From Corynebacterium canis (lineage in GTDB: Bacteria; Actinomycetota; Actinomycetes; Mycobacteriales; Mycobacteriaceae), in assembly GCF_030408595.1 (NCBI RefSeq), contig NZ_CP047080.1, positions 237,831-301,830 on the forward strand: DNA of 64,000 bases. The letters run 5' to 3'. Shown one piece after another: positions 1-64,000 of the stretch (positions are counted from its first letter, which is position 1; every line of letters begins with the position of its first letter). Below the pieces are notes generated by a model. It did not search any database, was not told the DNA's origin, and saw only the letters and a program-made list of their open reading frames with translations. The translations under genes and the position numbers were made by a program.

Positions 1-79
1 TCAAGGAGAATGCACTGATCGCGGCAATGATCGCAAGAAATGCATAGGCGGCCGACAGGGGGCGAAGAAAAGATTTCAC
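1..79 (-). CDS. N-terminus of a secreted or membrane protein (partial)
   Basis: Only the first 26 codons are inside the window; the gene runs off the left edge. The GTG start at 79 follows a good GAGGAG ribosome site. The visible peptide has two basic residues (Lys2, Arg6) and then a long Ala/Ile/Leu/Phe stretch, as in a signal peptide or first membrane helix. Family and function cannot be told from this fragment. Confidence 0.5.
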   Translation of the reverse strand, partial: MKSFLRPLSAAYAFLAIIAAISAFSL

Positions 80-330
80 GGACACTCCTCGTGGCTACTT
101 ATGCTGTGGGATGATTGATGGATCTTCGCACAAAAATGAGTGCCGCGCGACCAAGTTTTTGTTCCTTTACCCCCCGAAGTTTAGCGATCGATTTGAGTGT
201 TACCTAACTGGGCTAAAGGTAGAAATACTCTTGCCTTTGCTGGCCAGCGGTTAGTTACACTCACTTGAATAGTGTTAAGTTGTGGCTTGTGAATTGCTAC
301 CTGGCACCGGCTCGTGGTGAATGGGGGTAT
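80..330. other. Intergenic region, no gene seen
   Basis: AT-rich stretch between the start of the leftmost minus-strand gene and the terminator of the next minus-strand operon. It should hold the promoter of the leftmost gene. Short frames crossing it lack a ribosome site and coding character. I see no operator I can name. Confidence 0.5.
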
Positions 331-361
331 GAAAAACCGCGAGCTGGTATTGCTCGCGGTT
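331..361 (-). terminator. Rho-independent terminator of the DUF2505-methyltransferase-DUF2993 operon
   Basis: A perfect 10-bp inverted repeat (335-344 with 352-361, 7-nt spacer) is followed on the minus strand by a run of five T. It lies 33 bases past the DUF2993 stop codon, where termination of that minus-strand operon is expected. Confidence 0.8.
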
Positions 362-393
362 CGACGTTGTGGCCTAGTGCTTGGCGTGCGTTG

Positions 394-1125
394 TTATTGC
401 GCGGTGGCGTTTTGCCGTTGCAGGTCGGAAAGATTGACGTTGCTGCCGCCGAGTTCGAGTTGCACACCGGTCTCGGTGACCTGGACGTGTTGCACCTGGA
501 GGTTTCCGGCGAATTTGGATGCCCCTTCGCGCAGCGAATGGGAGATGCCGTCTGAGACTTCGGGCGGGAGCGCCATGCCTAGCACGCTGGCGTTTGCGGC
601 TTCGAGTACCAGTTGACCGTTTTCCGCCTTGGGGGTGATTTCAACGGTGGCGCTGCCTTGGGCGAGTTCGGCGATAATCACATTGCGCGCGGCGTCCATA
701 CGTATGGCGCTGACCTTGGTTAAGTCGCCGAAGATGCTTTGGCTGCTGGCTTGCTCGGCCATGGCGAAAATGAAATCGGTGGGCATTTCCGTATTCAGCG
801 TTAGCGTGCCGGCAATTGGCTCTTGGGAGTTCGTGATGTCCAGGGATCGAACATTGATATCCGTTGGCGGTGCGCCGGTCTGCGCTGCCAGGTCAAGGGT
901 TGAGGGTACGTGGATTTGTACTTCCGGCACATTGCGGGTGGCGGCGGCAAATAGGAGTGGGGTTGCTCCGAAGGAGACGGTCGGTTGTTCGTCTTGTTCG
1001 GAAATTCCTGCGGAGGCGGCGATGCTTTGGCGGAGTTCTTTACCAATGAAAGTGCGGAATCCTATCTCCGCGGTGACACCAACAACAAGGATTACTACAA
1101 GTAGACCAACCAGAACTTTCTTCAT
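394..1125 (-). CDS. DUF2993 family (LmeA-like) exported protein
   Basis: The protein is 243 residues from the ATG at 1125; a longer upstream frame exists but would have no signal sequence. The start MKKVLVGLLVVILVVGV is a signal anchor. The body is a soluble beta-rich domain with the DUF2993 pattern of actinobacterial envelope proteins, which includes mycobacterial LmeA, linked to lipomannan elongation. It is the last gene of a three-gene minus-strand operon with a clear terminator. Location outside the membrane follows from the N-terminus; a role in envelope glycolipid assembly is inference from the family. Confidence 0.75.
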   Translation of the reverse strand: MKKVLVGLLVVILVVGVTAEIGFRTFIGKELRQSIAASAGISEQDEQPTVSFGATPLLFAAATRNVPEVQIHVPSTLDLAAQTGAPPTDINVRSLDITNSQEPIAGTLTLNTEMPTDFIFAMAEQASSQSIFGDLTKVSAIRMDAARNVIIAELAQGSATVEITPKAENGQLVLEAANASVLGMALPPEVSDGISHSLREGASKFAGNLQVQHVQVTETGVQLELGGSNVNLSDLQRQNATAQ

Positions 1126-1157
1126 TCCACGAGTATCCCGCAAGCTACCGCTGAATG

Positions 1158-1961
1158 CTAGGCGACATACGCCCACGGCACCGTGAGAATATTGTCGCGG
1201 ATGCGGCGGCGTACTGGTTCTAGGGGGATACCAGCGTCGATAAGCAGTTCGCGCGCCTCCCGCCAGCGCACGCGCGGCCCGTAAGGTGCCCACCCTGCCG
1301 CGCGATCCCAGGCGGCGTCCGCCTCCCGCAGCAATGCGTAAATATTTTCGCCCACTATATTGCGGTGGATCAAGGCTTTGGGCAGGCGCTCGGCAAGGTC
1401 CGAAGGGCGCGCCGAGTGGTGTGGGTCCCAGGCGAGCGTGAGGGATTGGGGGCCGCGGGCGTCGAGAAGCACCCACGAACAGCGGCGGCCAAGCTCGTCG
1501 CATGTACCTTCGATAAAATAGCCGCCGCGTGCGAGGTTACCGCAAACCTGTTCCCATGCTTCGGTGACCTGGGAAGCGTCGTATTGGCGCAGCACATTCA
1601 GGGCGCGCACCAGCACCGGGGTGTTGCCGGCCAGCTCAAAACCCCCGCGGGCAAAGCGCACATTCTCCCGCGGCGGCAGTACCCGCGCGGGGTCGATCTC
1701 AAGGCCCAGCACGTCCACATCCGCGCGGGTTTTCCGCAGCCACCGAGCCCACTCGCAGGTGGTGGTGTGGGAGGCGCCATAGCCGAGGTCAATCACCAGC
1801 GGCCGTTCCGCATGAATGAGCGATCGTCGAATGTCCTGGTGGTGGTGCATCCAACGATCGCAACGGCGCAACCTATTGCTGTGCGTGGTGCCGCGGGTGA
1901 TCACTCCAATGGTTGTCTGCGCGCGAAAACGAGCCCGCAGATTATGGGCGTGATCGGGCAT
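1158..1961 (-). CDS. Class I SAM-dependent methyltransferase-like protein
   Basis: The protein has 267 residues. The region VIDLGYGAS near residue 55 corresponds to motif I of Rossmann-fold methyltransferases, and VDVLGLEID corresponds to the acidic-loop strand. The ATG at 1961 immediately follows the TAA of the DUF2505 gene, so the two are translationally coupled. Family members of this kind are common in corynebacteria next to murB; the substrate is unknown. I see no membrane segment, so it should be cytosolic. Confidence 0.7.
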   Translation of the reverse strand: MPDHAHNLRARFRAQTTIGVITRGTTHSNRLRRCDRWMHHHQDIRRSLIHAERPLVIDLGYGASHTTTCEWARWLRKTRADVDVLGLEIDPARVLPPRENVRFARGGFELAGNTPVLVRALNVLRQYDASQVTEAWEQVCGNLARGGYFIEGTCDELGRRCSWVLLDARGPQSLTLAWDPHHSARPSDLAERLPKALIHRNIVGENIYALLREADAAWDRAAGWAPYGPRVRWREARELLIDAGIPLEPVRRRIRDNILTVPWAYVA

Positions 1962-2459
1962 TTAGAGGTTTTCGGAGATCCACTTTTCCGTGAGTGCGGC
2001 CTCGTTTGCCAGCAGCTCGCCCAGCGCTTCGGCGACCTTCGGCTCGATGGCGGGGCCCATGAACGGGATGGTCACACTGACCTCATTCGCATATGTGAGC
2101 GTGGTGGTGTCGCCCTCACCGGCGATGGCGATATCGCCCTTGAAATCAACCGGGGCGCCCTTGACATCGGCGGTGTAGCTGGCGGCGGATTCGGATGCGA
2201 CCGTAAACACCCGCTTGATCTTGAGCGACTGGCTGATCATCGCCCGCACCGCCTCCGGCAGCAGGTCCATGGGCATGATTTCATACAGCACTGCCTCTGC
2301 GCCGGTGCCGGTCGCGGTAAAGGAATGCACCTCGCCCGGCTCGGTGGACAGGTTCGCCACGTTGTACGCCCAGTAGTCCGCATTGGTCAGCGCTGCGAAG
2401 ACTTTTTCGGGGGCGTGGTTGATAGTGACAGTAGTTTCAATACGCGTAGCCATAACCAA
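1962..2459 (-). CDS. DUF2505 family START/polyketide-cyclase-like protein
   Basis: 165 residues. It opens with a strand typical of the SRPBCC fold (EKVFAALTNADYW) and shows the DUF2505 pattern throughout. These proteins have a hydrophobic cavity, but no ligand is established. The start could be the ATG at 2459 or the one at 2453. It is first in the minus-strand operon and diverges from murB, with fewer than 25 bases between the starts, so the two promoters must overlap or lie inside the genes. Confidence 0.75.
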   Translation of the reverse strand: MVMATRIETTVTINHAPEKVFAALTNADYWAYNVANLSTEPGEVHSFTATGTGAEAVLYEIMPMDLLPEAVRAMISQSLKIKRVFTVASESAASYTADVKGAPVDFKGDIAIAGEGDTTTLTYANEVSVTIPFMGPAIEPKVAEALGELLANEAALTEKWISENL

Positions 2460-2477
2460 CAGACTACCGTTAGAACC

Positions 2478-3578
2478 GTGAATGATTCATCGCTTGCCGC
2501 ACGTCTTGCTGCCATTGAAGGCGTTACGCTCGACCCCGAGGTTACATTTGCCCAGCTCACTACTTTGCACCTCGGTGGCACGCCGCGGCTCGCGGTGCGC
2601 TGCACAACCGTTGCTGCGGTAGCAAACGTAGTTTCGCTTCTCGACGCCGCTGCTGTCCCCGCCCTAGTCGTCGGCGGCGGTTCCAACCTCGTCGTGGCCG
2701 ACGGAGACGTGGATGTGGTGGCGGTGATTCTCGAATGTGATGGCGTGCACGTGGAGCCCGCAACCGGGGTGGTGGTAGCCGAGGCCGGTGCGGTATGGGA
2801 CGACGTGGTTTCCATGTGCGTTGCCGCGGGCCTAGGCGGTATCGAATGCTTGTCCGGTATTCCGGGGTCCGCCGGTGCGACCCCAGTGCAAAACGTGGGA
2901 GCCTACGGGGTGGAGGTTTCCGATGTGCTTACGCGGGTGCGCCTTTGGGATCGCGAGCGTGGGGTGGATGAGTGGGTACCCGCCGCAGCATTGGATCTGG
3001 CGTACCGATATTCCAACCTGAAATTCTCCGGCAGGGCCGTGGTATTGGCGGTGGAATTGACCCTGCATACCGATGGTTTGAGCGCCCCGCTACGCTTTGG
3101 CGAATTGGTTCGCGTGCTGGGCGCGGAGGCCGGGGATCGCGTGCCCGCCGCGCGGGTTCGCAATGCGGTGCTGGAGCTGCGGCGCGGCAAAGGCATGGTG
3201 TATGACCCCGCCGATGTGGATACCTGGTCCGCCGGATCCTTTTTCACCAACCCCATTGTTTCCGCCGCGCAGGCCTCGAAGGTGCGTGCGATTGCGGAGG
3301 AGCTTGGGAAGGCGGATAGCATGCCCTGCTTTGCCGTCGAAGGCGGCTGGAAACTCTCTGCGGCCTGGCTTATCGATCACGCAGGTTTTGCCAAAGGCTA
3401 CCCCGGCGACGGGGCGGTGGCGCGGCTTTCCACCAAACACACCTTGGCGCTGACCAACCGCGGCACGGCGAGTACCGCGGACCTGGTGGGGCTCGCCCGC
3501 GAGGTCCGTCGGGGCGTCGAAAAGGTGTTTGGGGTGAGTTTGGAGCCCGAGCCCGTGTGGGTGGGTGTAACTATGTAA
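2478..3578 (+). CDS. murB: UDP-N-acetylenolpyruvoylglucosamine reductase MurB
   Basis: MurB makes UDP-N-acetylmuramate with NADPH and FAD, the second committed step of peptidoglycan precursor synthesis in the cytosol. The 366-residue product has the FAD-binding segment VVGGGSNLVVAD, the GIPGSAGATPVQNVGAYG loop and the Ser of SAGSFFTNPIV that donates a proton. The frame is open far upstream, but the homologous part starts at the GTG at 2478; the earlier 371 codons are antisense to the DUF2505 and methyltransferase genes. It is monocistronic and divergent from the DUF2505 operon. Confidence 0.95.
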   Translation: MNDSSLAARLAAIEGVTLDPEVTFAQLTTLHLGGTPRLAVRCTTVAAVANVVSLLDAAAVPALVVGGGSNLVVADGDVDVVAVILECDGVHVEPATGVVVAEAGAVWDDVVSMCVAAGLGGIECLSGIPGSAGATPVQNVGAYGVEVSDVLTRVRLWDRERGVDEWVPAAALDLAYRYSNLKFSGRAVVLAVELTLHTDGLSAPLRFGELVRVLGAEAGDRVPAARVRNAVLELRRGKGMVYDPADVDTWSAGSFFTNPIVSAAQASKVRAIAEELGKADSMPCFAVEGGWKLSAAWLIDHAGFAKGYPGDGAVARLSTKHTLALTNRGTASTADLVGLAREVRRGVEKVFGVSLEPEPVWVGVTM

Positions 3579-3735
3579 GTCATACGCGCATGGGCATTGG
3601 GGGTAGTGTACGCGGCAGCTTTTCGGAGGGAATGCTTGTTTTGTCTGGAAATCAACGGAAATAGCGCTGCCGGGGTACCCCTTAAAAGAGGTTTTAGAAG
3701 TGCTGGGGGTTGAAAGGGAAGCATTGCCTAACTAG

Positions 3736-3757
3736 GGTGTTACATGTTTTTAACACC
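3736..3757. promoter_or_regulatory. Inverted repeat upstream of the ECF transporter
   Basis: A perfect 7-bp inverted repeat GGTGTTA/TAACACC with an 8-nt centre lies 158 bases past murB and 66 bases before the transporter gene. It has no T tract directly after it, so an operator or a weak terminator are both possible. I do not recognise the regulator. Confidence 0.3.
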
Positions 3758-3823
3758 TTCGGCATTGCGCCAACAACGTGAAGCGCGACGGCGGAGGCAG
3801 CCGAGCTAGGAAAAGAGATCCTT

Positions 3824-4378
3824 GTGGGAAATCAACAGAATGCCGCAACCAGAAACGCGACACGTGAATATTTGGTCGCCGCGGCCATTGGCGTTGCGGG
3901 ATCGGTGATTATTGTCCCCCTGATCTACCTGCAAGTTGGCCTGAGCCTCCTGCACTTCTACCTGGTGGCGGCGGTGCTCGGCTTCTGGGTGCTGCCCTTC
4001 GCCCTTGCCTCGCTGCTGGTGCGGCGTCCCGGGGCGACGCTGATCGCGGCATTGACAATCGGCTTTATCTCCGCATTGACCTCGCCATTCGGTGCCAGCG
4101 CGCTGGGGGCGCTTGCCCTGGAAGGCGTGCTGTTCGAACTCCCATTTGCGGTGCTGTTGTATCGGCGGTGGAGCGCCTGGCAATACGTGATCAGCGTGAT
4201 CCTGCTGTGCAGCTTCCTCGGGTGGTTCGTGCCCCAAGCGGTGGGCAGCGACCAACAATCGACGATCGCCAGCCTGATCTGTGCGCTCATCGCCACCGCC
4301 ACAGGGTTGGTGTTATTGCTGGTCACCTATAGGTTGCATACCAAAGTGCTGGCCGCGGGAGTGCTGCGTAAGCGTTAG
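3824..4378 (+). CDS. ECF transporter S component, YkoE-like
   Basis: 184 residues with five or six hydrophobic helices and little else, the size and shape of an ECF substrate-binding (S) component. It resembles the YkoE group proposed to take up hydroxymethylpyrimidine or thiamine. The GTG start at 3824 has a weak ribosome site (AAAAGAGA). The next gene, starting 6 bases later, supplies the two ATPases and the T component, so the pair forms a whole transporter in the cytoplasmic membrane. Thiamine-type substrate is family inference; no TPP riboswitch is visible upstream. Confidence 0.75.
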   Translation: MGNQQNAATRNATREYLVAAAIGVAGSVIIVPLIYLQVGLSLLHFYLVAAVLGFWVLPFALASLLVRRPGATLIAALTIGFISALTSPFGASALGALALEGVLFELPFAVLLYRRWSAWQYVISVILLCSFLGWFVPQAVGSDQQSTIASLICALIATATGLVLLLVTYRLHTKVLAAGVLRKR

Positions 4379-4384
4379 GGGGCG

Positions 4385-6493
4385 GTGCACATGCGGGTAG
4401 ACAAGGAAACCGAAACAATCGCGGCGCAGGCGGTGAGCATTGAGACCGCCACCGGTGCGCAAATAGTTTCAAATGTTTCCTTGCGCCTAGGCGTGGGCGA
4501 GGGGTGTTTGCTCGTCGGCGATTCGGGGTGCGGGAAATCCACCTTCCTGGCGGCCTGCGCCGGGGTAATTGCGGAAACCCATCCGGACCTGCGTGTCTTG
4601 GGCGAGCTGCGCGTGCTCGATCACGCGGAGATCGAATACCCGTTGCACGCGGGGATCGGCTACGTAGCCCAAGACCCCGACGCCTATGTGCTCATGCCCA
4701 CCGTTTGGGAAGAGGTTGCGTTTCCCCTGGAAAACCTGGGTTTGCCGTACGCGGAAGTAGTGCGGCGGACCGAGCGCTGCCTCGCCGAGTTCGCGCTGGA
4801 GCATCTGGCCTCGGCCAGTCCGTGGCAGCTTTCGGGAGGGCAACGCCAGCGGCTCGCCATGGCCTGCATTTGGGTGGCCGAACCGAAACTGTATTTGCTC
4901 GATGAGCCGACCGCGCATCTCGACGCCGCGTGGGGGCGCCGCCTCCTTGAAAACCTCAACGAACGCGTCGCTGGCGGCGAGATTTCCATGCTGATGGTCA
5001 CGCACAAACAGCACACCGAAAGCGATGGCTCCGCCAGCGTGTTCCGCCTTTCCCCCCAACACCCATCCACGATCGCGGCGGAACCGCTCGCACTGGGATT
5101 TACCATCGAGAGTGGCTACGATATCGAGCTTGACCAGCTAGTGAGCCGTAAGAATCTGGTCGGTTTGCCGGCGGTGAGCGCGACGCTCAAAGCGGGGGAA
5201 ATCACCGTGATTCGCGGCGAAAACGGCAGCGGGAAATCCAGCTTATTGCGGGTGCTTGCGGGGGCGGCGCGACCGCACAGTGGCGCGGTCAGGGGGCCCG
5301 GCCAATTGCTCGGGCGGACCGCATGGTGCCGGCAAAACCCCGAACTCCAGTTTGGTGATGTCACCGTCGCCGATACGATCCAACGGGCCAGCACCGCAAC
5401 CGTGCGACGCGAGGCATGGAGTCAGGCGGAAATACAGCACCTGCGGGCGGCGCTAAAGCTCGACCATATCGAAGAGTGCGCCTCAGTGTTTACGCTCTCC
5501 GGTGGCGAACAGCAGCGCCTCGCGGTGCTGGCGGCCACGCTTCGCGCCGCCCCAATCATGCTGTTCGATGAACCCACCGCGAACCAAGACCCCGTGACAA
5601 AAACGCTGGTAGCCAGGTGTCTCCGCGCGCTCGCCGATGCCGGTGCGACCGTTATATGGGTATGCCACGACGAACAGCTCGCCGCCGAATACGCGGACGC
5701 AACAATCGACTTGGGACGCGCGCGAACGGAAGAGCCCGCACCCGCCGCCGCGCGCACCGAACGCGCCGAGCGCCACAGCCAGCAAGCATTGCATCCCGTG
5801 GCCATCCAACTCTGCGTTTTCGCACTCATCGTCGCATCGTTCGCCATCGAATCGGCGGGTGTGTTGCTCGGTTTGCTAGCGGTGGCCGTGGCCATCCTTG
5901 TAGCGCTGACGTGGAAATCGCCCCGCGAGCTGGCAACAAAATTGCAAGTGATCCTTGCCGTTGGCGTCGTATTTTCGCTCGTGGGGGCGCGCAGCAGCCT
6001 CGCGGGCGAGATGTGGAACCCGTATTCGATTATCGTTGCCGGTGCGAGCCACGGCATGGCATTGGCCCATTGCGTCGCGTGGGCCTTAATCGGCGGCACG
6101 GTGACAAACGCGCGGCGGGTGTTGGAATCGGCGTCGCAAAGCTTCCGCTTCAACGACAACTTCGTGGTGGTGCCCATGACGGGCATGTCAATCCTGCACT
6201 ATGTGCGGCACCAATGGCGGGAGATCCTAGACACGCTGCTGGTGAACGAGGCGCGCGGAACCGGAATCTGGCGGCGCGCAACACGCCGCGTGCGGGTGGC
6301 CGTCCGTGTCGTGCTGCCGCTGCTCGTGGCCACCATTCGCTTTGCCGAACGCACGTCCGTAACGCTGCTTTCGCGCGGCTACCCGGCACCGAACCCACGA
6401 ACGATCAACCAGCGTTATCGCTGGCGATGGCGCGACAGTGTCAGCGTATTCTGCGTCACCTTGGGGGTGATAGCGGTCAGCGTGTTGGCATAA
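4385..6493 (+). CDS. ECF transporter energy module: fused EcfA-EcfA'-EcfT
   Basis: 702 residues. The first ABC ATPase has Walker A GDSGCGKST near residue 45, signature LSGGQRQR near 149 and Walker B YLLDEPTAHLD. The second has GENGSGKSS near 278, LSGGEQQR near 371 and IMLFDEPTAN. From about residue 470 come several membrane helices and a coupling-helix region containing an Ala-Arg-Gly motif (NEARGTGIW), as in EcfT. The protein thus joins the three parts that are separate in most bacteria. Start may be GTG 4385 or ATG 4391. It powers the S component encoded just upstream. Confidence 0.88.
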   Translation: MHMRVDKETETIAAQAVSIETATGAQIVSNVSLRLGVGEGCLLVGDSGCGKSTFLAACAGVIAETHPDLRVLGELRVLDHAEIEYPLHAGIGYVAQDPDAYVLMPTVWEEVAFPLENLGLPYAEVVRRTERCLAEFALEHLASASPWQLSGGQRQRLAMACIWVAEPKLYLLDEPTAHLDAAWGRRLLENLNERVAGGEISMLMVTHKQHTESDGSASVFRLSPQHPSTIAAEPLALGFTIESGYDIELDQLVSRKNLVGLPAVSATLKAGEITVIRGENGSGKSSLLRVLAGAARPHSGAVRGPGQLLGRTAWCRQNPELQFGDVTVADTIQRASTATVRREAWSQAEIQHLRAALKLDHIEECASVFTLSGGEQQRLAVLAATLRAAPIMLFDEPTANQDPVTKTLVARCLRALADAGATVIWVCHDEQLAAEYADATIDLGRARTEEPAPAAARTERAERHSQQALHPVAIQLCVFALIVASFAIESAGVLLGLLAVAVAILVALTWKSPRELATKLQVILAVGVVFSLVGARSSLAGEMWNPYSIIVAGASHGMALAHCVAWALIGGTVTNARRVLESASQSFRFNDNFVVVPMTGMSILHYVRHQWREILDTLLVNEARGTGIWRRATRRVRVAVRVVLPLLVATIRFAERTSVTLLSRGYPAPNPRTINQRYRWRWRDSVSVFCVTLGVIAVSVLA

Positions 6494-6515
6494 GACCTGA
6501 GGAAAAACGTCGGCT

Positions 6516-6548
6516 CCCATAAATACCCATAAACCAGCGCCCATGAAA
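6516..6548. promoter_or_regulatory. Three CCCATAAA-type direct repeats before the biosynthetic cluster
   Basis: CCCATAAA occurs at 6516 and 6526, and CCCATGAAA at 6540, all on the same face and 26 bases or more upstream of the ligase start at 6574. The 10-base step suits a protein binding on one helix side. No DtxR-type iron box is seen here. The regulator is unknown. Confidence 0.4.
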
Positions 6549-6573
6549 ACAATAGTTCGACAGGAGGATCGCT

Positions 6574-8265
6574 ATGGAGCCACTGCGTTATGCGCACTTT
6601 CTTGATGTGCTACTCGCCCACGAAGGCGAAGAAACTTTAGGGATAACCTTTATAGATTCACGAAGTGAGGAGTTTTATCCGTATGGGCAGTTAGTGAAAG
6701 ACGCTGCTGTACTCGCGTCTTACCTCGCAGAATTGGGCGTTCGACGTGGTGACAACGTCATCATCCAAATTGAAGATAACAAGACTCTGGTACAAGCGTT
6801 TTGGGCGATTGCGTGGCTTGGTGCGGTGCCTGTCCCCCTTGGTGTGGCGCGCGATGCGCGGAGTGAACGGCTATTGTATTCCGTGTTTGAGCTCCTCGAT
6901 TCGCCGTGGGTGCTTCACGCCGCAGAGCTCCCGCTTGGGCACGAAAAGATCGGCGATCGTCTCGTGCAATTCGAGGACATTGACGCCCTGCGTGAACGAA
7001 TTGGTGAGCTTTCAACTGTTGCTTTTCCTCCCGTGCAGCTTCGTGGTGAGGAAACCCGAGTCATCCAGTTTTCTTCCGGTTCTACGGGCATGCCTAAAGG
7101 GGTGATCGTAACCGAAACTAATCTACTGGTTGGCTTGCAATCGACGGTTCCACGACGGCCAGCGAAGCTGCAAAACAAGATGCTTAGCTGGATGCCGCTC
7201 ACACACAACATGTCAATGATCGGATTTCTCGTGTACGCGGTGTTTTCTGGATATCCACTTGCGCTGTTGCCGACCAAGTTGTTTGTGATGAATCCGGCGA
7301 GTTGGTTATATGCGATCGATCGGTTCCGCCCGACTATCACCGCTGCGCCCAATTTCGCCTTGAAGCATCTGCTTACCATGCTTCAGGCACGGCCAATTGC
7401 GGCAAATAAGGCGCCAGACTTGTCGTCCCTGCATAAGCTCGTGTGCGCGTCCGAGCCCATCAGCTTGGATTTAGTAAGCCAATTTGAATCCGCGATGGCT
7501 GGCTATGGGTTGCGTAAAAGCATTTTTGTATCGGGATACGGACTTTCCGAAGCGTGCCTCACGGTGGCTATGAGCGAAATATATGAGCCGTTGAAAGCCA
7601 TCACCCTGGATAGGTCGAGAATCGCACCGGGGGCAACGGTCGCAGATATCACGCTTGAGGTTTCTCAGGGCGGAAGTGCATTTGTCAGTGTTGGGCAACC
7701 CGTTCCGAACCTCAAGGTCACGATTTGTGATGAGTCGGATAATGATCTTGCGGAGGGGGTAATAGGCGAAGTGTGTCTTGCGGGCGCTGCAATAACCGAT
7801 GATGCGTTGACTGCACAGGGCAGGCAGAAACACCCTACAACGAGCTACGGCGCACTGAAGACGGGCGATATCGGCACGATTATCGACGGGGAGCTCTATA
7901 TCATCGGCCGCATTAAAGACATAATCTTTATTGGCGGGAAAAACTACTACGGCAATGACTTGGAGCAAAGCATTGAGCAGAAATTCCCTGTTCAATGCGT
8001 TGCCGGTGGGTACACCAACGAAGTGACTGGCACGGAGTCTGTGGCGATATTCCTTGCGCCTAGCCAAACTCCTGTTAATCGGGAAAATGCTGCGCTCACC
8101 GATGCAGAGCGAGATGAGCTGTCGCACCAAGTTCGTTCCACATTAATGAAGGAGCTTGGTATTCCAGTAGACCGGATTTTCTGGGTTGACAGTATTCCCC
8201 GGTCAGCCACCGGCAAAAAGCTGCGGGGCGTGCTGATGTCTAGCCTGATAGAGGTGAAAAACTGA
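6574..8265 (+). CDS. Fatty-acyl-AMP ligase-like adenylating enzyme (starter unit loading)
   Basis: 563 residues, ANL superfamily. Core motif QFSSGSTGMPKG begins at residue 165, the middle motif SWMPLTHNM and the segment PNFALKHLL are typical of fatty-acyl-AMP ligases, and SATGKKLRG near the end holds the catalytic Lys. Such enzymes activate an acid as acyl-AMP and pass it to a carrier protein. The start ATG has a strong AGGAGG site. The stop codon overlaps the NRPS start by one base (TGATG), so the partner is most likely the carrier at the NRPS N-terminus. Salicylate-type specificity (YbtE) looks less likely from the motifs, but the acid is not known. Confidence 0.85.
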   Translation: MEPLRYAHFLDVLLAHEGEETLGITFIDSRSEEFYPYGQLVKDAAVLASYLAELGVRRGDNVIIQIEDNKTLVQAFWAIAWLGAVPVPLGVARDARSERLLYSVFELLDSPWVLHAAELPLGHEKIGDRLVQFEDIDALRERIGELSTVAFPPVQLRGEETRVIQFSSGSTGMPKGVIVTETNLLVGLQSTVPRRPAKLQNKMLSWMPLTHNMSMIGFLVYAVFSGYPLALLPTKLFVMNPASWLYAIDRFRPTITAAPNFALKHLLTMLQARPIAANKAPDLSSLHKLVCASEPISLDLVSQFESAMAGYGLRKSIFVSGYGLSEACLTVAMSEIYEPLKAITLDRSRIAPGATVADITLEVSQGGSAFVSVGQPVPNLKVTICDESDNDLAEGVIGEVCLAGAAITDDALTAQGRQKHPTTSYGALKTGDIGTIIDGELYIIGRIKDIIFIGGKNYYGNDLEQSIEQKFPVQCVAGGYTNEVTGTESVAIFLAPSQTPVNRENAALTDAERDELSHQVRSTLMKELGIPVDRIFWVDSIPRSATGKKLRGVLMSSLIEVKN

Positions 8266-11200
8266 TGAACGTAAGCGTGTCGGCTCGTGCCCTTGCGGAG
8301 AAGGTTCGGCAAATACTCACTGAGGTTTCTGGGGTGGATTTGGATGAGAAAGACTTTGTGCTGAAGAACTCAATTCCACATTCGGTGACTTTATTGCATT
8401 GTCTTCTGGGTATAGAGAAAGAATTCAATATTCAGCTACCTCTTGAAGACATTCGTTATGACTATCGTTTTTCCGAGCTTGTTGATCTAGTCTGCGCGAA
8501 CCTCGACGAGGCGACGGTCCTAGGTGTTGAGCAGGATCCTCAGATGGGAGATGTCTGGGCAGACACGATTCCGCTGAACCAGATACAACTTGCTTACCTG
8601 TTTGGAACAAGCAAAGAGTTTGAGCTGGGCGGAACTGCAACGTATGTGTACTTTGAAGCCGAATACGATGCACCAAAAGAGCAGGTCGCGGAACATTTGG
8701 ACTATTTGGTCTCCCGTCATTCGGCCTTCCACTATGTGCCGGACCTCGAGTCTGGGACGCTTACGCGCACAGAATCTCCACAGGCAGTAATACAAGTTCG
8801 CGATGGCATCGACGAGAGCGATTTGCGCGCGGAGCTCGAAGGCAAAGCGGTTCGATCATTTATCGAAGAGCCTGGTGCAATGCTGGTAGTAGCTGGAGAA
8901 AAGAAAACCAAGCTATTCGCTTATTTTAATATGGTCGTTTTTGATGCCGGTTCCATCTACGTCTTATTAGGCGAATTAGATCGGTTGATTGCTGGGAAGG
9001 AGCTTCCCCCCGTACTTCAGTGCGCGGAGGCAGTGGGGGTAGTGGCAGCTAGGAAGCAACGATTCGATGCTGCGGAGGACTTACGGTACTGGAAGCGTAA
9101 ATTGCGCGATTTCCCAGAGCGACCAAATTCACTCGTGCCGCTGTTTGGAGAAAATGCGCCATCGATGCAGAGGGTTAGTTACCAGTGCTCTCCAGATTTG
9201 GTTAAGACGCTGGAACGAGTAGCTAGTGAGATGGAATGTAGTACATCCGCACTGATCCTCGGCGTGCATACGAGCGTGGTCAGCCGATGGCTGAATCAAC
9301 CCGAAATTCCCTGGAATGTCACGGTAACAGATCGGGTGTTTTTGCCAAATCAACCTTGTCTCGGAGATTTCACGTCTTCGATGCTGATCTCAGGGCGCAG
9401 CGCAGCAGGCTCGAACCTTGCTCAAACGGTAGTCGAAATTAGCGGGGATATTCGAGAGGGTTTGCAGCATCGAGGCGTCGGCGGAGTGGAGTTGTTGCAG
9501 TGGTTGCAAGATTCCACAGAACGACGGCTCGCGCGCTGCCCGCTCGTCTTCACGAGTTATCTTGGAGGAGCTCAACGTAACACCGCGCGTGTAACTCACG
9601 CTTCGTCACGCACAGCACAGGTTGCTCTTGACGTCCAAGTTATGCCGACTGGTGATGGTATTGCTTTGTCCTGGGATGTGGTTGAAGAGTACTTCCCCGC
9701 ATACCAGCGCATGTTTGATTTAGTGCTGCAGCAATTGGAGTCGCTAGGTCGGTTCGAAGCTAGTGCTATGCCGGTGCCAGCGGTGGACGTGCAAGCTTGC
9801 AAGCACGATCGTCGATACAACGCCACGAAGCGGGAATACCCCGACGTCACCCTAGTGGATCTCGTGCGCGACTCTGTGGAACGCGCACCGAATGCGGTCG
9901 CGGTGATTGATGTTGCTGGGTTCGAAGAGGCCATGACGTATACCCAGTTATGGGAAGCATCTGGGAGTATTGCCCAAGAACTCGAATTACACGGTATGTG
10001 CGTAGGCGATCGTGTTATTGTTCGCTATACACGAACCGCCCAGGATATTGTCAATGTGCTTGCCGTGGTGCGAGCAGGTGGCGCATATATTCCAGTTGAT
10101 AGTCAATGGCCGGAGGTGCGTAGGCAACACATCCTGACACAAGCGGCGGCGTTTGCGGAGCTCTATGGTACCGCGATCACTTACACCGGTTCGCATCCGC
10201 AAGAGACAGCACGCTTGCGCCGAGGTGGTGTGCAGCCAGAGGATCTTGCTTACATAATTTTTACCTCTGGAACAACTGGTGCGCCGAAGGGTGTGGAGAC
10301 CAGCCATCGAGCGGTAGTAAATACGATACATAGCTTGATTCAGGATTTGCAGCTCACCTCCGAGCATGCCTTCCCAGGTCTTTCAGCACTAAGTTTCGAC
10401 TTGTCCGTATTTGACGTCTTTGCGGCGTTTGCGGTAGGTGGACAGCTTGCCATAATTCACGATAACCGTGATGTGGACGAGATCATTGCGTGTTTAGAGC
10501 ACCTTGACTCTATCGGTAGGCAGATTGTTTGGAATTCAGCGCCAGCATTGCTTGAATTGCTACTCCTGCGCTTAGCTTCAGATACAAAGATTCAAAGTGT
10601 GCGTGTGGTGATGCTGAGCGGGGACCGGATTGGAACGAATGCTGTACGCAATACTCGTAAGCATTTTCCGCAGGCTCGTTTTCTAAGCCTTGGAGGTGCC
10701 ACCGAGGCGGCAATTTGGTCCATCTATATGGACATTGGTGATGATTCCCTAGACAACGAAACACCTTATGGGTTCGCGATGCCGAACCAAAGCATGCACG
10801 TGCTTGGTTACGATCATCAACCGGCCCCGATCGGAGTTGTCGGCGATATCTATATCGGTGGCGTGGGCTTGGCGGTCTGTTATAGTGGCTCACCTGAGCT
10901 GACTCAAGCTGCCTTTATGACCATTGATGGTCAGCGTAGGTACCGCACTGGGGATCGCGGGTACGTTTCAGAACGCGGCTATATCTGCTTTGCCGGTCGT
11001 GAGGATAATCAAGTGAAAATCCAAGGTTTTCGCGTTGAGCTCGATGAGATTCCTCAAGCCGCGAAGGCGTCGTTGGTGGCTCGGGATTGTGTGGCCATGG
11101 CAGTAACCCACCGTAGCGGCCAAATTGTGCTCGCTGCCGCCTTTGTGCCGACAACAAATGAAATCGGGGAATCGGAATTCCAGAAGGCGTTGTCGCAGCA

Positions 11201-14162
11201 GCTACCGAGGTATATGGTCCCAACATTGGTGCTGCGTCTTGACGCGCTGCCAACCACTGCGAACGGAAAGCTCGATTACAAGGAGATACGCAGTCGTTTC
11301 GAAGCTGCCTCGCAGGCGAACGCGCAGCACAATGCAGAAACCGTGTTTCATGCTCAACAGGTCGAAGTTGCGCAAATCTGGGCCACCGTTCTTGGCGTGC
11401 CGGTGGGTGCACTGGCGCCAAATCGCACCTTTTTCGAAGCAGGCGGAGATTCTCTGAAGTTCCAAGAGATGTTGACGTTGTTACGCCAGGACCTCGGTTT
11501 CCGCGCGTCGTTTCGAGACCTTATTGTGCATCCCACGATCGAGCGTATTGCGCAGATGTTAGAGGGCTCAGAAGAGATAAGGCCCGTAGCCCAGCAGGAA
11601 TCAGAATTCCAGTTAGCAGTTCAAGACTACGGGGAAGATCCGTACGCACCGTTCCCGTTGACTGATATGCAAATGGCCTATTTCATTGGCCGTGATGAAG
11701 GCTTTGCTTTGGGCGGTGTGAGCGAGCACTATTATGTGGAAACGCTTGCAAACGTGGATTTAGCGCGCCTAGAACGAGCGTTGAACAAGCTTATCGCTCG
11801 CCACGGTATGCTTCGTGCGGTACTACTCGCGGACGCGACGCAACGGATACTCCCCACCGTGCCGTACTATCACGTCAAGGTAACAGATCTGCGGCCAGTG
11901 GATGATGCCGCAAAAACCGCCGCGCTGCAAGGACTTCGCGACAGGCTCAGCCACCAACTTTTTGATGTACACCTCTGGCCCCTGTTCGCTCTAGAGGCGG
12001 CGAGACTCGATGACAGCATGTATCGATTGTTCTTTAGCGTGGATATGATCATCGGTGACGGGATGAGTCAGCGGTTGTTTATTCAAGAACTCAATGCCTT
12101 GTACGAGGGCGTCGAACTTCCAGAGCTCAATGCATCGTTCCGCGATTATGTTATTGCAGATACCCAGCGGCGCGTCCACGGGTGGACTGGTAATCGGGAA
12201 ATCCTTGATATTACTCAAGAGCTTGTTTCGTACCCAGCGGGTAATTTCCTACCCCACTTGCAGGCATCGGCCGAGGTAAGTCAGGTACGCATGCGACGCG
12301 CCGCAGATATTTTGGACGCTGCAACGATGGCTGGTTTGCGGCTTCGTGCTGCGGAGCAGGGCGTTTCTGTGAACACATTGTTCTTAGGTGCGTACATGGC
12401 AGCGCTAGGGTTGTGGGCGACTACCGAACGCGTCGGTGTCAATGTCACTACCTTTAACCGGCGTGGCGAAGTGGGCGAGCACCACGGCGTATTTGGGGAT
12501 TTCACCGGCTTGGTATTGCTGTCTGCTGATGCGATTGAGGCTCAGCGTCCGACCGAATTCTTGCCACGGTTGCATAATTTGATGTTGTGTCATCTTGCAG
12601 CAGACTATGCAGGGGTGAAGGCGGTTACCTCTCTTGCCGCTTCCGCTGGTCTGGTGGGCGATGCGGTGGCTCCGTTCGTTTTTACTTCGCTGTTGTTCGA
12701 CGTCCCAAAGGAAGAGCACTTAGGTCCGAGTGTTGCCTCAGCTAACGCGCTCGGTGAGGTAGTGTATGCAATCTCACAGACACCGCAAGTGCTTATTGAC
12801 AACCAGTTGCTGCAAAGAGGCGACGAGGTCAGCGTAGCCTGGGATTACGTACATGAAGCTTTCCCTTCGGGCATGGTCGAAGAGATGTTTGAACGCTACG
12901 TTGCCTGCGTGCGGGCGTTGGCTGCTAATCCACATGGTGAGTACCCGCCTGTCGAGCCGACGTGCGCCGCACAGTTAGGCAAATACGGGGCCCACTCAGC
13001 TGCTTATCGACGTCCCGTTCCTACCGTTACCACGCCAGCTGCAGGTGATTTGACCGTTGATGATGGAATCTTGCAGGTGGTCACGGAGATGGTTTCCACG
13101 CGCTGCGCTGGTTCGGAAAGTATCCCGCAGGATGTGAATCTCTTGGAGCATGGGCTCGATTCCCTCGGCTTTGTTCAATTGATTCGTGATGTGGAGCAGC
13201 TTTACCACGTGCAACTGCCCTTGGCATCGGCATTGGCACAGCCGACGACCGCTCGTATCGCAGATTTGGTGAGTGATGCTCGCGGCGAAGGTGGTACCGC
13301 AGGCCAAAGCCATCGCATGCAATTGTTGCGGGCGCGGCGGGGAGACGGCGGCGCAGTTGACGACTATGTGGTGTGTGTTCATGGCGGTTTCGGCTCAATA
13401 GATGTTTACGGTGAACTTGCTCTCCATGCCCCAGATAATGCTGAGGTCTGGGGATTGGCATATCCGGGATTGAAATACAACTATCCACAAGCGACAGACT
13501 TGAGGCAATTAGCAGCAGATTATGCGGAACTGATCCGCCAAGAGCTTCCCGCTAACGCCAAAGTAACAATAGTTGGCTGGAGCCTCGGTGGTTCGATAGC
13601 GCATCAGCTAGCGGGAGAATTGCAAGAGGCGTTTGATGTTTCAGTGGCGTTGCTTGATTCGCTTGCTCCAGGTATTCAAGTAGAGACGGCATTGGATTCC
13701 ACGGAGCGTGGACAAGCATTGTTTGAAAACGTTGCTGCGCGAGTGGGCATAGTCCTACCAAAGAAAGATTTCACCGATGCTGGTTGGTGGGACGCATTAG
13801 TGGATAACTGCCAAGCTGTGGGCAAAGAATCCGCATTCGTATACGAGGTAGCCAGGGAGATCTCTCCGTCGCTGGTTGCTGATCTCGGCCTTGCGGGGCA
13901 ATCCGTGACTATCCGAGAATTCAATGCGTTGCGTAGCCTGCTGGCTGCGCGAAATACATTTGTTCCGGCAAAGAGAATTGACAGTGCAATTCTGGTACTT
14001 CCTCGTGATGGGGAGGCACGCAGTTCCAAAGGCTGGGAACGTTATATCGGATCGGTGCAGACCATAGACTGCGAAGGAAATCACTATTCCATGCTTTTGG
14101 GTGAAGGTGCCATTTCGACCGCAGGTCTTATCTGGGACTTAGGGAAAGGCCGAGGAAATTGA
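8265..14162 (+). CDS. Non-ribosomal peptide synthetase, HMWP2-like with C-terminal thioesterase
   Basis: 1965 residues. Order: carrier (1-85, Ser40 in IPHSVTLL); cyclization domain Cy1 (about 100-490, motif N222xxxxD227xxS230); adenylation domain (about 530-1030, TSGTTGAPKG from residue 667); carrier (Ser1063 in GGDSL); Cy2 (about 1120-1560, intact D1260xxxxD1265xxS1268); carrier (Ser1633 in GLDSL); thioesterase (GWSLGG, Ser1773, probable Asp1798 and His1940). Specificity positions read D712, L713, F716, N757, M783, S785, L809, I817, W818, close to the known Cys code. HMWP2 of yersiniabactin has the same order without the thioesterase, and its single A domain loads several carriers. I infer an acyl-thiazoline-thiazoline acid as product; it is not shown. 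Confidence 0.93.
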   Translation: MNVSVSARALAEKVRQILTEVSGVDLDEKDFVLKNSIPHSVTLLHCLLGIEKEFNIQLPLEDIRYDYRFSELVDLVCANLDEATVLGVEQDPQMGDVWADTIPLNQIQLAYLFGTSKEFELGGTATYVYFEAEYDAPKEQVAEHLDYLVSRHSAFHYVPDLESGTLTRTESPQAVIQVRDGIDESDLRAELEGKAVRSFIEEPGAMLVVAGEKKTKLFAYFNMVVFDAGSIYVLLGELDRLIAGKELPPVLQCAEAVGVVAARKQRFDAAEDLRYWKRKLRDFPERPNSLVPLFGENAPSMQRVSYQCSPDLVKTLERVASEMECSTSALILGVHTSVVSRWLNQPEIPWNVTVTDRVFLPNQPCLGDFTSSMLISGRSAAGSNLAQTVVEISGDIREGLQHRGVGGVELLQWLQDSTERRLARCPLVFTSYLGGAQRNTARVTHASSRTAQVALDVQVMPTGDGIALSWDVVEEYFPAYQRMFDLVLQQLESLGRFEASAMPVPAVDVQACKHDRRYNATKREYPDVTLVDLVRDSVERAPNAVAVIDVAGFEEAMTYTQLWEASGSIAQELELHGMCVGDRVIVRYTRTAQDIVNVLAVVRAGGAYIPVDSQWPEVRRQHILTQAAAFAELYGTAITYTGSHPQETARLRRGGVQPEDLAYIIFTSGTTGAPKGVETSHRAVVNTIHSLIQDLQLTSEHAFPGLSALSFDLSVFDVFAAFAVGGQLAIIHDNRDVDEIIACLEHLDSIGRQIVWNSAPALLELLLLRLASDTKIQSVRVVMLSGDRIGTNAVRNTRKHFPQARFLSLGGATEAAIWSIYMDIGDDSLDNETPYGFAMPNQSMHVLGYDHQPAPIGVVGDIYIGGVGLAVCYSGSPELTQAAFMTIDGQRRYRTGDRGYVSERGYICFAGREDNQVKIQGFRVELDEIPQAAKASLVARDCVAMAVTHRSGQIVLAAAFVPTTNEIGESEFQKALSQQLPRYMVPTLVLRLDALPTTANGKLDYKEIRSRFEAASQANAQHNAETVFHAQQVEVAQIWATVLGVPVGALAPNRTFFEAGGDSLKFQEMLTLLRQDLGFRASFRDLIVHPTIERIAQMLEGSEEIRPVAQQESEFQLAVQDYGEDPYAPFPLTDMQMAYFIGRDEGFALGGVSEHYYVETLANVDLARLERALNKLIARHGMLRAVLLADATQRILPTVPYYHVKVTDLRPVDDAAKTAALQGLRDRLSHQLFDVHLWPLFALEAARLDDSMYRLFFSVDMIIGDGMSQRLFIQELNALYEGVELPELNASFRDYVIADTQRRVHGWTGNREILDITQELVSYPAGNFLPHLQASAEVSQVRMRRAADILDAATMAGLRLRAAEQGVSVNTLFLGAYMAALGLWATTERVGVNVTTFNRRGEVGEHHGVFGDFTGLVLLSADAIEAQRPTEFLPRLHNLMLCHLAADYAGVKAVTSLAASAGLVGDAVAPFVFTSLLFDVPKEEHLGPSVASANALGEVVYAISQTPQVLIDNQLLQRGDEVSVAWDYVHEAFPSGMVEEMFERYVACVRALAANPHGEYPPVEPTCAAQLGKYGAHSAAYRRPVPTVTTPAAGDLTVDDGILQVVTEMVSTRCAGSESIPQDVNLLEHGLDSLGFVQLIRDVEQLYHVQLPLASALAQPTTARIADLVSDARGEGGTAGQSHRMQLLRARRGDGGAVDDYVVCVHGGFGSIDVYGELALHAPDNAEVWGLAYPGLKYNYPQATDLRQLAADYAELIRQELPANAKVTIVGWSLGGSIAHQLAGELQEAFDVSVALLDSLAPGIQVETALDSTERGQALFENVAARVGIVLPKKDFTDAGWWDALVDNCQAVGKESAFVYEVAREISPSLVADLGLAGQSVTIREFNALRSLLAARNTFVPAKRIDSAILVLPRDGEARSSKGWERYIGSVQTIDCEGNHYSMLLGEGAISTAGLIWDLGKGRGN

Positions 14163-15205
14163 ATGCAGCACAGCAACGCAGCATATTGGTGATCGGTGGA
14201 ACCGGCATCACTGGAAGAAAAGTCGAACGATACCTTGGACAGTATCTTCAGCAACCGGCACGAATCGACGTGTCATCGCGGCACGCCAGTAAACTGGCCA
14301 ATCACCGGATTCTCAATCCAGAAGACCGTGCAGCAAGCGTGGCAACCATTTCTGACTATGATTTGGCTATCATATGTGCTGGTCCCTTTGAAAAACTGGG
14401 TGCGTCAATCCATGAACTGTGTGTTGAAGCCGGAACAAACTGCCTTGATGTAAATGATTCCATCGATGCGGCGCGGGTTATTGCAGAGCTTCACGAGTCC
14501 GCGATGGCGAAAAATGTACGTGTCATAACCGGTTGTGGTCTGAATCCTGGAATTTCGACCGCAATGCTGTGCCGCTGGCGGGAATATAACATCGTTGATG
14601 TCGTAGAACGCTTGCGTAGTGAAGCTGGGGAAGCTGGCGCAACAGCGATGCATTCCCTGCTGCTGACGCTTGCCAATGGGCACCGCTATCTAGCTCACGG
14701 TGCGGAACTCCACAGCTCGCAACCGGATATTGAAGCTGGAGCAGCCGGTTACGAAAGCCCCGATATTGATGGTGCTCGACGAATATGGCCAGGCGTACAG
14801 GGCTTTCAATACCGTGTGCAGTTTGCGGGTCTACCCGAAAATAGTGTGCGTACCCTGAGCTCCCGAAAGATTTATAAACGACCTCTGGTGCAGGTAGGTC
14901 TTTCCAAGCTGCTCGCTAAGCTGGCGCGAACTCGAGCCTCGAAAACGACCGTACCCTCGGCCTCAGTGTTTGAAATCGTGGCTCGCGATAGCGGTGGGGG
15001 TACGTACCGTCAATTGCTTCGCGGTGCGGGTTCGTACGAATTGACCGCATTTGCAGCTGCCCAATGCGCCGTGTGGATGTTGCGCAATGAAAGGGAGTTA
15101 CAAGGCGGGGTGCACAGTATCGATCGTGTCGAAGGTTTGGATGACTATTTACTTACTCAGCTGCAGCAATGTGCACTGGCAACTATTGAAGAAACACGGA
15201 AGTGA
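14159..15205 (+). CDS. Saccharopine-dehydrogenase-like NAD(P)-dependent reductase
   Basis: 348 residues. The N-terminus ILVIGGTGITGRKV is a dinucleotide-binding Rossmann motif, and the rest matches the saccharopine dehydrogenase superfamily. The start is TTG at 14159, overlapping the NRPS stop as TTGA, with GAGGAAA just ahead. Coupled translation with the NRPS suggests it reduces an enzyme-bound or released intermediate, for example a thiazoline to a thiazolidine as Irp3/YbtU does with a different fold family. That role is inference; a stand-alone amino-acid dehydrogenase is the alternative. Confidence 0.75.
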   Translation: MNAAQQRSILVIGGTGITGRKVERYLGQYLQQPARIDVSSRHASKLANHRILNPEDRAASVATISDYDLAIICAGPFEKLGASIHELCVEAGTNCLDVNDSIDAARVIAELHESAMAKNVRVITGCGLNPGISTAMLCRWREYNIVDVVERLRSEAGEAGATAMHSLLLTLANGHRYLAHGAELHSSQPDIEAGAAGYESPDIDGARRIWPGVQGFQYRVQFAGLPENSVRTLSSRKIYKRPLVQVGLSKLLAKLARTRASKTTVPSASVFEIVARDSGGGTYRQLLRGAGSYELTAFAAAQCAVWMLRNERELQGGVHSIDRVEGLDDYLLTQLQQCALATIEETRK

Positions 15206-15214
15206 GGACATGCG

Positions 15215-16177
15215 ATGACAATTCCAGTATTAGTAAGGGATTTGCATAAAACCTATAAAGCGGCATCGAAAAATGTCCCGGCCAAACATGTGTTGCGTGG
15301 TTTGTCTTTTCAGATCGATCGTTCCGGAGTGTTTACCTTTTTGGGGCACAATGGAGCGGGGAAAACCACGCTGATAAAGATCCTTTCCACATTGCTTTCC
15401 GGTGATAGTGGGGAAGCGATTATTTGCGGATTCGATGTGGCCAAGCAACCGGCAAAAGTGCGCGAAATCATCGCTTTGACTGGCCAATACGCCGCCGTTG
15501 ATGAACAGCTTACCGGCCGCGAGAACATTGAGTTCTTTGGTAGGTTGCGGGGATTGCGAAAAAAGGACGCGGCAGCTCGCGCAACGGAACTTTTAGGGTC
15601 CTTTGAGTTGGCGCACGCTGGGGATCAACCCGTCAGCTCTTATTCCGGCGGTATGCGACGCCGGCTTGATATCTCCGTTTCCCTAGTTACGCCGCCCAAA
15701 GTGTTGTTTTTGGATGAGCCGAGTACTGGGCTTGACCCAGTCAGCCGGAACGAATTGTGGGCATTGATTCGGCGGTTGACGGAAACCGGAATGACGATCA
15801 TTTTGACCACTCAATACCTTGAGGAAGCCGACGCGCTTTCTGACCGTATTTTTGTACTCAAAGATGGTGTTGTGGCGCTTGAGGGAACTCCTACCGAGCT
15901 CCGGCACCAACTCGGGGAATCCGTGTTGCGGCTGCGTTTCGATGGTGACCAGGCGGCGTTAGCTGCATGCGACTACCTGCGCGCGCTGGGCGTGGATGTT
16001 GGAATTTCATCGGATAATCCGAGCATCTTGGTGGTTTACTCCCGCGAATTGATGGCACCGGAGGTTATCCTTTCGCGCCTAGCGGAAGCGGATCAAAGGC
16101 CAGCAGAGTTTTCGCTGGCGGCCCCCACCCTTGATGAGGTGTTTATCCAGCTCAATCGGGTGGAGGAAGAACAATGA
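15215..16177 (+). CDS. ABC exporter ATPase, DrrA-like
   Basis: 320 residues: Walker A GHNGAGKTT, signature SYSGGMRRRLD, Walker B VLFLDEPSTGLD and H-loop TTQYLEEAD, the layout of the daunorubicin-resistance ATPase family. The C-terminal 100 residues carry the extra domain of that family. Two permeases follow at once, the first through a 4-base ATGA overlap, so the three form a drug or natural-product exporter in the cell membrane. Here it most likely exports the NRPS product. Confidence 0.92.
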   Translation: MTIPVLVRDLHKTYKAASKNVPAKHVLRGLSFQIDRSGVFTFLGHNGAGKTTLIKILSTLLSGDSGEAIICGFDVAKQPAKVREIIALTGQYAAVDEQLTGRENIEFFGRLRGLRKKDAAARATELLGSFELAHAGDQPVSSYSGGMRRRLDISVSLVTPPKVLFLDEPSTGLDPVSRNELWALIRRLTETGMTIILTTQYLEEADALSDRIFVLKDGVVALEGTPTELRHQLGESVLRLRFDGDQAALAACDYLRALGVDVGISSDNPSILVVYSRELMAPEVILSRLAEADQRPAEFSLAAPTLDEVFIQLNRVEEEQ

Positions 16178-16929
16178 CGCAATCACCAGCTATCGCGGCG
16201 GAGATTGCTGTTCATTACCGCCGAGGGTTGACGCTGTTGAGCCGGAACAAGGCGTCACTCGTTTCCGCCTTTGTGGTACCTACCTTTTTCTTCTTGTGCC
16301 TGTATGGGGTGTTTCATCATGCTGCAGATCAGGCTGGTATGGACTACACGGCGGTTGTGTTGGGGGGATGCTTGTTCCAAGGGGCCATGTTTTCCGCAGC
16401 GGCATCTGCAATGGTGGTCGCCCGAGACATCGACGATGGATTTGTGATGCGCGTGGCGGCGACCTCTCGTTCGCTGGTGCCATACGCCGTGGGTCGACTG
16501 CTCGTTGATTGCACTCGGGCGCTCGCTTCCAGCGTTGTTCTTATCTTGATTGCTATGCTGCTGGACTACCGTCCCACTGTGGCCGAGTTTGCGGTGGCGA
16601 TTGGTGTGACCCTGCTGGTTTCGCTGGTGTTGGCTTTGCTGGCGGATTCCATTGTGTTTGTGAGCAAACGGCCCGTAGCCGTCGCGAGCGGGATCCAATC
16701 ATTTGAAATGCTTGCGCTGCTGTATTCCACCGCGTTTGTGCCTGCGGACGCTTTGAGCGGAACAACAAAAACTCTGGTCACATATTCCCCAGTGAGTCCG
16801 CTCGTGGAGCTTATCCGATACGAAGACATGGGGAGCGGGCGCGTATGGACGGCGATCGCGTACGCATCAGTTGCGCTGTTGGTGGGAACCGTGGTGCTGA
16901 TTCAAGGCACCAAGAAGAAGGAGTGGTAG
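16174..16929 (+). CDS. ABC exporter permease, DrrB-like (first)
   Basis: 251 residues with six predicted membrane helices and the ABC-2 permease pattern. The start overlaps the ATPase stop by 4 bases. The gene ends 4 bases before a second, different permease, so the exporter is probably a heterodimer of permeases plus two copies of the ATPase. Substrate inferred from context to be the cluster product. Confidence 0.88.
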   Translation: MTQSPAIAAEIAVHYRRGLTLLSRNKASLVSAFVVPTFFFLCLYGVFHHAADQAGMDYTAVVLGGCLFQGAMFSAAASAMVVARDIDDGFVMRVAATSRSLVPYAVGRLLVDCTRALASSVVLILIAMLLDYRPTVAEFAVAIGVTLLVSLVLALLADSIVFVSKRPVAVASGIQSFEMLALLYSTAFVPADALSGTTKTLVTYSPVSPLVELIRYEDMGSGRVWTAIAYASVALLVGTVVLIQGTKKKEW

Positions 16930-16933
16930 GACG

Positions 16934-17677
16934 ATGCTGACGGTTACTTGGGTTCACGCATTACGAATCTTGCGCACCTGGTTCCGCAACGTAGGCGACA
17001 TTATCTTCTTAGTAGTAGTGCCGGTTGCGCAGCTGTATATTATCGATGCGATCTTTGGCAATTTGGTAGACCTATTCACCGCCTCCTTTAGTATTGATAA
17101 GGCCACGGTTCTTACCGCAGTTTCGTGGGCATTCATTTTGGTTATCACCTCCGGAGGCACGATAGTTTCAGAACGGCGGCGTGGGCTACACGACAGGTTT
17201 TGGGTACAACCACAAGGTTTTTACCCCGCGCTCCTAGGGCGTTGGTTAGCCGAATTCCTACGCGCCACGCTTTCCGTGGCTATCGTTTGCATTGCTGCAA
17301 CTCTGTTCCTTGAAGCAGACCTTGTGCAAGCTTTCGGTTGGAAGTTTGTTCCAGTGCTGTTACTGGTATGTTTTGCCAGCTCGGGTATTGCCACTGTCAT
17401 TGGGTTTAGCGTTAAGGACACGCAAGGCGCGGTAGCCTTTGTGCCACTGATCGTGGCGGCAATGTTTCTGAATACCGCTATGATGCCCGCAGACTCGTTT
17501 GGCGCGGTGCTAAAACACATTGTTGAATACACGCCGATTTCTGCGATTGTTCAAGTGCTCTTGGATTCAGAGTCGCCGAGGAATTGGGCGCTGTTTGTGG
17601 CCTGGGTAGGCGGATTCATAATCCTAGCGTTTTCTTCCATAGCAATGAGCGGTAAGGGGCAGCGATGGGCACATTAA
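16934..17677 (+). CDS. ABC exporter permease, DrrC-like (second)
   Basis: 247 residues, six membrane helices, ABC-2 type. The cytoplasmic stretch SERRRGLHDRF after the second helix pair is the coupling region seen in this family. The end overlaps the methyltransferase start by 13 bases. It should pair with the preceding permease. Confidence 0.88.
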   Translation: MLTVTWVHALRILRTWFRNVGDIIFLVVVPVAQLYIIDAIFGNLVDLFTASFSIDKATVLTAVSWAFILVITSGGTIVSERRRGLHDRFWVQPQGFYPALLGRWLAEFLRATLSVAIVCIAATLFLEADLVQAFGWKFVPVLLLVCFASSGIATVIGFSVKDTQGAVAFVPLIVAAMFLNTAMMPADSFGAVLKHIVEYTPISAIVQVLLDSESPRNWALFVAWVGGFIILAFSSIAMSGKGQRWAH

Positions 17678-18351
17678 CCAATTGGCTTTCAAATACGAGC
17701 CTGTATTTGAAGTACTATGAGCGCAGCATACACCCGCGGTTTATAAGGAAGTATGCGCGTCAAGAACTTGGACATGAACAGATTTACCAGCGGTTGATCC
17801 AATTGGCAGGGGATCGTCGATGTGACAAGGAACAAGGAAGAATTGGCGATTTAGCTTGTGGAACCGGCTGGTATTCACGGGCATTGGCCCAAGATCCGCA
17901 GCGGCAGCAATGGCGAATCGTTGGATTGGATCTTTCGCCTAGGGCTGTGGCTTTTGCGAGGCAGAAAGCAAAGGAAATCCTTTCTCCGGCTGAGGTAGCT
18001 AGGGTGCGGTACGAGATTGCTGATCTGGCAAAAGGCGATCTCACTGCGTACGGCGAATTCGATGAACTTTGGTTATGCGGTGCGATTCATCAAATCCCAG
18101 ATGCGGCAGAAGCATTGCGTCAAGTCTCTGCGATGCTTGCGGCGCACGGGAATGTAATGGTGCAAACATTTCTCGATCATCCTGATATCGATGAAGCGAT
18201 TGATCGTGCAGCGCTCGCCAAGTTCGGGCACAGGATCTTTGATAGCGACGAATGGGCAGAGTTACTCGCAGGGGCTGGCTTTGCGCCAGTCGCAGCGCAG
18301 CAGTTCGGGCTCGTACATCTCACCGTGTTGGGAAAGAAGGCAGGCGCATGA
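17665..18351 (+). CDS. SAM-dependent methyltransferase of the cluster
   Basis: 228 residues, class I fold. Motif I is GDLACGTGWYSRAL, the acidic strand is IVGLDLSP, and motif IV-like ELWLCGAIHQI follows. Its start lies inside the upstream permease and its stop overlaps the next ABC gene as ATGA, so it is part of the operon. A tailoring N-, O- or C-methylation of the NRPS product is the simplest role; the acceptor cannot be read from the sequence. Confidence 0.8.
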   Translation: MGTLTNWLSNTSLYLKYYERSIHPRFIRKYARQELGHEQIYQRLIQLAGDRRCDKEQGRIGDLACGTGWYSRALAQDPQRQQWRIVGLDLSPRAVAFARQKAKEILSPAEVARVRYEIADLAKGDLTAYGEFDELWLCGAIHQIPDAAEALRQVSAMLAAHGNVMVQTFLDHPDIDEAIDRAALAKFGHRIFDSDEWAELLAGAGFAPVAAQQFGLVHLTVLGKKAGA

Positions 18352-20024
18352 CAATTTTCAATGAACTCAGGGGCAAGCTGGGGATACTGATTGGGTTATC
18401 GCTGGTTGTGGCCGTTCTGACCGTGGTCCCTTTGGTGGCCATGCTCTGGCTGGCGGGGGATCCCAGTCGCCGTAATACTGCGGTGATTATCCTGTTGGCG
18501 GCGGTAATTCTTCGCCATTTCCTGCACGGTGCGACCGGATTGTATTCGCATCGCGTGGATAACGATTTTCAGTTGAGTATTCGGCGGAAAATGGTGCGTC
18601 ATTTGCGCAATGTGCCGCTTGGCTGGATCGAACATCGACAAAGCCAGGGCATAGTCGCGCTGGTGCAGCGGAGCGTTTCCAGCGTGCATCACCTGATCGG
18701 GCATGCCCTGCACGATACTGTGCAAGCTCTGGTGGTTCCGCTGCTGTCCTTGGGCTTTCTGTTTGCTATGAGTCCACGCATGGCTGGGATAGCCTTGGTG
18801 CCGATCTTGGGTGTGGGAATCACCATGTCGATCATGCTTTCGGTGGGCAAGCAGCGGCAGCAGCGTCACGATGACACTTTGACCGAATTCACTGGCGCGG
18901 TGGTGGAACGCGCCCACGGAGCGGCGTCGTTTGCGCTTTACGACGAAGACGAAGCCGCCGCAGGAAGGCTGAAACGCGCTGGTGGAGAGTATATTGACGC
19001 TTGGAATTCCTGGTCCAAGCAATCCTCTTGGTACCTGAGCCTTATCGATCTATTTGTGGCACCGATCACGATTATGTTGCTGATGGTCTCGGCGGCAGAT
19101 CTTGAATCGGGGTTGGTGCAACTCACCGCCGGCCTCGTGCTTGGCTTGGGCATTGCGGCACCGTTGCTGAATTTTGCGGCGAGTTCGCAAGCGTTATCGA
19201 GTGGCATCGCGGCGGCGAAAGAGATCGAAGAAGTCCTTGCCGTCGAACCTTTGCCCGTGCCCGAATCGCCCGCCACGCTGCCGCAAAGCGCATCGGGCAG
19301 GGTGGAATTCAAACAGGTGACCTTTTCCTACCCGACCGCCCCCGATGGCGATCCAGCGATAGCCGACTTTTCGTTGGTGTTGGAACCGGGCACCACAACC
19401 GCTCTGGTGGGGGCGTCCGGGAGCGGCAAAACGACGCTGGTCCGGCTGCTTGCGCGGTTTCACGACGTCGATAAGGGCGGCGTATTTATCGACGGCGTGG
19501 ACGTACGCGAGCTGGGTATGCGCGACGTGTATCAAAACTTGGCAATCGTGTTTCAAGAGCCGCAATTGCTTTCCGTTTCTATTAGGGACAATCTGCGTCT
19601 CGGTGCGCGGGGCGAACCCAGCGACGAACAATTGTTTGAAGCCGCGGAAAAGGCATGCATTGCGGATTACATTCGCGGACTAGAACATGGGCTCGAAAGC
19701 GTGATCGGTGTGGACGCCAACCCCAGCGGTGGACAGGCGCAGCGTCTCAGTATTGCGCGGGCATTCCTGCAGCAGCCGCGGGTAATCATCCTCGATGAAG
19801 CGACGGCGTTCACCGACCCAGAATCGCAAGCCGAATTGCAGCAAGCGTTGAGCAATTTTGCCAAGGGGCGGACCTGCATTGTTATTGCGCACCGCCTCCG
19901 CACGATCGCCGGAGCTGATCAAATAGCTGTTCTAGAAGCCGGTAGGCTCGCCGAGATCGGCACACACGATGACCTGCTGCACGCAGGCGGAATCTACACG
20001 GACCTGTGGGAGAAACTGGCATGA
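18348..20024 (+). CDS. Half-size ABC transporter, YbtP/IrtA-like (first subunit)
   Basis: 558 residues: six-helix membrane domain to about residue 300, then an ATPase with Walker A GASGSGKTT, signature PSGGQAQRLS, Walker B VIILDEATAF and H-loop IAHRLRT. The ATG at 18348 was chosen because it overlaps the methyltransferase stop as ATGA; the frame is open 32 codons further up without reason. Fused membrane-ATPase pairs of this exporter fold act as ferric-siderophore importers in yersiniabactin (YbtPQ) and mycobactin (IrtAB) systems. No siderophore-reductase domain is present. Import is inferred from the neighbours; export is possible. Confidence 0.85.
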   Translation: MTIFNELRGKLGILIGLSLVVAVLTVVPLVAMLWLAGDPSRRNTAVIILLAAVILRHFLHGATGLYSHRVDNDFQLSIRRKMVRHLRNVPLGWIEHRQSQGIVALVQRSVSSVHHLIGHALHDTVQALVVPLLSLGFLFAMSPRMAGIALVPILGVGITMSIMLSVGKQRQQRHDDTLTEFTGAVVERAHGAASFALYDEDEAAAGRLKRAGGEYIDAWNSWSKQSSWYLSLIDLFVAPITIMLLMVSAADLESGLVQLTAGLVLGLGIAAPLLNFAASSQALSSGIAAAKEIEEVLAVEPLPVPESPATLPQSASGRVEFKQVTFSYPTAPDGDPAIADFSLVLEPGTTTALVGASGSGKTTLVRLLARFHDVDKGGVFIDGVDVRELGMRDVYQNLAIVFQEPQLLSVSIRDNLRLGARGEPSDEQLFEAAEKACIADYIRGLEHGLESVIGVDANPSGGQAQRLSIARAFLQQPRVIILDEATAFTDPESQAELQQALSNFAKGRTCIVIAHRLRTIAGADQIAVLEAGRLAEIGTHDDLLHAGGIYTDLWEKLA

Positions 20025-21766
20025 TACGGGCACTCTTTCGATTACTGGAAAGCCTTGGTGATGCGGGCAAGACCGCACGAGGCAATGTGGTTGCGCTGTT
20101 TATCACTGCGGCGCTCGGAGCCGTGTGCGAAGGGTTGGCGTTTATCGCGCTGATTCCGTTGTTCACGCGGGTGCGTGCCGGGGAAGACGTCGGCCAGCTC
20201 ATGATCCTTTTGCTGTGCTTGCTTGGCGGGTTCATCGTGTTTCACACCGCCTCCGGGCAAATCGGTCGTCGAGCCAGCACAGGGATCCTCGCCTCATTGA
20301 TTCGTATATTCGAAGGTAGGCTGCGCACATTGCCGGTGGGGTACTTTGGGCCCACCACAACGGGTCGCTTTATTGAGCTCGCGGGGTCTGGAATCAGTTT
20401 TTCCGGTGCGGTGGCCTCGACCGTGATTCGGCCGGTAGTTGGAGCAATTGTGACACCCCTGGTACTGGTGTGCGGATTGCTGTACTTTATGCCGCTGGTT
20501 GCCGTGGTGTGTATCTGCGGTCTGCCAGTCCTGTACTGGGCATATCGAGCGGTGGCCCGCGCAGGGAATGTGTCTTCGAAAGAATTCGAGGCTGCCAGTG
20601 CCACAACCTCGACTCGTTTGACAGAGTTTGTGCGCGCGCAAGCCGCTATCCGAGCCGCCGAAGTACGCGAATCCGGAGACGGATCTATCGCCGACGAAGT
20701 AATGGATGACGCGCTACGCGCCCAGCACCAGGCGTTTGGCAATGCAACGGTAACCCAAGGCACAGCGATCGGCAGGATGACTACCCTTGCCCAAGCCGTC
20801 ATGGTAGCTGGCGTGATCGCTGCGGCGGTTACCGATGTGCAATCGGCGCAATTCTTGGCGCTAGCGGTGGTTTTGACTCGTATTATCGATCCGATCATTG
20901 GTGCGGGAACGCTTCAAGGCGGATTTGGGCAAGCCGCCTCTACGCTAGAACAACTCGAGGAATTAGCGGCAGTACCAGCGCTCGCTGAGCCCGAAGACGG
21001 CTCGGTGGCAGATATTGCGCGCGGCGCCGACGGCAGCACCATAGCGTTGCAGCACGTGGATTTCGGATATGGGGAGAAACAGATACTCCACGATATTTCA
21101 TTTACCGCGGAACCTAGCACGGTGACCGCTATCGTCGGCCCTTCTGGGTGCGGGAAAACCACGGTGTTAAAGCTTCTGGCACGTTTCGTTGATCCTTGGG
21201 ACGGCGAGGTTACCTTAAACGGTGTGCCGTACCCGCGCTGCGGAAGCGGTGAAGTGCGTAAACACATCGGTGCGGTATTCCAAGACACCTATCTGCCGGG
21301 GGCGAAGCTCGCCGATGCGCTGCGAATCGCTGACCCGCAAGCCAGCGAGGCCGAATGCCGAACCGCACTGCATCAAGCAATGCTTGGCGACGAGTTGAGG
21401 TTGGAACAAAACATCGGAGAGGGTGGGTCGGCGCTATCCGGAGGCGAACGGCAACGCGTGTGCATAGCCCGTGCCCTCCTCGCCGACCGGCCGGTTATCC
21501 TATTCGATGAGCCCACCGCATCGCTGGATTCTTACGCGGAACGCGGGGTGATGAACCTCATTGCGGATCTCCGCGCCGGCGGAAAAACCATCATCATGGT
21601 GGCGAACAAGCTATCTACCGTGGTGGAGGCCGACCAGATTGTAGTGCTCGATGGGGATGGGCGAATCGCCGACTGCGGTAGGCACGACGAACTGATGGTG
21701 CGTTGTCAGAGTTACTGTCGCGGCGTTGAAAAAGAACAACAAACAAGTAATTGGAGGCTGGTATAA
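20021..21766 (+). CDS. Half-size ABC transporter, YbtQ/IrtB-like (second subunit)
   Basis: 581 residues, same layout as its neighbour: membrane domain to about 310, Walker A GPSGCGKTT, signature LSGGERQRV, Walker B VILFDEPTASLD. The H-loop reads VANKLST with Asn529 where His is expected, so one of the two ATP sites of the heterodimer may be weak. The ATG at 20021 overlaps the previous stop as ATGA. It ends the cluster; the next gene starts 28 bases later and belongs to an unrelated secreted family. Confidence 0.85.
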   Translation: MIRALFRLLESLGDAGKTARGNVVALFITAALGAVCEGLAFIALIPLFTRVRAGEDVGQLMILLLCLLGGFIVFHTASGQIGRRASTGILASLIRIFEGRLRTLPVGYFGPTTTGRFIELAGSGISFSGAVASTVIRPVVGAIVTPLVLVCGLLYFMPLVAVVCICGLPVLYWAYRAVARAGNVSSKEFEAASATTSTRLTEFVRAQAAIRAAEVRESGDGSIADEVMDDALRAQHQAFGNATVTQGTAIGRMTTLAQAVMVAGVIAAAVTDVQSAQFLALAVVLTRIIDPIIGAGTLQGGFGQAASTLEQLEELAAVPALAEPEDGSVADIARGADGSTIALQHVDFGYGEKQILHDISFTAEPSTVTAIVGPSGCGKTTVLKLLARFVDPWDGEVTLNGVPYPRCGSGEVRKHIGAVFQDTYLPGAKLADALRIADPQASEAECRTALHQAMLGDELRLEQNIGEGGSALSGGERQRVCIARALLADRPVILFDEPTASLDSYAERGVMNLIADLRAGGKTIIMVANKLSTVVEADQIVVLDGDGRIADCGRHDELMVRCQSYCRGVEKEQQTSNWRLV

Positions 21767-21794
21767 GAACCAGTTAGGGGTGTGCCAAAACACT

Positions 21795-22658
21795 ATGAAG
21801 AAAATAGCAGCAACGCTCATGGCAATGAGCACAATGGTCCTAGGATGTGCGTACAATGCACCGCCAGTTCAGGCCGATGAACAGCAGCAATGCCCACGGA
21901 TTGAGATTGTCGCCGCGCGCGGTACCTCGGAAATTGGCATTGGGCCCCAGCAATATGGCTCGGCAGCAAGCAATGGTTTTGAGGGCAAGGTATTGAGCAG
22001 GCTTTTACATTTTATAGAGCAACGATATGGGCCGGAGATTTTTGATGGAGTAGCGATAACGGGGATCGATGATACCGTATATCGTGCCGAACCAATAGTG
22101 CCCGATACGGTGGGTGAACCTGGGCCGCCAAATGCGCGAAAAGAAGCTGCTTGGGAGCTTATCCAAAAGTACGGCCCCATACGAACAATCGTCGAGCCGA
22201 TCGCACGTTTCATGCGCTCTGCCTTTGATGGAGCAGCGGCGGTTCCGGCTGCAATGGAAATGAAGGCGCAAGATACGGGGTGCCGTGCTCAAACAATTGT
22301 TCTTGGGTATTCCCAAGGAGCGATTGTGTTGCAGCCTTATGAGTTGCAATTAGCCCGTGAAGGAAGGCTCGTTGGGACGCTTATGATTGGTGACCCACAA
22401 TTGAAAACCGGGCAGGTAAATTTTGGGCAGCCGGAACATAATGGCGGATTATTTGCGGGTTCGTCGTCGGAACCGCAACAACTCGTGCCAAGATTCGAAT
22501 ACTGCAAGCGCAACGACTTCATTTGCGATACTTCGCTCGATGTTGCCGATGGGCTGGATGTTCATCAATCCTACTTTGATCCGCAAATGATGCGGGATGC
22601 TGATGAGGAGGCAGTTGCGGAACTGTTGGCGCAGTGGGTGAGGGAGGGGAAACGATAG
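21795..22658 (+). CDS. Cutinase-family secreted serine esterase (copy 1)
   Basis: 287 residues. The signal sequence ends near VLGC-AYN, which could be a lipobox (Cys18), or is cut further on before DEQQQC. The fold is an alpha/beta hydrolase with GYSQG (Ser173) and, near the end, the cutinase-type Asp and His in CDTSLDVADGLDVHQSYF. Such enzymes in mycolic-acid bacteria act on lipids or esters outside the cell. ATG 21795 was chosen because it gives the signal peptide and the same length as the copy at 27652. It is 28 bases after the ABC gene and may be read through from it. Confidence 0.85.
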   Translation: MKKIAATLMAMSTMVLGCAYNAPPVQADEQQQCPRIEIVAARGTSEIGIGPQQYGSAASNGFEGKVLSRLLHFIEQRYGPEIFDGVAITGIDDTVYRAEPIVPDTVGEPGPPNARKEAAWELIQKYGPIRTIVEPIARFMRSAFDGAAAVPAAMEMKAQDTGCRAQTIVLGYSQGAIVLQPYELQLAREGRLVGTLMIGDPQLKTGQVNFGQPEHNGGLFAGSSSEPQQLVPRFEYCKRNDFICDTSLDVADGLDVHQSYFDPQMMRDADEEAVAELLAQWVREGKR

Positions 22659-22771
22659 GTAAGGTCAATGTCGCTGTGTCCTTATCTTATGGTTGTGCAG
22701 GAACACCGTCGTCCCTGAGCCCAGAGAATTCTGGCCCGCAAATCACCGCATCACTCGGTGCGTTGGTGAGG

Positions 22772-23240
22772 ATCTGCCTGGTTTTCTGCCGTTGCAGATG
22801 TGCCTGAGGCAGATGTAACACGGCGGTTTGGTGTTCCTGCAGAAACACCACCGTGCGACGACCGGCGTGTCGAATCTGCCTGACCGGGGTTTGTGGGCCG
22901 ATTCCGGCTCTCAACTCGCCACACCACTAGGTGTGGTGGTGAGTATCTGCCTGCTGCGTGTGCCGTGGCAGATCTGCCTGAGGCAGATACGACGCGGGCT
23001 GTGTTTCCCCAAGCAAACTCGGCACAAAAATCAGGCAGATCCCGCGCAGGCCAGGCAGATATGACGTGGCCAAGGAGAGGGGCGTGTGCGCTGCGGGGTG
23101 GCAGGGCGAGCGCGATGCGAAAAATAGGTTGGGAGTGCGCACCGAGTTCCGCGCTCAGGCAGATTCGACATGCCAGCCATCCAATGGTGGTATTTCCGCA
23201 GGACGCCGATCCTGCCCTGTTAGATCTGCTTGAGGCAGAT
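22772..23240. repeat. Dispersed ATCTGCCT/AGGCAGAT palindromic repeats
   Basis: The element ATCTGCCTgAGGCAGAT, a 17-base palindrome with one central base, is complete at 22972-22988. Near copies lie at 22796-22814 (CAGATGTGCCTGAGGCAGAT) and 23223-23240 (AGATCTGCTTGAGGCAGAT). Half copies are near 22772, 22875, 22946, 23033, 23053 and 23156. Two of the half copies share a longer TCAGGCAGATTCGACA, in opposite orientation. Confidence 0.7.
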
Positions 23241-23430
23241 TTGGCGGGGTCAATGGTTCGGGAAAGTTCGAAGCTTTATGTGCGGGAGGGCATGCAGGCC
23301 ACGTCTGTCGATAGGTTGCGCACATCCCATTGACCTAGGCGAAAAGCCACTCGCAGTACGCCTATTCCTCGGTTTCGGCGCCCGTGCCGGAAACCGCGTC
23401 GGTGTTGGGGCGAATGCGATATGTACACGC

Positions 23431-23481
23431 AATCGACATGTCTGCGAAATATGTCGATTTCCGGAGAAGAAATCGACATAT
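23431..23481. repeat. AATCGACAT inverted-repeat cluster with a 12-bp hairpin
   Basis: ATATGTCGATTT at 23449-23460 and its exact complement at 23470-23481 form a 12-bp stem with a 9-nt loop. A third copy, AATCGACATG at 23431, can pair with the first arm instead. The structure sits 28 bases outside the left direct repeat of the IS element, so it belongs to the old chromosome and not to the IS. Confidence 0.65.
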
Positions 23482-23509
23482 CGAACCATTTGTGCTGGTC
23501 ATCTGGGCC

Positions 23510-23515
23510 AACGAT
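23510..23515. repeat. Target-site duplication AACGAT (left copy)
   Basis: AACGAT directly precedes the TG that starts the IS21-type element and is repeated directly after its terminal CA at 26245-26250. Confidence 0.75.
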
Positions 23516-23672
23516 TGTCTGGAAGTGTTTTCGGAAAGCGTGATTCCGGTGGTTGGAAAGTGAGGTTCGTGGGGCGTAGTTTTCGGGGCGGCGGGGGTGG
23601 TTTTCTAGATGTTGACGGGCGGCTCAGTGTGTACGAGTCGTCCGCGTTTCTAGGAAAAGGGGGTTCGTTGCG

Positions 23673-25334
23673 GTGGCAACGGATTACCGCGCGATTATGC
23701 TCGCGCTTTTACGTGATCAAACCTACGCCGCGATCTCTGCGCGGCTGCGGTGTTCTTCAAAGACGATTCGTCAGGTTCGTTCGGTCTTAGATGTCCACGG
23801 CTTCGGCGTCGATGATGTAGTCGGCTTGTCCGATGCGCAGTTGGCGGTGCTGTTTCCTGATAAACGCCGCGATCGGGATGAGTCCTTGGCGGCGATCGAT
23901 ATTCCGGCGTTGGTCAGGCGTATGCGGGAATTCACAAACACGCATCGGGGCAAGAAGTTCCGCATCAAGGTCGAACATGAACGCTACGTCCGCCAATGTC
24001 AGCAAGAGGGGGCGAGGCCGTATTCTTACTCCCAGTACGCGAGCCAGGTTTCTGAGTTCATCCGTGTCAACGAGCTGAAGTGGCCTTTGGAACATGCTCC
24101 CGGCCAAAAAATGTTTGTCGACTGGTCCGGCGACAAGATGTGGGTCGGGCGGCCTGGGGATGCCGACAGTTTCCAAGTCTCCGTTTTTGTGGCGACGCTG
24201 CCACATTCCGGGTATGTTTTCGCCAAGTGCTATCCGAATGAACGCACCGCCTCTTGGCTGGAGGCTCACGTGGATGCGTGTAGGTTCTTCGGCGGGGTCC
24301 CAGAGCTTTTTGTCCCAGATAACGCATCAACCGCTTCATTTCGCCCGCGCCGCGATGATCCAGCGCGGGAAGTGGCCTCAGACTATTTACGTCTTGGAAA
24401 CTACTATGGGGTCGGGATTTTGCCGACAGCGCCAGCAGAGCCTACTCATAAAGGGCATGTGGAACGCCACGTCGATATTATCCAGCAATGGGTCGGCCAG
24501 TACCTCGACGCGTATGTCTTCGACACATTAGAAGACCTCAATGATGCTGTTGCAGCCCAGGTGACTTGGCTTAATCACGACAAGACACCCTACCGCGGGA
24601 TGAACGGAAACACGCGTTTCCAAGAATTCGTTGACTATGAGCAACAGTTCCTCAAGCCTCTCCCCAGCGTCGAGTTCGAACCGATGGAGTGGCGATGGGC
24701 AACCCCGCGCCCTGATTGCCACATCCAGGTCGATAAGCGCCGATATTCGGTGCCGTATCAGTATGTCGGAACCAAGCTCAAGGTCGGACTCGGCCAGCAC
24801 AGCGTCAATGTGTACTCCCACGATGGTACCGAGCTCATTGTTTCTCATACCCGCAGCTATGCCAGGCCAGGCAGCTACGTCAGCCTGGAAGAACACCGAC
24901 CACCGCAGACCAAGGTCTACGGAAACCTCTGGACACGCAGCCGCTATGTCACCTGGTCACAGCACGTAGGCCCTGCCTGCACGCGGGCTATCGCTATTGT
25001 GCTGAATCGGCCCAAAATTGAGCAACAAGCATTCTTCACGTGTGAAAACATCCTGAAGCTGGCCAACCGGTACTCGAAGGTTGAACTGGAGCAAGCCTGC
25101 AAATTCATCCTTGATAGCAGGCAATACGTTGGCTACTCCAACATCAAAAATGCCATCACATCGCATGCAGCAGAGCGCGCAGACAAAGCACGCACTGACA
25201 CCTCACCGAACCACCCCAACGCGTCCTGCAGTCAAGACGACGATGACGTAATCGTTATTGACTTCGATCAGGCACGCCTGCGAGGCCTCGCAGCGTTCGA
25301 CATCCCCACCGACACCATCGACGAGGAGGCATAA
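23673..25334 (+). CDS. istA: IS21-family transposase IstA
   Basis: 553 residues, full length for IstA. An N-terminal helix-turn-helix (YAAISARLRCSSKTIRQVR) is followed by the DDE core: Asp150 in FVDWSGDK, Asp216 in VPDNAST and Glu264 in KGHVERHV. It cuts and joins the element ends and needs the IstB ATPase as helper. GTG start at 23673. The istB frame starts on the last base of its stop codon. The gene itself shows no damage. Confidence 0.92.
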   Translation: MATDYRAIMLALLRDQTYAAISARLRCSSKTIRQVRSVLDVHGFGVDDVVGLSDAQLAVLFPDKRRDRDESLAAIDIPALVRRMREFTNTHRGKKFRIKVEHERYVRQCQQEGARPYSYSQYASQVSEFIRVNELKWPLEHAPGQKMFVDWSGDKMWVGRPGDADSFQVSVFVATLPHSGYVFAKCYPNERTASWLEAHVDACRFFGGVPELFVPDNASTASFRPRRDDPAREVASDYLRLGNYYGVGILPTAPAEPTHKGHVERHVDIIQQWVGQYLDAYVFDTLEDLNDAVAAQVTWLNHDKTPYRGMNGNTRFQEFVDYEQQFLKPLPSVEFEPMEWRWATPRPDCHIQVDKRRYSVPYQYVGTKLKVGLGQHSVNVYSHDGTELIVSHTRSYARPGSYVSLEEHRPPQTKVYGNLWTRSRYVTWSQHVGPACTRAIAIVLNRPKIEQQAFFTCENILKLANRYSKVELEQACKFILDSRQYVGYSNIKNAITSHAAERADKARTDTSPNHPNASCSQDDDDVIVIDFDQARLRGLAAFDIPTDTIDEEA

Positions 25335-26123
25335 TGACCACTCTTCCCAACGACACTTCCCCAGTAATGGACGATGAAGAAATGATGCGCCTGTTCAAAA
25401 AGTTCCACATCGTCACCGCAGGAACCAGGGCGTTAGAAATCATCGGCGATCCCAACTACGACACCTACTCGTTCCGTGACGTCCTCGTCGAAATGCTACG
25501 TGCCCAGGAAGAAGGCTATATCCAGCGCACCAGCCACAAACGGCTCAAAGCAGCAGGACTTCCCGATCCAGGCGCAACAATGCAAGCACTAATGAACAAC
25601 CCGCCGGGAGAAATCACCCCGCAACGGCTCGCCAGGATCAAAGACACCGAATGGATAGCAGGACCAAGCCCACTGAAACCTCGTCATCATCGGCCCCACC
25701 GGAAGCGGGAAAAGCTTCCTCATCCAAGCATTGGCTCACAATGCATGCATGCAGCTGCTGAGCGTGAAGTATTGGCGCCTAGCCGAGCTTGCCTCAAGAC
25801 TCGATGAAGTTCGCCAGGACATCGCTGCCACGAATGACCTGGTAAAGAAAATAACCAAGTACCACCTTGTTATCTTCGATGACTTCTTTACGACAGAAAT
25901 CTCGCCCCACGCAACACGTGTGCTCCTCGAAATCATGGAAGCACGCACCGGCCAAGCCACCGCCATTGTCTCACAGACCGGCGCCAGTGACTGGGGCAAA
26001 TTCATCCCCAATCAAGTCACCGCCGAGTCCCTCATCAACCGAATCATGCACCCATCAATGACTATCGCGTTAAAAGGAGAAACCAACCTCCGCGAAACGT
26101 ATAAACCTCGCGAAATCCTCTAG
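25334..26123 (+). pseudogene. istB: Frameshifted IS21 helper ATPase istB
   Basis: The first frame (from 25334) encodes the IstB N-terminus up to about 25660; the ATPase core continues in a different frame from about 25677, reading LVIIGPTGSGKSFLIQAL (Walker A) and later HLVIFDDFFTTE (Walker B), ending at 26123. A 1-base insertion or deletion between about 25655 and 25680 breaks the gene. IstB is needed for IS21 transposition, so this copy is probably immobile unless helped in trans. A sequencing error is the main alternative; I see no classical slippery site to suggest programmed frameshifting. Confidence 0.85.
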
Positions 26124-26244
26124 CACAACCTACGTCCCCACGCAACCAATACCGTGGGGACCACCCCCGTACAAACGCTTTCCGAACGCCAGAACCTCAC
26201 TTTCCAATCACCAGAAAGCCACTTTCCAATCGCCGCGCTGCGCA

Positions 26245-26250
26245 AACGAT
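26245..26250. repeat. Target-site duplication AACGAT (right copy)
   Basis: Second copy of the 6-bp direct repeat. Its last base (26250) is also the last base of the fic stop codon on the minus strand. Confidence 0.75.
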
Positions 26251-27383
26251 TAGGGTTGCATGAGGACATCAAGCGCACGATGATTGATGAATACTTTCTG
26301 GCGGCCTCGCTTGATTTCTTTCAAAACACCGAGATCAACGAGGCTGTGAAGCCAATGCGCAGCCGCTTGACGCTTCGCCAAACCGGCGTCCTCGATGTTC
26401 TTTATCGTGATGTAGGGGTGCGTAAAGAGTAGTGCGGCTAGGTCGTTTGTTGGTCCTATATTGGCCTCTTCGCGGAGCTTGGTTGACGTGCTTTCCTGTA
26501 AGGTCCATAGTTTTTCAATCATTGTTGACGCTGCCCGAGCGGACTCTTCTACGCCTTTGACAATGAAAATGATCCATTCTTCCCAACTGTTTTCGGTGGT
26601 AACAGCACGAAGCAGGCGGTAATAGTCGCTCTTGTTTTTAACGATGTAACCGGAAAGGCATAAGACTGGCAGGCGCAGCAGTCGTTCTTGTATCAAGAGC
26701 AAAATATTAAGAATTCTACCGGTTCTGCCATTGCCATCGTAGAAAGGATGAATCGCTTCAAATTGGTAATGAAGTAGTGCCAGCAGTACAAGCGAATCTA
26801 GATCATGATCGCTGTAGATGAATCGTTCCCAGCGGCTCAAGTGCTGTTCGACGATTTCTTTGCCCTCGGGCGGAGTGTAGTATTTGACGTTTCTTACAGG
26901 ATCACCGATAAAAGTTCCAGCTGTTGAACGTATCTTAGCCGGGGAATTTTGAAGAACGGTGCACACTTCCTCTGCTGTACGTACTGATAGCGGGCGCGTT
27001 TGTAGCGATTGAACCCCAATGTGTAGTGCAGTGTTGTAACGAAGTGCCGCTTTTGTGGCTGAGGTAGGTTCATCATCTACAGCGAAGGCGGCGCGAAAGA
27101 GTTCATCGTTAGTGGTTGCGATATTTTCGATTTCGCTGGATGCTTGGGCTTCCCTTAGTGGAATTGTTGAGGTAATTATTTCAGGGTTTGGGATAAGCCG
27201 ACAAGCGGAGTCCAATGCGCCGAGTTCTTTATTTGCTGCGATGACAGCTTTAAGTACCGCTCGTGTTTCCACCGTAGTGTTCGGAGGCAGCGGCGGTAAA
27301 TCGTTATAGGGGACGCCAGGGTTGAATGATAGCTGTGCGTTCATAGCTGAAGAATAGGCGCTTAATCCTCCTTGGTTATGCAT
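26250..27383 (-). CDS. Fic family protein (AMP-transferase type)
   Basis: 377 residues. The active site HPFYDGNGRTGR starts at His212 and matches HxFx(D/E)GNGRxxR, so AMP transfer to a target protein is expected. The N-terminal SSEIEN fits the (S/T)xxxE(G/N) inhibitory helix of class II Fic proteins, so it should be self-inhibited, with no separate antitoxin. A winged-helix-like C-terminal domain follows. Start may be ATG 27383 or 27344. The IS21 element abuts its stop codon. Targets are unknown. Confidence 0.88.
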   Translation of the reverse strand: MHNQGGLSAYSSAMNAQLSFNPGVPYNDLPPLPPNTTVETRAVLKAVIAANKELGALDSACRLIPNPEIITSTIPLREAQASSEIENIATTNDELFRAAFAVDDEPTSATKAALRYNTALHIGVQSLQTRPLSVRTAEEVCTVLQNSPAKIRSTAGTFIGDPVRNVKYYTPPEGKEIVEQHLSRWERFIYSDHDLDSLVLLALLHYQFEAIHPFYDGNGRTGRILNILLLIQERLLRLPVLCLSGYIVKNKSDYYRLLRAVTTENSWEEWIIFIVKGVEESARAASTMIEKLWTLQESTSTKLREEANIGPTNDLAALLFTHPYITIKNIEDAGLAKRQAAAHWLHSLVDLGVLKEIKRGRQKVFINHRALDVLMQP

Positions 27384-27651
27384 ATGGGACCTGATTGAAG
27401 GGGGCGATGTTTGGATAGGGGTGTCTGCAATGCTTTTGAGCAGTTGCGATCCGGTTTCCTACAACGTTCGTCGAACTATTGGCGCAGTCGGCGAAAAGAT
27501 TGAAACGCTAGGCAGAGCCGCATCGAGGGAAAGGTCAGATTGCTGCAAAAGTGGCGCTCACTATTGCAATGATGATAAAAGTATTTAAAGGTCGGAAATC
27601 AGGAAATCCGATACTTGCTTAGCGGATTAACTCTCAAGAAGCGAGACGACA

Positions 27652-28515
27652 ATGCAAAAACCGACACGTACTGCTATCGCCACTATTACAGGAACGCTTT
27701 TCTCAGTAGTGGGCATCCCAGTCGCGCACGCCGATGAGGCGCAAGAATGCCCCGAAGTGGAAATCGTTGTAGCGCGCGGAACTACGGAAGGGGATATTGG
27801 GCCACAACGATATGGGTCTACTGTGAGCAATGGATTCGAAGGGGAAGTGCTTGCGCGATTGTTTCGTTTTCTCGAACAGCGGCATGGTGAGGCGCTTTTC
27901 GACGACGTGGCAATCACCGGCATTGCAGACACTGCTTACCGTGCTGAACCGGTGTTGCCGGACGAGGTTGTAGAGCCGGATGACATGGACGAACGCGTGG
28001 AAAACGCGTGGGATCTTATTGTGAGGTATGGTCCAATACCCATGATTATTGAGCCCGCGATCGAATTCGTGCGATCCGTGTTTGATGGGGTAAACACCAT
28101 TCCCACGGCAATGGAAAATCAAGACCAAGAAACGGGCTGTAGCTCACAAACTATCCTGGTGGGATATTCCCAAGGCGCGATGGTATTGCAATCCTATGAA
28201 AAGCAATTGGCGGATCAAGGCAGGCTCGTCGGGGCGCTTATGATCGGCGATCCTCAATTGAAAATGGGGCAAGCAAATGCTGGCCAGCCGCAGCACTCGG
28301 GCGGGCTTTTTGGTGGATCCGCATTGGCGCCGCAACAGGTTGCCCCACGGTATGAGTATTGCAAGCGCAATGACTTTGTTTGCGATACCTCGGCCGAAGT
28401 GATCCCTGGGATTGATGTGCACCTATCCTATTTTGATCCTGAAACGGTGCGTGATGCTGATGAAAAGGCCACTGCGGACATGCTTGCGCAGTGGGTAGAA
28501 GGGGCGAAAAGCTAG
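27652..28515 (+). CDS. Cutinase-family secreted serine esterase (copy 2)
   Basis: 287 residues, the same length as the gene at 21795 and clearly its paralogue (shared VARGT, GYSQGA, CKRNDF, SYFDP). The signal peptide ends at VAHA-DE, with no lipobox, so this copy should be freely secreted while copy 1 might be lipid-anchored. Nucleophile Ser173 lies in GYSQG; Asp/His are in the CDTSAEVIPGIDVHLSYF region. It has its own 268-base upstream region and a GAAGCGAGAC site before the ATG. Confidence 0.87.
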   Translation: MQKPTRTAIATITGTLFSVVGIPVAHADEAQECPEVEIVVARGTTEGDIGPQRYGSTVSNGFEGEVLARLFRFLEQRHGEALFDDVAITGIADTAYRAEPVLPDEVVEPDDMDERVENAWDLIVRYGPIPMIIEPAIEFVRSVFDGVNTIPTAMENQDQETGCSSQTILVGYSQGAMVLQSYEKQLADQGRLVGALMIGDPQLKMGQANAGQPQHSGGLFGGSALAPQQVAPRYEYCKRNDFVCDTSAEVIPGIDVHLSYFDPETVRDADEKATADMLAQWVEGAKS

Positions 28516-28586
28516 GCTTGATTCCAATGGTGTGGCCCGCTTTCGCGCGCTGAAGGTTTTGATATTTGTGAGGAGTAGCCGCCAAC

Positions 28587-29165
28587 ATGGAAAACCGCGA
28601 GGTGATCGATTGGGTACCCGATCGGCGTATGGCATGGTGGATGAATATTGTTGGGGTGATCCTGACCATTGGTGGCATCGTGGGATATGCGGCGCTGTTC
28701 CTTTGGACGCAATCCGGATATGTGACAGTGCAGCTCGGGGTTGCGGAACTGTTCGGGGTGCTGGCGATGTCAGTTGGAGTATTCGCCTTAGCTTGGATCC
28801 ACGAATTGCTTCATGGCTTCGCCTTACGTACCTTGGGGTTTAAGCCTAAATACGGTGCGCTGATGATCGGCGGTATCATACCCGCGTTCTATTGCACGTC
28901 CCCAGGCGCAGTGATGTCGAGGGGCGCTTTCGTGTATGTTGCCCTCTTGCCAGGGATCGTGCTTGGGGTGGTCCCGATAGTATGGATCCTTGCTCAATGG
29001 CCAGGCAGCGGGTGGTTGGTCATTCCGGCCGGCTTGCTATTGGGCGGCGCGGTTGGGGATATTTTTCTAACTATTCGCGTGCTCATTGCGCCGCGCGGGA
29101 CACGCGTGGAGGACATTCGAGACGGTGTGCGGTTGCACTTACCGGTGGGTTCATCTGTATCCTAG
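28587..29165 (+). CDS. DUF3267 family membrane protein with HELLH motif
   Basis: 192 residues with four or five membrane helices. HELLHG at residues 72-77 is an HExxH zinc-ligand pair inside or near a helix, as in DUF3267 putative zincins. A site-2-like protease activity is possible but unproven for the family. AGGAGTAGCC lies before the ATG. It is 71 bases after the cutinase gene and 46 before an MFS exporter, so co-transcription is possible. Confidence 0.75.
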   Translation: MENREVIDWVPDRRMAWWMNIVGVILTIGGIVGYAALFLWTQSGYVTVQLGVAELFGVLAMSVGVFALAWIHELLHGFALRTLGFKPKYGALMIGGIIPAFYCTSPGAVMSRGAFVYVALLPGIVLGVVPIVWILAQWPGSGWLVIPAGLLLGGAVGDIFLTIRVLIAPRGTRVEDIRDGVRLHLPVGSSVS

Positions 29166-29211
29166 CTGGTTGCTTGGGTAATAGTTACGCAAGAAGAGTA
29201 ATATTGCTGTA

Positions 29212-30723
29212 ATGACAAAGCGGCGACGTTGGCTGGCATTAGGGCTGCTATCACTGGGGTTATTGATGGTGGTCATGGACATGACGATCCTAATTATGGC
29301 CTTGCCAAACCTAATCGAAGATCTGCAATCGACGGCCACTGAGCAATTGTGGATAGTGGACGTGTATTCGCTTATTCTTGCGGGTCTATTGATCCCGATG
29401 AGCGCATTGGCAGATAGATATGGCCGCAAGAAAGTACTCCTGATTGGCTTTGCGCTCTTCGGCCTGGTGTCTGCGTTGGTGCTGGTGGCGGCGACGTCGA
29501 CAGCCGTTATCCTGCTCCGGGCGGTGCTCGGTGCGGCGGGCGCGATGATTATGCCCACGACGTTGTCTATGGTGCGCAGTATTTTCGAAGACCCGGCCGA
29601 ACGAACGCGGGCCCTAGCGATTTGGTCGGTGGTTGCTGGTGTGGGCGCGGTGGTTGGCCCGCTGGTCGGCGGCGGGCTCTTGGAGTTTTACAGCTGGCAT
29701 TCCGCGTTTTTGGTAAACATTCCTGTGGTGCTGGTAGTTATTGTGTTCGGTTTAATGCTGCTGCCTGAGGTCAAGGATCCACATCCACCCCGGTGGGATA
29801 TGTTGGCGATCATGCTTTCGATTTCGGGAATGGTTGTGCTGGTGTGGAGCATCAAGGAGCTAGCAAAGCATGACTGGGTGGAACCCATCGACTGGGCGAA
29901 ACTTTGTGCGGGCATTGTGTTGATGGGGCTGTTTACCCTGCGGTGTCTCCGGCGGGACGAACCTCTGCTCGATGTGCGGCTGTTTACGTCTCGCTCCTTT
30001 ACTGCGGGCACCATCGCCGCGATCACGACGAGTTTTGGCCTTGGTGGCATCATGCTGCTGATCGTGCAATGGTTGCAAATCGTCGCAGGGTATTCGCCAA
30101 TACATGCGGGCGTGGCCATTTTGCCGATGGCCGCGGGGGCGATGCTTACGGCTCCGTTCGCCCCTGACCTGGCAAAACGGCTCGGCGCACGAATAGTGGT
30201 GGCTGCGGGCTTGGTCATCGGTGCCGTGGGTATGTTCCTATTGGTTTATCCGTCTGAGCTGACCGAATACTGGCAATTTATCGCCCCGATGGCGTGTGTG
30301 GGGGCTGGGATGGGATCCTTGGCCATCGCTTCGGCGATCATTATGGGCAGCACCCCGATGGAAAAGGCTGGCAACGCCGCCGCCATTGAAGAATCTATGT
30401 ACGATTTGGGCAATGTGCTGGGCGTGGCAATCCTGGGTAGCGTCGCCGCCGCCAAATATCGAAACGAATTGGACATTCAGGCGATCTTGGGGCCGTTGCC
30501 CAGCGGCGGCGGTGAGGCGGTCGACTTTGCCAAAGAGTCGCTGGTGGGCGCGCTTTATCTAGCTGAACAGATGGGCCTGCCGCAGCTGGCAGAGCAAGCC
30601 ACCAACGCGTTCGATTTAGGGATCGCGCAGGCGGCGCTGGTCGGCGGGGTGGTCATGCTCGTGGCCGCCGGGCTGGTATTTGCGCTGGTGCCTCGTGGTT
30701 TCGACGTGGCTGCCGGGCACTAG
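29212..30723 (+). CDS. MFS exporter, DHA2 (EmrB/QacA) family, copy 1
   Basis: 503 residues, about 14 membrane helices. The loop between helices 2 and 3 reads ALADRYGRKK, the usual MFS motif, and VVMDMTILIMALP in helix 1 fits the 14-helix drug:H+ antiporters. It is closely similar to the gene at 34194, including LWIVD(V/I)Y, DPNPP-like loops and GSTP(M/T). Substrate unknown. It converges with the gene ending at 30767. Confidence 0.9.
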   Translation: MTKRRRWLALGLLSLGLLMVVMDMTILIMALPNLIEDLQSTATEQLWIVDVYSLILAGLLIPMSALADRYGRKKVLLIGFALFGLVSALVLVAATSTAVILLRAVLGAAGAMIMPTTLSMVRSIFEDPAERTRALAIWSVVAGVGAVVGPLVGGGLLEFYSWHSAFLVNIPVVLVVIVFGLMLLPEVKDPHPPRWDMLAIMLSISGMVVLVWSIKELAKHDWVEPIDWAKLCAGIVLMGLFTLRCLRRDEPLLDVRLFTSRSFTAGTIAAITTSFGLGGIMLLIVQWLQIVAGYSPIHAGVAILPMAAGAMLTAPFAPDLAKRLGARIVVAAGLVIGAVGMFLLVYPSELTEYWQFIAPMACVGAGMGSLAIASAIIMGSTPMEKAGNAAAIEESMYDLGNVLGVAILGSVAAAKYRNELDIQAILGPLPSGGGEAVDFAKESLVGALYLAEQMGLPQLAEQATNAFDLGIAQAALVGGVVMLVAAGLVFALVPRGFDVAAGH

Positions 30724-30766
30724 CGGCGCGCCGATCGACCTGCGCCGTGCGCCACACCTCGGTGGG

Positions 30767-31492
30767 TTATTGGTGTTCGCCGCTGTGGGATTTGGCGGTT
30801 TCCTGTTCGGCGGCCCGCACAAGGTCAACAGCGTGCCGCAGGCCAAGCTTCGGGGCTTCTAAACGGATCGTCCGGATGGCAAGCAGGGCGTCGCGCGTCG
30901 GATCGATGTCCTTTTTGGCCAGGATGTCGGCCGCCCAAACTTTCGCTTTTTCGGCTGGGTCTTCGGCCGCCCGGATCGCGGCAGGCAGCGTGTTTGTCCA
31001 CGGTTCGCCGAGCTTGTTCGCGAGCCGAATGCTGATTATTCCGTTGATTACCGCATTGACCAGCGTTAATCCAAGCCCGATCGGAATCAGCATATCGACT
31101 ATGCGTTCGGAGCCGATGGTGGGTGCCGCGACGCTGAGGATTACGAGCAATACCGCAGTAAACATCAGCGCTACCTCGAATTGCAGGTGGGCGCGGGCTT
31201 GGTATCGCGTGACTAGATCGGCTTCGTATTCATCGAGCACATGGTCGGGTGCGAGCTCGATACCGTTGATGGTGATGCGCAATATGGTTGTGCAGATAAG
31301 AATAACCGCGCCGCAGGTGAGGTAGATGGCGGCCAGCCACGGGGAATGAAACACCAAATCGAGCGCCAACGCCGTGAACGCACAAACGGCCGAAGTGTAG
31401 AACATTTGCGTGAGTGCTTGTCGACGTCGCTCCGAGCGCCACCCCGGCAGCGCCTTTGACCATCGCTCGTGGTTGCGCTCCCAATTGCCCAT
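30767..31492 (-). CDS. Uncharacterised membrane protein
   Basis: 241 residues with about four hydrophobic segments between residues 30 and 155 and a soluble, charged C-terminal third. I do not recognise the family. It lies 2 bases after a small Xre-type regulator gene on the same strand, so the two are one operon, a pairing common for regulators with a membrane partner. Confidence 0.7.
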   Translation of the reverse strand: MGNWERNHERWSKALPGWRSERRRQALTQMFYTSAVCAFTALALDLVFHSPWLAAIYLTCGAVILICTTILRITINGIELAPDHVLDEYEADLVTRYQARAHLQFEVALMFTAVLLVILSVAAPTIGSERIVDMLIPIGLGLTLVNAVINGIISIRLANKLGEPWTNTLPAAIRAAEDPAEKAKVWAADILAKKDIDPTRDALLAIRTIRLEAPKLGLRHAVDLVRAAEQETAKSHSGEHQ

Positions 31493-31494
31493 GA

Positions 31495-31761
31495 TTATTG
31501 CACCTTCTTTCCGTAGATTTCCGCGGACATCGGTGTAAATTCCTGTCGGCTAAAAACCGCCTCGACTGGGAGGTTAAAAACCTGGCAGATGCGAAACGCT
31601 AAGTCGAGGCTCGGCGAATGGTCGCCCCGCTCCAAGGCTCCGATGGTTTGCGGGTTTACATTGATGAGCTCAGCAAGTTGCGCGCGTGACATGTCCCGCT
31701 CGGTGCGCAGTAGGCGAATCCGATTAAATATTGGTTGCTGAGGCTTCGACTTTGGGGACAT
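31495..31761 (-). CDS. Xre/Cro-type helix-turn-helix regulator
   Basis: 88 residues. The helix-turn-helix is MSRAQLAELINVNPQTIGALERGDHSPSL in outline (residues about 23-52, spelled here only to show the AELI...TIGALERG core), followed by the FRICQVFNLPVEAVF helix typical of the small YozG/Xre group. It probably controls the membrane protein gene 2 bases downstream and itself from the short upstream gap 31762-31819. Confidence 0.85.
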   Translation of the reverse strand: MSPKSKPQQPIFNRIRLLRTERDMSRAQLAELINVNPQTIGALERGDHSPSLDLAFRICQVFNLPVEAVFSRQEFTPMSAEIYGKKVQ

Positions 31762-31819
31762 ACCTCAAAGTGTTGCATAAACCCAATGGAAAATCAAGTA
31801 AACATATACAACAGTATTG

Positions 31820-33547
31820 TTAATGCATTCTCGTTTCCAGCCAGCGCCGGTACTGCCTCAGGTTGCGTTGTTCGTGGACTTGGTCGATTAAAAGCGCTCG
31901 CACTGCCGAGATTCGGGGCTGGGGTCGCTTACCGTCGGCGATGCGATGCAGGTTGTATTTCACCTGAACGAGCTTTGCCAGCGAATTAATGGCCTTGTCT
32001 TTGAAGCGGGGTTCCGGCATTTGCGGCGCCATGGCTTCGGCGATGCGCCACCGATTCGGCAGATCGGGCATGACGGATAGCGCGGTGCCAATTCCCACCA
32101 CATCAATCCCCGCCTCGAGCACCCGTTCGGCAGTGTGGCGGCGCGTTATCCCGCCGGTAACCATCAATGGCATCGGGGCCACCTCGTTGATCTCCTTGGC
32201 AAAACGCAAGAAATAAGCTTCTCGGTCTAACGTTCGCTGATCTCGCGTCTGTCCCTGCATGGCGGGGCTTTCGTAGGAACCGCCAGAAACCTCGACAAGG
32301 TCGACGCCGAGCGTGCCGAGCATTTGCACAACGGCCGCGGCGTCCGCGACGTCGAAACCCCCACGTTGGAAGTCGGCGGAATTCAGTTTCACGCCTACGG
32401 CAAAATCGGCGGGAACGGCCGCTCGGATCCGCGCCACAACCTCGCGCAATACCTTGCTGCGGCCCTGTAGGTCGCCGCCCCACTCATCGGTGCGAAGGTT
32501 TGTCAGGGGCGAAAGAAATTGCGAAACGAGGTAGCCGTGCGCCGCGTGGATTTGCACGCCATCGAAACCCGCCTCGGCTGCGCGGGTGGCGGTGGTGACA
32601 AATCGTTCGATCACGTCTTCGATTTCCGCGCGGGTCATTTCTCGGGGGATCTCGAAGCGTTTGGAATGTGCGCCCATATTCATTGGGACCGCGGACGGGG
32701 CGATCTTGATGCCGGGCATGCCGCGCGCAATTTGGCGTCCGGGGTGGCTGATTTGCATCCAAACCTGTGCGCCGCCGCTGCGGGCCGCCGCAGCCCATTG
32801 GCGGAAAGGCTCGAGCGGGGCGTGGCGGTCAAGGATCATTGCCGCGGGATTGGTGAGCGCGCGGGGGTCGACCATGACATTGCCCGTAATGATCAACCCG
32901 ACGCCGCCCTGAGACCAAGTTTGGTAGAGCCGGAAAACTCGTTCGTTGGGCAGGTGTTCTTGGCCTCCTAGATCCTCCTCCATTGCGGCCTTGGCAATGC
33001 GACTGGGCAGCGGTGCGCCGTGCTGCAACGGCAGCGGTTCGAAAATCTTTACGGGCGGCGTTTTGCGTGAAAGGTCGGTAATAAGGCGGTGCGCAAGCGC
33101 TCCCGCAGAGGCCGGATTCCGGCCCGTATAAACATTGCGATCAACCAAAACCTGGGGCCGCAGCGGTACGACGCCGTGCTTCGCGGCCAGCAACGCAGTC
33201 GGCCGCCCCGCCTCTATGCGGCGGGTGAGTAGCGCGCCGAAAACTTTGTCAAAGGCGAGGTCTTCCGCGCGCCCCGGCCCACCGGGATAGAAAACCAGAT
33301 TGAACTCTTCTTCGTTGCAATCTTCCAGCGCCGCGGGGTGAGCAAGTGCCTCCGAAATCGTGGCCAGATAGGCTCGGTTTTGATCGCGCGTACGTTTGGG
33401 CTTGCCGGCGAACCCGAGGTCCAACGTTGGGGGTGTGGCGTTTGGGGTCGCTATGGTGATGTCCCACCCGGCGTCGCTAAACAGCGGGTGCGGTTCGGCG
33501 AGCGTTTGGGGGTCGGCGGACGAGAGGATAAACAGTACGTTCGTCAT
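31820..33547 (-). CDS. DJ-1/PfpI-like domain fused to Old Yellow Enzyme oxidoreductase
   Basis: 575 residues. Residues 1-165 look like a DJ-1/PfpI (Hsp31-type) domain with YPGGPGRAEDL, but the elbow that normally holds the catalytic Cys reads LLAAKHGVV, with Lys123 in its place. From about 167 the chain is an Old Yellow Enzyme FMN barrel: HAAHGYLVSQFLSP holds the ligand-binding His residues, followed by TNLRTDEWGG and VTGGITRRHTAE. Such enzymes reduce activated alkenes with NAD(P)H. It diverges from a TetR gene across a long palindrome, so electrophile-responsive control is likely. The fusion looks genuine: one uninterrupted frame. Confidence 0.88.
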   Translation of the reverse strand: MTNVLFILSSADPQTLAEPHPLFSDAGWDITIATPNATPPTLDLGFAGKPKRTRDQNRAYLATISEALAHPAALEDCNEEEFNLVFYPGGPGRAEDLAFDKVFGALLTRRIEAGRPTALLAAKHGVVPLRPQVLVDRNVYTGRNPASAGALAHRLITDLSRKTPPVKIFEPLPLQHGAPLPSRIAKAAMEEDLGGQEHLPNERVFRLYQTWSQGGVGLIITGNVMVDPRALTNPAAMILDRHAPLEPFRQWAAAARSGGAQVWMQISHPGRQIARGMPGIKIAPSAVPMNMGAHSKRFEIPREMTRAEIEDVIERFVTTATRAAEAGFDGVQIHAAHGYLVSQFLSPLTNLRTDEWGGDLQGRSKVLREVVARIRAAVPADFAVGVKLNSADFQRGGFDVADAAAVVQMLGTLGVDLVEVSGGSYESPAMQGQTRDQRTLDREAYFLRFAKEINEVAPMPLMVTGGITRRHTAERVLEAGIDVVGIGTALSVMPDLPNRWRIAEAMAPQMPEPRFKDKAINSLAKLVQVKYNLHRIADGKRPQPRISAVRALLIDQVHEQRNLRQYRRWLETRMH

Positions 33548-33605
33548 GGAAGAAATTCTTTCATAATGCGGCAGGGGTTGGGGCTGGGAGACTCGCCCGC
33601 CGAAA

Positions 33606-33635
33606 GTGTACCAACGTACATGTACGCATGTACAC
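33606..33635. promoter_or_regulatory. Probable TetR operator between the OYE fusion and tetR
   Basis: A 30-base symmetric site: GTGTAC, 4 bases, GTACATGTAC, 4 bases, GTACAC. It lies 8 bases before the tetR start and 58 bases from the start of the divergent oxidoreductase gene, where a repressor would control both directions. Confidence 0.7.
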
Positions 33636-33643
33636 TAGCAATC

Positions 33644-34201
33644 ATGACAAAAAGGACGCGCGACCCAGAAGGTCGTAAACGAACAATTATTCGCGCGGCA
33701 TCGGAATTGATCATGGAGCATGGCCCGAGCGCGGTGACGCACCGAAAGGTTGCCGAACGTGCGGGCGTACCGCTGGGATCAACGACCCAACACTTTAAAA
33801 CGCTCGAAGACCTTATCGCGGCGGCGCTGGAGGAGCTAGGGAGCGTGCTGGACGCGGACGTCGATAGGCTGCGTGAAGAGCTGGCGGCCGCAACGGATTT
33901 GCCGCGCACACTAGCGCGCATCATGTGCGAATACCTCGCCGATCCGGCGCATGTGCGAGTCGAAACGGTGTTCTTTGCCGCGCACACGGAAAACGCGCGG
34001 ATTCGGGAACTGGCCAGTTCGTGGCAGGAGAAAATGGTCGCCGAGCTCGCCCGGTATTTTGACCCCGCCGCCGCCCGCGCCGGCGTGACGTATTTCAACG
34101 GCCTCACGCTGGAGGTGCTGTATCAAACAAAAGTGCCAAAAGAGGAGGAAATTGCCAACGTGATAACCAAACTGGCGTACAGCGGGGTCACGCATGATTA
34201 A
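33644..34201 (+). CDS. TetR family transcriptional repressor
   Basis: 185 residues. The N-terminal helix-turn-helix (AVTHRKVAERAGVPLGSTTQHF) fits the TetR family; the rest is the ligand-binding helical domain. The ATG at 33644 gives the usual short lead before the DNA-binding domain; an upstream extension of the frame would cross the palindrome. It overlaps the MFS exporter by 8 bases, and the divergent oxidoreductase shares the operator, giving a drug or electrophile response locus. Confidence 0.9.
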   Translation: MTKRTRDPEGRKRTIIRAASELIMEHGPSAVTHRKVAERAGVPLGSTTQHFKTLEDLIAAALEELGSVLDADVDRLREELAAATDLPRTLARIMCEYLADPAHVRVETVFFAAHTENARIRELASSWQEKMVAELARYFDPAAARAGVTYFNGLTLEVLYQTKVPKEEEIANVITKLAYSGVTHD

Positions 34202-35720
34202 TGCACCGGAAACGATGACCAAGCGGCAACGCTGGGCCGCGCTCGGCTTGCTTTCCACGGGGCTGCTGCTCGTGGTGATGGATATGACGATCCTGATTAT
34301 GGCGCTGCCTAGCCTTATCGCCGATCTGCAGCCGACGGCCGCTGAGCAATTGTGGATCGTAGATATTTACGGGCTATTTCTCGCCGGGCTGCTGATCCCC
34401 ATGAGCGCGCTTGCGGACCGCTACGGCAGGCGAAAATTCTTGCTTATTGGCTTCGGTTTATTCGGCGCAGTTTCGGCATTGGTGTTGGTAGCAAACGCAC
34501 CGATCGCGGTGATCGCGCTGCGCGCCGCCCTTGGCGCGGCAGGGGCGATGACCATGCCGACCACGCTGTCCATGGTGCGCAGCATATTCCGAGACCCCGA
34601 GGAACGTGCGCGCGCATTGGCGATCTGGTCCGTGGTGGCAGGCATCGGCGCAATCATTGGCCCAGTCGTTGGTGGCGCGCTGCTCGAGGTGTTTCATTGG
34701 CACGCCGCATTTCTTATCAACGTCCCGTTCGCGGCGGTGATCATTATTGTTGGCGGAATGCTCCTCCCGGAGGTTAAGGACCCTAACCCGCCGAAATGGG
34801 ACTTTTTGGCTATCGTGCTATCTATCGCCGGAATGGTCACGCTAGTTTGGGGCATTAAAGAACTGGCCAAGCACGATTGGGTGGGGTCCCTTGAATGGGC
34901 AAAACTAGCGGTTGGTATTGCCTTGATGGGGCTTTTTGTGTGGCGCTGTTTAACGCAAAAAGACCCGCTATTAGATGTGCGACTGTTCCGTAGCAAGCCA
35001 TTTACTGCTGGTACTATCGCGGCGTTTTTCATCAGCTTTGCGCTGGGTGGAAACTTGCTCTTGGTGGCCCAATGGTTGCAGGTTGTAGGCGGGTATTCGC
35101 CGATTAAGGCGGGATTGGCGTTGCTGCCGCTTGCCCTTGGATCAATGGTGTCCGCGCCGTTCGCTCCCGACCTAGCAAAACGAATAGGTGCGCGAACGGT
35201 GCTGGCGGGTGGGTTAGCAACCGCGGCACTCGGCATGCTGTTGCTCGGCCTAGCCGTAGATTTTACGAGCTACTGGCAGTTTATTGCGCCGATGGCGCTG
35301 GTAGGTGTGGGTATGGGCGCGTTGGCCATAAGCTCGGTGATCATTATGGGAAGCACGCCTACGGCCAAGGCGGGCAATGCCGCAGCCATCGAAGAATCCA
35401 TGTATGACCTCGGCGAAGTGTTCGGTGTGGCCATGCTGGGGAGCGTCGCGGCCGTGGTGTACCGCGGCGCTCTCCAAATCGAGGAATTCACTAACGCGGG
35501 TATTGACGCCGCGGCCGCCGCCTATGCCAACGAATCGCTCGTAGGTGCGTTAGCTGTCGCGGAGCAGTACGGGTTGCCCGAGCTCGCTACTAGGGCGACG
35601 ACCGCTTTTAATAATGGTCTCGCGCAAGCTGCATGTACCGGCGGGATCATGCTGGTTATCGTGTCTCTGGTGGCGTATTGGCTCGTGGCAAAGAAATTCG
35701 ATCTTTCCGCGGAGCACTAG
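34194..35720 (+). CDS. MFS exporter, DHA2 (EmrB/QacA) family, copy 2
   Basis: 508 residues, about 14 helices, with ALADRYGRRK in the 2-3 loop. The whole length aligns with the copy at 29212. The ATG at 34194 overlaps the tetR stop; a second ATG at 34215 matches the start of copy 1 (MTKRxRW) and may also be used. Being coupled to tetR, it is likely induced by its own substrate, which cannot be named. Confidence 0.92.
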   Translation: MINAPETMTKRQRWAALGLLSTGLLLVVMDMTILIMALPSLIADLQPTAAEQLWIVDIYGLFLAGLLIPMSALADRYGRRKFLLIGFGLFGAVSALVLVANAPIAVIALRAALGAAGAMTMPTTLSMVRSIFRDPEERARALAIWSVVAGIGAIIGPVVGGALLEVFHWHAAFLINVPFAAVIIIVGGMLLPEVKDPNPPKWDFLAIVLSIAGMVTLVWGIKELAKHDWVGSLEWAKLAVGIALMGLFVWRCLTQKDPLLDVRLFRSKPFTAGTIAAFFISFALGGNLLLVAQWLQVVGGYSPIKAGLALLPLALGSMVSAPFAPDLAKRIGARTVLAGGLATAALGMLLLGLAVDFTSYWQFIAPMALVGVGMGALAISSVIIMGSTPTAKAGNAAAIEESMYDLGEVFGVAMLGSVAAVVYRGALQIEEFTNAGIDAAAAAYANESLVGALAVAEQYGLPELATRATTAFNNGLAQAACTGGIMLVIVSLVAYWLVAKKFDLSAEH

Positions 35721-35723
35721 AGG

Positions 35724-37403
35724 TTAGAGGCGCTTTAGCTTGAGCCGTCGGTATCGATTCACGGCGGCCATGATCTCTTGGGTGCGCGGCCGTGCGAATA
35801 ATCCGGGATGCCCGTGGAACGGAGAAATCGCGTCCAAGCCGCGTTCCTCGATCTCCCTATCTAGTTCGGACACCAGTTCCCGCAGGGTGCCGTGATCGCA
35901 CATTTCGGCGATGGCATCGAGGGCGTGGGCGATGGCGGTGGTTTGGGCGGCGTCGATAATCTGCGTTAAGGCGCTGAGCTGGATAATCTCCTTGCCGTAG
36001 CGAACCTCGGTGCGCCCCAGCGCCCGTGCGGGCTTCGTCTTGCCGGGTGCGTGCAATGCGGCAGGGACCCGCTCTTCCACGGCGATCGACGTCTCGCTTG
36101 AGCCCTGCGGGGTATCCGCCAATTCGTGCGCGCGTTCGGTTACATCGGTGGGGTGATACTTGTTAAGGGCGATCACCCGATCTGCGACGCCGAAGAACGC
36201 GCTGGAACCGCCCGCGACGAGGATGGTTGATACCCCAAGGGATTCGTATAATGGCCGGACACGCTGCACGAATGGGGTGATTGGCTCTTCGTGTGCCGGG
36301 ATGAGCTGGCTCATGAGTTCATCGCGGATCATAAAGTTTGTCGCGGCGGTGTCTTCATCGATCAATAGCGCGCATGCCCCCGCCTCGACAGCCTCCATGA
36401 GGTTCGCTGCCTGGGACGTAGAGCCGGATGCATTCGTGGTGTAGAACTGGCGTGTGTCCGCGCCTGAGGGCAGGTTATTGATAAACGTGGAGATATCCAC
36501 GCCGGTAACCGCGCGGCCGTCCTCGGCCCGAATCGCGGTGGCGCTCGGGCGCGTAATCACCCATTCGCGGCCATCGCCGGCGATGTGAGGGTAGACACCA
36601 CGTTCGATTGCCCGCAGCAAGGTTGATTTGCCGTGGAAACCCCCGCCGACAATAACGGTAATTCCTTCGGCGATGGCCATGCCCGTGATTGTTCGGCCGC
36701 TTGGCAATTCGAATGATTCTTCGAGCGATGTTGGGCTTTCGAACGGAATTGCGTGTTGCTCTAGCGGGAGATCGGAATCGCCGGATTGGCGGGGCAGAAT
36801 GGACCCATTGCCAATAAACGCGATGAGCCTGCGGGAGGCCAATTCTTTGCGCAACGCCTCCTGATCTCGCAATAATGCGACGTGCGCTGCCAGCTCTTCA
36901 CCGTCGATTTGTTCGTAGAAAAGACTTTGGCGAACGATTTTCGGAAGGGCCGAGGTGAGTAAATATGCGGCCTCGCGTCCCCGAATTCTGCGCCCGCTGG
37001 CAGGAAGCGCGACGGCGATCCTCGCCTCGATCGCTTGGTCGGTAAACTTTACGCTCGTACGTTCTAATACCGCTTGGCCGGGCTGCCCGATGCTGATCGC
37101 CTGAATATCCCGCACTAGGTGCGCAAATCGGCGGGTCAAATAATCGGCCGTGGCTACGCGCCCCACCCGATCCACCAGTAAATCTGGTGGCAGGTTTGCC
37201 GCGGTACGGTCAATAATCACTCGCATCAGCGAAGGCGGAGCGTATGGGTCAGCTTGCACACTATCTATGCGTAATACTATGTCATTTCCCAGGCGATAAT
37301 TGCCGCGCAGGCTTTTATACACGCCGTAGTTTTTCCCATCAAGGGACCGTAATATTTCGGCGAGTGTTGCATTGCGGGCGGAATTGCGAAATGGGCGAGA
37401 CAT
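35724..37403 (-). CDS. Predicted ABC-class ATPase (COG3044 type)
   Basis: 559 residues from the ATG at 37403 (MSRPFRNS); the frame is open 55 codons higher, but that part does not look conserved. Walker A is GGGFHGKST near the middle, Walker B-like CALLIDEDTAATNF, and the family-typical TRPSATAIRAEDGR lies between. This group of soluble ATPases has no membrane partner and no known function. It ends 3 bases from the convergent MFS gene. Confidence 0.8.
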   Translation of the reverse strand: MSRPFRNSARNATLAEILRSLDGKNYGVYKSLRGNYRLGNDIVLRIDSVQADPYAPPSLMRVIIDRTAANLPPDLLVDRVGRVATADYLTRRFAHLVRDIQAISIGQPGQAVLERTSVKFTDQAIEARIAVALPASGRRIRGREAAYLLTSALPKIVRQSLFYEQIDGEELAAHVALLRDQEALRKELASRRLIAFIGNGSILPRQSGDSDLPLEQHAIPFESPTSLEESFELPSGRTITGMAIAEGITVIVGGGFHGKSTLLRAIERGVYPHIAGDGREWVITRPSATAIRAEDGRAVTGVDISTFINNLPSGADTRQFYTTNASGSTSQAANLMEAVEAGACALLIDEDTAATNFMIRDELMSQLIPAHEEPITPFVQRVRPLYESLGVSTILVAGGSSAFFGVADRVIALNKYHPTDVTERAHELADTPQGSSETSIAVEERVPAALHAPGKTKPARALGRTEVRYGKEIIQLSALTQIIDAAQTTAIAHALDAIAEMCDHGTLRELVSELDREIEERGLDAISPFHGHPGLFARPRTQEIMAAVNRYRRLKLKRL

Positions 37404-37607
37404 GTGAATATCGTATAACATCTCCCGCGCGGCTTGGCTGCATCTGAGAGCGCAAGCTATTGGCCCCAATAATTCCGGCGGCACGGCGGGCGAGGTGTTT
37501 GATGGATCAACACATCGATTAGTTTTAACCTTATATGCAGCCGGTATTTTGGTTCGATGCGCGCACACCGTTCACACCGTTGAGGGGCCGAGCGTGCAGG
37601 CGGGCGG

Positions 37608-39317
37608 TTACTTCTTCCCGTGTCGGGCGATCAGCTGGGCTTGTACGTCGCGGCGGCGGATCTTGCCCAGCTGGTCGCGGGGCATTTCGTCGAAGTGGTA
37701 GAACGTGCGCGGCACCTTATAGCGGGTGAGTAGCCCACGGCAGTATTCCTTGAGGCCATCGGGATCTAGGGCACCGCCTTCCACGAGCGTGATGGCTGCG
37801 ACCACGTTTTCGGATCCGTCCTCGCGCGGCATGCCTACCACGGCGGCGTCCTCAACGTCTGGGTGGCTGACCAGCACTTCTTCCACCTCGGCGGGGTAGA
37901 CGTTGAAGCCGCCGGTAATGATCACTTCCTTGATGCGGGCGACCAAGCGGATAAAGCCGTCCGGTTCCATCACGCCCACATCGCCGGTGCGGTACCACCC
38001 GTCGTGGAACGAGTTTTCGGTCGCCTCGGGTTGGTTGAGGTAGCTCTTGAACACCTGCGGCCCCCGCACCAAAACTTCGCCTTCCACGCCGTCCGGCTGG
38101 GTTTCGCTGAGATTTTCGGGGTTGGCGATGCGGATCGAGGTGTCCGGGAAGGGGACTCCCACATAGCCGGGGCGGCGATCCTTGGTCATGGGGTTGCCCA
38201 CGATAATGGGGGAGGTTTCGGTCAGCCCATAGCCTTCCACCAGCAGGCCCCCAGTAATATTCTCCCAACGTTCGACGGTACGAACGGGAAGAGTCGAGGC
38301 GCCGGAGAATGCGTTACGCACGCCGGAGACGTTGATGCCCTGCTCTGTCGCGGCGTCGACAATCTTTTCGTACAACGTCGGCACGCCGGGCACCCACGTC
38401 GGGGTACGCTTCTTCATTATTTCCATGATGAGCTTCAGGTCCGGCGCAGGTAGCAGCATGATTTCGGCCCCAACATAGACGCCGAGGGTGGCCACCATCG
38501 TAAGCCCGTAGGCGTGGAACATGGGGAGCGCTCCGAGCATGCGTTCGTTTTGGTCGCCAAGCCCGGGGACCCACGCCTTGCCCTGTAGGAGATTCGCAAA
38601 CAAGTTTCCGTGGCTGAGTTGTGCGCCCTTCGGCGTGCCCGTGGTGCCCGAGGTGTACAGGATAAGCGCAATGCTATCGCGGGTGACGGTTTCGCTGGAC
38701 ACAATATCGTGCCCGTCGCCGCCAATAGCCGAACTAATGAGCGTTTCCCACGGCACGGAGTTAGGGGCGGGGGCGGTGAGCTTGGCGCGCGTTTTGAGCA
38801 GCGAGGGCAGCGGAATTTTCAGCGCCAGCTGCTTCATGCGCGGCATGGCGGTGATCATATTCACGGCGACGATGGTTTCCAGGCTCGTGGTGTCGCGCAG
38901 GCGTTCCAAAGTGGGGGTGGCTTTGTCCCAGCAGATAGCCACGCGCGCCCCGTGGTCCGCAAATGGGTGTTCGAGTTCGTGCGTGGTGTAAAGCGGGTTG
39001 TGTTCCACCACAATCGCGCCGAGTTTCAGCACCGCGTAGAAGGCGATGAGGTGCTGCGGGCAGTTCGGCAGCATGATGGCCACGCGGTCTCCGGGGCGCA
39101 CTCCGAAGGCTTTCAGGCCAGCGGCGGCACTTCGCACGTGCCGGTCCATTTCCGCATATGTTTGCGTACGCCCGAAGAAGTAGGTTGCGGTTTTGTCGGC
39201 GTTTACGGCGAGGTTGTTATCGTAAATATCCAGCAGCGTGGTTTCGCCGTAGTCCAAGGTGTGGGGCGTCCATGCAGCGTAGTGCTCGAGCCATGCCTTT
39301 GTTTCGGATGCCGACAT
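37608..39317 (-). CDS. fadD: Long-chain fatty acid-CoA ligase FadD
   Basis: 569 residues, ANL superfamily. AMP-binding motif LYTSGTTGTPKGAQLSH, then EGYGLTETSP, YRTGDVG, and the C-terminal RIKEVIITGGFNVYPAE and QLGKIRRR with the catalytic Lys. It activates fatty acids to acyl-CoA for degradation or lipid building. It diverges from mshA over a 132-base gap. The high-GC, conserved sequence marks the return to core genes after the accessory region. Confidence 0.9.
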   Translation of the reverse strand: MSASETKAWLEHYAAWTPHTLDYGETTLLDIYDNNLAVNADKTATYFFGRTQTYAEMDRHVRSAAAGLKAFGVRPGDRVAIMLPNCPQHLIAFYAVLKLGAIVVEHNPLYTTHELEHPFADHGARVAICWDKATPTLERLRDTTSLETIVAVNMITAMPRMKQLALKIPLPSLLKTRAKLTAPAPNSVPWETLISSAIGGDGHDIVSSETVTRDSIALILYTSGTTGTPKGAQLSHGNLFANLLQGKAWVPGLGDQNERMLGALPMFHAYGLTMVATLGVYVGAEIMLLPAPDLKLIMEIMKKRTPTWVPGVPTLYEKIVDAATEQGINVSGVRNAFSGASTLPVRTVERWENITGGLLVEGYGLTETSPIIVGNPMTKDRRPGYVGVPFPDTSIRIANPENLSETQPDGVEGEVLVRGPQVFKSYLNQPEATENSFHDGWYRTGDVGVMEPDGFIRLVARIKEVIITGGFNVYPAEVEEVLVSHPDVEDAAVVGMPREDGSENVVAAITLVEGGALDPDGLKEYCRGLLTRYKVPRTFYHFDEMPRDQLGKIRRRDVQAQLIARHGKK

Positions 39318-39449
39318 CTACCGTGTCCCTTCGTTGAGCCTGGCAAGTTACCCAGACGTAACTTCATTTAGATTAATTCAGTCTTACCATGAGCTTATTG
39401 TGCACGTCGCGGCAGGGTGGGACGGAGTTGCACAACTAGACTCGTATCC

Positions 39450-40712
39450 ATGCGCATCGCGATGATCTCTATGCATACCTCTCCATTACAGCAGCCCGGA
39501 ACGGGCGATGCGGGCGGAATGAATGTATATATTTATTCCACTGCGCGTGAGTTGGCCCGGCAGGGGGTGCAAGTGGATGTGTATACCCGGGCGACGCGTC
39601 CCAGTCAGGGGGAAGTGGTTCATGTGGCGCCGAATTTCCGCGTGATCAATATTGTGTCCGGCCCGTTCGAGGGTCTTGAAAAGGAGGCCCTACCCACGCA
39701 GCTCGCGGCGTTTGCAGGCGGAATCCTGGTGTATGCGCGGTGCAACCAATTGAGTTACGACGCCCTGCACTCCCACTATTGGCTGTCCGGCCAGGTGGCA
39801 TGGTTGTTGCGCGACCTATGGGAGATTCCTTTGGTGCATACCGCGCATACATTGGCGGCGGTGAAAAACGCGTATCGGGCTGATGATGATTCTGTGGAAT
39901 CGGAGGCGCGCCGGATCTGCGAGCAGCAATTGGTGGATAATGCGGATGCCTTGGTGGTGAATACCCAGGAGGAGTCCTTCGACCTGCAGCGGCATTACGA
40001 TGCCCGATCGGACAAGATCATCGTGGTGCAACCGGGCGCGAATGTGGATTTGTTCCAGCCGGGTAGTGATCGAGCCACGGAGAGCGCCCGCCGCGAATTG
40101 GGCATCCCATTGGATTCCAAGGTGGTTGTGTTTGTGGGTCGGCTGCAAACGTTTAAGGGCCCGCAGGTGCTGATCAAGGCCACCGCCGAGCTGTTCCGCC
40201 GCGATCCGAACAGGAATTTGCGTGTGATCATTTGCGGTGGGCCTTCCGGCCCGCACGCTACCCCGGAGACCTATCAAGAGTTGGCGCGGGAGTTGGGGGT
40301 GGCCCGCCGCGTGCGCTTTATGGATCCGCGCCCGCCGGAGGAATTGGTGATGCTGTATCGGGCGGCCGATATTGTTGCGGTACCCAGCTATAACGAGTCT
40401 TTCGGGCTGGTCGCTATCGAGGCGCAGGCGACTGGAACGCCCGTGGTGGCGGCCCGCGTGGGTGGCTTGCCTATCGCCGTGGCGGAGGGGGAGACGGGGT
40501 TATTGGTGGAATCGCACGATCCGCTGGATTGGGCGGACGCCTTGGCGCAGCTGCTCGATGACAATGACACTCGCATTCGAATGGGTCAGGACGCCGTGGA
40601 GCATGCGCGGAGGTTTTCGTGGACTGCCACCGCAAGCAACCTGCTTTCCTGTTATACGCAGGTAGTCAGCGAGGCGCCGGATAGTTGTTTTGACCGCCAA
40701 GCTCGCGGTTAG
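39450..40712 (+). CDS. mshA: D-inositol-3-phosphate glycosyltransferase MshA
   Basis: MshA joins GlcNAc from UDP-GlcNAc to 1L-myo-inositol-1-phosphate, the first step to mycothiol, the main thiol of actinobacteria. 420 residues, GT4 family, two Rossmann domains: [20 protein letters not shown] binds donor and acceptor, and [20 protein letters not shown] holds the Glu motif. The ATG at 39450 matches the conserved [12 protein letters not shown] start; the frame is open 11 codons upstream. It lies 45 bases before gpmA. Confidence 0.95.
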
Positions 40713-40757
40713 GCAACTTTCCGACGCGTTTGTCTGGGAAGTGGCAGAATCGGACTT

Positions 40758-41504
40758 ATGACTACTGGAAAGCTAATTCTCCTGCGCCATGGTCAGAGCG
40801 AATGGAACGCCTCCAACCAGTTCACTGGTTGGGTTGACGTCGCTTTGACCGAGAAGGGGGAGGCCGAAGCGAAGCGCGGTGGCGAACTGCTGCGCGAAGC
40901 GAATCTCCTTCCTGATGTTCTGTACACCTCGCTGCTGCGCCGCGCTATCTGCACCGCGCACATCGCCCTCGACACCGCCGACCTGCTGTGGATCCCCGTG
41001 GTTCGGGACTGGCGTTTGAACGAACGCCACTACGGTGCGCTGCAGGGCCTGAACAAGGCTGAGACCAAGGCCAAGTACGGCGATGATCAGTTCATGGCGT
41101 GGCGTCGTTCCTATGACACCCCGCCACCGCCATTGGAAGAGGACAACGAGTACAGCCAGGCGCACGACCCGCGTTACGCCGACCTGGATAAGGTGCCGGA
41201 CACGGAATGCCTGCTGGACGTGGTAAAACGCTTCATTCCGTACTATGAAGAGGAAATCTTGCCGCGCGTGCTTCGTGGCGAGACCGTCTTGATCGCCGCC
41301 CACGGCAATTCGCTGCGCGCGCTGGTGAAGTATCTGGATAATATTTCGGACGAGGACATTGCCAACCTGAATATTCCGACGGGTATCCCGCTGGTCTACG
41401 AGTTGGATGCGGATGGCAAGGTGCTGAACCCGGGTGGTACCTACCTGGATCCGGAGGCCGCCGCCGCTGGTGCCGCCGCTGTCGCTGCTCAGGGCAACAA
41501 GTAG
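40758..41504 (+). CDS. gpmA: 2,3-bisphosphoglycerate-dependent phosphoglycerate mutase
   Basis: Interconverts 3- and 2-phosphoglycerate in glycolysis. 248 residues with the phospho-His motif [10 protein letters not shown] (His11) and the second His in [11 protein letters not shown]. The C-terminus is Ala-rich. The family and length are standard. The stop is 2 bases before senX3, the order usual for mycobacteria and corynebacteria. Confidence 0.96.
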
Positions 41505-41506
41505 GC

Positions 41507-42709
41507 GTGCTGTATTTTTTCCTTGGCATAGCCTGCACGGTTTTTGCCTGGGCGATGTACCGTTGGCTCCTGCGTGGGATCCGACGGCGCATCCTCCGCC
41601 GCCGCAAGGCGGCAACCCTGGCGGTCAATCAGATTAATACTGTGAGCCAGGTGCTTCACCTTGCGGTTCAAGGCTCGCCCACCGGGGTGACCGTCTTGGA
41701 CCGCAACGGTGACGTGATCTTGTCGAATGCCCGGGCCCACGACATGGGGATTGTGCACGAACGCACCATTAATCCCGATGTGTGGGCGGAGGCCCTCAAG
41801 GTGCATGAGGATCACGAATCGCGAACGCTCCCCATGGAGATCCCGCGACGCAAGGGGGCAACGCAGGTCACCGCCGTGCAGGCCGTGATCCAGCAGTTAA
41901 GTCCGGTGGATTCCCGATTCGTGGTGGTGTACGCGACGGATGAATCGGAAAATGTGCGCATGGAGTCCGCTCGGCGGGACTTTGTGGCAAATGTCTCCCA
42001 CGAATTAAAAACCCCCGTTGGTGGTATGGCGCTGCTCGCCGAGGCCCTTATTGAATCCAAGGATGATCCCGAAACGGTCGAGCATTTCAGCCAACGCTTG
42101 GTTAAGGAAGCGCATCGCCTGGCGGATATGATCACGGAGCTTATTTCGTTGTCCAAGCTGCAGGGCGCGGAGGCGCTGCCTAATTTGCAGCAGGTTTCGG
42201 TCGACGAGGTTATCGATGAGGCCATCGCGCGCAACCAGCTTTCGGCGGAGGCGGCGGAGATCACCATTACGCGGGACCAGCCGGGCGGGCTGACCGTCAA
42301 TGGCGATAAAAACCTGCTGGTTACGGCGGTGGCAAACCTTATCGGAAACGCCGTGAACTATTCGCCGCATGCGACGCCGGTGGCGGTGACCCAGGAGCTT
42401 GTGGATGAAGATACGGTGTGGATCCAGGTGGCCGACCGCGGCATCGGGATTGCGCCGGAGCACCAGCAGCGGGTGTTCGAGCGCTTCTTTAGGGTGGATA
42501 AGGCGCGCTCACGTTCCACCGGGGGAACCGGCCTGGGCCTAGCCATTGTCAAGCACGTGGCGGCGAACCATGGGGGATCGATTTCATTGTGGTCACGCCT
42601 GGGATATGGCTCCACGTTTACGCTCGAACTCCCGCTCTACCAGCCGGAAACGCGGACTATAATAGCCGATAACCTAGCGGACGATTTGACCCTTCCGGAA
42701 CCAGGATAA
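41507..42709 (+). CDS. senX3: Sensor histidine kinase SenX3 (phosphate response)
   Basis: 400 residues. One N-terminal helix, a PAS-like domain (about 50-145), the dimerization H-box VSHELKTPVGG (His165) and an ATPase domain with NLIGNAVNYS and GGTGLGLAIVKH. It pairs with RegX3, whose gene starts 2 bases later, to sense low phosphate in related organisms. The GTG at 41507 was chosen because it begins just before the membrane helix. Named from motifs and the gpmA-senX3-regX3 order. Confidence 0.93.
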   Translation: MLYFFLGIACTVFAWAMYRWLLRGIRRRILRRRKAATLAVNQINTVSQVLHLAVQGSPTGVTVLDRNGDVILSNARAHDMGIVHERTINPDVWAEALKVHEDHESRTLPMEIPRRKGATQVTAVQAVIQQLSPVDSRFVVVYATDESENVRMESARRDFVANVSHELKTPVGGMALLAEALIESKDDPETVEHFSQRLVKEAHRLADMITELISLSKLQGAEALPNLQQVSVDEVIDEAIARNQLSAEAAEITITRDQPGGLTVNGDKNLLVTAVANLIGNAVNYSPHATPVAVTQELVDEDTVWIQVADRGIGIAPEHQQRVFERFFRVDKARSRSTGGTGLGLAIVKHVAANHGGSISLWSRLGYGSTFTLELPLYQPETRTIIADNLADDLTLPEPG

Positions 42710-42711
42710 CT

Positions 42712-43395
42712 ATGACTCGAATTTTGCTTGTGGAAGATGAGGAATCCTTAGCGGAGCCGTTGGCTTTTCTGCTTGGCAAGGAAGGATTCGACGTCGTGTG
42801 GGCGGCGGACGGCGCACAAGCATTGGTGGAATTCGAGGCGCACGACATTGATATCGTCCTGCTTGATCTGATGCTGCCGGGCATGTCGGGCACGGAGGTG
42901 TGCAAACAGCTGCGAGCAATCTCAAGCGTGCCTGTGATTATGGTGACGGCGCGGGATTCGGAGATAGATAAGGTCGTCGGCCTAGAGCTCGGCGCAGACG
43001 ACTATGTGACCAAGCCGTATTCTTCCCGGGAGCTTATCGCGCGCATCCGGGCGGTGCTCCGCCGAGGCGGGGATACCGAGGAGATCCCGGCGCAGAACGT
43101 GTTGGATGGCGGCCGCGTGCGCATGGATGTCGAACGACACACCGTAACCGTCGCGGGTACCCCCGTGAATTTACCCCTGAAAGAGTTCGATCTTCTGGAA
43201 TACTTATTGCGGAACGCGGGCCGGGTGCTTACCCGTGGCCAGCTCATCGATCGCGTGTGGGGAGCGGACTACGTTGGCGACACCAAGACGCTGGATGTGC
43301 ACGTGAAAAGGCTGCGTTCCAAGATCGAGGAGGAGCCCTCGCGTCCGCGACATTTGATTACTGTACGGGGACTTGGTTACAAATTTGAAGCCTAA
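42712..43395 (+). CDS. regX3: Response regulator RegX3
   Basis: 227 residues, OmpR/PhoB type: receiver domain with phospho-acceptor Asp52 in LLDLMLPGMSG, Lys in TKPYSSREL, then a winged-helix domain ending VDV-type HVKRLRSKIE and ITVRGLGYKFE. Partner of SenX3 in phosphate-starvation control. The gene is followed by 525 bases without a clear gene. Confidence 0.95.
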   Translation: MTRILLVEDEESLAEPLAFLLGKEGFDVVWAADGAQALVEFEAHDIDIVLLDLMLPGMSGTEVCKQLRAISSVPVIMVTARDSEIDKVVGLELGADDYVTKPYSSRELIARIRAVLRRGGDTEEIPAQNVLDGGRVRMDVERHTVTVAGTPVNLPLKEFDLLEYLLRNAGRVLTRGQLIDRVWGADYVGDTKTLDVHVKRLRSKIEEEPSRPRHLITVRGLGYKFEA

Positions 43396-43920
43396 GGTTC
43401 GGGCATTCTCTTAAGGTGTGCTCAGGGGCATTCTGTACACTAAAATCCCTGCACGACGGTTGTGCACGAGGCTTTTATAAACTCCTGAATGCAGTTGAAA
43501 ACTTGCAGCGTATGCGGCGTTTATAGGGCGGATTCACGGGCCCTGGCAAGCTTCGTCGAGGGGATTTTGTAGAGCATTCTCTAGGTGTGATTTCCGGCGG
43601 TAACGGTGGGGGTCCGCCATTCTCATTTGGGGCTTGGCGCTGTCATGTCCACAGCTCAGGGCGTGTTTGCTGCACTCTTGCTATCTGTCCAGGGGTGGGG
43701 GTGGGTGTTCCACTATCTAATATTTTGTATAGCCTATTACTTCTACAGGTATCCGTTCTTTATCTCCATTGGATCGCGGCAAATATGAACGCCGTTTTGT
43801 TGTGTCACAATAGTGTAATTACAAGATCATGTAGCACGCGATCCATTTTAATAAATACACAATCGAGTCCCCAATATTTTGAGCGTCTCAATGATGCTTA
43901 GGGGGCAAATGGAGTCAACC
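43396..43920. other. Long intergenic region after regX3; possible small membrane ORF
   Basis: 525 bases, AT-richer than the flanks. The only frame worth noting runs from ATG 43644 to 43787 and would give 47 residues, half of them hydrophobic or aromatic (one predicted helix). It has no clear ribosome site, so I do not call a gene. No terminator with a T run is seen after regX3. Confidence 0.35.
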
Positions 43921-44790
43921 TTATGGACGCTTGAGATTTGCCTGAGTGGCTGGATGGATACTTAAAATGCCGGGTTGATTTACCTCGGAACGGGCTTTGC
44001 AATGCGCCGCCAAGACTTCGTATGGGGCGTCCCCCATCAGGACCCGCAACTCGTGTTCATGCGATACCCAAACAGGGTCGGGGGCGTCGTGGCAAGTCGG
44101 TGCGGTGGTGCAATACCAATCGAAATCCTCGCCACCATTACCCCACCCGCGACGGTCATATTCGGTGATCGTGGTGCGTAGTATTTCCACCCCATCGGGG
44201 CGTTCTTCATAGGCCTCCAGGCGCCGCAAGGGGAGCTGCCAACACACCTCCGGTTTCACCACGGTAAGGTCCTCACCTGCGAAAACTCCCCATTGGTGGA
44301 GCGCGCAACCCGCGCCCGTCGGCCACCCTGGGCGGTTGGCAAAGATGCATGCGCCGTCGACAAGCGTCGTTTTTAATGCGGGCTCGGGGTTGCCGTCATC
44401 GTCGTCTAATTCGTCCCATTCCAGCCAGGGTTCGAGCACGTCCCAATCATTGACGTCGGCTGGACGGTGCTGCCAGAAACGTGCCGGCATACGGGACACG
44501 GCGTCGACAAGCTGCTCACGATCTTCCTCATCGCAAATAAATGCACCATGGATGCAGCAACCCACAGTATGATTAGAAGCGTCGATGCCTTGGCAAGTTG
44601 TGCCAAATCCACAACGCCAATGGGATTCTAACCATGTCAAATCACAAGAGAAAATATGTAATGGGTCCTCGGGATTGGTAAATTCAAACCAGTCCCGAGG
44701 AAAATCTGGCGCTAATTCGGCCCCAGATCGAATTGATGCAGCAGCAGGAGAGGTTGAAGGAAAACCAAGATTAATTGAGCGTTGATTCAC
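43921..44790 (-). CDS. Conserved actinobacterial Cys-rich protein of unknown function
   Basis: About 289 residues from the GTG at 44790; an ATG at 44859 would overlap the divergent ppx gene. The protein has several paired Cys: [22 protein letters not shown], CxxH-like GAGCALHQW and YCTTAPTCH, so it may bind a metal or a cluster. It resembles proteins found beside ppx in other actinobacteria. Acidic and Trp-rich, without membrane segments. Function unknown. Confidence 0.65.
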
Positions 44791-44824
44791 ACTTGGTAAC
44801 GGTAGACCGTCTACCCTTAGTCGT

Positions 44825-45754
44825 GTGAGATTAGGTGTATTGGATGTGGGCAGTAACACGGTTCACTTGGTGGCTGTGGACGCCCGCCAAGGCGGGCACC
44901 CGACCCCGATGAGTGATTGGAAGACGAGCTTGCGGCTGGTTGAACACCTCGACGGCGACGGTGCCATTGATGAGAAAGGAAGGAAGAAGCTGATCAAGGC
45001 CGTAGCGGAAGCAAAGGATCTTGCCGAGACTCTCGGTTGTGGGGACCTTATGCCCTTTGCAACGTCTGCGATCCGCTCTGCTGCTAATAGTGAAGCGATC
45101 CTAGACTCGGTAGAAACAGACACCGGGATTCGCCTCGAGGTGCTCTCAGGCAAAGACGAAGCCCGGCTTACTTTCCTTGCGGTCCGCCGATGGTACGGCT
45201 GGTCCGCAGGCCGCATCACTAACCTCGATATTGGTGGTGGATCACTTGAGCTTTCCACAGGTGCAGATGAAGAACCTGATGCCGCATTCTCACTTGACCT
45301 CGGCGCGGGACGGCTTACCCACCAGTGGTTTGATACTGACCCGCCGGAACGAAAAAAGGTCAATATTCTCCGGGATTACATCGACGCTGAATTAGTAGAA
45401 GCGTCGCGTGCGATCCGAACCTGCGGTGTGAGCGATCTCGCCGTGGGTACTTCAAAGACTTTTCGTACATTAGCCAGGCTCACGGGTGCCGCACCGTCAT
45501 CCGCCGGGCCGCGAGTTACCCGCACCCTTACCGCTCCGGGTTTGCGCCAGCTCATCGCTTTTATTTCCCGCATGACTGCCGCGGATCGTGCCGAGCTTGA
45601 GGGCGTGAGCGCTGACCGTTCCCACCAGATAGTCGCAGGTGCGCTGGTGGCGGAAGCAGCTATGCGGGCATTAGGTTTGGAACAACTACAAATTTGTCCT
45701 TGGGCATTGCGTGAAGGCGTTATCCTGCGCCGTATCGACAAGGGATTGGACTAG
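44825..45754 (+). CDS. ppx: Ppx/GppA family exopolyphosphatase
   Basis: 309 residues of the short actinobacterial Ppx type. The N-terminal phosphate-1 motif [22 protein letters not shown] and the IGGGSLEL motif mark the sugar-kinase/Hsp70-like fold that removes terminal phosphate from polyphosphate or pppGpp. GTG start at 44825. It is 5 bases from the next gene and 34 from the divergent Cys-rich protein. Location near senX3-regX3 fits phosphate metabolism. Confidence 0.92.
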
Positions 45755-45759
45755 GAATC

Positions 45760-47298
45760 ATGAGTGAAAAGCAACTCACCGTCGCTGAATTGATGGAGCG
45801 CGCCGCTAAAGAAGGGCGCGTTGAGGCTCCACGCCGCCGTCGCCGCAGCTTAGAAGAGGGTGGCGTCTCTGTTGCGGAGTTGACTGGCTCGATCCCTGTC
45901 GTCAAGGCGGTGCCGACAGATTCGCGTCACAGCGCCGAGCCTATCGACGCCCCGTTCCAGCCGAAGCGCGCACCTTCACCGCCGCAGGACGAAGAAACAG
46001 TAGTGAAGAAACCTGCGGAGCCGGAACCGGAACCCAGTGAGGTTGACGACGATACTCCGCCCTGGTTGGCGGAAAGCGTGGACGCCCCGAGCGGGAGTTT
46101 CACGGCGGTCGACCCGACCCCAGCCCCGACCCCGGCTCCAGCTCCTGCTCCGACCCCAGAGCCGGAACCCGAGGAGGAGGAAGACGATACCCCGCCGTGG
46201 TTGTTGGATTCCCACCCGCCGAGCAGCAGCTTTACCGCGGTAACCGCGGAAGAGGAGGAGGAAGAAGAGACTCCGCCATGGCTGACCGCCACGGAACCGG
46301 AACCCGAGGAGGAGCCGCTGCCGCCGTGGCTCACTCCGGCGAACGATATTGTTCCTTCCGCCGAGGAAGAGGAGGAAACCCCGCCGTGGCTTATCGCTGC
46401 GGAGGAAGAGGCTAAGAAGGAGCCGGAGGAGGTTCCGCCGTGGATCATTACGGAAGAGGAAGAAGAGGAGGAGGAGGTAACTCCGCCTTGGATGCTTCCG
46501 GAGGACCAAGAACCCGCTGAGGAAGACACCCCGCCGTGGCTGCAGCAGCACGAGGAGGAGCAGCAACAACAGCAGCAACAGCAACAGCAGCAGGCGGAGC
46601 CGGCGTCCACCCCGAGCACCGATAAGACCATGGTGATCAGTGTGGTCAACGAGAACGACCCCGTGCGGTTGACCACGGGCGCGTTCGAGGCGATCACGCC
46701 GGATCAGGCGCAGGCCGCTGCCGCAGCGGCGAGCCCTCAAACCCAGGAAACCACGCAGATGTCGGCGGTGCCGGATGCGGATGTGCCGGAGGACCACGGG
46801 GAGATTCAGCGTCCGGATATCGCCGCGGTGATCCCGATGGGCGGCCAGGCGCCGCGCACCGATCGTAGGAACGCCCGTACGAAGCCAACGCCGCAGGGTG
46901 GGCCTATCCCGGGGCCCGCGCCGTCGGCAACCGAAACCCAGGTGCAGCCGGTCGTGGATACGCCAATCCCGGACCCGCAGGGGAACACGCAGGCGCGGCC
47001 GCTGCCGGTGAAGCGTGACCCGAAGGAGAGCGAGAAGGAAGGCAAGGTTTCCTTCCTGGCGATCATTGGCATGACGCTGCTGGCGATCGTGGTCGGTGTG
47101 GCGCTCTTCCTAGGTTTTGAGATGCTGTGGCGCAGCTTCGCTAACTGGATCGTCGCATTGTTGGCGCTCGCCGTTACGGGTGGCATCGTGGGCGTGGTGC
47201 ACGCCCTCCGCACGGAGCGTGATTTCCTGTCCATGGGTTTGGCGGGCCTGGCGGGCTTGGCCATGACCTTCGGCCCGATGGCGGTCGCGGGCCTGTAA
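45760..47298 (+). CDS. PPW-repeat protein with poly-Gln tract and C-terminal membrane domain
   Basis: 512 residues. Residues about 96-260 hold eight repeats of a short acidic block followed by (T)PPW(L/I/M), spaced 15-35 residues. Eleven Gln follow (codons CAG/CAA, 46561-46593). The stretch to about 420 is Pro/Ala/Gln-rich and probably unfolded. The last 90 residues contain about three membrane helices. With no signal peptide, the long N-terminal part should be cytosolic. It sits between ppx and proC, 5 bases after ppx. A binding platform is plausible; the function is unknown. Confidence 0.85.
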   Translation: MSEKQLTVAELMERAAKEGRVEAPRRRRRSLEEGGVSVAELTGSIPVVKAVPTDSRHSAEPIDAPFQPKRAPSPPQDEETVVKKPAEPEPEPSEVDDDTPPWLAESVDAPSGSFTAVDPTPAPTPAPAPAPTPEPEPEEEEDDTPPWLLDSHPPSSSFTAVTAEEEEEEETPPWLTATEPEPEEEPLPPWLTPANDIVPSAEEEEETPPWLIAAEEEAKKEPEEVPPWIITEEEEEEEEVTPPWMLPEDQEPAEEDTPPWLQQHEEEQQQQQQQQQQQAEPASTPSTDKTMVISVVNENDPVRLTTGAFEAITPDQAQAAAAAASPQTQETTQMSAVPDADVPEDHGEIQRPDIAAVIPMGGQAPRTDRRNARTKPTPQGGPIPGPAPSATETQVQPVVDTPIPDPQGNTQARPLPVKRDPKESEKEGKVSFLAIIGMTLLAIVVGVALFLGFEMLWRSFANWIVALLALAVTGGIVGVVHALRTERDFLSMGLAGLAGLAMTFGPMAVAGL

Positions 47299-47351
47299 CT
47301 CCGGTGTGAAAGCCTGTGCGCTGCCGCGCGCAACATGGCATGGTATACACC

Positions 47352-48182
47352 ATGACCAGAATTGCAGTGATTGGCGGCGGAAAGATCGGTGAGGCCCTGA
47401 TTGCGGGGCTGATCGCGGGCGGCGAACCGCCGAAAGGCATCGCCGTGACCAACCCGGACCCGGCTCGCGGGCAGGAATTGGCGGCGGCCTACGGGGTCGT
47501 CGACTTTACCGATAACTCCCAGGCTGTCGATGGCGTCGATTACGTGTTCTTGTGCGTAAAGCCCAAGGACACCATTGCCGTGCTCGCGGAGATCGCGGAC
47601 GTGGTGGATGAAAATGAGATCGACACCACCGTGATTTCCATGGCCGGCGGCATTACGCTGCGGGCGTTGGAGGACGCGGTGCCGGTGGGCACGCCGGTGA
47701 TCCGGGTGATGCCGAATACGCCGATGCTGGTGGGCCAGGGCGTGAGCGCGGTGGCCCCGGGCCGTTTCGCCGGCGAAGAGAAGCTCGAACAGGTGCGTGA
47801 ATTGCTGGCTAGTGTTGGCACCGTTGTGGTGGTGTCCGAATCGGAGATGGACGCCGTGACGGCGCTCTCCGGCTCCTCGCCCGCCTATGCGTTTTTGGTG
47901 GCGGAAGCCATGATCGACGCTGGGGTTTCCCTTGGCCTGAATCGCACAATGGCGCGAGAGCTCACCGTGGGCGCGTTATATGGCGCCGCCGCGATGCTGA
48001 AGGAGACGGACCGAGAGCCGTCGAGCCTGCGGGCGGATGTGTGTTCGCCTGGCGGCACCACCATCGCCGCGATCAGGAAGCTGGAGGAGTGCGGCCTACG
48101 TAAGGCGTTTTACGACGCCACGGAGGCGTGCGCGCGGCGCTCAAAGGAGCTCGGCCAGGATTCGCCCGCCGAAAAGAATTGA
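47352..48182 (+). CDS. proC: Pyrroline-5-carboxylate reductase
   Basis: Last step of proline synthesis, reducing P5C with NAD(P)H. 276 residues. Rossmann motif IAVIGGGKIGEALIAGL at the N-terminus, VIRVMPNTPMLVGQG in the middle and the C-terminal signature SPGGTTIAAI-like CSPGGTTIA. The ATG at 47352 gives the conserved start; an upstream frame adds 12 unrelated codons. Confidence 0.95.
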   Translation: MTRIAVIGGGKIGEALIAGLIAGGEPPKGIAVTNPDPARGQELAAAYGVVDFTDNSQAVDGVDYVFLCVKPKDTIAVLAEIADVVDENEIDTTVISMAGGITLRALEDAVPVGTPVIRVMPNTPMLVGQGVSAVAPGRFAGEEKLEQVRELLASVGTVVVVSESEMDAVTALSGSSPAYAFLVAEAMIDAGVSLGLNRTMARELTVGALYGAAAMLKETDREPSSLRADVCSPGGTTIAAIRKLEECGLRKAFYDATEACARRSKELGQDSPAEKN

Positions 48183-48449
48183 TTGGTTTAGCTACTTTGT
48201 TTTGTCAGGTTTGCTAATCAATCCGCCCCGAAAGGGGCTAATACGCGGGGGAATCAAGTGAAGGTTGAGACTTTTGTGCAGAATTGGTGTAACCAGCGAG
48301 TTTGCTGTGAAGCATGGTGCACTTGATAACAAATGTGACGACGCTTGTCGCAATAGTCACAAGTTTCACGGTAGGCTGATTTCAGCACGCGCGTGACCAG
48401 TCATTCTGCAGGAGGGGAAGCCTGCAGCACGCGCTGGCTGAAGGGTTGA

Positions 48450-48647
48450 ATGAATATGGCACATGAAGATAACGGAACGTTCCTCACCGTCGCTGAGGTC
48501 GCAGAGATTATGCGCGTATCCAAGATGACGGTGTATCGCCTCGTTCACTCCGGTGAGCTGCCCGCGGTACGCGTGGGACGTTCGTTCCGAGTACATGAGA
48601 ACGCGGTCAATGAGTATCTAGACTCTTCTTACTACAACGTGGGTTGA
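48450..48647 (+). CDS. Small excisionase/BldC-like helix-turn-helix protein
   Basis: 65 residues. FLTVAEVAEIMRVSKMTVYRL is a MerR-type helix-turn-helix and VRVGRSFRVHENAV forms the wing, as in BldC and excisionase-like proteins conserved near proC in actinobacteria. It acts as a DNA-binding protein; targets not known. ATG at 48450 or 48456. The 267-base gap upstream has a GCCCC-GAAA-GGGGC hairpin at 48221-48240. Confidence 0.88.
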   Translation: MNMAHEDNGTFLTVAEVAEIMRVSKMTVYRLVHSGELPAVRVGRSFRVHENAVNEYLDSSYYNVG

Positions 48648-48802
48648 TTACGGGCCCCTTTTGTTTCACAGTGGCACCAAACTGTAAGATTGTGGGCATT
48701 CGTGTCAGCGCCGAGGGGCGTCAGCCCACCCGAGAGTGCACTTTGGCGTTCGCTGGCAGGTCAGTACGTACATCACCGATTGTTTAAGTGAGGGACAACC
48801 TT

Positions 48803-48904
48803 ATGGGTTCTGTCATCAAAAAGCGCCGCAAGCGCATGTCAAAGAAAAAGCACCGGAAGCTGCTCCGTCGCACCCGCGTTCAGCGTCGGAAACTCGGTAA
48901 ATAA
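48803..48904 (+). CDS. Ribosomal protein bS22 (AURKAIP1/COX24-like)
   Basis: 33 residues, 20 of them Lys or Arg, starting [17 protein letters not shown]. This matches the tiny actinobacterial ribosomal protein bS22 seen in mycobacterial ribosomes. A terminator follows 6 bases after the stop. It is often missed by gene finders because of its size. Confidence 0.9.
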
Positions 48905-48910
48905 AAATTA

Positions 48911-48946
48911 TCGCCCTAGGAAGTTCCCAGGGCGAGTTTTTATTTT
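48911..48946. terminator. Terminator between bS22 and the convergent HAD gene
   Basis: TCGCCCT (48911-48917) pairs with AGGGCGA (48929-48935), with extra pairing inside, and is followed by GTTTTTATTTT. The minus-strand HAD gene ends at 48940, inside the T run, and an A run lies on the other side, so it may serve both directions. Confidence 0.85.
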
Positions 48947-49965
48947 CGACGCCCCCGCCCCCGCCACCGCCGATAGCTCAGCGACGCGGCCACCAATGTG
49001 GGCAGGCCATATGTGCGAATCGCTTTGCGGATATTGCGGTAGTCCTGAATATGCCAGCCGCGGCGGGTAGCCTCCCGGCGCAATTTAGAATCCGGATTGA
49101 TTGCAACGGCTGTTCCAACCATGGTCAGCATCGGGATGTCATTGATCGAGTCCGAATACGCCGTGCAGCGGGAGAGGTCGAGGCCCTCGACCGCCGCCAA
49201 CGCGGCCACCGCGTGGCGTTTGCCGGGGCCGTGCAGGATATCCCCAACGAGGCGGCCGGTAAACACGCCGTCCTTGGCCTCCGCGACCGTTCCCAACGCG
49301 CCGGTAAAGCCGAGCTTGCGGGCGAGGATCTGGGCGAGCTGCACCGGGGTGGCGGTGACCAGCCACACCTGTTCGCCTTCCGCAAGGTGCATTTCCGCCA
49401 GTTTGCGGGTCCCTGGCCAGATCTTTTCCACCATCCGGTCGTCCACGATCTCTTCGCACAAAGTGACTAATTCATCCACGGAGCGCCCCTGGATAAACTC
49501 CAGGGCCTGCTGGCGGCCGTGCGCCACATCGTGGGCGTTTTCGGTGCCGGTAATGCGGAATTTGAATTGTTTCCAGGCCATGGGGATCACCTCGCTGGCC
49601 TTGAAGTAGCGGCGTCGCGCCAGGCCCATCATAAAGACGATGATGGAGGCCCCTTGGATCAAGGTGTTGTCCACGTCGAAGAAGGCGGCGGCTTCCACCC
49701 GTTCGCCATTGTGTACGGGTGGGCCCCCGGCAGCCTCCTCGGAGCCGGAAACTGTTTCTATCCCGGCGGCGAATTCATCCACGTCCAATCCGAACGCCTC
49801 TGCGACTGCTGCGAGGCCCGCTGTGCGCTGTTCGGCATCGCCCACAGGGGGAAGGGCATGTTCCTCTAGAAAACGCCGGAGATTGCCGCGAGAGGCGCTG
49901 AGGCTTGCCAGGTAATCCTCAGGTGCGGGCTCGAAACCGGGGGTTGTCACGTAGGTGTTCCTCAT
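48940..49965 (-). CDS. HAD-IB family hydrolase (phosphoserine-phosphatase-like)
   Basis: 341 residues from the ATG at 49965; another ATG at 50001 is possible. The HAD motif [11 protein letters not shown] has both catalytic Asp, LVTATP is motif II, and [11 protein letters not shown] is motif IV. Residues before 100 form a family-specific leader. HAD-IB enzymes often remove phosphate from small molecules, and this actinobacterial group is annotated as SerB-like, but the substrate is not certain. It diverges from the glutaredoxin-like gene. Confidence 0.85.
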
Positions 49966-50028
49966 GCAGCTGGAGTGGGTATCGTCTCCAATCGTAGGCA
50001 AGTCCCGTCATTGTAAGGAAAACACACT

Positions 50029-50271
50029 ATGCCCCAACCCCATTCGGTGCAGCTCTTGGTACGAAAATCCTGTGGTTCGTGTGTGCGAGTCCGGGCCGAA
50101 ATCGAGGGTCCGGTGGTCGCCACTGGTGCTAGGTTTAGCGTGTTGGACGTGGATAGTGATCGCGCCCTAGCATTAGAGTTCGGCGATAGGGTCCCCGTGG
50201 TGTTGCTCGACGATGAAGAATTCGCATGTTGGGAAGTCGATCTAGAAGACTTAGTGCAGGCTTTGTTGTAA
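50029..50271 (+). CDS. Glutaredoxin-like thiol-disulfide protein
   Basis: 80 residues, thioredoxin fold. Active site KSCGSCVR (CxxC) at the start and the cis-Pro in RVPVVLLDD. It resembles the small DUF836 glutaredoxin-like proteins often placed beside hemA in actinobacteria. A role in redox control near haem synthesis is inference. A perfect hairpin follows, between its stop and hemA. Confidence 0.85.
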   Translation: MPQPHSVQLLVRKSCGSCVRVRAEIEGPVVATGARFSVLDVDSDRALALEFGDRVPVVLLDDEEFACWEVDLEDLVQALL

Positions 50272-50295
50272 CCCGGCTCACGGCAGGATACGGTT

Positions 50296-50321
50296 GTAAA
50301 TCATCCTTTTGGATGATTTAC
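50296..50321. promoter_or_regulatory. Perfect 11-bp hairpin upstream of hemA
   Basis: GTAAATCATCC and its exact complement flank a TTTT loop. It begins 25 bases after the glutaredoxin-like stop and ends 19 bases before the hemA ATG. There is no T run after it, so an operator or a translation-control element is more likely than a terminator. Confidence 0.6.
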
Positions 50322-50340
50322 ATGTTACGAAAGGTGGCCT

Positions 50341-51612
50341 ATGAGCGTGCTTGTGGTCGGGATGTCTTACCGATCAGCACCTGTGGCTGTTCTTGAACAG
50401 GTCAGCATGGACAATGATGCGCGGGCGCAGACCGCCATCAATCTGGTAGCGTGCCCTTCGCTCTCCGAGGCAATGATAGTTTCCACCTGCAATCGGATCG
50501 AAATATACGCGGTGACCACGAGTTTTAACACCGGGGTAAACGAGGTTGTTGAGGTGCTGCACCGCGCCAGCGACGTGGATATCGACGTCCTTCGTAGCCA
50601 CCTCTACGTGCGCTACGCCGATGCTGCGGCGGAGCATATGCTGGTGGTCGCCTCCGGGCTGGACTCGATGGTGGTGGGGGAACAGCAGATCATTGGTCAG
50701 GTTCGCCTCGCCTACCAGCAGGCGTGCGAGCACGGCACCGCCGGGCCGTTTTTGCATTCCCTGGCGCAATGCGCGCTGCACACCGGCAAGCGGGTGCATA
50801 CCGAAACCGATATCGATGATGCCGGGGCCTCCATGGTTTCCTTCGCTTTCGATGAAGCGGTAGGCGACCAGAATCTGCGGGGCAAGGTCGCGATGGTGAT
50901 CGGTGCGGGGGTGATGGCGTCGTTGGCGGCCACGCACCTGGGCCGGCTGGGCGTCGCCAAGCTCGTCCTTGCCAATCGAACGCGCAGTCGAGCGGAAATC
51001 TTGGCCGAGCACTCGCGTGAGGCGAACGTACCTGCGGAGGTGGTCGACTATGAGCGGCGGGTGGAGGCGCTGCCCTCGGTGGACCTCGTGGTGTCCGCGA
51101 CCGGTGCAGATATTTTCACGGTGACCAGGGAGGATATCCCCGCTGGGCACCCGCTCACGCTGATCGATTTGTCCATGCCGCGTGACATTGAAGACGAGGT
51201 GGGCGAGCTGCCCGGCATCAACCTCGTGAATATTGAACGTTTACATCGCGCTCGGAAGGAAGCGACCATGCATGTGGATGCCCTGGACATCGTGGCTGAG
51301 GAACTCAATGCGTACACCTCGGCGCAGCGGGTGCGTGACGTGGTGCCCGCGGTGGCGGCGCTGCGGAGGCAGGCGTCCGAATTGATCGATGTGGAGTTGG
51401 AACGCCTCACCCAACGTACCCCCATGATGGGGGACGATGAGCGGGCGGAGGTGACGCGGACGGTGCGCCGCGTCGTCGATAAGCTGTTGCATACGCCGAC
51501 GGTGAAGGTGAAGGAATTGGCGGCGCGTTCCGGCACTGTGTCCTATGAATCGGCGCTGCAGGAGCTGTTCGGTTTGGACACGGAACTGGGGACGAGGAAG
51601 ACACATGCTTAG
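50341..51612 (+). CDS. hemA: Glutamyl-tRNA reductase
   Basis: First step of the C5 haem pathway: glutamyl-tRNA to glutamate-1-semialdehyde with NADPH. 423 residues. Catalytic Cys50 in [16 protein letters not shown] site [15 protein letters not shown], and a helical dimerization tail. AAAGGTGG precedes the ATG. It overlaps hemC by 8 bases, so both are made together. A hairpin directly upstream is a candidate control point. Confidence 0.96.
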
Positions 51613-52462
51613 GATCGGCACGCGCGGCAGTCAGCTGGCCACCACGCAGGCGGGGCATATCCGCGATGCGCTGCGGGAGCGCGGTGTGGAATGCGAACTG
51701 ACTATCGTATCCACGCCGGGCGATAGGTCCCAGGCCCCCGTGGAACGCATCGGCGTCGGGGTGTTTACCCAGGAGCTGCGGGAGGCGATGGCGCGCGGCG
51801 AATGCGATATCGCCGTGCATTCGCTCAAGGACCTGCCCACCGCGCCCGACCAGCGTTTTCGGCTGGTGGTGCCGAAGCGAGCGGACGTGCGGGAGGCGCT
51901 GATCGCGCGCGCCGGAATGACCTTGGCTGAGCTGCCGGAGGGCGCCACGGTGGGCACCTCCGCACCCCGCCGCATTTCGCAACTACGTGCGATACGGCCG
52001 GACCTGGATATTCGGCCGCTGCGGGGGAATATCGATTCCCGCATGGCGCGGGTGGGCGCGGACCTCGATGCGGTGGTCCTGGCCGCGGCGGGGCTGCAGC
52101 GCATCGGCGTGCTCGACCGCGCCACCGAACTATTTGATCCGCATCGTTTTCTGCCGGCGCCGGCGCAGGGCGCGCTCGCCGTGGAGGCCCGGCCGGAGGT
52201 CGCGGATGTGATTGCGCCATTGGCATGCCGGCAGGCGACGTGGGAGACTACAGTGGAACGCCGCGTGCTGCGGAGCCTGGAGGCGGGTTGCACGGCACCC
52301 GTTGCCGCCTACGCCTCCGGAAATACGGTCACTGCCGGGGTGTTTGCCTTGGATGGCTCGCGGCAATTGGTGGATTCATTCACTGGTGAGGATCCCGTCG
52401 CGTTAGGTAACCAAGCGGCGGCGATGTTGCTGCAGCGAGGTGCTGCTGAGCTGTTGCGTTAG
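51605..52462 (+). CDS. hemC: Porphobilinogen deaminase (hydroxymethylbilane synthase)
   Basis: Joins four porphobilinogen units to hydroxymethylbilane. 285 residues, a little short. [11 protein letters not shown] starts the fold, HSLKDLPT is a conserved site, and Cys229 in LEAGCTAPV carries the dipyrromethane cofactor. ATG at 51605 overlaps the end of hemA. A 150-base gap follows before the fused methyltransferase/synthase gene. Confidence 0.95.
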
Positions 52463-52612
52463 ATGTGCATTCGCTAACGCCGCGCTGATGTTTTATCGTT
52501 GACGTACCACATGGCATGCGCCCACCTTGCGAAGAGGTCCACTTAAGGTTTCCGCAACTGGGCGCGCGTGTGCGTTTACGCAGGTGTTGGTCTCCTTAAA
52601 GAAATGAACTGT

Positions 52613-54271
52613 ATGAGTTACGTCCCCTCGTCGGCAGGCACTGTCATTTTTGTAGGTGCCGGACCGGGCAACCCGGATTTGTTGACGGTCCGCGCCCGCG
52701 ACGTGCTGGGCACTACTGCGGTTGCCTATGCGGACCCCCAGGTACTTCCCAGCATTCGAAGAATTATCGCAAGTGAGCTCGAAGTCCCGGTAGAACGCCT
52801 CCGTGCCGCCGAGGCCGAATACGAAGCTATGTGCGAGCGGGCCCGGGAGGCCGGGGCGCGCCGCAAACCACCACGCCCGGAAGCGCCCACCGCGGCCGAG
52901 ATTCACGACGTCGCCCCCGATACCGCCCCCGATGACGTCGCCGCCGCGCTGGCCGCCGAGGTAAACCAGGGCCATGATGTGATTCGGCTGGTGGCGGGCA
53001 ATCCGCTGAACAATGAGCGTATTTTGCGCGAAATCAATGCCGTGGGCGAGGCGGGGTTGGAATTTCAGGTGGTGCCCGGCATGTCCGTGCCCGCCACCGT
53101 GCCCGCCTTTGCCGGCATCGCCCTGGGATCTACCTATACCGAGACCCGGGTGACGCAGGATCTTGATTGGGATCAATTGGCCACCGCGCCGCAGCCCATT
53201 GTGTTGCAGGCCGTTGCGGAGGATCTGCAAACCATCGCCACCGAGCTGAAGGCGCGGGGTTTGGCCAGCAGCCTGCCGGTTTCGGTGACGGTGAACGGCA
53301 CCACGCGGCTGCAGCGCACGTACGACACCACGCTGGGCACCCTCGGCAAGCTCAATGGCGATATGCCGGGCACGCTGGTGGTTACGCTGGGCAAGGGCGT
53401 GGATGATCGCACCAAGTATTCCTGGTGGGAAAACCGCGCCCTGTATGGCTGGCGGGTATTGGTGCCGCGGGCGAAGGACCAGGCGGGGCCGATGAGCACC
53501 CGCTTGGCGTCCCATGGCGCGATCCCGCAGGAGGTGCCCACGATTTCCGTGGAGCCGCCGCGCAATCCGGCGCAAATGGAACGCGCGGTCAAAGGCATCG
53601 TGGAGGGGCGCTACCAGTGGGTGGCGCTCACCAGTGCGAATGCCGTGAATGCGTTGTGGGAGAAAATCACGGAGTTCGGCCTGGATGCGCGCGCGTTCGC
53701 GGGGGTGCGCATCGCGGCGGTGGGGGAGAAGACCGCTGCGGCGATCCGCGAGCTGGGCATTACGCCCGAGCTGTTGCCGGACCGCAACCAGCAGAACGCG
53801 CGCGGACTGGTCGCGGTGTTCCCCGAGTTTGATCCCGAGCTGGATCCGGTGAGCCGCGTGCTGTTGCCGCGCGCGGATATCGCCACCGATGTGCTGGTGG
53901 AGGGCCTGACGGAGCTGGGCTGGGAGGTCGATGATGTTACCGCCTACCGCACCGTGCGCGCCGCCCCGCCGAGCGCTGAGGTGCGCGACATGATTAAGTC
54001 CGGCGGTTTCGACGCGGTGTGTTTTACCTCCGCATCTACGGTAAAAAACTTGGTTGGTATTGCGGGGAAACCGCACCAGCGTACGATCATTGCTTGTATC
54101 GGTCCGATGGCCGCCGCCGCTGCGCGTGAAGCGGGGTTGCGCGTTGATGTACAACCGGAGGTGGCCAGTGTCCCCGCGCTTGTCGACGCCCTCGCGGCCC
54201 ACGTAGCCAGCCTGCGTGCCGCCGGTCAGCTGCCGCCGCCGCGAAAGAAGCGTCGGAAAAGGAGTAGTTAA
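52613..54271 (+). CDS. hemD: Fused uroporphyrinogen-III C-methyltransferase / uroporphyrinogen-III synthase
   Basis: 552 residues. The N-terminal half is CobA/SUMT-like (FVGAGPGNPDLLTVRA; VVPGMSVPATVPAFAGI) and the C-terminal half, from about 285, is uroporphyrinogen-III synthase (WRVLVPRAKDQA; SANAVNALWEK; FTSASTVKNL). The usual GDP-F-FGRG-like loop of SUMT reads VAGNPLNNERI, so methylating power is uncertain. It closes the ring for haem and may lead to sirohaem. ATG 52604 is an alternative start. The stop touches the hemB start (TAAATG). Confidence 0.93.
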   Translation: MSYVPSSAGTVIFVGAGPGNPDLLTVRARDVLGTTAVAYADPQVLPSIRRIIASELEVPVERLRAAEAEYEAMCERAREAGARRKPPRPEAPTAAEIHDVAPDTAPDDVAAALAAEVNQGHDVIRLVAGNPLNNERILREINAVGEAGLEFQVVPGMSVPATVPAFAGIALGSTYTETRVTQDLDWDQLATAPQPIVLQAVAEDLQTIATELKARGLASSLPVSVTVNGTTRLQRTYDTTLGTLGKLNGDMPGTLVVTLGKGVDDRTKYSWWENRALYGWRVLVPRAKDQAGPMSTRLASHGAIPQEVPTISVEPPRNPAQMERAVKGIVEGRYQWVALTSANAVNALWEKITEFGLDARAFAGVRIAAVGEKTAAAIRELGITPELLPDRNQQNARGLVAVFPEFDPELDPVSRVLLPRADIATDVLVEGLTELGWEVDDVTAYRTVRAAPPSAEVRDMIKSGGFDAVCFTSASTVKNLVGIAGKPHQRTIIACIGPMAAAAAREAGLRVDVQPEVASVPALVDALAAHVASLRAAGQLPPPRKKRRKRSS

Positions 54272-55246
54272 ATGATTCGTCGTCCCCGCCGCCTGCGCAA
54301 CTATCAGGCGATGCGCGAACTGGTTGCCGAAACGAGCCTGCGGCCCACGGACCTGATCCTGCCGATGTTCGTGGCGGAGGGAATCACAAGGCCCCGCGAG
54401 ATTCCGTCAATGCCGGGCGTGTACCAACACAATTTCGATTCGCTGAAGCGCGTTGCGTACGAGGCATTGGATGCGGGCATTCGCTGCGTGGACCTGTTTG
54501 GGGTGCCACGGGTCAAGGATGCGATTGGCTCCGGCGCGTGGGATGAAAAAGGCATTTTGAATCGGGGCATCGCCGTGCTGCGTGAGGAGTTCGGCAACGA
54601 TCTTATGGTGATGGCGGATACCTGCCTCGATGAATTTACCGATCATGGGCATTGCGGCGTGCTGGAGACCGATAATTTTGGCACCAGCGTCGTGGCCAAT
54701 GACGCCACCTTAAAGCACTATCAGCAGATGGCGGTTGCGCAGGCACAGGCCGGGGCGCATATCGTGAGCCCGTCGGGCATGATGGACGGCCAAGTGTTGG
54801 CCATTCGAAATGCATTGGATACCGCAGGTTTCACCGAAGTGGCTATTATGGCGTATTCAGCGAAGTATGCGTCCGCGTTTTTCGGGCCCTTCCGCGATGC
54901 CGTGGGTTCGTCCCTTACCGGGGATCGCCGCACCTACCAGCAGGATCCGGCGAACTTTAAGGAATCCTTGTTAGAGGTGGACCTGGACATCGAAGAGGGC
55001 GCGGACTTTGTCATGGTGAAACCAGCCATGCCGTACCTGGATGTGTTGTCGGCGGTGGCCCAACGGGTCACTGTGCCGGTGGCCGCCTATCAGGTGTCCG
55101 GCGAGTACGCCATGATCGAGGCCGCGGGCCGCAACGGTTGGATTGATCGCGATGCCGCGATGATGGAATCCGTCCTCGGCATTAAACGCGCCGGTGCGGA
55201 TCAGATCCTCACATATTTCGCTACTGATATTGCCCGCAAACTTTAG
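54272..55246 (+). CDS. hemB: Delta-aminolevulinic acid dehydratase (porphobilinogen synthase)
   Basis: Condenses two ALA to porphobilinogen. 324 residues, full length. FVAEGI near the N-terminus, [14 protein letters not shown] in the metal-site region, and the active-site Lys in [16 protein letters not shown] and [10 protein letters not shown]. It follows hemD without a gap and comes 7 bases before a small membrane protein. Confidence 0.96.
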
Positions 55247-55253
55247 GGGAGAC

Positions 55254-55754
55254 ATGGCTTCCGAAAAACCCGAATCTATTCTTTTGGCGTCACACCTGTG
55301 GCTGTGGGTAGTTGGGTTGGAGGTAGTTCATCAGATCCTCAATGTGATCATGGGGATCCTCGCCCCCGAACAATTGATCCAACAGCTCAAGGAGCAACCC
55401 ACCGGCCAGCAACCGCCGCTGGCGGATAGCACCATCAATACGCTGGTGTATGCCGTGATCGTGGCCGTCGGCTTGTTCGGCGTGGCTATCATGTGCGTGG
55501 TGCTGTGGATGGCATTGGTGCTGAGCCGGGGCGGCACCCTAGCGGCGTTCGCCCGCCGCACCCTGCTGTTCTTCGGCGTGTATTTGGGGGTGCGGTTATT
55601 GTTTGTGTTCGTGCCCAATACCAGCACTGTTCCGGTGGCGTGGATCATTGTGGATGGGTGCGTGCAAATCGCCGTCGGTGTCTTGGCTGTTCTTGCGGTA
55701 TACCTGATTACACGAAAGGAATCCCTTCACTGGACTGGGGAAAACCATGGTTGA
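55254..55754 (+). CDS. Conserved corynebacterial membrane protein of the haem cluster
   Basis: 166 residues with four predicted membrane helices. ATG 55254 follows GGGGAGAC. Its end overlaps the start of the degenerate P-type ATPase gene by 8 bases, so the two proteins are probably made together and may interact. I recognise no family with known function. Confidence 0.75.
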   Translation: MASEKPESILLASHLWLWVVGLEVVHQILNVIMGILAPEQLIQQLKEQPTGQQPPLADSTINTLVYAVIVAVGLFGVAIMCVVLWMALVLSRGGTLAAFARRTLLFFGVYLGVRLLFVFVPNTSTVPVAWIIVDGCVQIAVGVLAVLAVYLITRKESLHWTGENHG

Positions 55755-58191
55755 TACCCAAGAGCTTCGTGATTCCGCACGCCGCACGGAGCTTGCCATC
55801 CAAGAGGCCAAAGCCGCCGCCATCCGCGCGGGCCTCGATGGCACCTATGTCAGCCCCAAAGGCCCCCTGACCACCTTCGCCCTCGAGCTGGAGGGCTTGG
55901 AATCCGTCCTCCACGTGCGGGAGGTGGAGAAGGCCCTCAAGGAGATCGAGGGCATCCAGGTCTCCATTATTTACCCTTCTAAAACCGCCTGGATTTCCGC
56001 CCCGGATTCGTTGCAGCCCGGGGAGATCATTGCGGTGTTGGCGGAGCATGGGGTGCGGGCGGAGCTTACGCAGTCCTCCCTGCATCGCCGCGTGCAGCGC
56101 CTTGAGGTGCGCAGACACCAGCCGCATCGGTATATCGAAGAGGAGCGGGCGGAGGAGCACCGGCACACCCGCGAGGATGATACCGAGGTGCTGTTTACCG
56201 CCCGCAGTTTGATTACGCGCACGCGCCTGATTGTCAGCATGGCGTTGTCGCTGCCGGTGCTCCTCATGAGCTTTTTCGCTGGCCTGCAATTCGATTATTG
56301 GCAGTGGGTGTGCTTGTTTTTGGCCACGCCGGTGGTTACGTGGGGCGCGTGGCCGTTCCACCGCGCGACGGCCGCCGGGTTGCGCCGGGGGTTGTCCGCC
56401 CTGGATTCGGCGAGTTCCGTGGCCATTACCGCGTCCTATGTGTGGTCGGCGATTATGTTGGTGTGGACGCCGGCCGGGAATATTGGGTACCACGCCACCA
56501 GCCAGTGGTTTGCCACCGACAATAACCCGATCGCCGATGGGGAGATATTTTTCGACGTCGCGTGCGGCATCACCGTGCTGCTGTTGTTGGGCCGCGTGCT
56601 GGGTCGCCGTACCCGCGCGAGTCTTCTCGACGCCACGAAGCTCGGCCACCTCGGCGATGTCACCGTGGTGCGCAAGGACCCGCGCACGGGGAAGCCGAAA
56701 AAGAAGACCATTCCGGTGCAGGAGATCCGTGTCGGCGATGACATTATCGTGCCCACCAATGGCGTGATCCCTTCCGATGGTCAGGTGGTTGGTGGTGCCG
56801 CGGAGGTGCAGAGCGGCATTATCGGCAGTGGTATTTCCGCGGTGAAGGTGAATTCCCAGGTGTATGCCGGCTCGATCAATCGGGGTGGGCCGTTGAAGAT
56901 ACGCGTGCAGCGCACCGGTTCGCGGACCCGGCACGCGGCGATCCGGCGGTGGGTTTTGGAGTCTTCCCGGTACCAGAATCGGTCCGCGCAATTGGCCACC
57001 CGCAGCGCTTCGCTTTTAGTGCCGTGGGCGCTCACGGCGGCGTGCACGAATTTTGGCCTGTGGTGGCTGATCGGCGGCAATCTGAGCGCCGCCTTTGCCA
57101 CCTCCTTGGCGATATTGGCGTGCGTGGCACCGGTGGCGCTGGCGCTTTCCACGCCGTTGGCCATGCGTTTGGGCTTGGAGTCGGCGGCGCGCCAGGGGAT
57201 CCTGATCCGCAGCATGGAAAAGCTGCGGGAGATCGACGGCGTGACCACGATCATTTTTAACCGCATAGGGACGCTCTCGCAGGGCGAAATGAAGGTGGAG
57301 ACCGTCACCGCGGCGGTGGGGGAGAACCCCGAGCTGGTGGTGCGCGTGGCGGGGGCCTTGGCGATCGAAAGCGATCACCCGTCTTCGCGGGCCTTGGTGC
57401 GGGCGGCGCGGGAGGCGCGCGATGCGGGCACCGGCGGCGATATTCCGCATTGGATCGAGGTCACCCACCTCACCATGACGGAGGACGGCAATTTCAGCGG
57501 CATGGTGGAGATACCGGCGGGCGATGAGCTGCGCACCTGCACCGCGACGCTGTGGCGGCCCCGCGAGCTTTCGGACCTCAATGGCAGGCTGGCCAATGCG
57601 GCGGTATCCGGCGGCACGCCGCTGGTGGTGAGCTGGCGCGGCAAGCCCCGCGGCGTGATCACGCTGCTGGATAAGGTCAAGGACGATGCGGTGGAGGCCG
57701 TCGCGGAGCTTGAAAGCATGGGCGTGGATACGGTGATGCTTACGCGCGACACTTACCCGGTGGCGCGTCGCTTCGCGGATAACCTCGGGATTTCGAACGT
57801 GCTGGCGGGGATCGGTCCGACGCGGAAAGAGGCCACGGTGCGGAGCGTGCACGCGCACGGCGCGACGGTGGCGCTGATCGGCGACGCCTCAGTGCTATCC
57901 AGCCTGCGGGTGGCGGATGTCGGCGTGCTGGTGGGCGCGGACACGCTGGATTTCCCGGAGGCGGACGTGGTGCTGCTGCGCGATGATGTGATGGCGGTGG
58001 TGGATATGCTCACCATTTCCCGGAAGGTCTCGGCCCTAGCGGACCAAAACATCGTGCTCTCCTGGGTGTACAACGTGGTGGCTATGGTGCTTTCCGCGGC
58101 GGGCCTGGTGCACCCCATGGCGGCGACCATTATGATGATCGGTTCCTCCCTATTGATCGAATACCGTTCCAATCGCGCGGGACACTTCTAG
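55747..58191 (+). CDS. Degenerate P1B-type ATPase (probable pseudo-ATPase)
   Basis: 814 residues with the full P1B layout: soluble N-terminal part, eight-helix core, actuator and ATP-binding domains. The phosphorylation motif DKTGT reads N505-R-I-G-T, the CPC metal site reads A461-P462-V463, the actuator TGE is missing (IIGSGIS), and the hinge motif GDGxNDxP is GDASVLSS. Only the HP motif (SDHPSS) persists. It cannot form the aspartyl phosphate, yet the frame is intact and in the haem operon. A regulatory or haem-intermediate binding role is possible. The translated neighbour at 55254 overlaps it by 8 bases. Confidence 0.9.
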   Translation: MVDTQELRDSARRTELAIQEAKAAAIRAGLDGTYVSPKGPLTTFALELEGLESVLHVREVEKALKEIEGIQVSIIYPSKTAWISAPDSLQPGEIIAVLAEHGVRAELTQSSLHRRVQRLEVRRHQPHRYIEEERAEEHRHTREDDTEVLFTARSLITRTRLIVSMALSLPVLLMSFFAGLQFDYWQWVCLFLATPVVTWGAWPFHRATAAGLRRGLSALDSASSVAITASYVWSAIMLVWTPAGNIGYHATSQWFATDNNPIADGEIFFDVACGITVLLLLGRVLGRRTRASLLDATKLGHLGDVTVVRKDPRTGKPKKKTIPVQEIRVGDDIIVPTNGVIPSDGQVVGGAAEVQSGIIGSGISAVKVNSQVYAGSINRGGPLKIRVQRTGSRTRHAAIRRWVLESSRYQNRSAQLATRSASLLVPWALTAACTNFGLWWLIGGNLSAAFATSLAILACVAPVALALSTPLAMRLGLESAARQGILIRSMEKLREIDGVTTIIFNRIGTLSQGEMKVETVTAAVGENPELVVRVAGALAIESDHPSSRALVRAAREARDAGTGGDIPHWIEVTHLTMTEDGNFSGMVEIPAGDELRTCTATLWRPRELSDLNGRLANAAVSGGTPLVVSWRGKPRGVITLLDKVKDDAVEAVAELESMGVDTVMLTRDTYPVARRFADNLGISNVLAGIGPTRKEATVRSVHAHGATVALIGDASVLSSLRVADVGVLVGADTLDFPEADVVLLRDDVMAVVDMLTISRKVSALADQNIVLSWVYNVVAMVLSAAGLVHPMAATIMMIGSSLLIEYRSNRAGHF

Positions 58192-58196
58192 GGGTA

Positions 58197-58232
58197 CAAC
58201 TTTAGTTTGAGCTGGTCATCCGACCAAAGTTG
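58197..58232. promoter_or_regulatory. Nested hairpin upstream of hemE
   Basis: CAACTTT (58197) pairs with AAAGTTG (58226-58232) and encloses a second stem GGTC-ATCC-GACC, with a 10-base bulge on the 5' side. It begins 5 bases after the ATPase stop and ends 57 bases before hemE. No T run follows. Confidence 0.4.
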
Positions 58233-58289
58233 GTTATTAAGGGTTCGCTTCCTTTGCCGAGCCTTAGAAAATGCGGCATGATTTACCGC

Positions 58290-59354
58290 ATGACCAGCGC
58301 ATCTCATTCTCGCCGCCAATTGACCGACGCCCCGCTGCTCGAGGCCGCAGCCGGGCGTACCCCGTCTCGCACGCCAGTGTGGTTTATGCGCCAGGCGGGA
58401 AGGTCGCTGCCCGAATATCGGAGGGTGCGCGAGGGTATCGCCATGCTCGATTCCTGCTTGCTGCCGGAGCTGGTCGCGGAGATCACCATGCAGCCGGTGC
58501 GCCGCCACGACGTGGACGCCGCGATCCTGTTTTCGGATATCGTGGTGCCGCTCAAGGTCGCCGGGGTCGACGTGGATATCGTCGCCGGACGCGGACCGGT
58601 GGTGCAACAGCCAATCAGGAGCCGCGCGGACGTCGATAAGCTGCCAATCTTGGACGCAGAGGTGACTGAGGTGGCCGCGGCGATCGGCGCTATTTTGGGG
58701 GAACTCACCGACACCCAAGCCCTGATCGGCTTCGCGGGCGCGCCGTTTACGCTGGCCAGCTACCTGGTGGAGGGCGGCCCCAGCAAAAACCACGAGGTGA
58801 CCAAGGCAATGATGCACGCGGATCCGCAGGCGTGGCACGCGCTGATGGCCCGCCTCGTGCCCACGATTACCAGCTTCCTGCGCACCCAGATCGACGCCGG
58901 CATTGACGCCCTGCAATTGTTCGATTCCTGGGTGGGTTTTTTGAGCGAGCGCGACTACCGCGAGTTTGTATTGCCGTATTCCACGGAAATCATGGCACAG
59001 GTAGCGGACGTGCCGCGCATCCATTTCGGGGTGGGCACCGGCGAGTTACTCGGGGCGATGAGCGAGGCGGGTTCCGAGGTTATGGGGGTGGATTGGCGGG
59101 TACCCCTGGATTCGGCGGCGGCGCGCATCGCGCAGCGTTCCGGGGCGAAAGCCCTGCAAGGAAACCTCGACCCGGCGGTATTGTTTGCGGGCAATGCCGT
59201 CGTGGAGCGGGAGGTGGCCCGTATCAAGGAGGAGGCCGCACGCGCGATTGCTGCCGGGACCGCAACGGGGCATATCTTTAATTTGGGCCACGGTGTTCTT
59301 CCACATACTGACCCGCAGGCTATTACGGACGCTGTGTCCATCATTCATTCTTAG
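58290..59354 (+). CDS. hemE: Uroporphyrinogen decarboxylase
   Basis: Turns uroporphyrinogen III into coproporphyrinogen III. 354 residues. PVWFMRQAGRSLPEYR near the start and GFAGAPFTLASYLVEGG in the middle are family signatures; the Asp needed for catalysis lies in ILFSDIV. ATG 58290 was chosen for homology; the frame is open 20 codons upstream. It is 8 bases before hemY. Confidence 0.96.
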   Translation: MTSASHSRRQLTDAPLLEAAAGRTPSRTPVWFMRQAGRSLPEYRRVREGIAMLDSCLLPELVAEITMQPVRRHDVDAAILFSDIVVPLKVAGVDVDIVAGRGPVVQQPIRSRADVDKLPILDAEVTEVAAAIGAILGELTDTQALIGFAGAPFTLASYLVEGGPSKNHEVTKAMMHADPQAWHALMARLVPTITSFLRTQIDAGIDALQLFDSWVGFLSERDYREFVLPYSTEIMAQVADVPRIHFGVGTGELLGAMSEAGSEVMGVDWRVPLDSAAARIAQRSGAKALQGNLDPAVLFAGNAVVEREVARIKEEAARAIAAGTATGHIFNLGHGVLPHTDPQAITDAVSIIHS

Positions 59355-59362
59355 GAGAGACC

Positions 59363-60721
59363 ATGCGATATGCGATCATCGGCGCGGGATTGGCGGGGCT
59401 CACTGCCGCGTACGAGATTCGTACGCTTGACCCGCAAGCCACCATCGACGTGTTCGAGGCCACCGACCGGATCGGCGGCAAGCTGCGCACCGTGGCGTTT
59501 CAGGACGGGCCGACGGACATGGGCGCAGAGGCGTTCCTGGCGTACCGCAAAGACGCCGTGGATTTCTTTACCGAGCTGGGGTTGGGCGAGCGCATCGCAA
59601 GCCCTTCGGGGTTGACTTCCCTGATCTATGCGCAGGGCAAGCTTCACCCCATGCCGCTTGCCACCATGATGGGCGTGCCCGCCGAATCCGCAGCCCTCGG
59701 CGACCTGATCAGCGAAGACACCAAGGCGCGTATCGACGCCGAGCCCACCGCCGACCCCATTGAGTGGCACGTCGGCGGCGACGTAAGCCTGGGCAAATTG
59801 GTGACCGAACGCTATGGCCGCGAGGTGACCGACCGCCTGGTGTCCGCGCTGCTCGGGGGCGTGTACTCCTGTTGGGCCGATGATCTGGGCATTCGCGCCA
59901 CCATCCCGCAGCTGGCGGAATCCCTCGATGCCTTGGCCGAGGCGGGGGAGCCCGTGACCCTGTCCGCGGCGGTGCGGCGCCTGCTCGCGGCGCGCCCGAA
60001 GCCCACCGGCAAGGCGGTATTCGGGGCGTTCCAAGGCGGGTACGCGGAATTGTATGAGACGCTGGCGGAAAAATCCGGGGCGGATATTCATATCGATGCC
60101 TTTGTCGCCTCCCTGCGAAGCTACCTCAAGGATTACGATCGCGTGCTTGTGTGCACGCCCGCCCCGACGGCGGCGGTGCTGCTCAAGGATGTGTCCCCCC
60201 AGGCCGCGGCGGCGGCGAAGCGGGTAGACCTGGCCAGCTCCATCGTGGTGGGCATGAAATTCGATTCGAGCGAATCGCTGCCGGAGAATTCCGGCGTGCT
60301 GGTCGCCGCGGATACCGAAAACGTGCGGGCCAAGGCCTTTACCTTCTCCTCCCGCAAGTGGCCGCACCTGGGGGCGCGCGGCGGGGCGCTGGTGCGCGTT
60401 TCCTTTGGCCGGTACGGGGATTCCTCCATGCTGCAGGTCGATGAGGACACCCTGGTGGATACCGCCCTCGACGATTTGTTCACCGTGACGGGCTTTGATG
60501 GGCGCGCGGCCGGGCTGTCCGAGATTTACGTGCAGCCGTGGTACGGCGGGTTGCCGCGCTACGACGAGGAGCACGGCGACGTGGTTACGCAAGTACGTGC
60601 GGCCATCGCGGAGGTTCCAAACGTTGAGGTTGCGGGCGCCTGGCTCGATGGGGTCGGCGTGCCCCATGTGATCGCCGGGGCGCGCGCCGCCGCCCGCCGA
60701 CTCTGTGCACCCGAAACCTAG
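59363..60721 (+). CDS. hemY: Coproporphyrinogen/protoporphyrinogen oxidase (HemY/CgoX type)
   Basis: 452 residues. FAD-binding [17 protein letters not shown] at the N-terminus, DRIGGKLRT, and LYSC-like [12 protein letters not shown]. In Gram-positive bacteria this enzyme oxidises coproporphyrinogen III to coproporphyrin III. GGAGAGACC precedes the ATG. The final part lies next to the hemL start, separated by 10 bases. Confidence 0.94.
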
Positions 60722-60731
60722 AATGAGACCC

Positions 60732-62042
60732 ATGACTGCTTATCCCACCTCCGCACACACCCAACGATCCGCCGAATTGTTCGCCCGAGGCCGGGCCGTC
60801 ACCCCGGGCGGTGTGAACTCCCCGGTGCGGGCGTTCGGCTCGGTAGGCGGCCAGGCCCGCGTTATCGCAAACGCCAAGGGCAGCCGGCTCATCGACGTGG
60901 ACGGCAACGAATACGTGGACCTATTCTGCTCCTGGGGGCCGATGCTGATGGGCAATGCGCACCCCGAGATCGTGGCGGCGGTGCAACAGGCGGCCACCCG
61001 CGGGCTTTCCTACGGCGCCCCCACCGAGGCCGAGGTGGAGCTCGCCGAATTGGTGGTGCAGCGCACCAGCGTGGAAGAGGTGCGGCTGGTGAACTCCGGC
61101 ACCGAGGCCACCATGTCCGCGGTGCGCTTGGCGCGCGGATTCACCGGGCGGCCGAAGATCCTGAAATTCGCGGGCTGCTACCACGGGCATGTGGATTCTC
61201 TGCTGGTCAGCGCCGGATCCGGGGTGGCCACCTATTCCTTGCCGGATTCGCCGGGCATTACGGGCGCGACCGCGCAGGACACCATCGTGGTGGAATACAA
61301 CGACCTGGCGGCGGTCCGAGCGGCATTCGCCGAGCACCCCGATGCCATCGCCGCGATCATCACCGAGGCGGCCGCCGGCAATATGGGCACCGTGGCCCCC
61401 GCGCCGGGTTTCAACGCCGCGCTCAAGGAGATCGCGCACGCCAACGGCGCGCTGCTGATCATCGACGAGGTAATGACCGGATTCCGCACCTCGCTCAACG
61501 GTTGGTACGGCATCGATGGGGTGGCCGGGGACATCACCACCTTTGGCAAGGTCATTTCCGGTGGCCTGCCCGCGGCCGCGTTCGGTGGCCGCCGAGACAT
61601 TATGGAACACCTCGCTCCGCAGGGGCCGGTGTACCAGGCGGGGACGCTTTCCGGGAATCCGGTGGCGGTGGCGGCAGGGTTGGCGTCGTTGCGCTTGGCC
61701 ACGGAGGACGTGTACGCGGCCGTCGATAAGCATGCGGATACGCTGTCGCGGCTGGTGAGCGAGGCGTTAAGCGCGGCGGGCGTGGCGCACCACATCCAGC
61801 GGGCCTCGAACATGCTGTCGGTGCGTTTCGCGGAGGGCGAGGGCCGCAATTTCGCGGACATGCAGGCGGCGGAGACCTTCCGATTTGCCCCATTCTTCCA
61901 CTCGTTGTTGGATAACGGTGTGTTCGTTTCCCCCTCGGTGTTCGAAACTTGGTTCGTGTCGAGCGCACTGACCGACGATGACTTTGAGCGCATCGAAGCC
62001 GCGCTGGTCCCCGCCGCCCAAGCCGCCGCAAAGGAGCAGTAG
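60732..62042 (+). CDS. hemL: Glutamate-1-semialdehyde 2,1-aminomutase
   Basis: Makes 5-aminolevulinate from the HemA product. 436 residues, PLP-dependent fold type I. Catalytic Lys273 lies in [31 protein letters not shown] and [10 protein letters not shown] are family signatures. ATG 60732 or 60723 may start it. It ends exactly before the phosphatase gene (TAGATG). Confidence 0.96.
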
Positions 62043-62654
62043 ATGCCCCGTACGATCGTTCATTTGGTGCGCCACGGCGAGGTATATAACCCCGAAAAAA
62101 TCCTCTACGGGCGCATCCCCGGCTACCACCTTTCCGCGCGTGGACGCGCCCAAGCTGCGGAAACGGCGCGCAGCTTCGCGGGCCACGATGTGACGTACCT
62201 GGCGTGCTCGCCCCTGCAACGCACCCAGGAAACCGCCGAACCTTTCAGCGAGGTGACCGGGTTGGACGTGCAGCTGGACGAAGACCTCCTCGAAGCCGGA
62301 AACCAGTTCGAGGGGCTGCGGGTGCGGGGGCTGCGCTCCCAATTGTGGAACCCCAAATACTGGCCGCTTATGCGCAATCCCGCCGCGCCGAGCTGGGGCG
62401 AATCCTACCTGGATATCCAACGCCGCGTCATGGTGGCGGTCAAGCGCGCGCGGCTGTACGCGGAAGGGCACGAGGCGATCCTGGTCACCCATCAATTGCC
62501 CATCGTGTGCGTGCAACGTTTCGTGCGCGGGCAACCGCTGGCGCACAATCCGGCGGCGCGGCAATGTGACCTGGCGAGCGTGACATCCGTGGTGTTTCGC
62601 GGCACGGAAATAGATCAGCTGATCTATTCTGAACCCGCGCGGAGGTTGATATGA
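62043..62654 (+). CDS. Histidine phosphatase family protein
   Basis: 203 residues, phosphoglycerate-mutase-like. The phospho-His motif is LVRHGEVYNP, and a second His lies in LVTHQLPIV. This group often sits between hemL and the ccd/res genes in actinobacteria. Substrate not known. It overlaps the next gene by 4 bases (ATGA). Confidence 0.88.
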   Translation: MPRTIVHLVRHGEVYNPEKILYGRIPGYHLSARGRAQAAETARSFAGHDVTYLACSPLQRTQETAEPFSEVTGLDVQLDEDLLEAGNQFEGLRVRGLRSQLWNPKYWPLMRNPAAPSWGESYLDIQRRVMVAVKRARLYAEGHEAILVTHQLPIVCVQRFVRGQPLAHNPAARQCDLASVTSVVFRGTEIDQLIYSEPARRLI

Positions 62655-63235
62655 GAGTCGCAGCAATGATCGCGGCGCTGGCCATCACCCTGGCGGGGTG
62701 CAGCGCCGACCAAACCGCAGGCCAGGACGCGGTGGCAATCGGTGGCACCTGGACGTTCGTTTCGCCCGGCGGCAAGACCGAGATCATGTATCCGGTGGAA
62801 GAGCGCAAACCCATCGCCCAATTCTCCGGCGAAAGCCTGGCCGAGCCGGAGAAAACCATCAAGCTGGAGGATTTCGCGGGCAAGGTCGTGGTGATCAATG
62901 CCTGGGGCCAGTGGTGTGCGCCCTGCCGCAGCGAATCCGATGACCTGCAGGAGGTGCACGAGGCCCTCGGCGAAGACGGCACCGTCCTGGGAATTAATGT
63001 TCGAGATTTTAATGCCGACGCCGCGCGGGACTTCTTGGCCGACAATGGCTTGACCTATCCGAGCATTTACGATCCCCCGTTTAAAACCGCCGCGGCCATG
63101 GGCGGCGTGCCCGCCTCGGTGATCCCCACCACCATCGTGCTGGATAAGCAGCACCGGCCCGCCGCCGTGTTCTTGCGGGAGGTTACCGCCAAGGACCTGC
63201 TCGAAGTGACCAAACCATTGGTGGAGGAAACCTAG
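62651..63235 (+). CDS. TlpA/ResA-like thioredoxin lipoprotein for cytochrome c biogenesis
   Basis: 194 residues. Signal peptide with lipobox ITLAGC (Cys17), then a thioredoxin domain with WCAPC (Trp88-Cys92) and cis-Pro in VIPTTIV. Anchored outside the membrane, it should keep apocytochrome c thiols reduced, using electrons passed by CcdA, whose gene starts on its last stop base. Confidence 0.92.
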   Translation: MRVAAMIAALAITLAGCSADQTAGQDAVAIGGTWTFVSPGGKTEIMYPVEERKPIAQFSGESLAEPEKTIKLEDFAGKVVVINAWGQWCAPCRSESDDLQEVHEALGEDGTVLGINVRDFNADAARDFLADNGLTYPSIYDPPFKTAAAMGGVPASVIPTTIVLDKQHRPAAVFLREVTAKDLLEVTKPLVEET

Positions 63236-64000
63236 TGGCGGAGTACCTCGCCAACCTGGCAAGCAGTGGCCCAGTGCTCCTGGGGATGCTCGCGGCCCTG
63301 CTCGCCGGCGTGGTGTCCTTTGCCAGCCCCTGCGTGATCCCCCTGGTGCCCGGGTATCTTTCCTACCTGGCCAGCGTGGTCGGCGCCAGCGTGGAATTCG
63401 AAGGCGAACACATGCGCGTGACCAAGAAACGCCGCGTGGTGGGTGCCGCGCTGCTTTTTGTCGCCGGGTTTACCGTCGTGTTCGTGCTGGCCACCGCGAC
63501 CGTGTTCGGGGCAATTAGCGCGCTCACCCTGAATGCGGAAACGCTGCAGCGGGTGGGCGGCGTGATCACCATCATCATGGGCGTGGTGTTCCTCGGGGCG
63601 ATACCCTGGCTGCAAACCGAACGCAGATTCCACCCCAAGCTGGTGACCACGTGGCTCGGCGCGCCGCTGCTCGGCGGCGTGTTCGCCCTCGGCTGGACGC
63701 CGTGCCTGGGCCCGACGCTCGCGGCGATCATTTCCATTTCGGCGGGCACGGAAGGCACCACCGCCGCGCGTGGCGTGGCATTGATCGTGGCCTATTGTTT
63801 GGGCCTGGGGATTCCATTTGTGGTGGCCGCCGTGGGTTCGGCGGGTGCGATGTCTACGGTGGGTTGGTTAAGCCGCCACTCCCGCCTATTACAACAAATC
63901 GGGGGTGTCGCACTTATGATCGTTGGGGTTGCGTTGGTCACGGGACAATGGGCCGTGTTTATCTCGTGGATCCGCCAATGGACCATCAGTTACGGCGCCA
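63235..64000 (+). CDS. ccdA: CcdA-type cytochrome c biogenesis membrane protein (partial)
   Basis: 255 codons are visible; the gene runs past the window. GTG at 63235 overlaps the TAG of the thioredoxin gene by one base. The two redox Cys lie in SFASPCVIPLVPGYLSYL and ALGWTPCLGPTLA, each in a membrane helix. CcdA moves electrons from cytosolic thioredoxin to the outside ResA-like protein. Six helices are visible. Confidence 0.92.
   Translation, partial: MAEYLANLASSGPVLLGMLAALLAGVVSFASPCVIPLVPGYLSYLASVVGASVEFEGEHMRVTKKRRVVGAALLFVAGFTVVFVLATATVFGAISALTLNAETLQRVGGVITIIMGVVFLGAIPWLQTERRFHPKLVTTWLGAPLLGGVFALGWTPCLGPTLAAIISISAGTEGTTAARGVALIVAYCLGLGIPFVVAAVGSAGAMSTVGWLSRHSRLLQQIGGVALMIVGVALVTGQWAVFISWIRQWTISYGA

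Follow-up and report, generated by a model that had tools for sequence, protein, structure and literature searches.

A predicted thiazoline siderophore island of Corynebacterium in which synthesis genes are repeatedly lost and an IrtAB-like transporter is kept

Yersiniabactin synthesis relies on HMWP2, whose domain order is carrier-Cy-A-PCP-Cy-PCP with one A domain serving two PCPs, and the ybt locus also encodes a paired ABC transporter, YbtPQ. Pyochelin is made by PchDEFG through a starter ligase, two Cy modules, a reductase, methylation and thioesterase release, with no PKS. The equibactin locus eqbA-N, for a thiazoline siderophore, lacks a salicylate synthase, resides on a mobile element and is controlled by a DtxR-like repressor (sections of PMC3672683). 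The acquired LSP14 island of Mycobacterium avium subsp. paratuberculosis (MAP; mptABC, mptDEF and sid) joins IrtAB-like and cobalt-type ECF transporters with an NRPS; its sidG has a methyltransferase gene (MAP3738c) as neighbor, and the broader zinc-induced region also includes a fadD28 (MAP3752) (sections of PMC4298942). Features of this kind are found in an operon within the window analyzed here, a 64,000-nucleotide stretch of Corynebacterium canis DNA. With a probability of about 0.7, we read the operon as encoding an iron siderophore, a pyochelin-like acyl- or aryl-thiazoline that is imported by IrtAB and widely pirated.

All nine ORFs annotated between 6574 and 21766 were recovered at their coordinates on the plus strand (Table 1), and neighboring genes overlap by 1, 4, 4, 13, 4 and 4 bases or are separated by gaps of 9 and 4 bases, figures that assume ABC-gene starts at ATGA overlaps (18348 and 20021) in place of the earlier mechanical starts (18252 and 20006). 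These positions and spacings confirm the compact arrangement of the initial annotation, which was right about the nine genes but overlooked two ECF-type transporter genes upstream (3824..6493) that extend the operon to 11 genes. Both ECF genes occupy the same place in eight relatives with a whole NRPS; the parts present in the operon are a PF09819 S component and a double ATPase, and CbiQ (PF02361) was matched in the ECF proteins only of the G004 relative, at 23.4 bits against a cut-off of 25. Pfam likewise upheld the annotated gene and domain order, and the arrangement is beyond chance because the same genes recur in the same order in L020/G244, a named Corynebacterium MAG, and in six other Corynebacterium genomes. 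Apart from the window, G013 and G004 were the two full-length relatives in an initial NRPS search of 101 genomes; G013 has the synthesis genes and no IrtAB in the cluster, with a 36% IrtA-like gene elsewhere in its genome. Outside the genus, a search for orthologues at E 1e-20 across 397 genomes of the order (85 genera) matched the window's genome only, and among 396 genomes of the phylum 19 others matched weakly (76-88 bits) and in the N-terminal NADP part only.

Table 1. Coordinates of operon features in the window
Feature	Position	Strand	Evidence
Weak DtxR-box-like site AAAGGGAAGCATTGCCTAA, upstream of operon	3713..3731	+	10.1 bits
ECF-type transporter S component (P0011), GTG start	3824..4378	+	PF09819 ABC_cobalt 5.2e-17
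Fused ECF ATPase-ATPase, membrane part C-terminal (P0012), GTG start	4385..6493	+	two ABC_tran stretches, 2.6e-47
Acyl-AMP ligase, FAAL-like (P0001)	6574..8265	+	Pfam AMP-binding; best solved relatives McyG ligase, FAALs
NRPS carrier-Cy-A-PCP-Cy-PCP-TE (P0002)	8265..14162	+	Pfam, BmdB alignment, motifs kept in four homologues
NADP-binding reductase, saccharopine/carboxyspermidine dehydrogenase fold (P0003), TTG start	14159..15205	+	PF03435 3.2e-06
DrrA-like ABC ATPase (P0004)	15215..16177	+	TIGR01188 9e-89; PF13732 DrrA1-3_C
DrrB/C-like ABC-2 permease (P0005)	16174..16929	+	PF01061 1.1e-16
DrrB/C-like ABC-2 permease (P0006)	16934..17677	+	PF01061 1.5e-12
SAM-dependent methyltransferase (P0007)	17665..18351	+	PF13489 2e-14
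IrtA-like ABC transporter half (P0008), without IrtA N-terminal domain	18348..20024	+	start reset to ATG 18348
IrtB-like ABC transporter half (P0009)	20021..21766	+	start reset to ATG 20021

Pfam assigns the NRPS an AMP-binding, two Condensation, two PP-binding and a Thioesterase domain, and together with the BmdB alignment this bears out the HMWP2-like order ending in a thioesterase; the proposed lack of a PKS partner also holds, as no PKS domain was found among the scanned operon proteins. The N-terminal carrier serine, Ser40 (...IPHSVTL...), lies outside both Pfam PP-binding stretches and was read from the alignment; this residue, PCP serines Ser1063 and Ser1633, and the TE triad S1773/D1798/H1940, assigned by motif, are invariant in four NRPS homologues. 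The A-domain code D-L-F-N-M-S-L-I-W-K equals that of aligned BmdB (D-L-Y-N-L-S-L-I-W-K) at 8 of 10 residues and, given the code positions and the cysteine preference of this bacillamide synthetase, marks the single A domain as cysteine-type. Both Cy domains carry catalytic dyads (T430/D456 and T1474/D1512) and +2 glutamines (458 and 1514) that are invariant in the four homologues and correspond to the dyad and helper Gln described in a section of PMC9547227. These dyads and the Cys-type code fit the bis-thiazoline product first proposed, whereas Cy1 speaks against it: the first Asp of its DxxxxDxxS motif is replaced by N, N, A and N in the four aligned NRPSs, while Cy2 keeps the motif intact in all four.

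Compared with solved structures, the starter ligase is closest to the McyG ligase (179 bits) and then to FAAL 3pbk (174 bits), and it scores 156-179 bits against McyG and FAAL-type domains but only 42-55 bits against salicylate- and DHB-AMP ligases; NCBIfam PRK09192 matched at 246 bits, under its cut-off of 600. The FAAL insertion is present, aligning with 3pbk and 3kxw and missing from McyG, and spans 41-44 residues in four of four ligases (44 between YGLSE and VSVG in P0001). In the same proteins the FAAL HD motif reads HN, so that of the acyl-primed assembly originally suggested the FAAL-like ligase stands, by insertion and homology, and a fatty starter is one possibility. HN in place of HD is a trait of aryl-acid ligases, and the McyG ligase substrates are phenylpropanoid. 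The HN motif and the McyG match thus favor a variant that overlaps our main reading, in which the ligase would load an aryl acid, salicylate-like or phenylpropanoid, supplied by synthesis or uptake elsewhere, to give an ordinary phenolic thiazoline siderophore. Equibactin offers a precedent in that its producer depended on salicylate supplementation in defined medium (a section of PMC3672683). The low scores against salicylate- and DHB-AMP ligases and an insertion that McyG lacks count against this variant, which we consider somewhat unlikely. No phenolate, catechol or hydroxamate genes were recognized among the operon proteins, and an alkyl-thiazoline acid would therefore chelate Fe(III) only weakly if its starter had no donor of its own.

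The best fold match of the reductase is 8deb (E 7.3e-16, TM 0.63), and the 50 fold matches listed are headed by carboxyspermidine, lysine and saccharopine dehydrogenases. Its only family is Pfam PF03435, with no NCBIfam family, and neither family (NCBIfam, Pfam) nor fold searches matched it to a YbtU/PchG-type thiazoline reductase. The DrrA-like ATPase scores 297.7 bits against TIGR01188, under the cut-off of 312.45. The annotation of a YbtPQ/IrtAB-like ABC pair proved correct, with the mycobactin importer IrtA/IrtB matching better than YbtP/Q: the IrtA-like half scores 302 bits against IrtA, 229 against 6p6i_A (YbtP) and 215 against MsbA, and the IrtB-like half 192 against IrtB and 160 against YbtQ. 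IrtA/IrtB are the closest bacterial chains among the best 60 matches listed, and eukaryotic two-domain transporters outrank them when domains are summed. Pfam assigns ABC_membrane and ABC_tran to the first half and only ABC_tran, with weaker ATPase families, to the second; the match of the IrtA-like half begins at residue 334 of full-length IrtA (6tej_A), and the siderophore-interaction domain is absent by both Pfam and this alignment.

From these parts we infer a route for the proposed siderophore, including its chemical steps, starter acid, ring number, metal and transport direction. The FAAL-like ligase would adenylate a carboxylic acid, fatty or aryl-alkyl, and load the N-terminal carrier of the NRPS, whose one A domain would charge both PCPs with cysteine. 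Condensation and cyclodehydration by Cy1 and Cy2 would yield an R-thiazoline-thiazoline thioester, in which the NADP-dependent reductase may convert one C=N to a thiazolidine and the methyltransferase may N-methylate that ring, before the thioesterase releases the acid with no need of a PKS. Export would fall to DrrABC, which might also recycle the form freed of iron. The operon shows no gene for a binding protein; uptake of the metal complex would be the task of IrtA/IrtB, with the ECF transporter in an accessory role.

Upstream of the operon, a weight matrix identifies a weak DtxR-like site that ranks third among 39982 positions, and 42 of 786 segments of 700 bases in the locus score as well; the aligned position in the close relative L020/G244 reaches 13.9 bits. 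Allowing up to 3 mismatches, the window contains no match to the DtxR consensus; elsewhere in its genome a DtxR-like pattern occurs, though not at the operon, and little more often than in the control (9 versus 5). Across 27 G004-type islands (6 complete and 21 NRPS-minus), the best box score of the locus for DtxR, the iron repressor, falls at, or up to 700 bases upstream of, the first retained gene in 26, and the start of the 27th is cut by a contig end. Seven genomes have irtAB behind a DtxR-like box unlike that of complete islands. A Zur box near the operon start was rejected: the two matches in the window (3 mismatches), both inside genes, compare with a chance mean of 1.13. Phenol-free thiazolines would suit softer metals, and the product could instead be a metallophore for zinc or copper. 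The model would be the zinc-regulated mpt/sid island of MAP, where zinc rather than iron starvation induces mptABC via FurB and mptDEF is also up under zinc limitation (sections of PMC4298942). The weakness of the window box and a different perfect palindrome upstream in G013 fit such a role, but the lack of a Zur-like site near the operon start and the strong DtxR-like boxes of G004-type islands make it distinctly unlikely.

Searching 242 genomes for IrtA returned 27 with at least 94% identity, and the NRPS is missing in 21 of them, with about 13 deletion structures; IrtA is kept by construction, because this count starts from the IrtA search. Both IrtA and IrtB are free of internal stops in all 27 genomes, and NRPS-minus and complete islands are alike in dN/dS (0.198 versus 0.191 for IrtA and 0.251 versus 0.258 for IrtB). 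Beyond the island itself, whole-genome searches of the 21 NRPS-minus genomes revealed no such NRPS; G143 and G116 carry further NRPS genes that match in part, at 33-40% and more, and might make a related product. irtAB is 95.5-99.8% identical where rpoB is 72.7-99.1% identical, and this excess indicates, at the level of sequence, that the island has moved between species. The 100% cluster identity of G278/G279 was dropped as transfer evidence because their rpoB segments are identical too, in-frame fusions were rejected as a sign of selected fusion proteins (3 of 8 junctions, in G201, G215/G160 and G057, about chance), and plasmid carriage was also rejected (NRPS unmatched, irtAB with only 1% matches).

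Loci with transporters alone can also originate as immunity genes, and either transporter type can act as an exporter. The operon might instead make an iron-regulated antibiotic lipopeptide, with DrrABC and the IrtAB-like pair as self-protection exporters that non-producers keep as immunity. Retention of DrrA in 15 of the 21 NRPS-minus islands agrees with this and argues against pure piracy, since a pirate would not need it for export. The most reduced islands, however, are down to IrtAB, a pair that among solved bacterial structures is closest to importers, and still lie behind a DtxR-like box; we regard the antibiotic as very unlikely. Within the siderophore reading, we propose tentatively, and at somewhat less than even odds, that many Corynebacterium species share as a public good a thiazoline/thiazolidine siderophore that is acyl-capped, free of phenol and unlike the usual chelator classes, made from an island that jumps between species and repeatedly loses its biosynthetic half while irtAB stays iron-controlled. 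Nasal Corynebacterium are reported, in sections of PMC11296517, to be mostly not siderophore makers and instead users of Staphylococcus aureus siderophores. The many structurally distinct losses described here amount to a natural experiment in the piracy of siderophores.

Kunkle and Schmitt 2003 reportedly concerns a yersiniabactin-like cluster of C. diphtheriae, and sections of literature citing that work list the NRPS gene DIP2161 together with a predicted DtxR box. The arrangement had been noted as unfamiliar from described corynebacterial siderophores, and the portions of the literature searched, including those on other corynebacterial NRPS/siderophore clusters (PMC12188740, PMC3219685, PMC3022926, PMC10486106, PMC11271431, PMC12542688), contain no description of it; the C. 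diphtheriae cluster is the main reservation to this negative. The lsaBGC island GCF-50 (a section of PMC10210951) could correspond to this island or to a different NRPS cluster of C. jeikeium. According to sections of PMC12971057, clusters without chelator genes account for most of the false negatives under the antiSMASH metallophore rules, and a separate tandem-Cy rule would not apply here because the Cy domains are not adjacent. The locus points to an uncharacterized class of siderophore that is expected to escape genome mining based on chelator genes.

Unlike yersiniabactin, the operon has no HMWP1 PKS, uses its own TE, a FAAL-like rather than salicylate ligase and a reductase outside the YbtU family, and adds DrrABC and ECF transporters. 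It differs from the pyochelin pathway in its single NRPS protein, stand-alone methyltransferase, other reductase fold and lack of recognized salicylate genes. Micacocidin and massiliachelin diverge in that an iterative PKS makes their alkylphenol starter. The mycobactin importer IrtAB is the nearest solved bacterial relative of P0008/P0009, with the N-terminal siderophore-interaction domain missing here. MAP LSP14 is set apart by zinc/FurB regulation, an MbtB-like NRPS with a thioester reductase and an MFS transporter (sidG), with no DrrABC among the rows listed from PMC4298942. Equibactin (sections of PMC3672683) has three PCPs on two NRPS proteins, a salicylate-AMP ligase, a YbtU-like reductase and an EqbG TE whose Ser is replaced. 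Micacocidin and massiliachelin resemble the predicted product as thiazoline siderophores, and papers on them (PMC10291242, PMC6604713) mention a fatty acyl-AMP ligase.

The C. canis operon is complete and real, is of siderophore type with known enzymology, and is probably functional. ORF calls, with the starts of the ABC pair reset to ATGA overlaps, confirmed as real and closely packed the nine genes proposed in the initial annotation. Two upstream ECF genes (Table) belong to the same operon, since they are placed likewise in eight relatives with a whole NRPS (G244, G013, G004, G278, G279, G104, G105 and G206). Pfam analysis identified an AMP-binding domain in the ligase; two Condensation-type, one AMP-binding, two PP-binding and one thioesterase domain in the NRPS; Sacchrp_dh_NADP in the reductase; and a DrrA-like ATPase, two ABC-2 permeases, a methyltransferase and the ABC pair among the remaining proteins. 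No description of this arrangement was found in the open-licence PMC papers searched, the yersiniabactin-like cluster of C. diphtheriae lying outside the comparison.

Table. Features around the C. canis operon and structures of importer-keeping islands that lack the NRPS
Feature	Position or junction	Strand	Remark
ECF S component	3824-4378		PF09819
Double ATPase	4385-6493		upstream of ligase
Cutinase-like secreted protein	21795-22658		one side of transposase region
IS-like transposase with next ORF	23673-25807		integrase core and Mu-transposase C-terminal domain
Fic-domain protein	26250-27383	-	SoFic-like C-terminus
Secreted protein	27652-28515		other side of transposase region; 60% identical to cutinase-like protein
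Island G201	ligase 55 to NRPS 1896
Island G109	ligase 40 to NRPS 2053
Islands G215, G160	ligase 90 to reductase 88
Islands G264, G052	ECF 78 to reductase 190
Island G238	ligase 110		then remnants
Island G057	ligase 113 to reductase 297
Islands G055, G034, G164, G143	ligase 313 to reductase 300
Island G050	reductase from residue 319		kept onward
Island G025	reductase from residue 365		kept onward
Island G116	ECF 42 to methyltransferase
Islands G214, G225			DrrC and methyltransferase remnants only
Islands G237, G127			methyltransferase remnants only
Island G060			irtAB alone

Alignment of the NRPS with those of L020 (a Corynebacterium MAG locus), G013 and G004 (74%, 38% and 40% identical to it) revealed invariant serines in the N-terminal carrier and both PCPs, an invariant thioesterase Ser/Asp/His, and in both Cy domains an invariant Thr-Asp dyad with a Gln two residues past the Asp. 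The excerpted text of PMC9547227 assigns this dyad and its helper Gln an important part in cyclodehydration, and the DXXXXD aspartates a structural one. Cy2 keeps DxxxxDxxS in all four proteins and the first position of the Cy1 motif reads N, N, A, N; formation of both rings is thus plausible, ring one being the less certain of the two. In an alignment of the A domain to the Cy-A-PCP chain of the bacillamide synthetase BmdB, whose A domain prefers Cys, eight of ten residues are alike at what we take to be the specificity-code positions.

The ligase best matches McyG (179 bits) and FAAL-type domains (156-174 bits), with DHB- and salicylate-AMP ligases at 42-55 bits among the matches listed. A 41-44-residue stretch between the YGLSE and V(S/A)xG motifs, present in all four ligase homologs, aligns with solved FAALs and is absent from McyG, but the ligase has HN where FAALs have HD. 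The reductase gave no NCBIfam match. Its AlphaFold model (pLDDT 76.6, seven sequences) most resembles carboxyspermidine, lysine and saccharopine dehydrogenases among the matches listed (TM 0.57-0.65), with no thiazoline reductase named among the best 50; a thiazoline reductase role is our guess from gene position. Among bacterial chains in the best 60 listed, IrtA and IrtB score highest for the transporter pair: P0008 gives 302 bits with IrtA and 229 with 6p6i_A, which we read as YbtP because YbtQ sits in the same complex, and P0009 gives 192 with IrtB and 160 with YbtQ. No gene for a binding protein was recognised in the operon, and IrtAB and YbtPQ are likewise not known to have one.

The 6-30 kb stretch has a GC content of 0.50-0.58, versus 0.56-0.66 elsewhere in the window, and lowered GC is common for acquired DNA. 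The ORF following the transposase has no Pfam match and may be a transposase helper; L020 has one cutinase-like protein (51%) right after its cluster. The genome also carries a second, separate NRPS cluster outside the window (G000:C1:605001-645000; L026, L027). It has an AMP-binding ligase of its own and DrrA/B/C-like genes that share 46, 29 and 29% identity with those of the operon; its DtxR-like boxes lie at C1:610220 and 617970.

All eleven genes recur in L020 (Corynebacterium sp. MAG S30M_Sa_49, searched as G244) at 69-94% identity. Across 242 genomes of the genus, 22, C. canis included, matched a reductase profile at 65 bits or more; a whole NRPS is present in nine of these, and IrtA/IrtB lie in the cluster in 21 (all but G013, which has a 36% IrtA-like gene elsewhere in its genome). 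The G013 cluster (L022-L023) holds ligase, NRPS, reductase, DrrABC and methyltransferase genes, then another ABC ATPase ORF (20993-21724 of the joined stretch). Orthologs outside the genus were sought at E 1e-20 in 397 genomes of the order, where only C. canis matched, and in 396 of the phylum, where besides C. canis only weak partial matches appeared. G004 IrtA recurs at 94% identity or more in 27 of the 242 genomes; C. canis and G244 come next (43%), and no other IrtA-like gene exceeds 42%. Among nine of these 27 carriers (G278 duplicates G279 and was not used), irtAB has a higher DNA identity than rpoB in 34 of 36 pairs (all but G215-G160 and G104-G105). Between G206 and G104 the two values are 97.9% against 74.5%, and their NRPS genes are 98.7% identical. 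The island has crossed between species.

Repeated stripping of this island towards its importer is, in our view, the more interesting result. Six of the 27 islands are complete (G004, G278, G279, G206, G104 and G105) and 21 lack the NRPS, with the ligase gone or at most half retained; the G167 island ends with its contig inside the reductase, so its NRPS absence rests on the whole-genome search. By our reading of the breakpoints the losses form 13 structures (Table), some of which may represent consecutive stages of a single loss. The whole-genome search, using G004 NRPS at E 1e-20, found island remnants in two of the 21 genomes (G201, G109); other matches were 24-48% identical over parts, as other NRPS or ligase genes give, and G214 and G225 had none. 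The importer-keeping genomes G143 and G116 carry the most other NRPS genes with partial matches (up to 329 bits). DrrA is retained in 15 of the 21 (21 carriers in all, with the six complete islands). No internal stop interrupts IrtB or IrtA (the latter taken from residue 100 of its longest ORF) in any of the 27 islands; retention of IrtA is conditioned by the IrtA query, that of IrtB and the box is not. Complete and reduced islands have like dN/dS (IrtA 0.191 and 0.198, IrtB 0.258 and 0.251, DrrA 0.169 and 0.146; 12 against 209 pairs, 100 for reduced DrrA), a weak test because it leaves out pairs with dS of 0.01 or less and because the pairs have their pre-loss history in common. An excerpt of PMC12971057 gives an earlier transporter-only case in Bordetella petrii.

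We scored the islands with a DtxR matrix from 11 C. diphtheriae sites, seven known and four predicted (PMC524172, in excerpt). For 26 of 27 islands the locus scores highest (12.3-24.0 bits) within 700 bases before, or at the start of, the first retained gene, though many boxes share ancestry and hence are not independent, and gene starts are the earliest possible codons, so the box often overlaps the nominal start; the remaining island, G167, has no upstream sequence to scan. Boxes in seven late-stage islands (G050, G025, G060, G214, G237, G127 and G225) are unlike those of complete islands, both in sequence and in distance; other iron-controlled promoters may therefore have taken over the importer there. 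When a simple pattern is used instead, no mismatch-free match other than the G004 box occurs in its genome (five matches versus zero in the control); in C. canis the pattern gives nine versus five, none at the operon. Upstream matrix scores are 10.1 bits in C. canis (reached by 42 of 786 windows of the same locus), 13.9 in G244 (14 of 566) and 11.5 in G013 (28 of 666), so it is kinship that suggests iron control of the C. canis copy. A perfect palindrome, TTATCATTTATGATAA, lies upstream of the G013 cluster (L022 5163-5178; G013:C1:1417163-1417178); that genome has no second copy free of mismatches. By transport anatomy, the nearest described kin of the operon is the MAP island, zinc-regulated according to the excerpted PMC4298942, and from this kinship a metal other than iron is possible.
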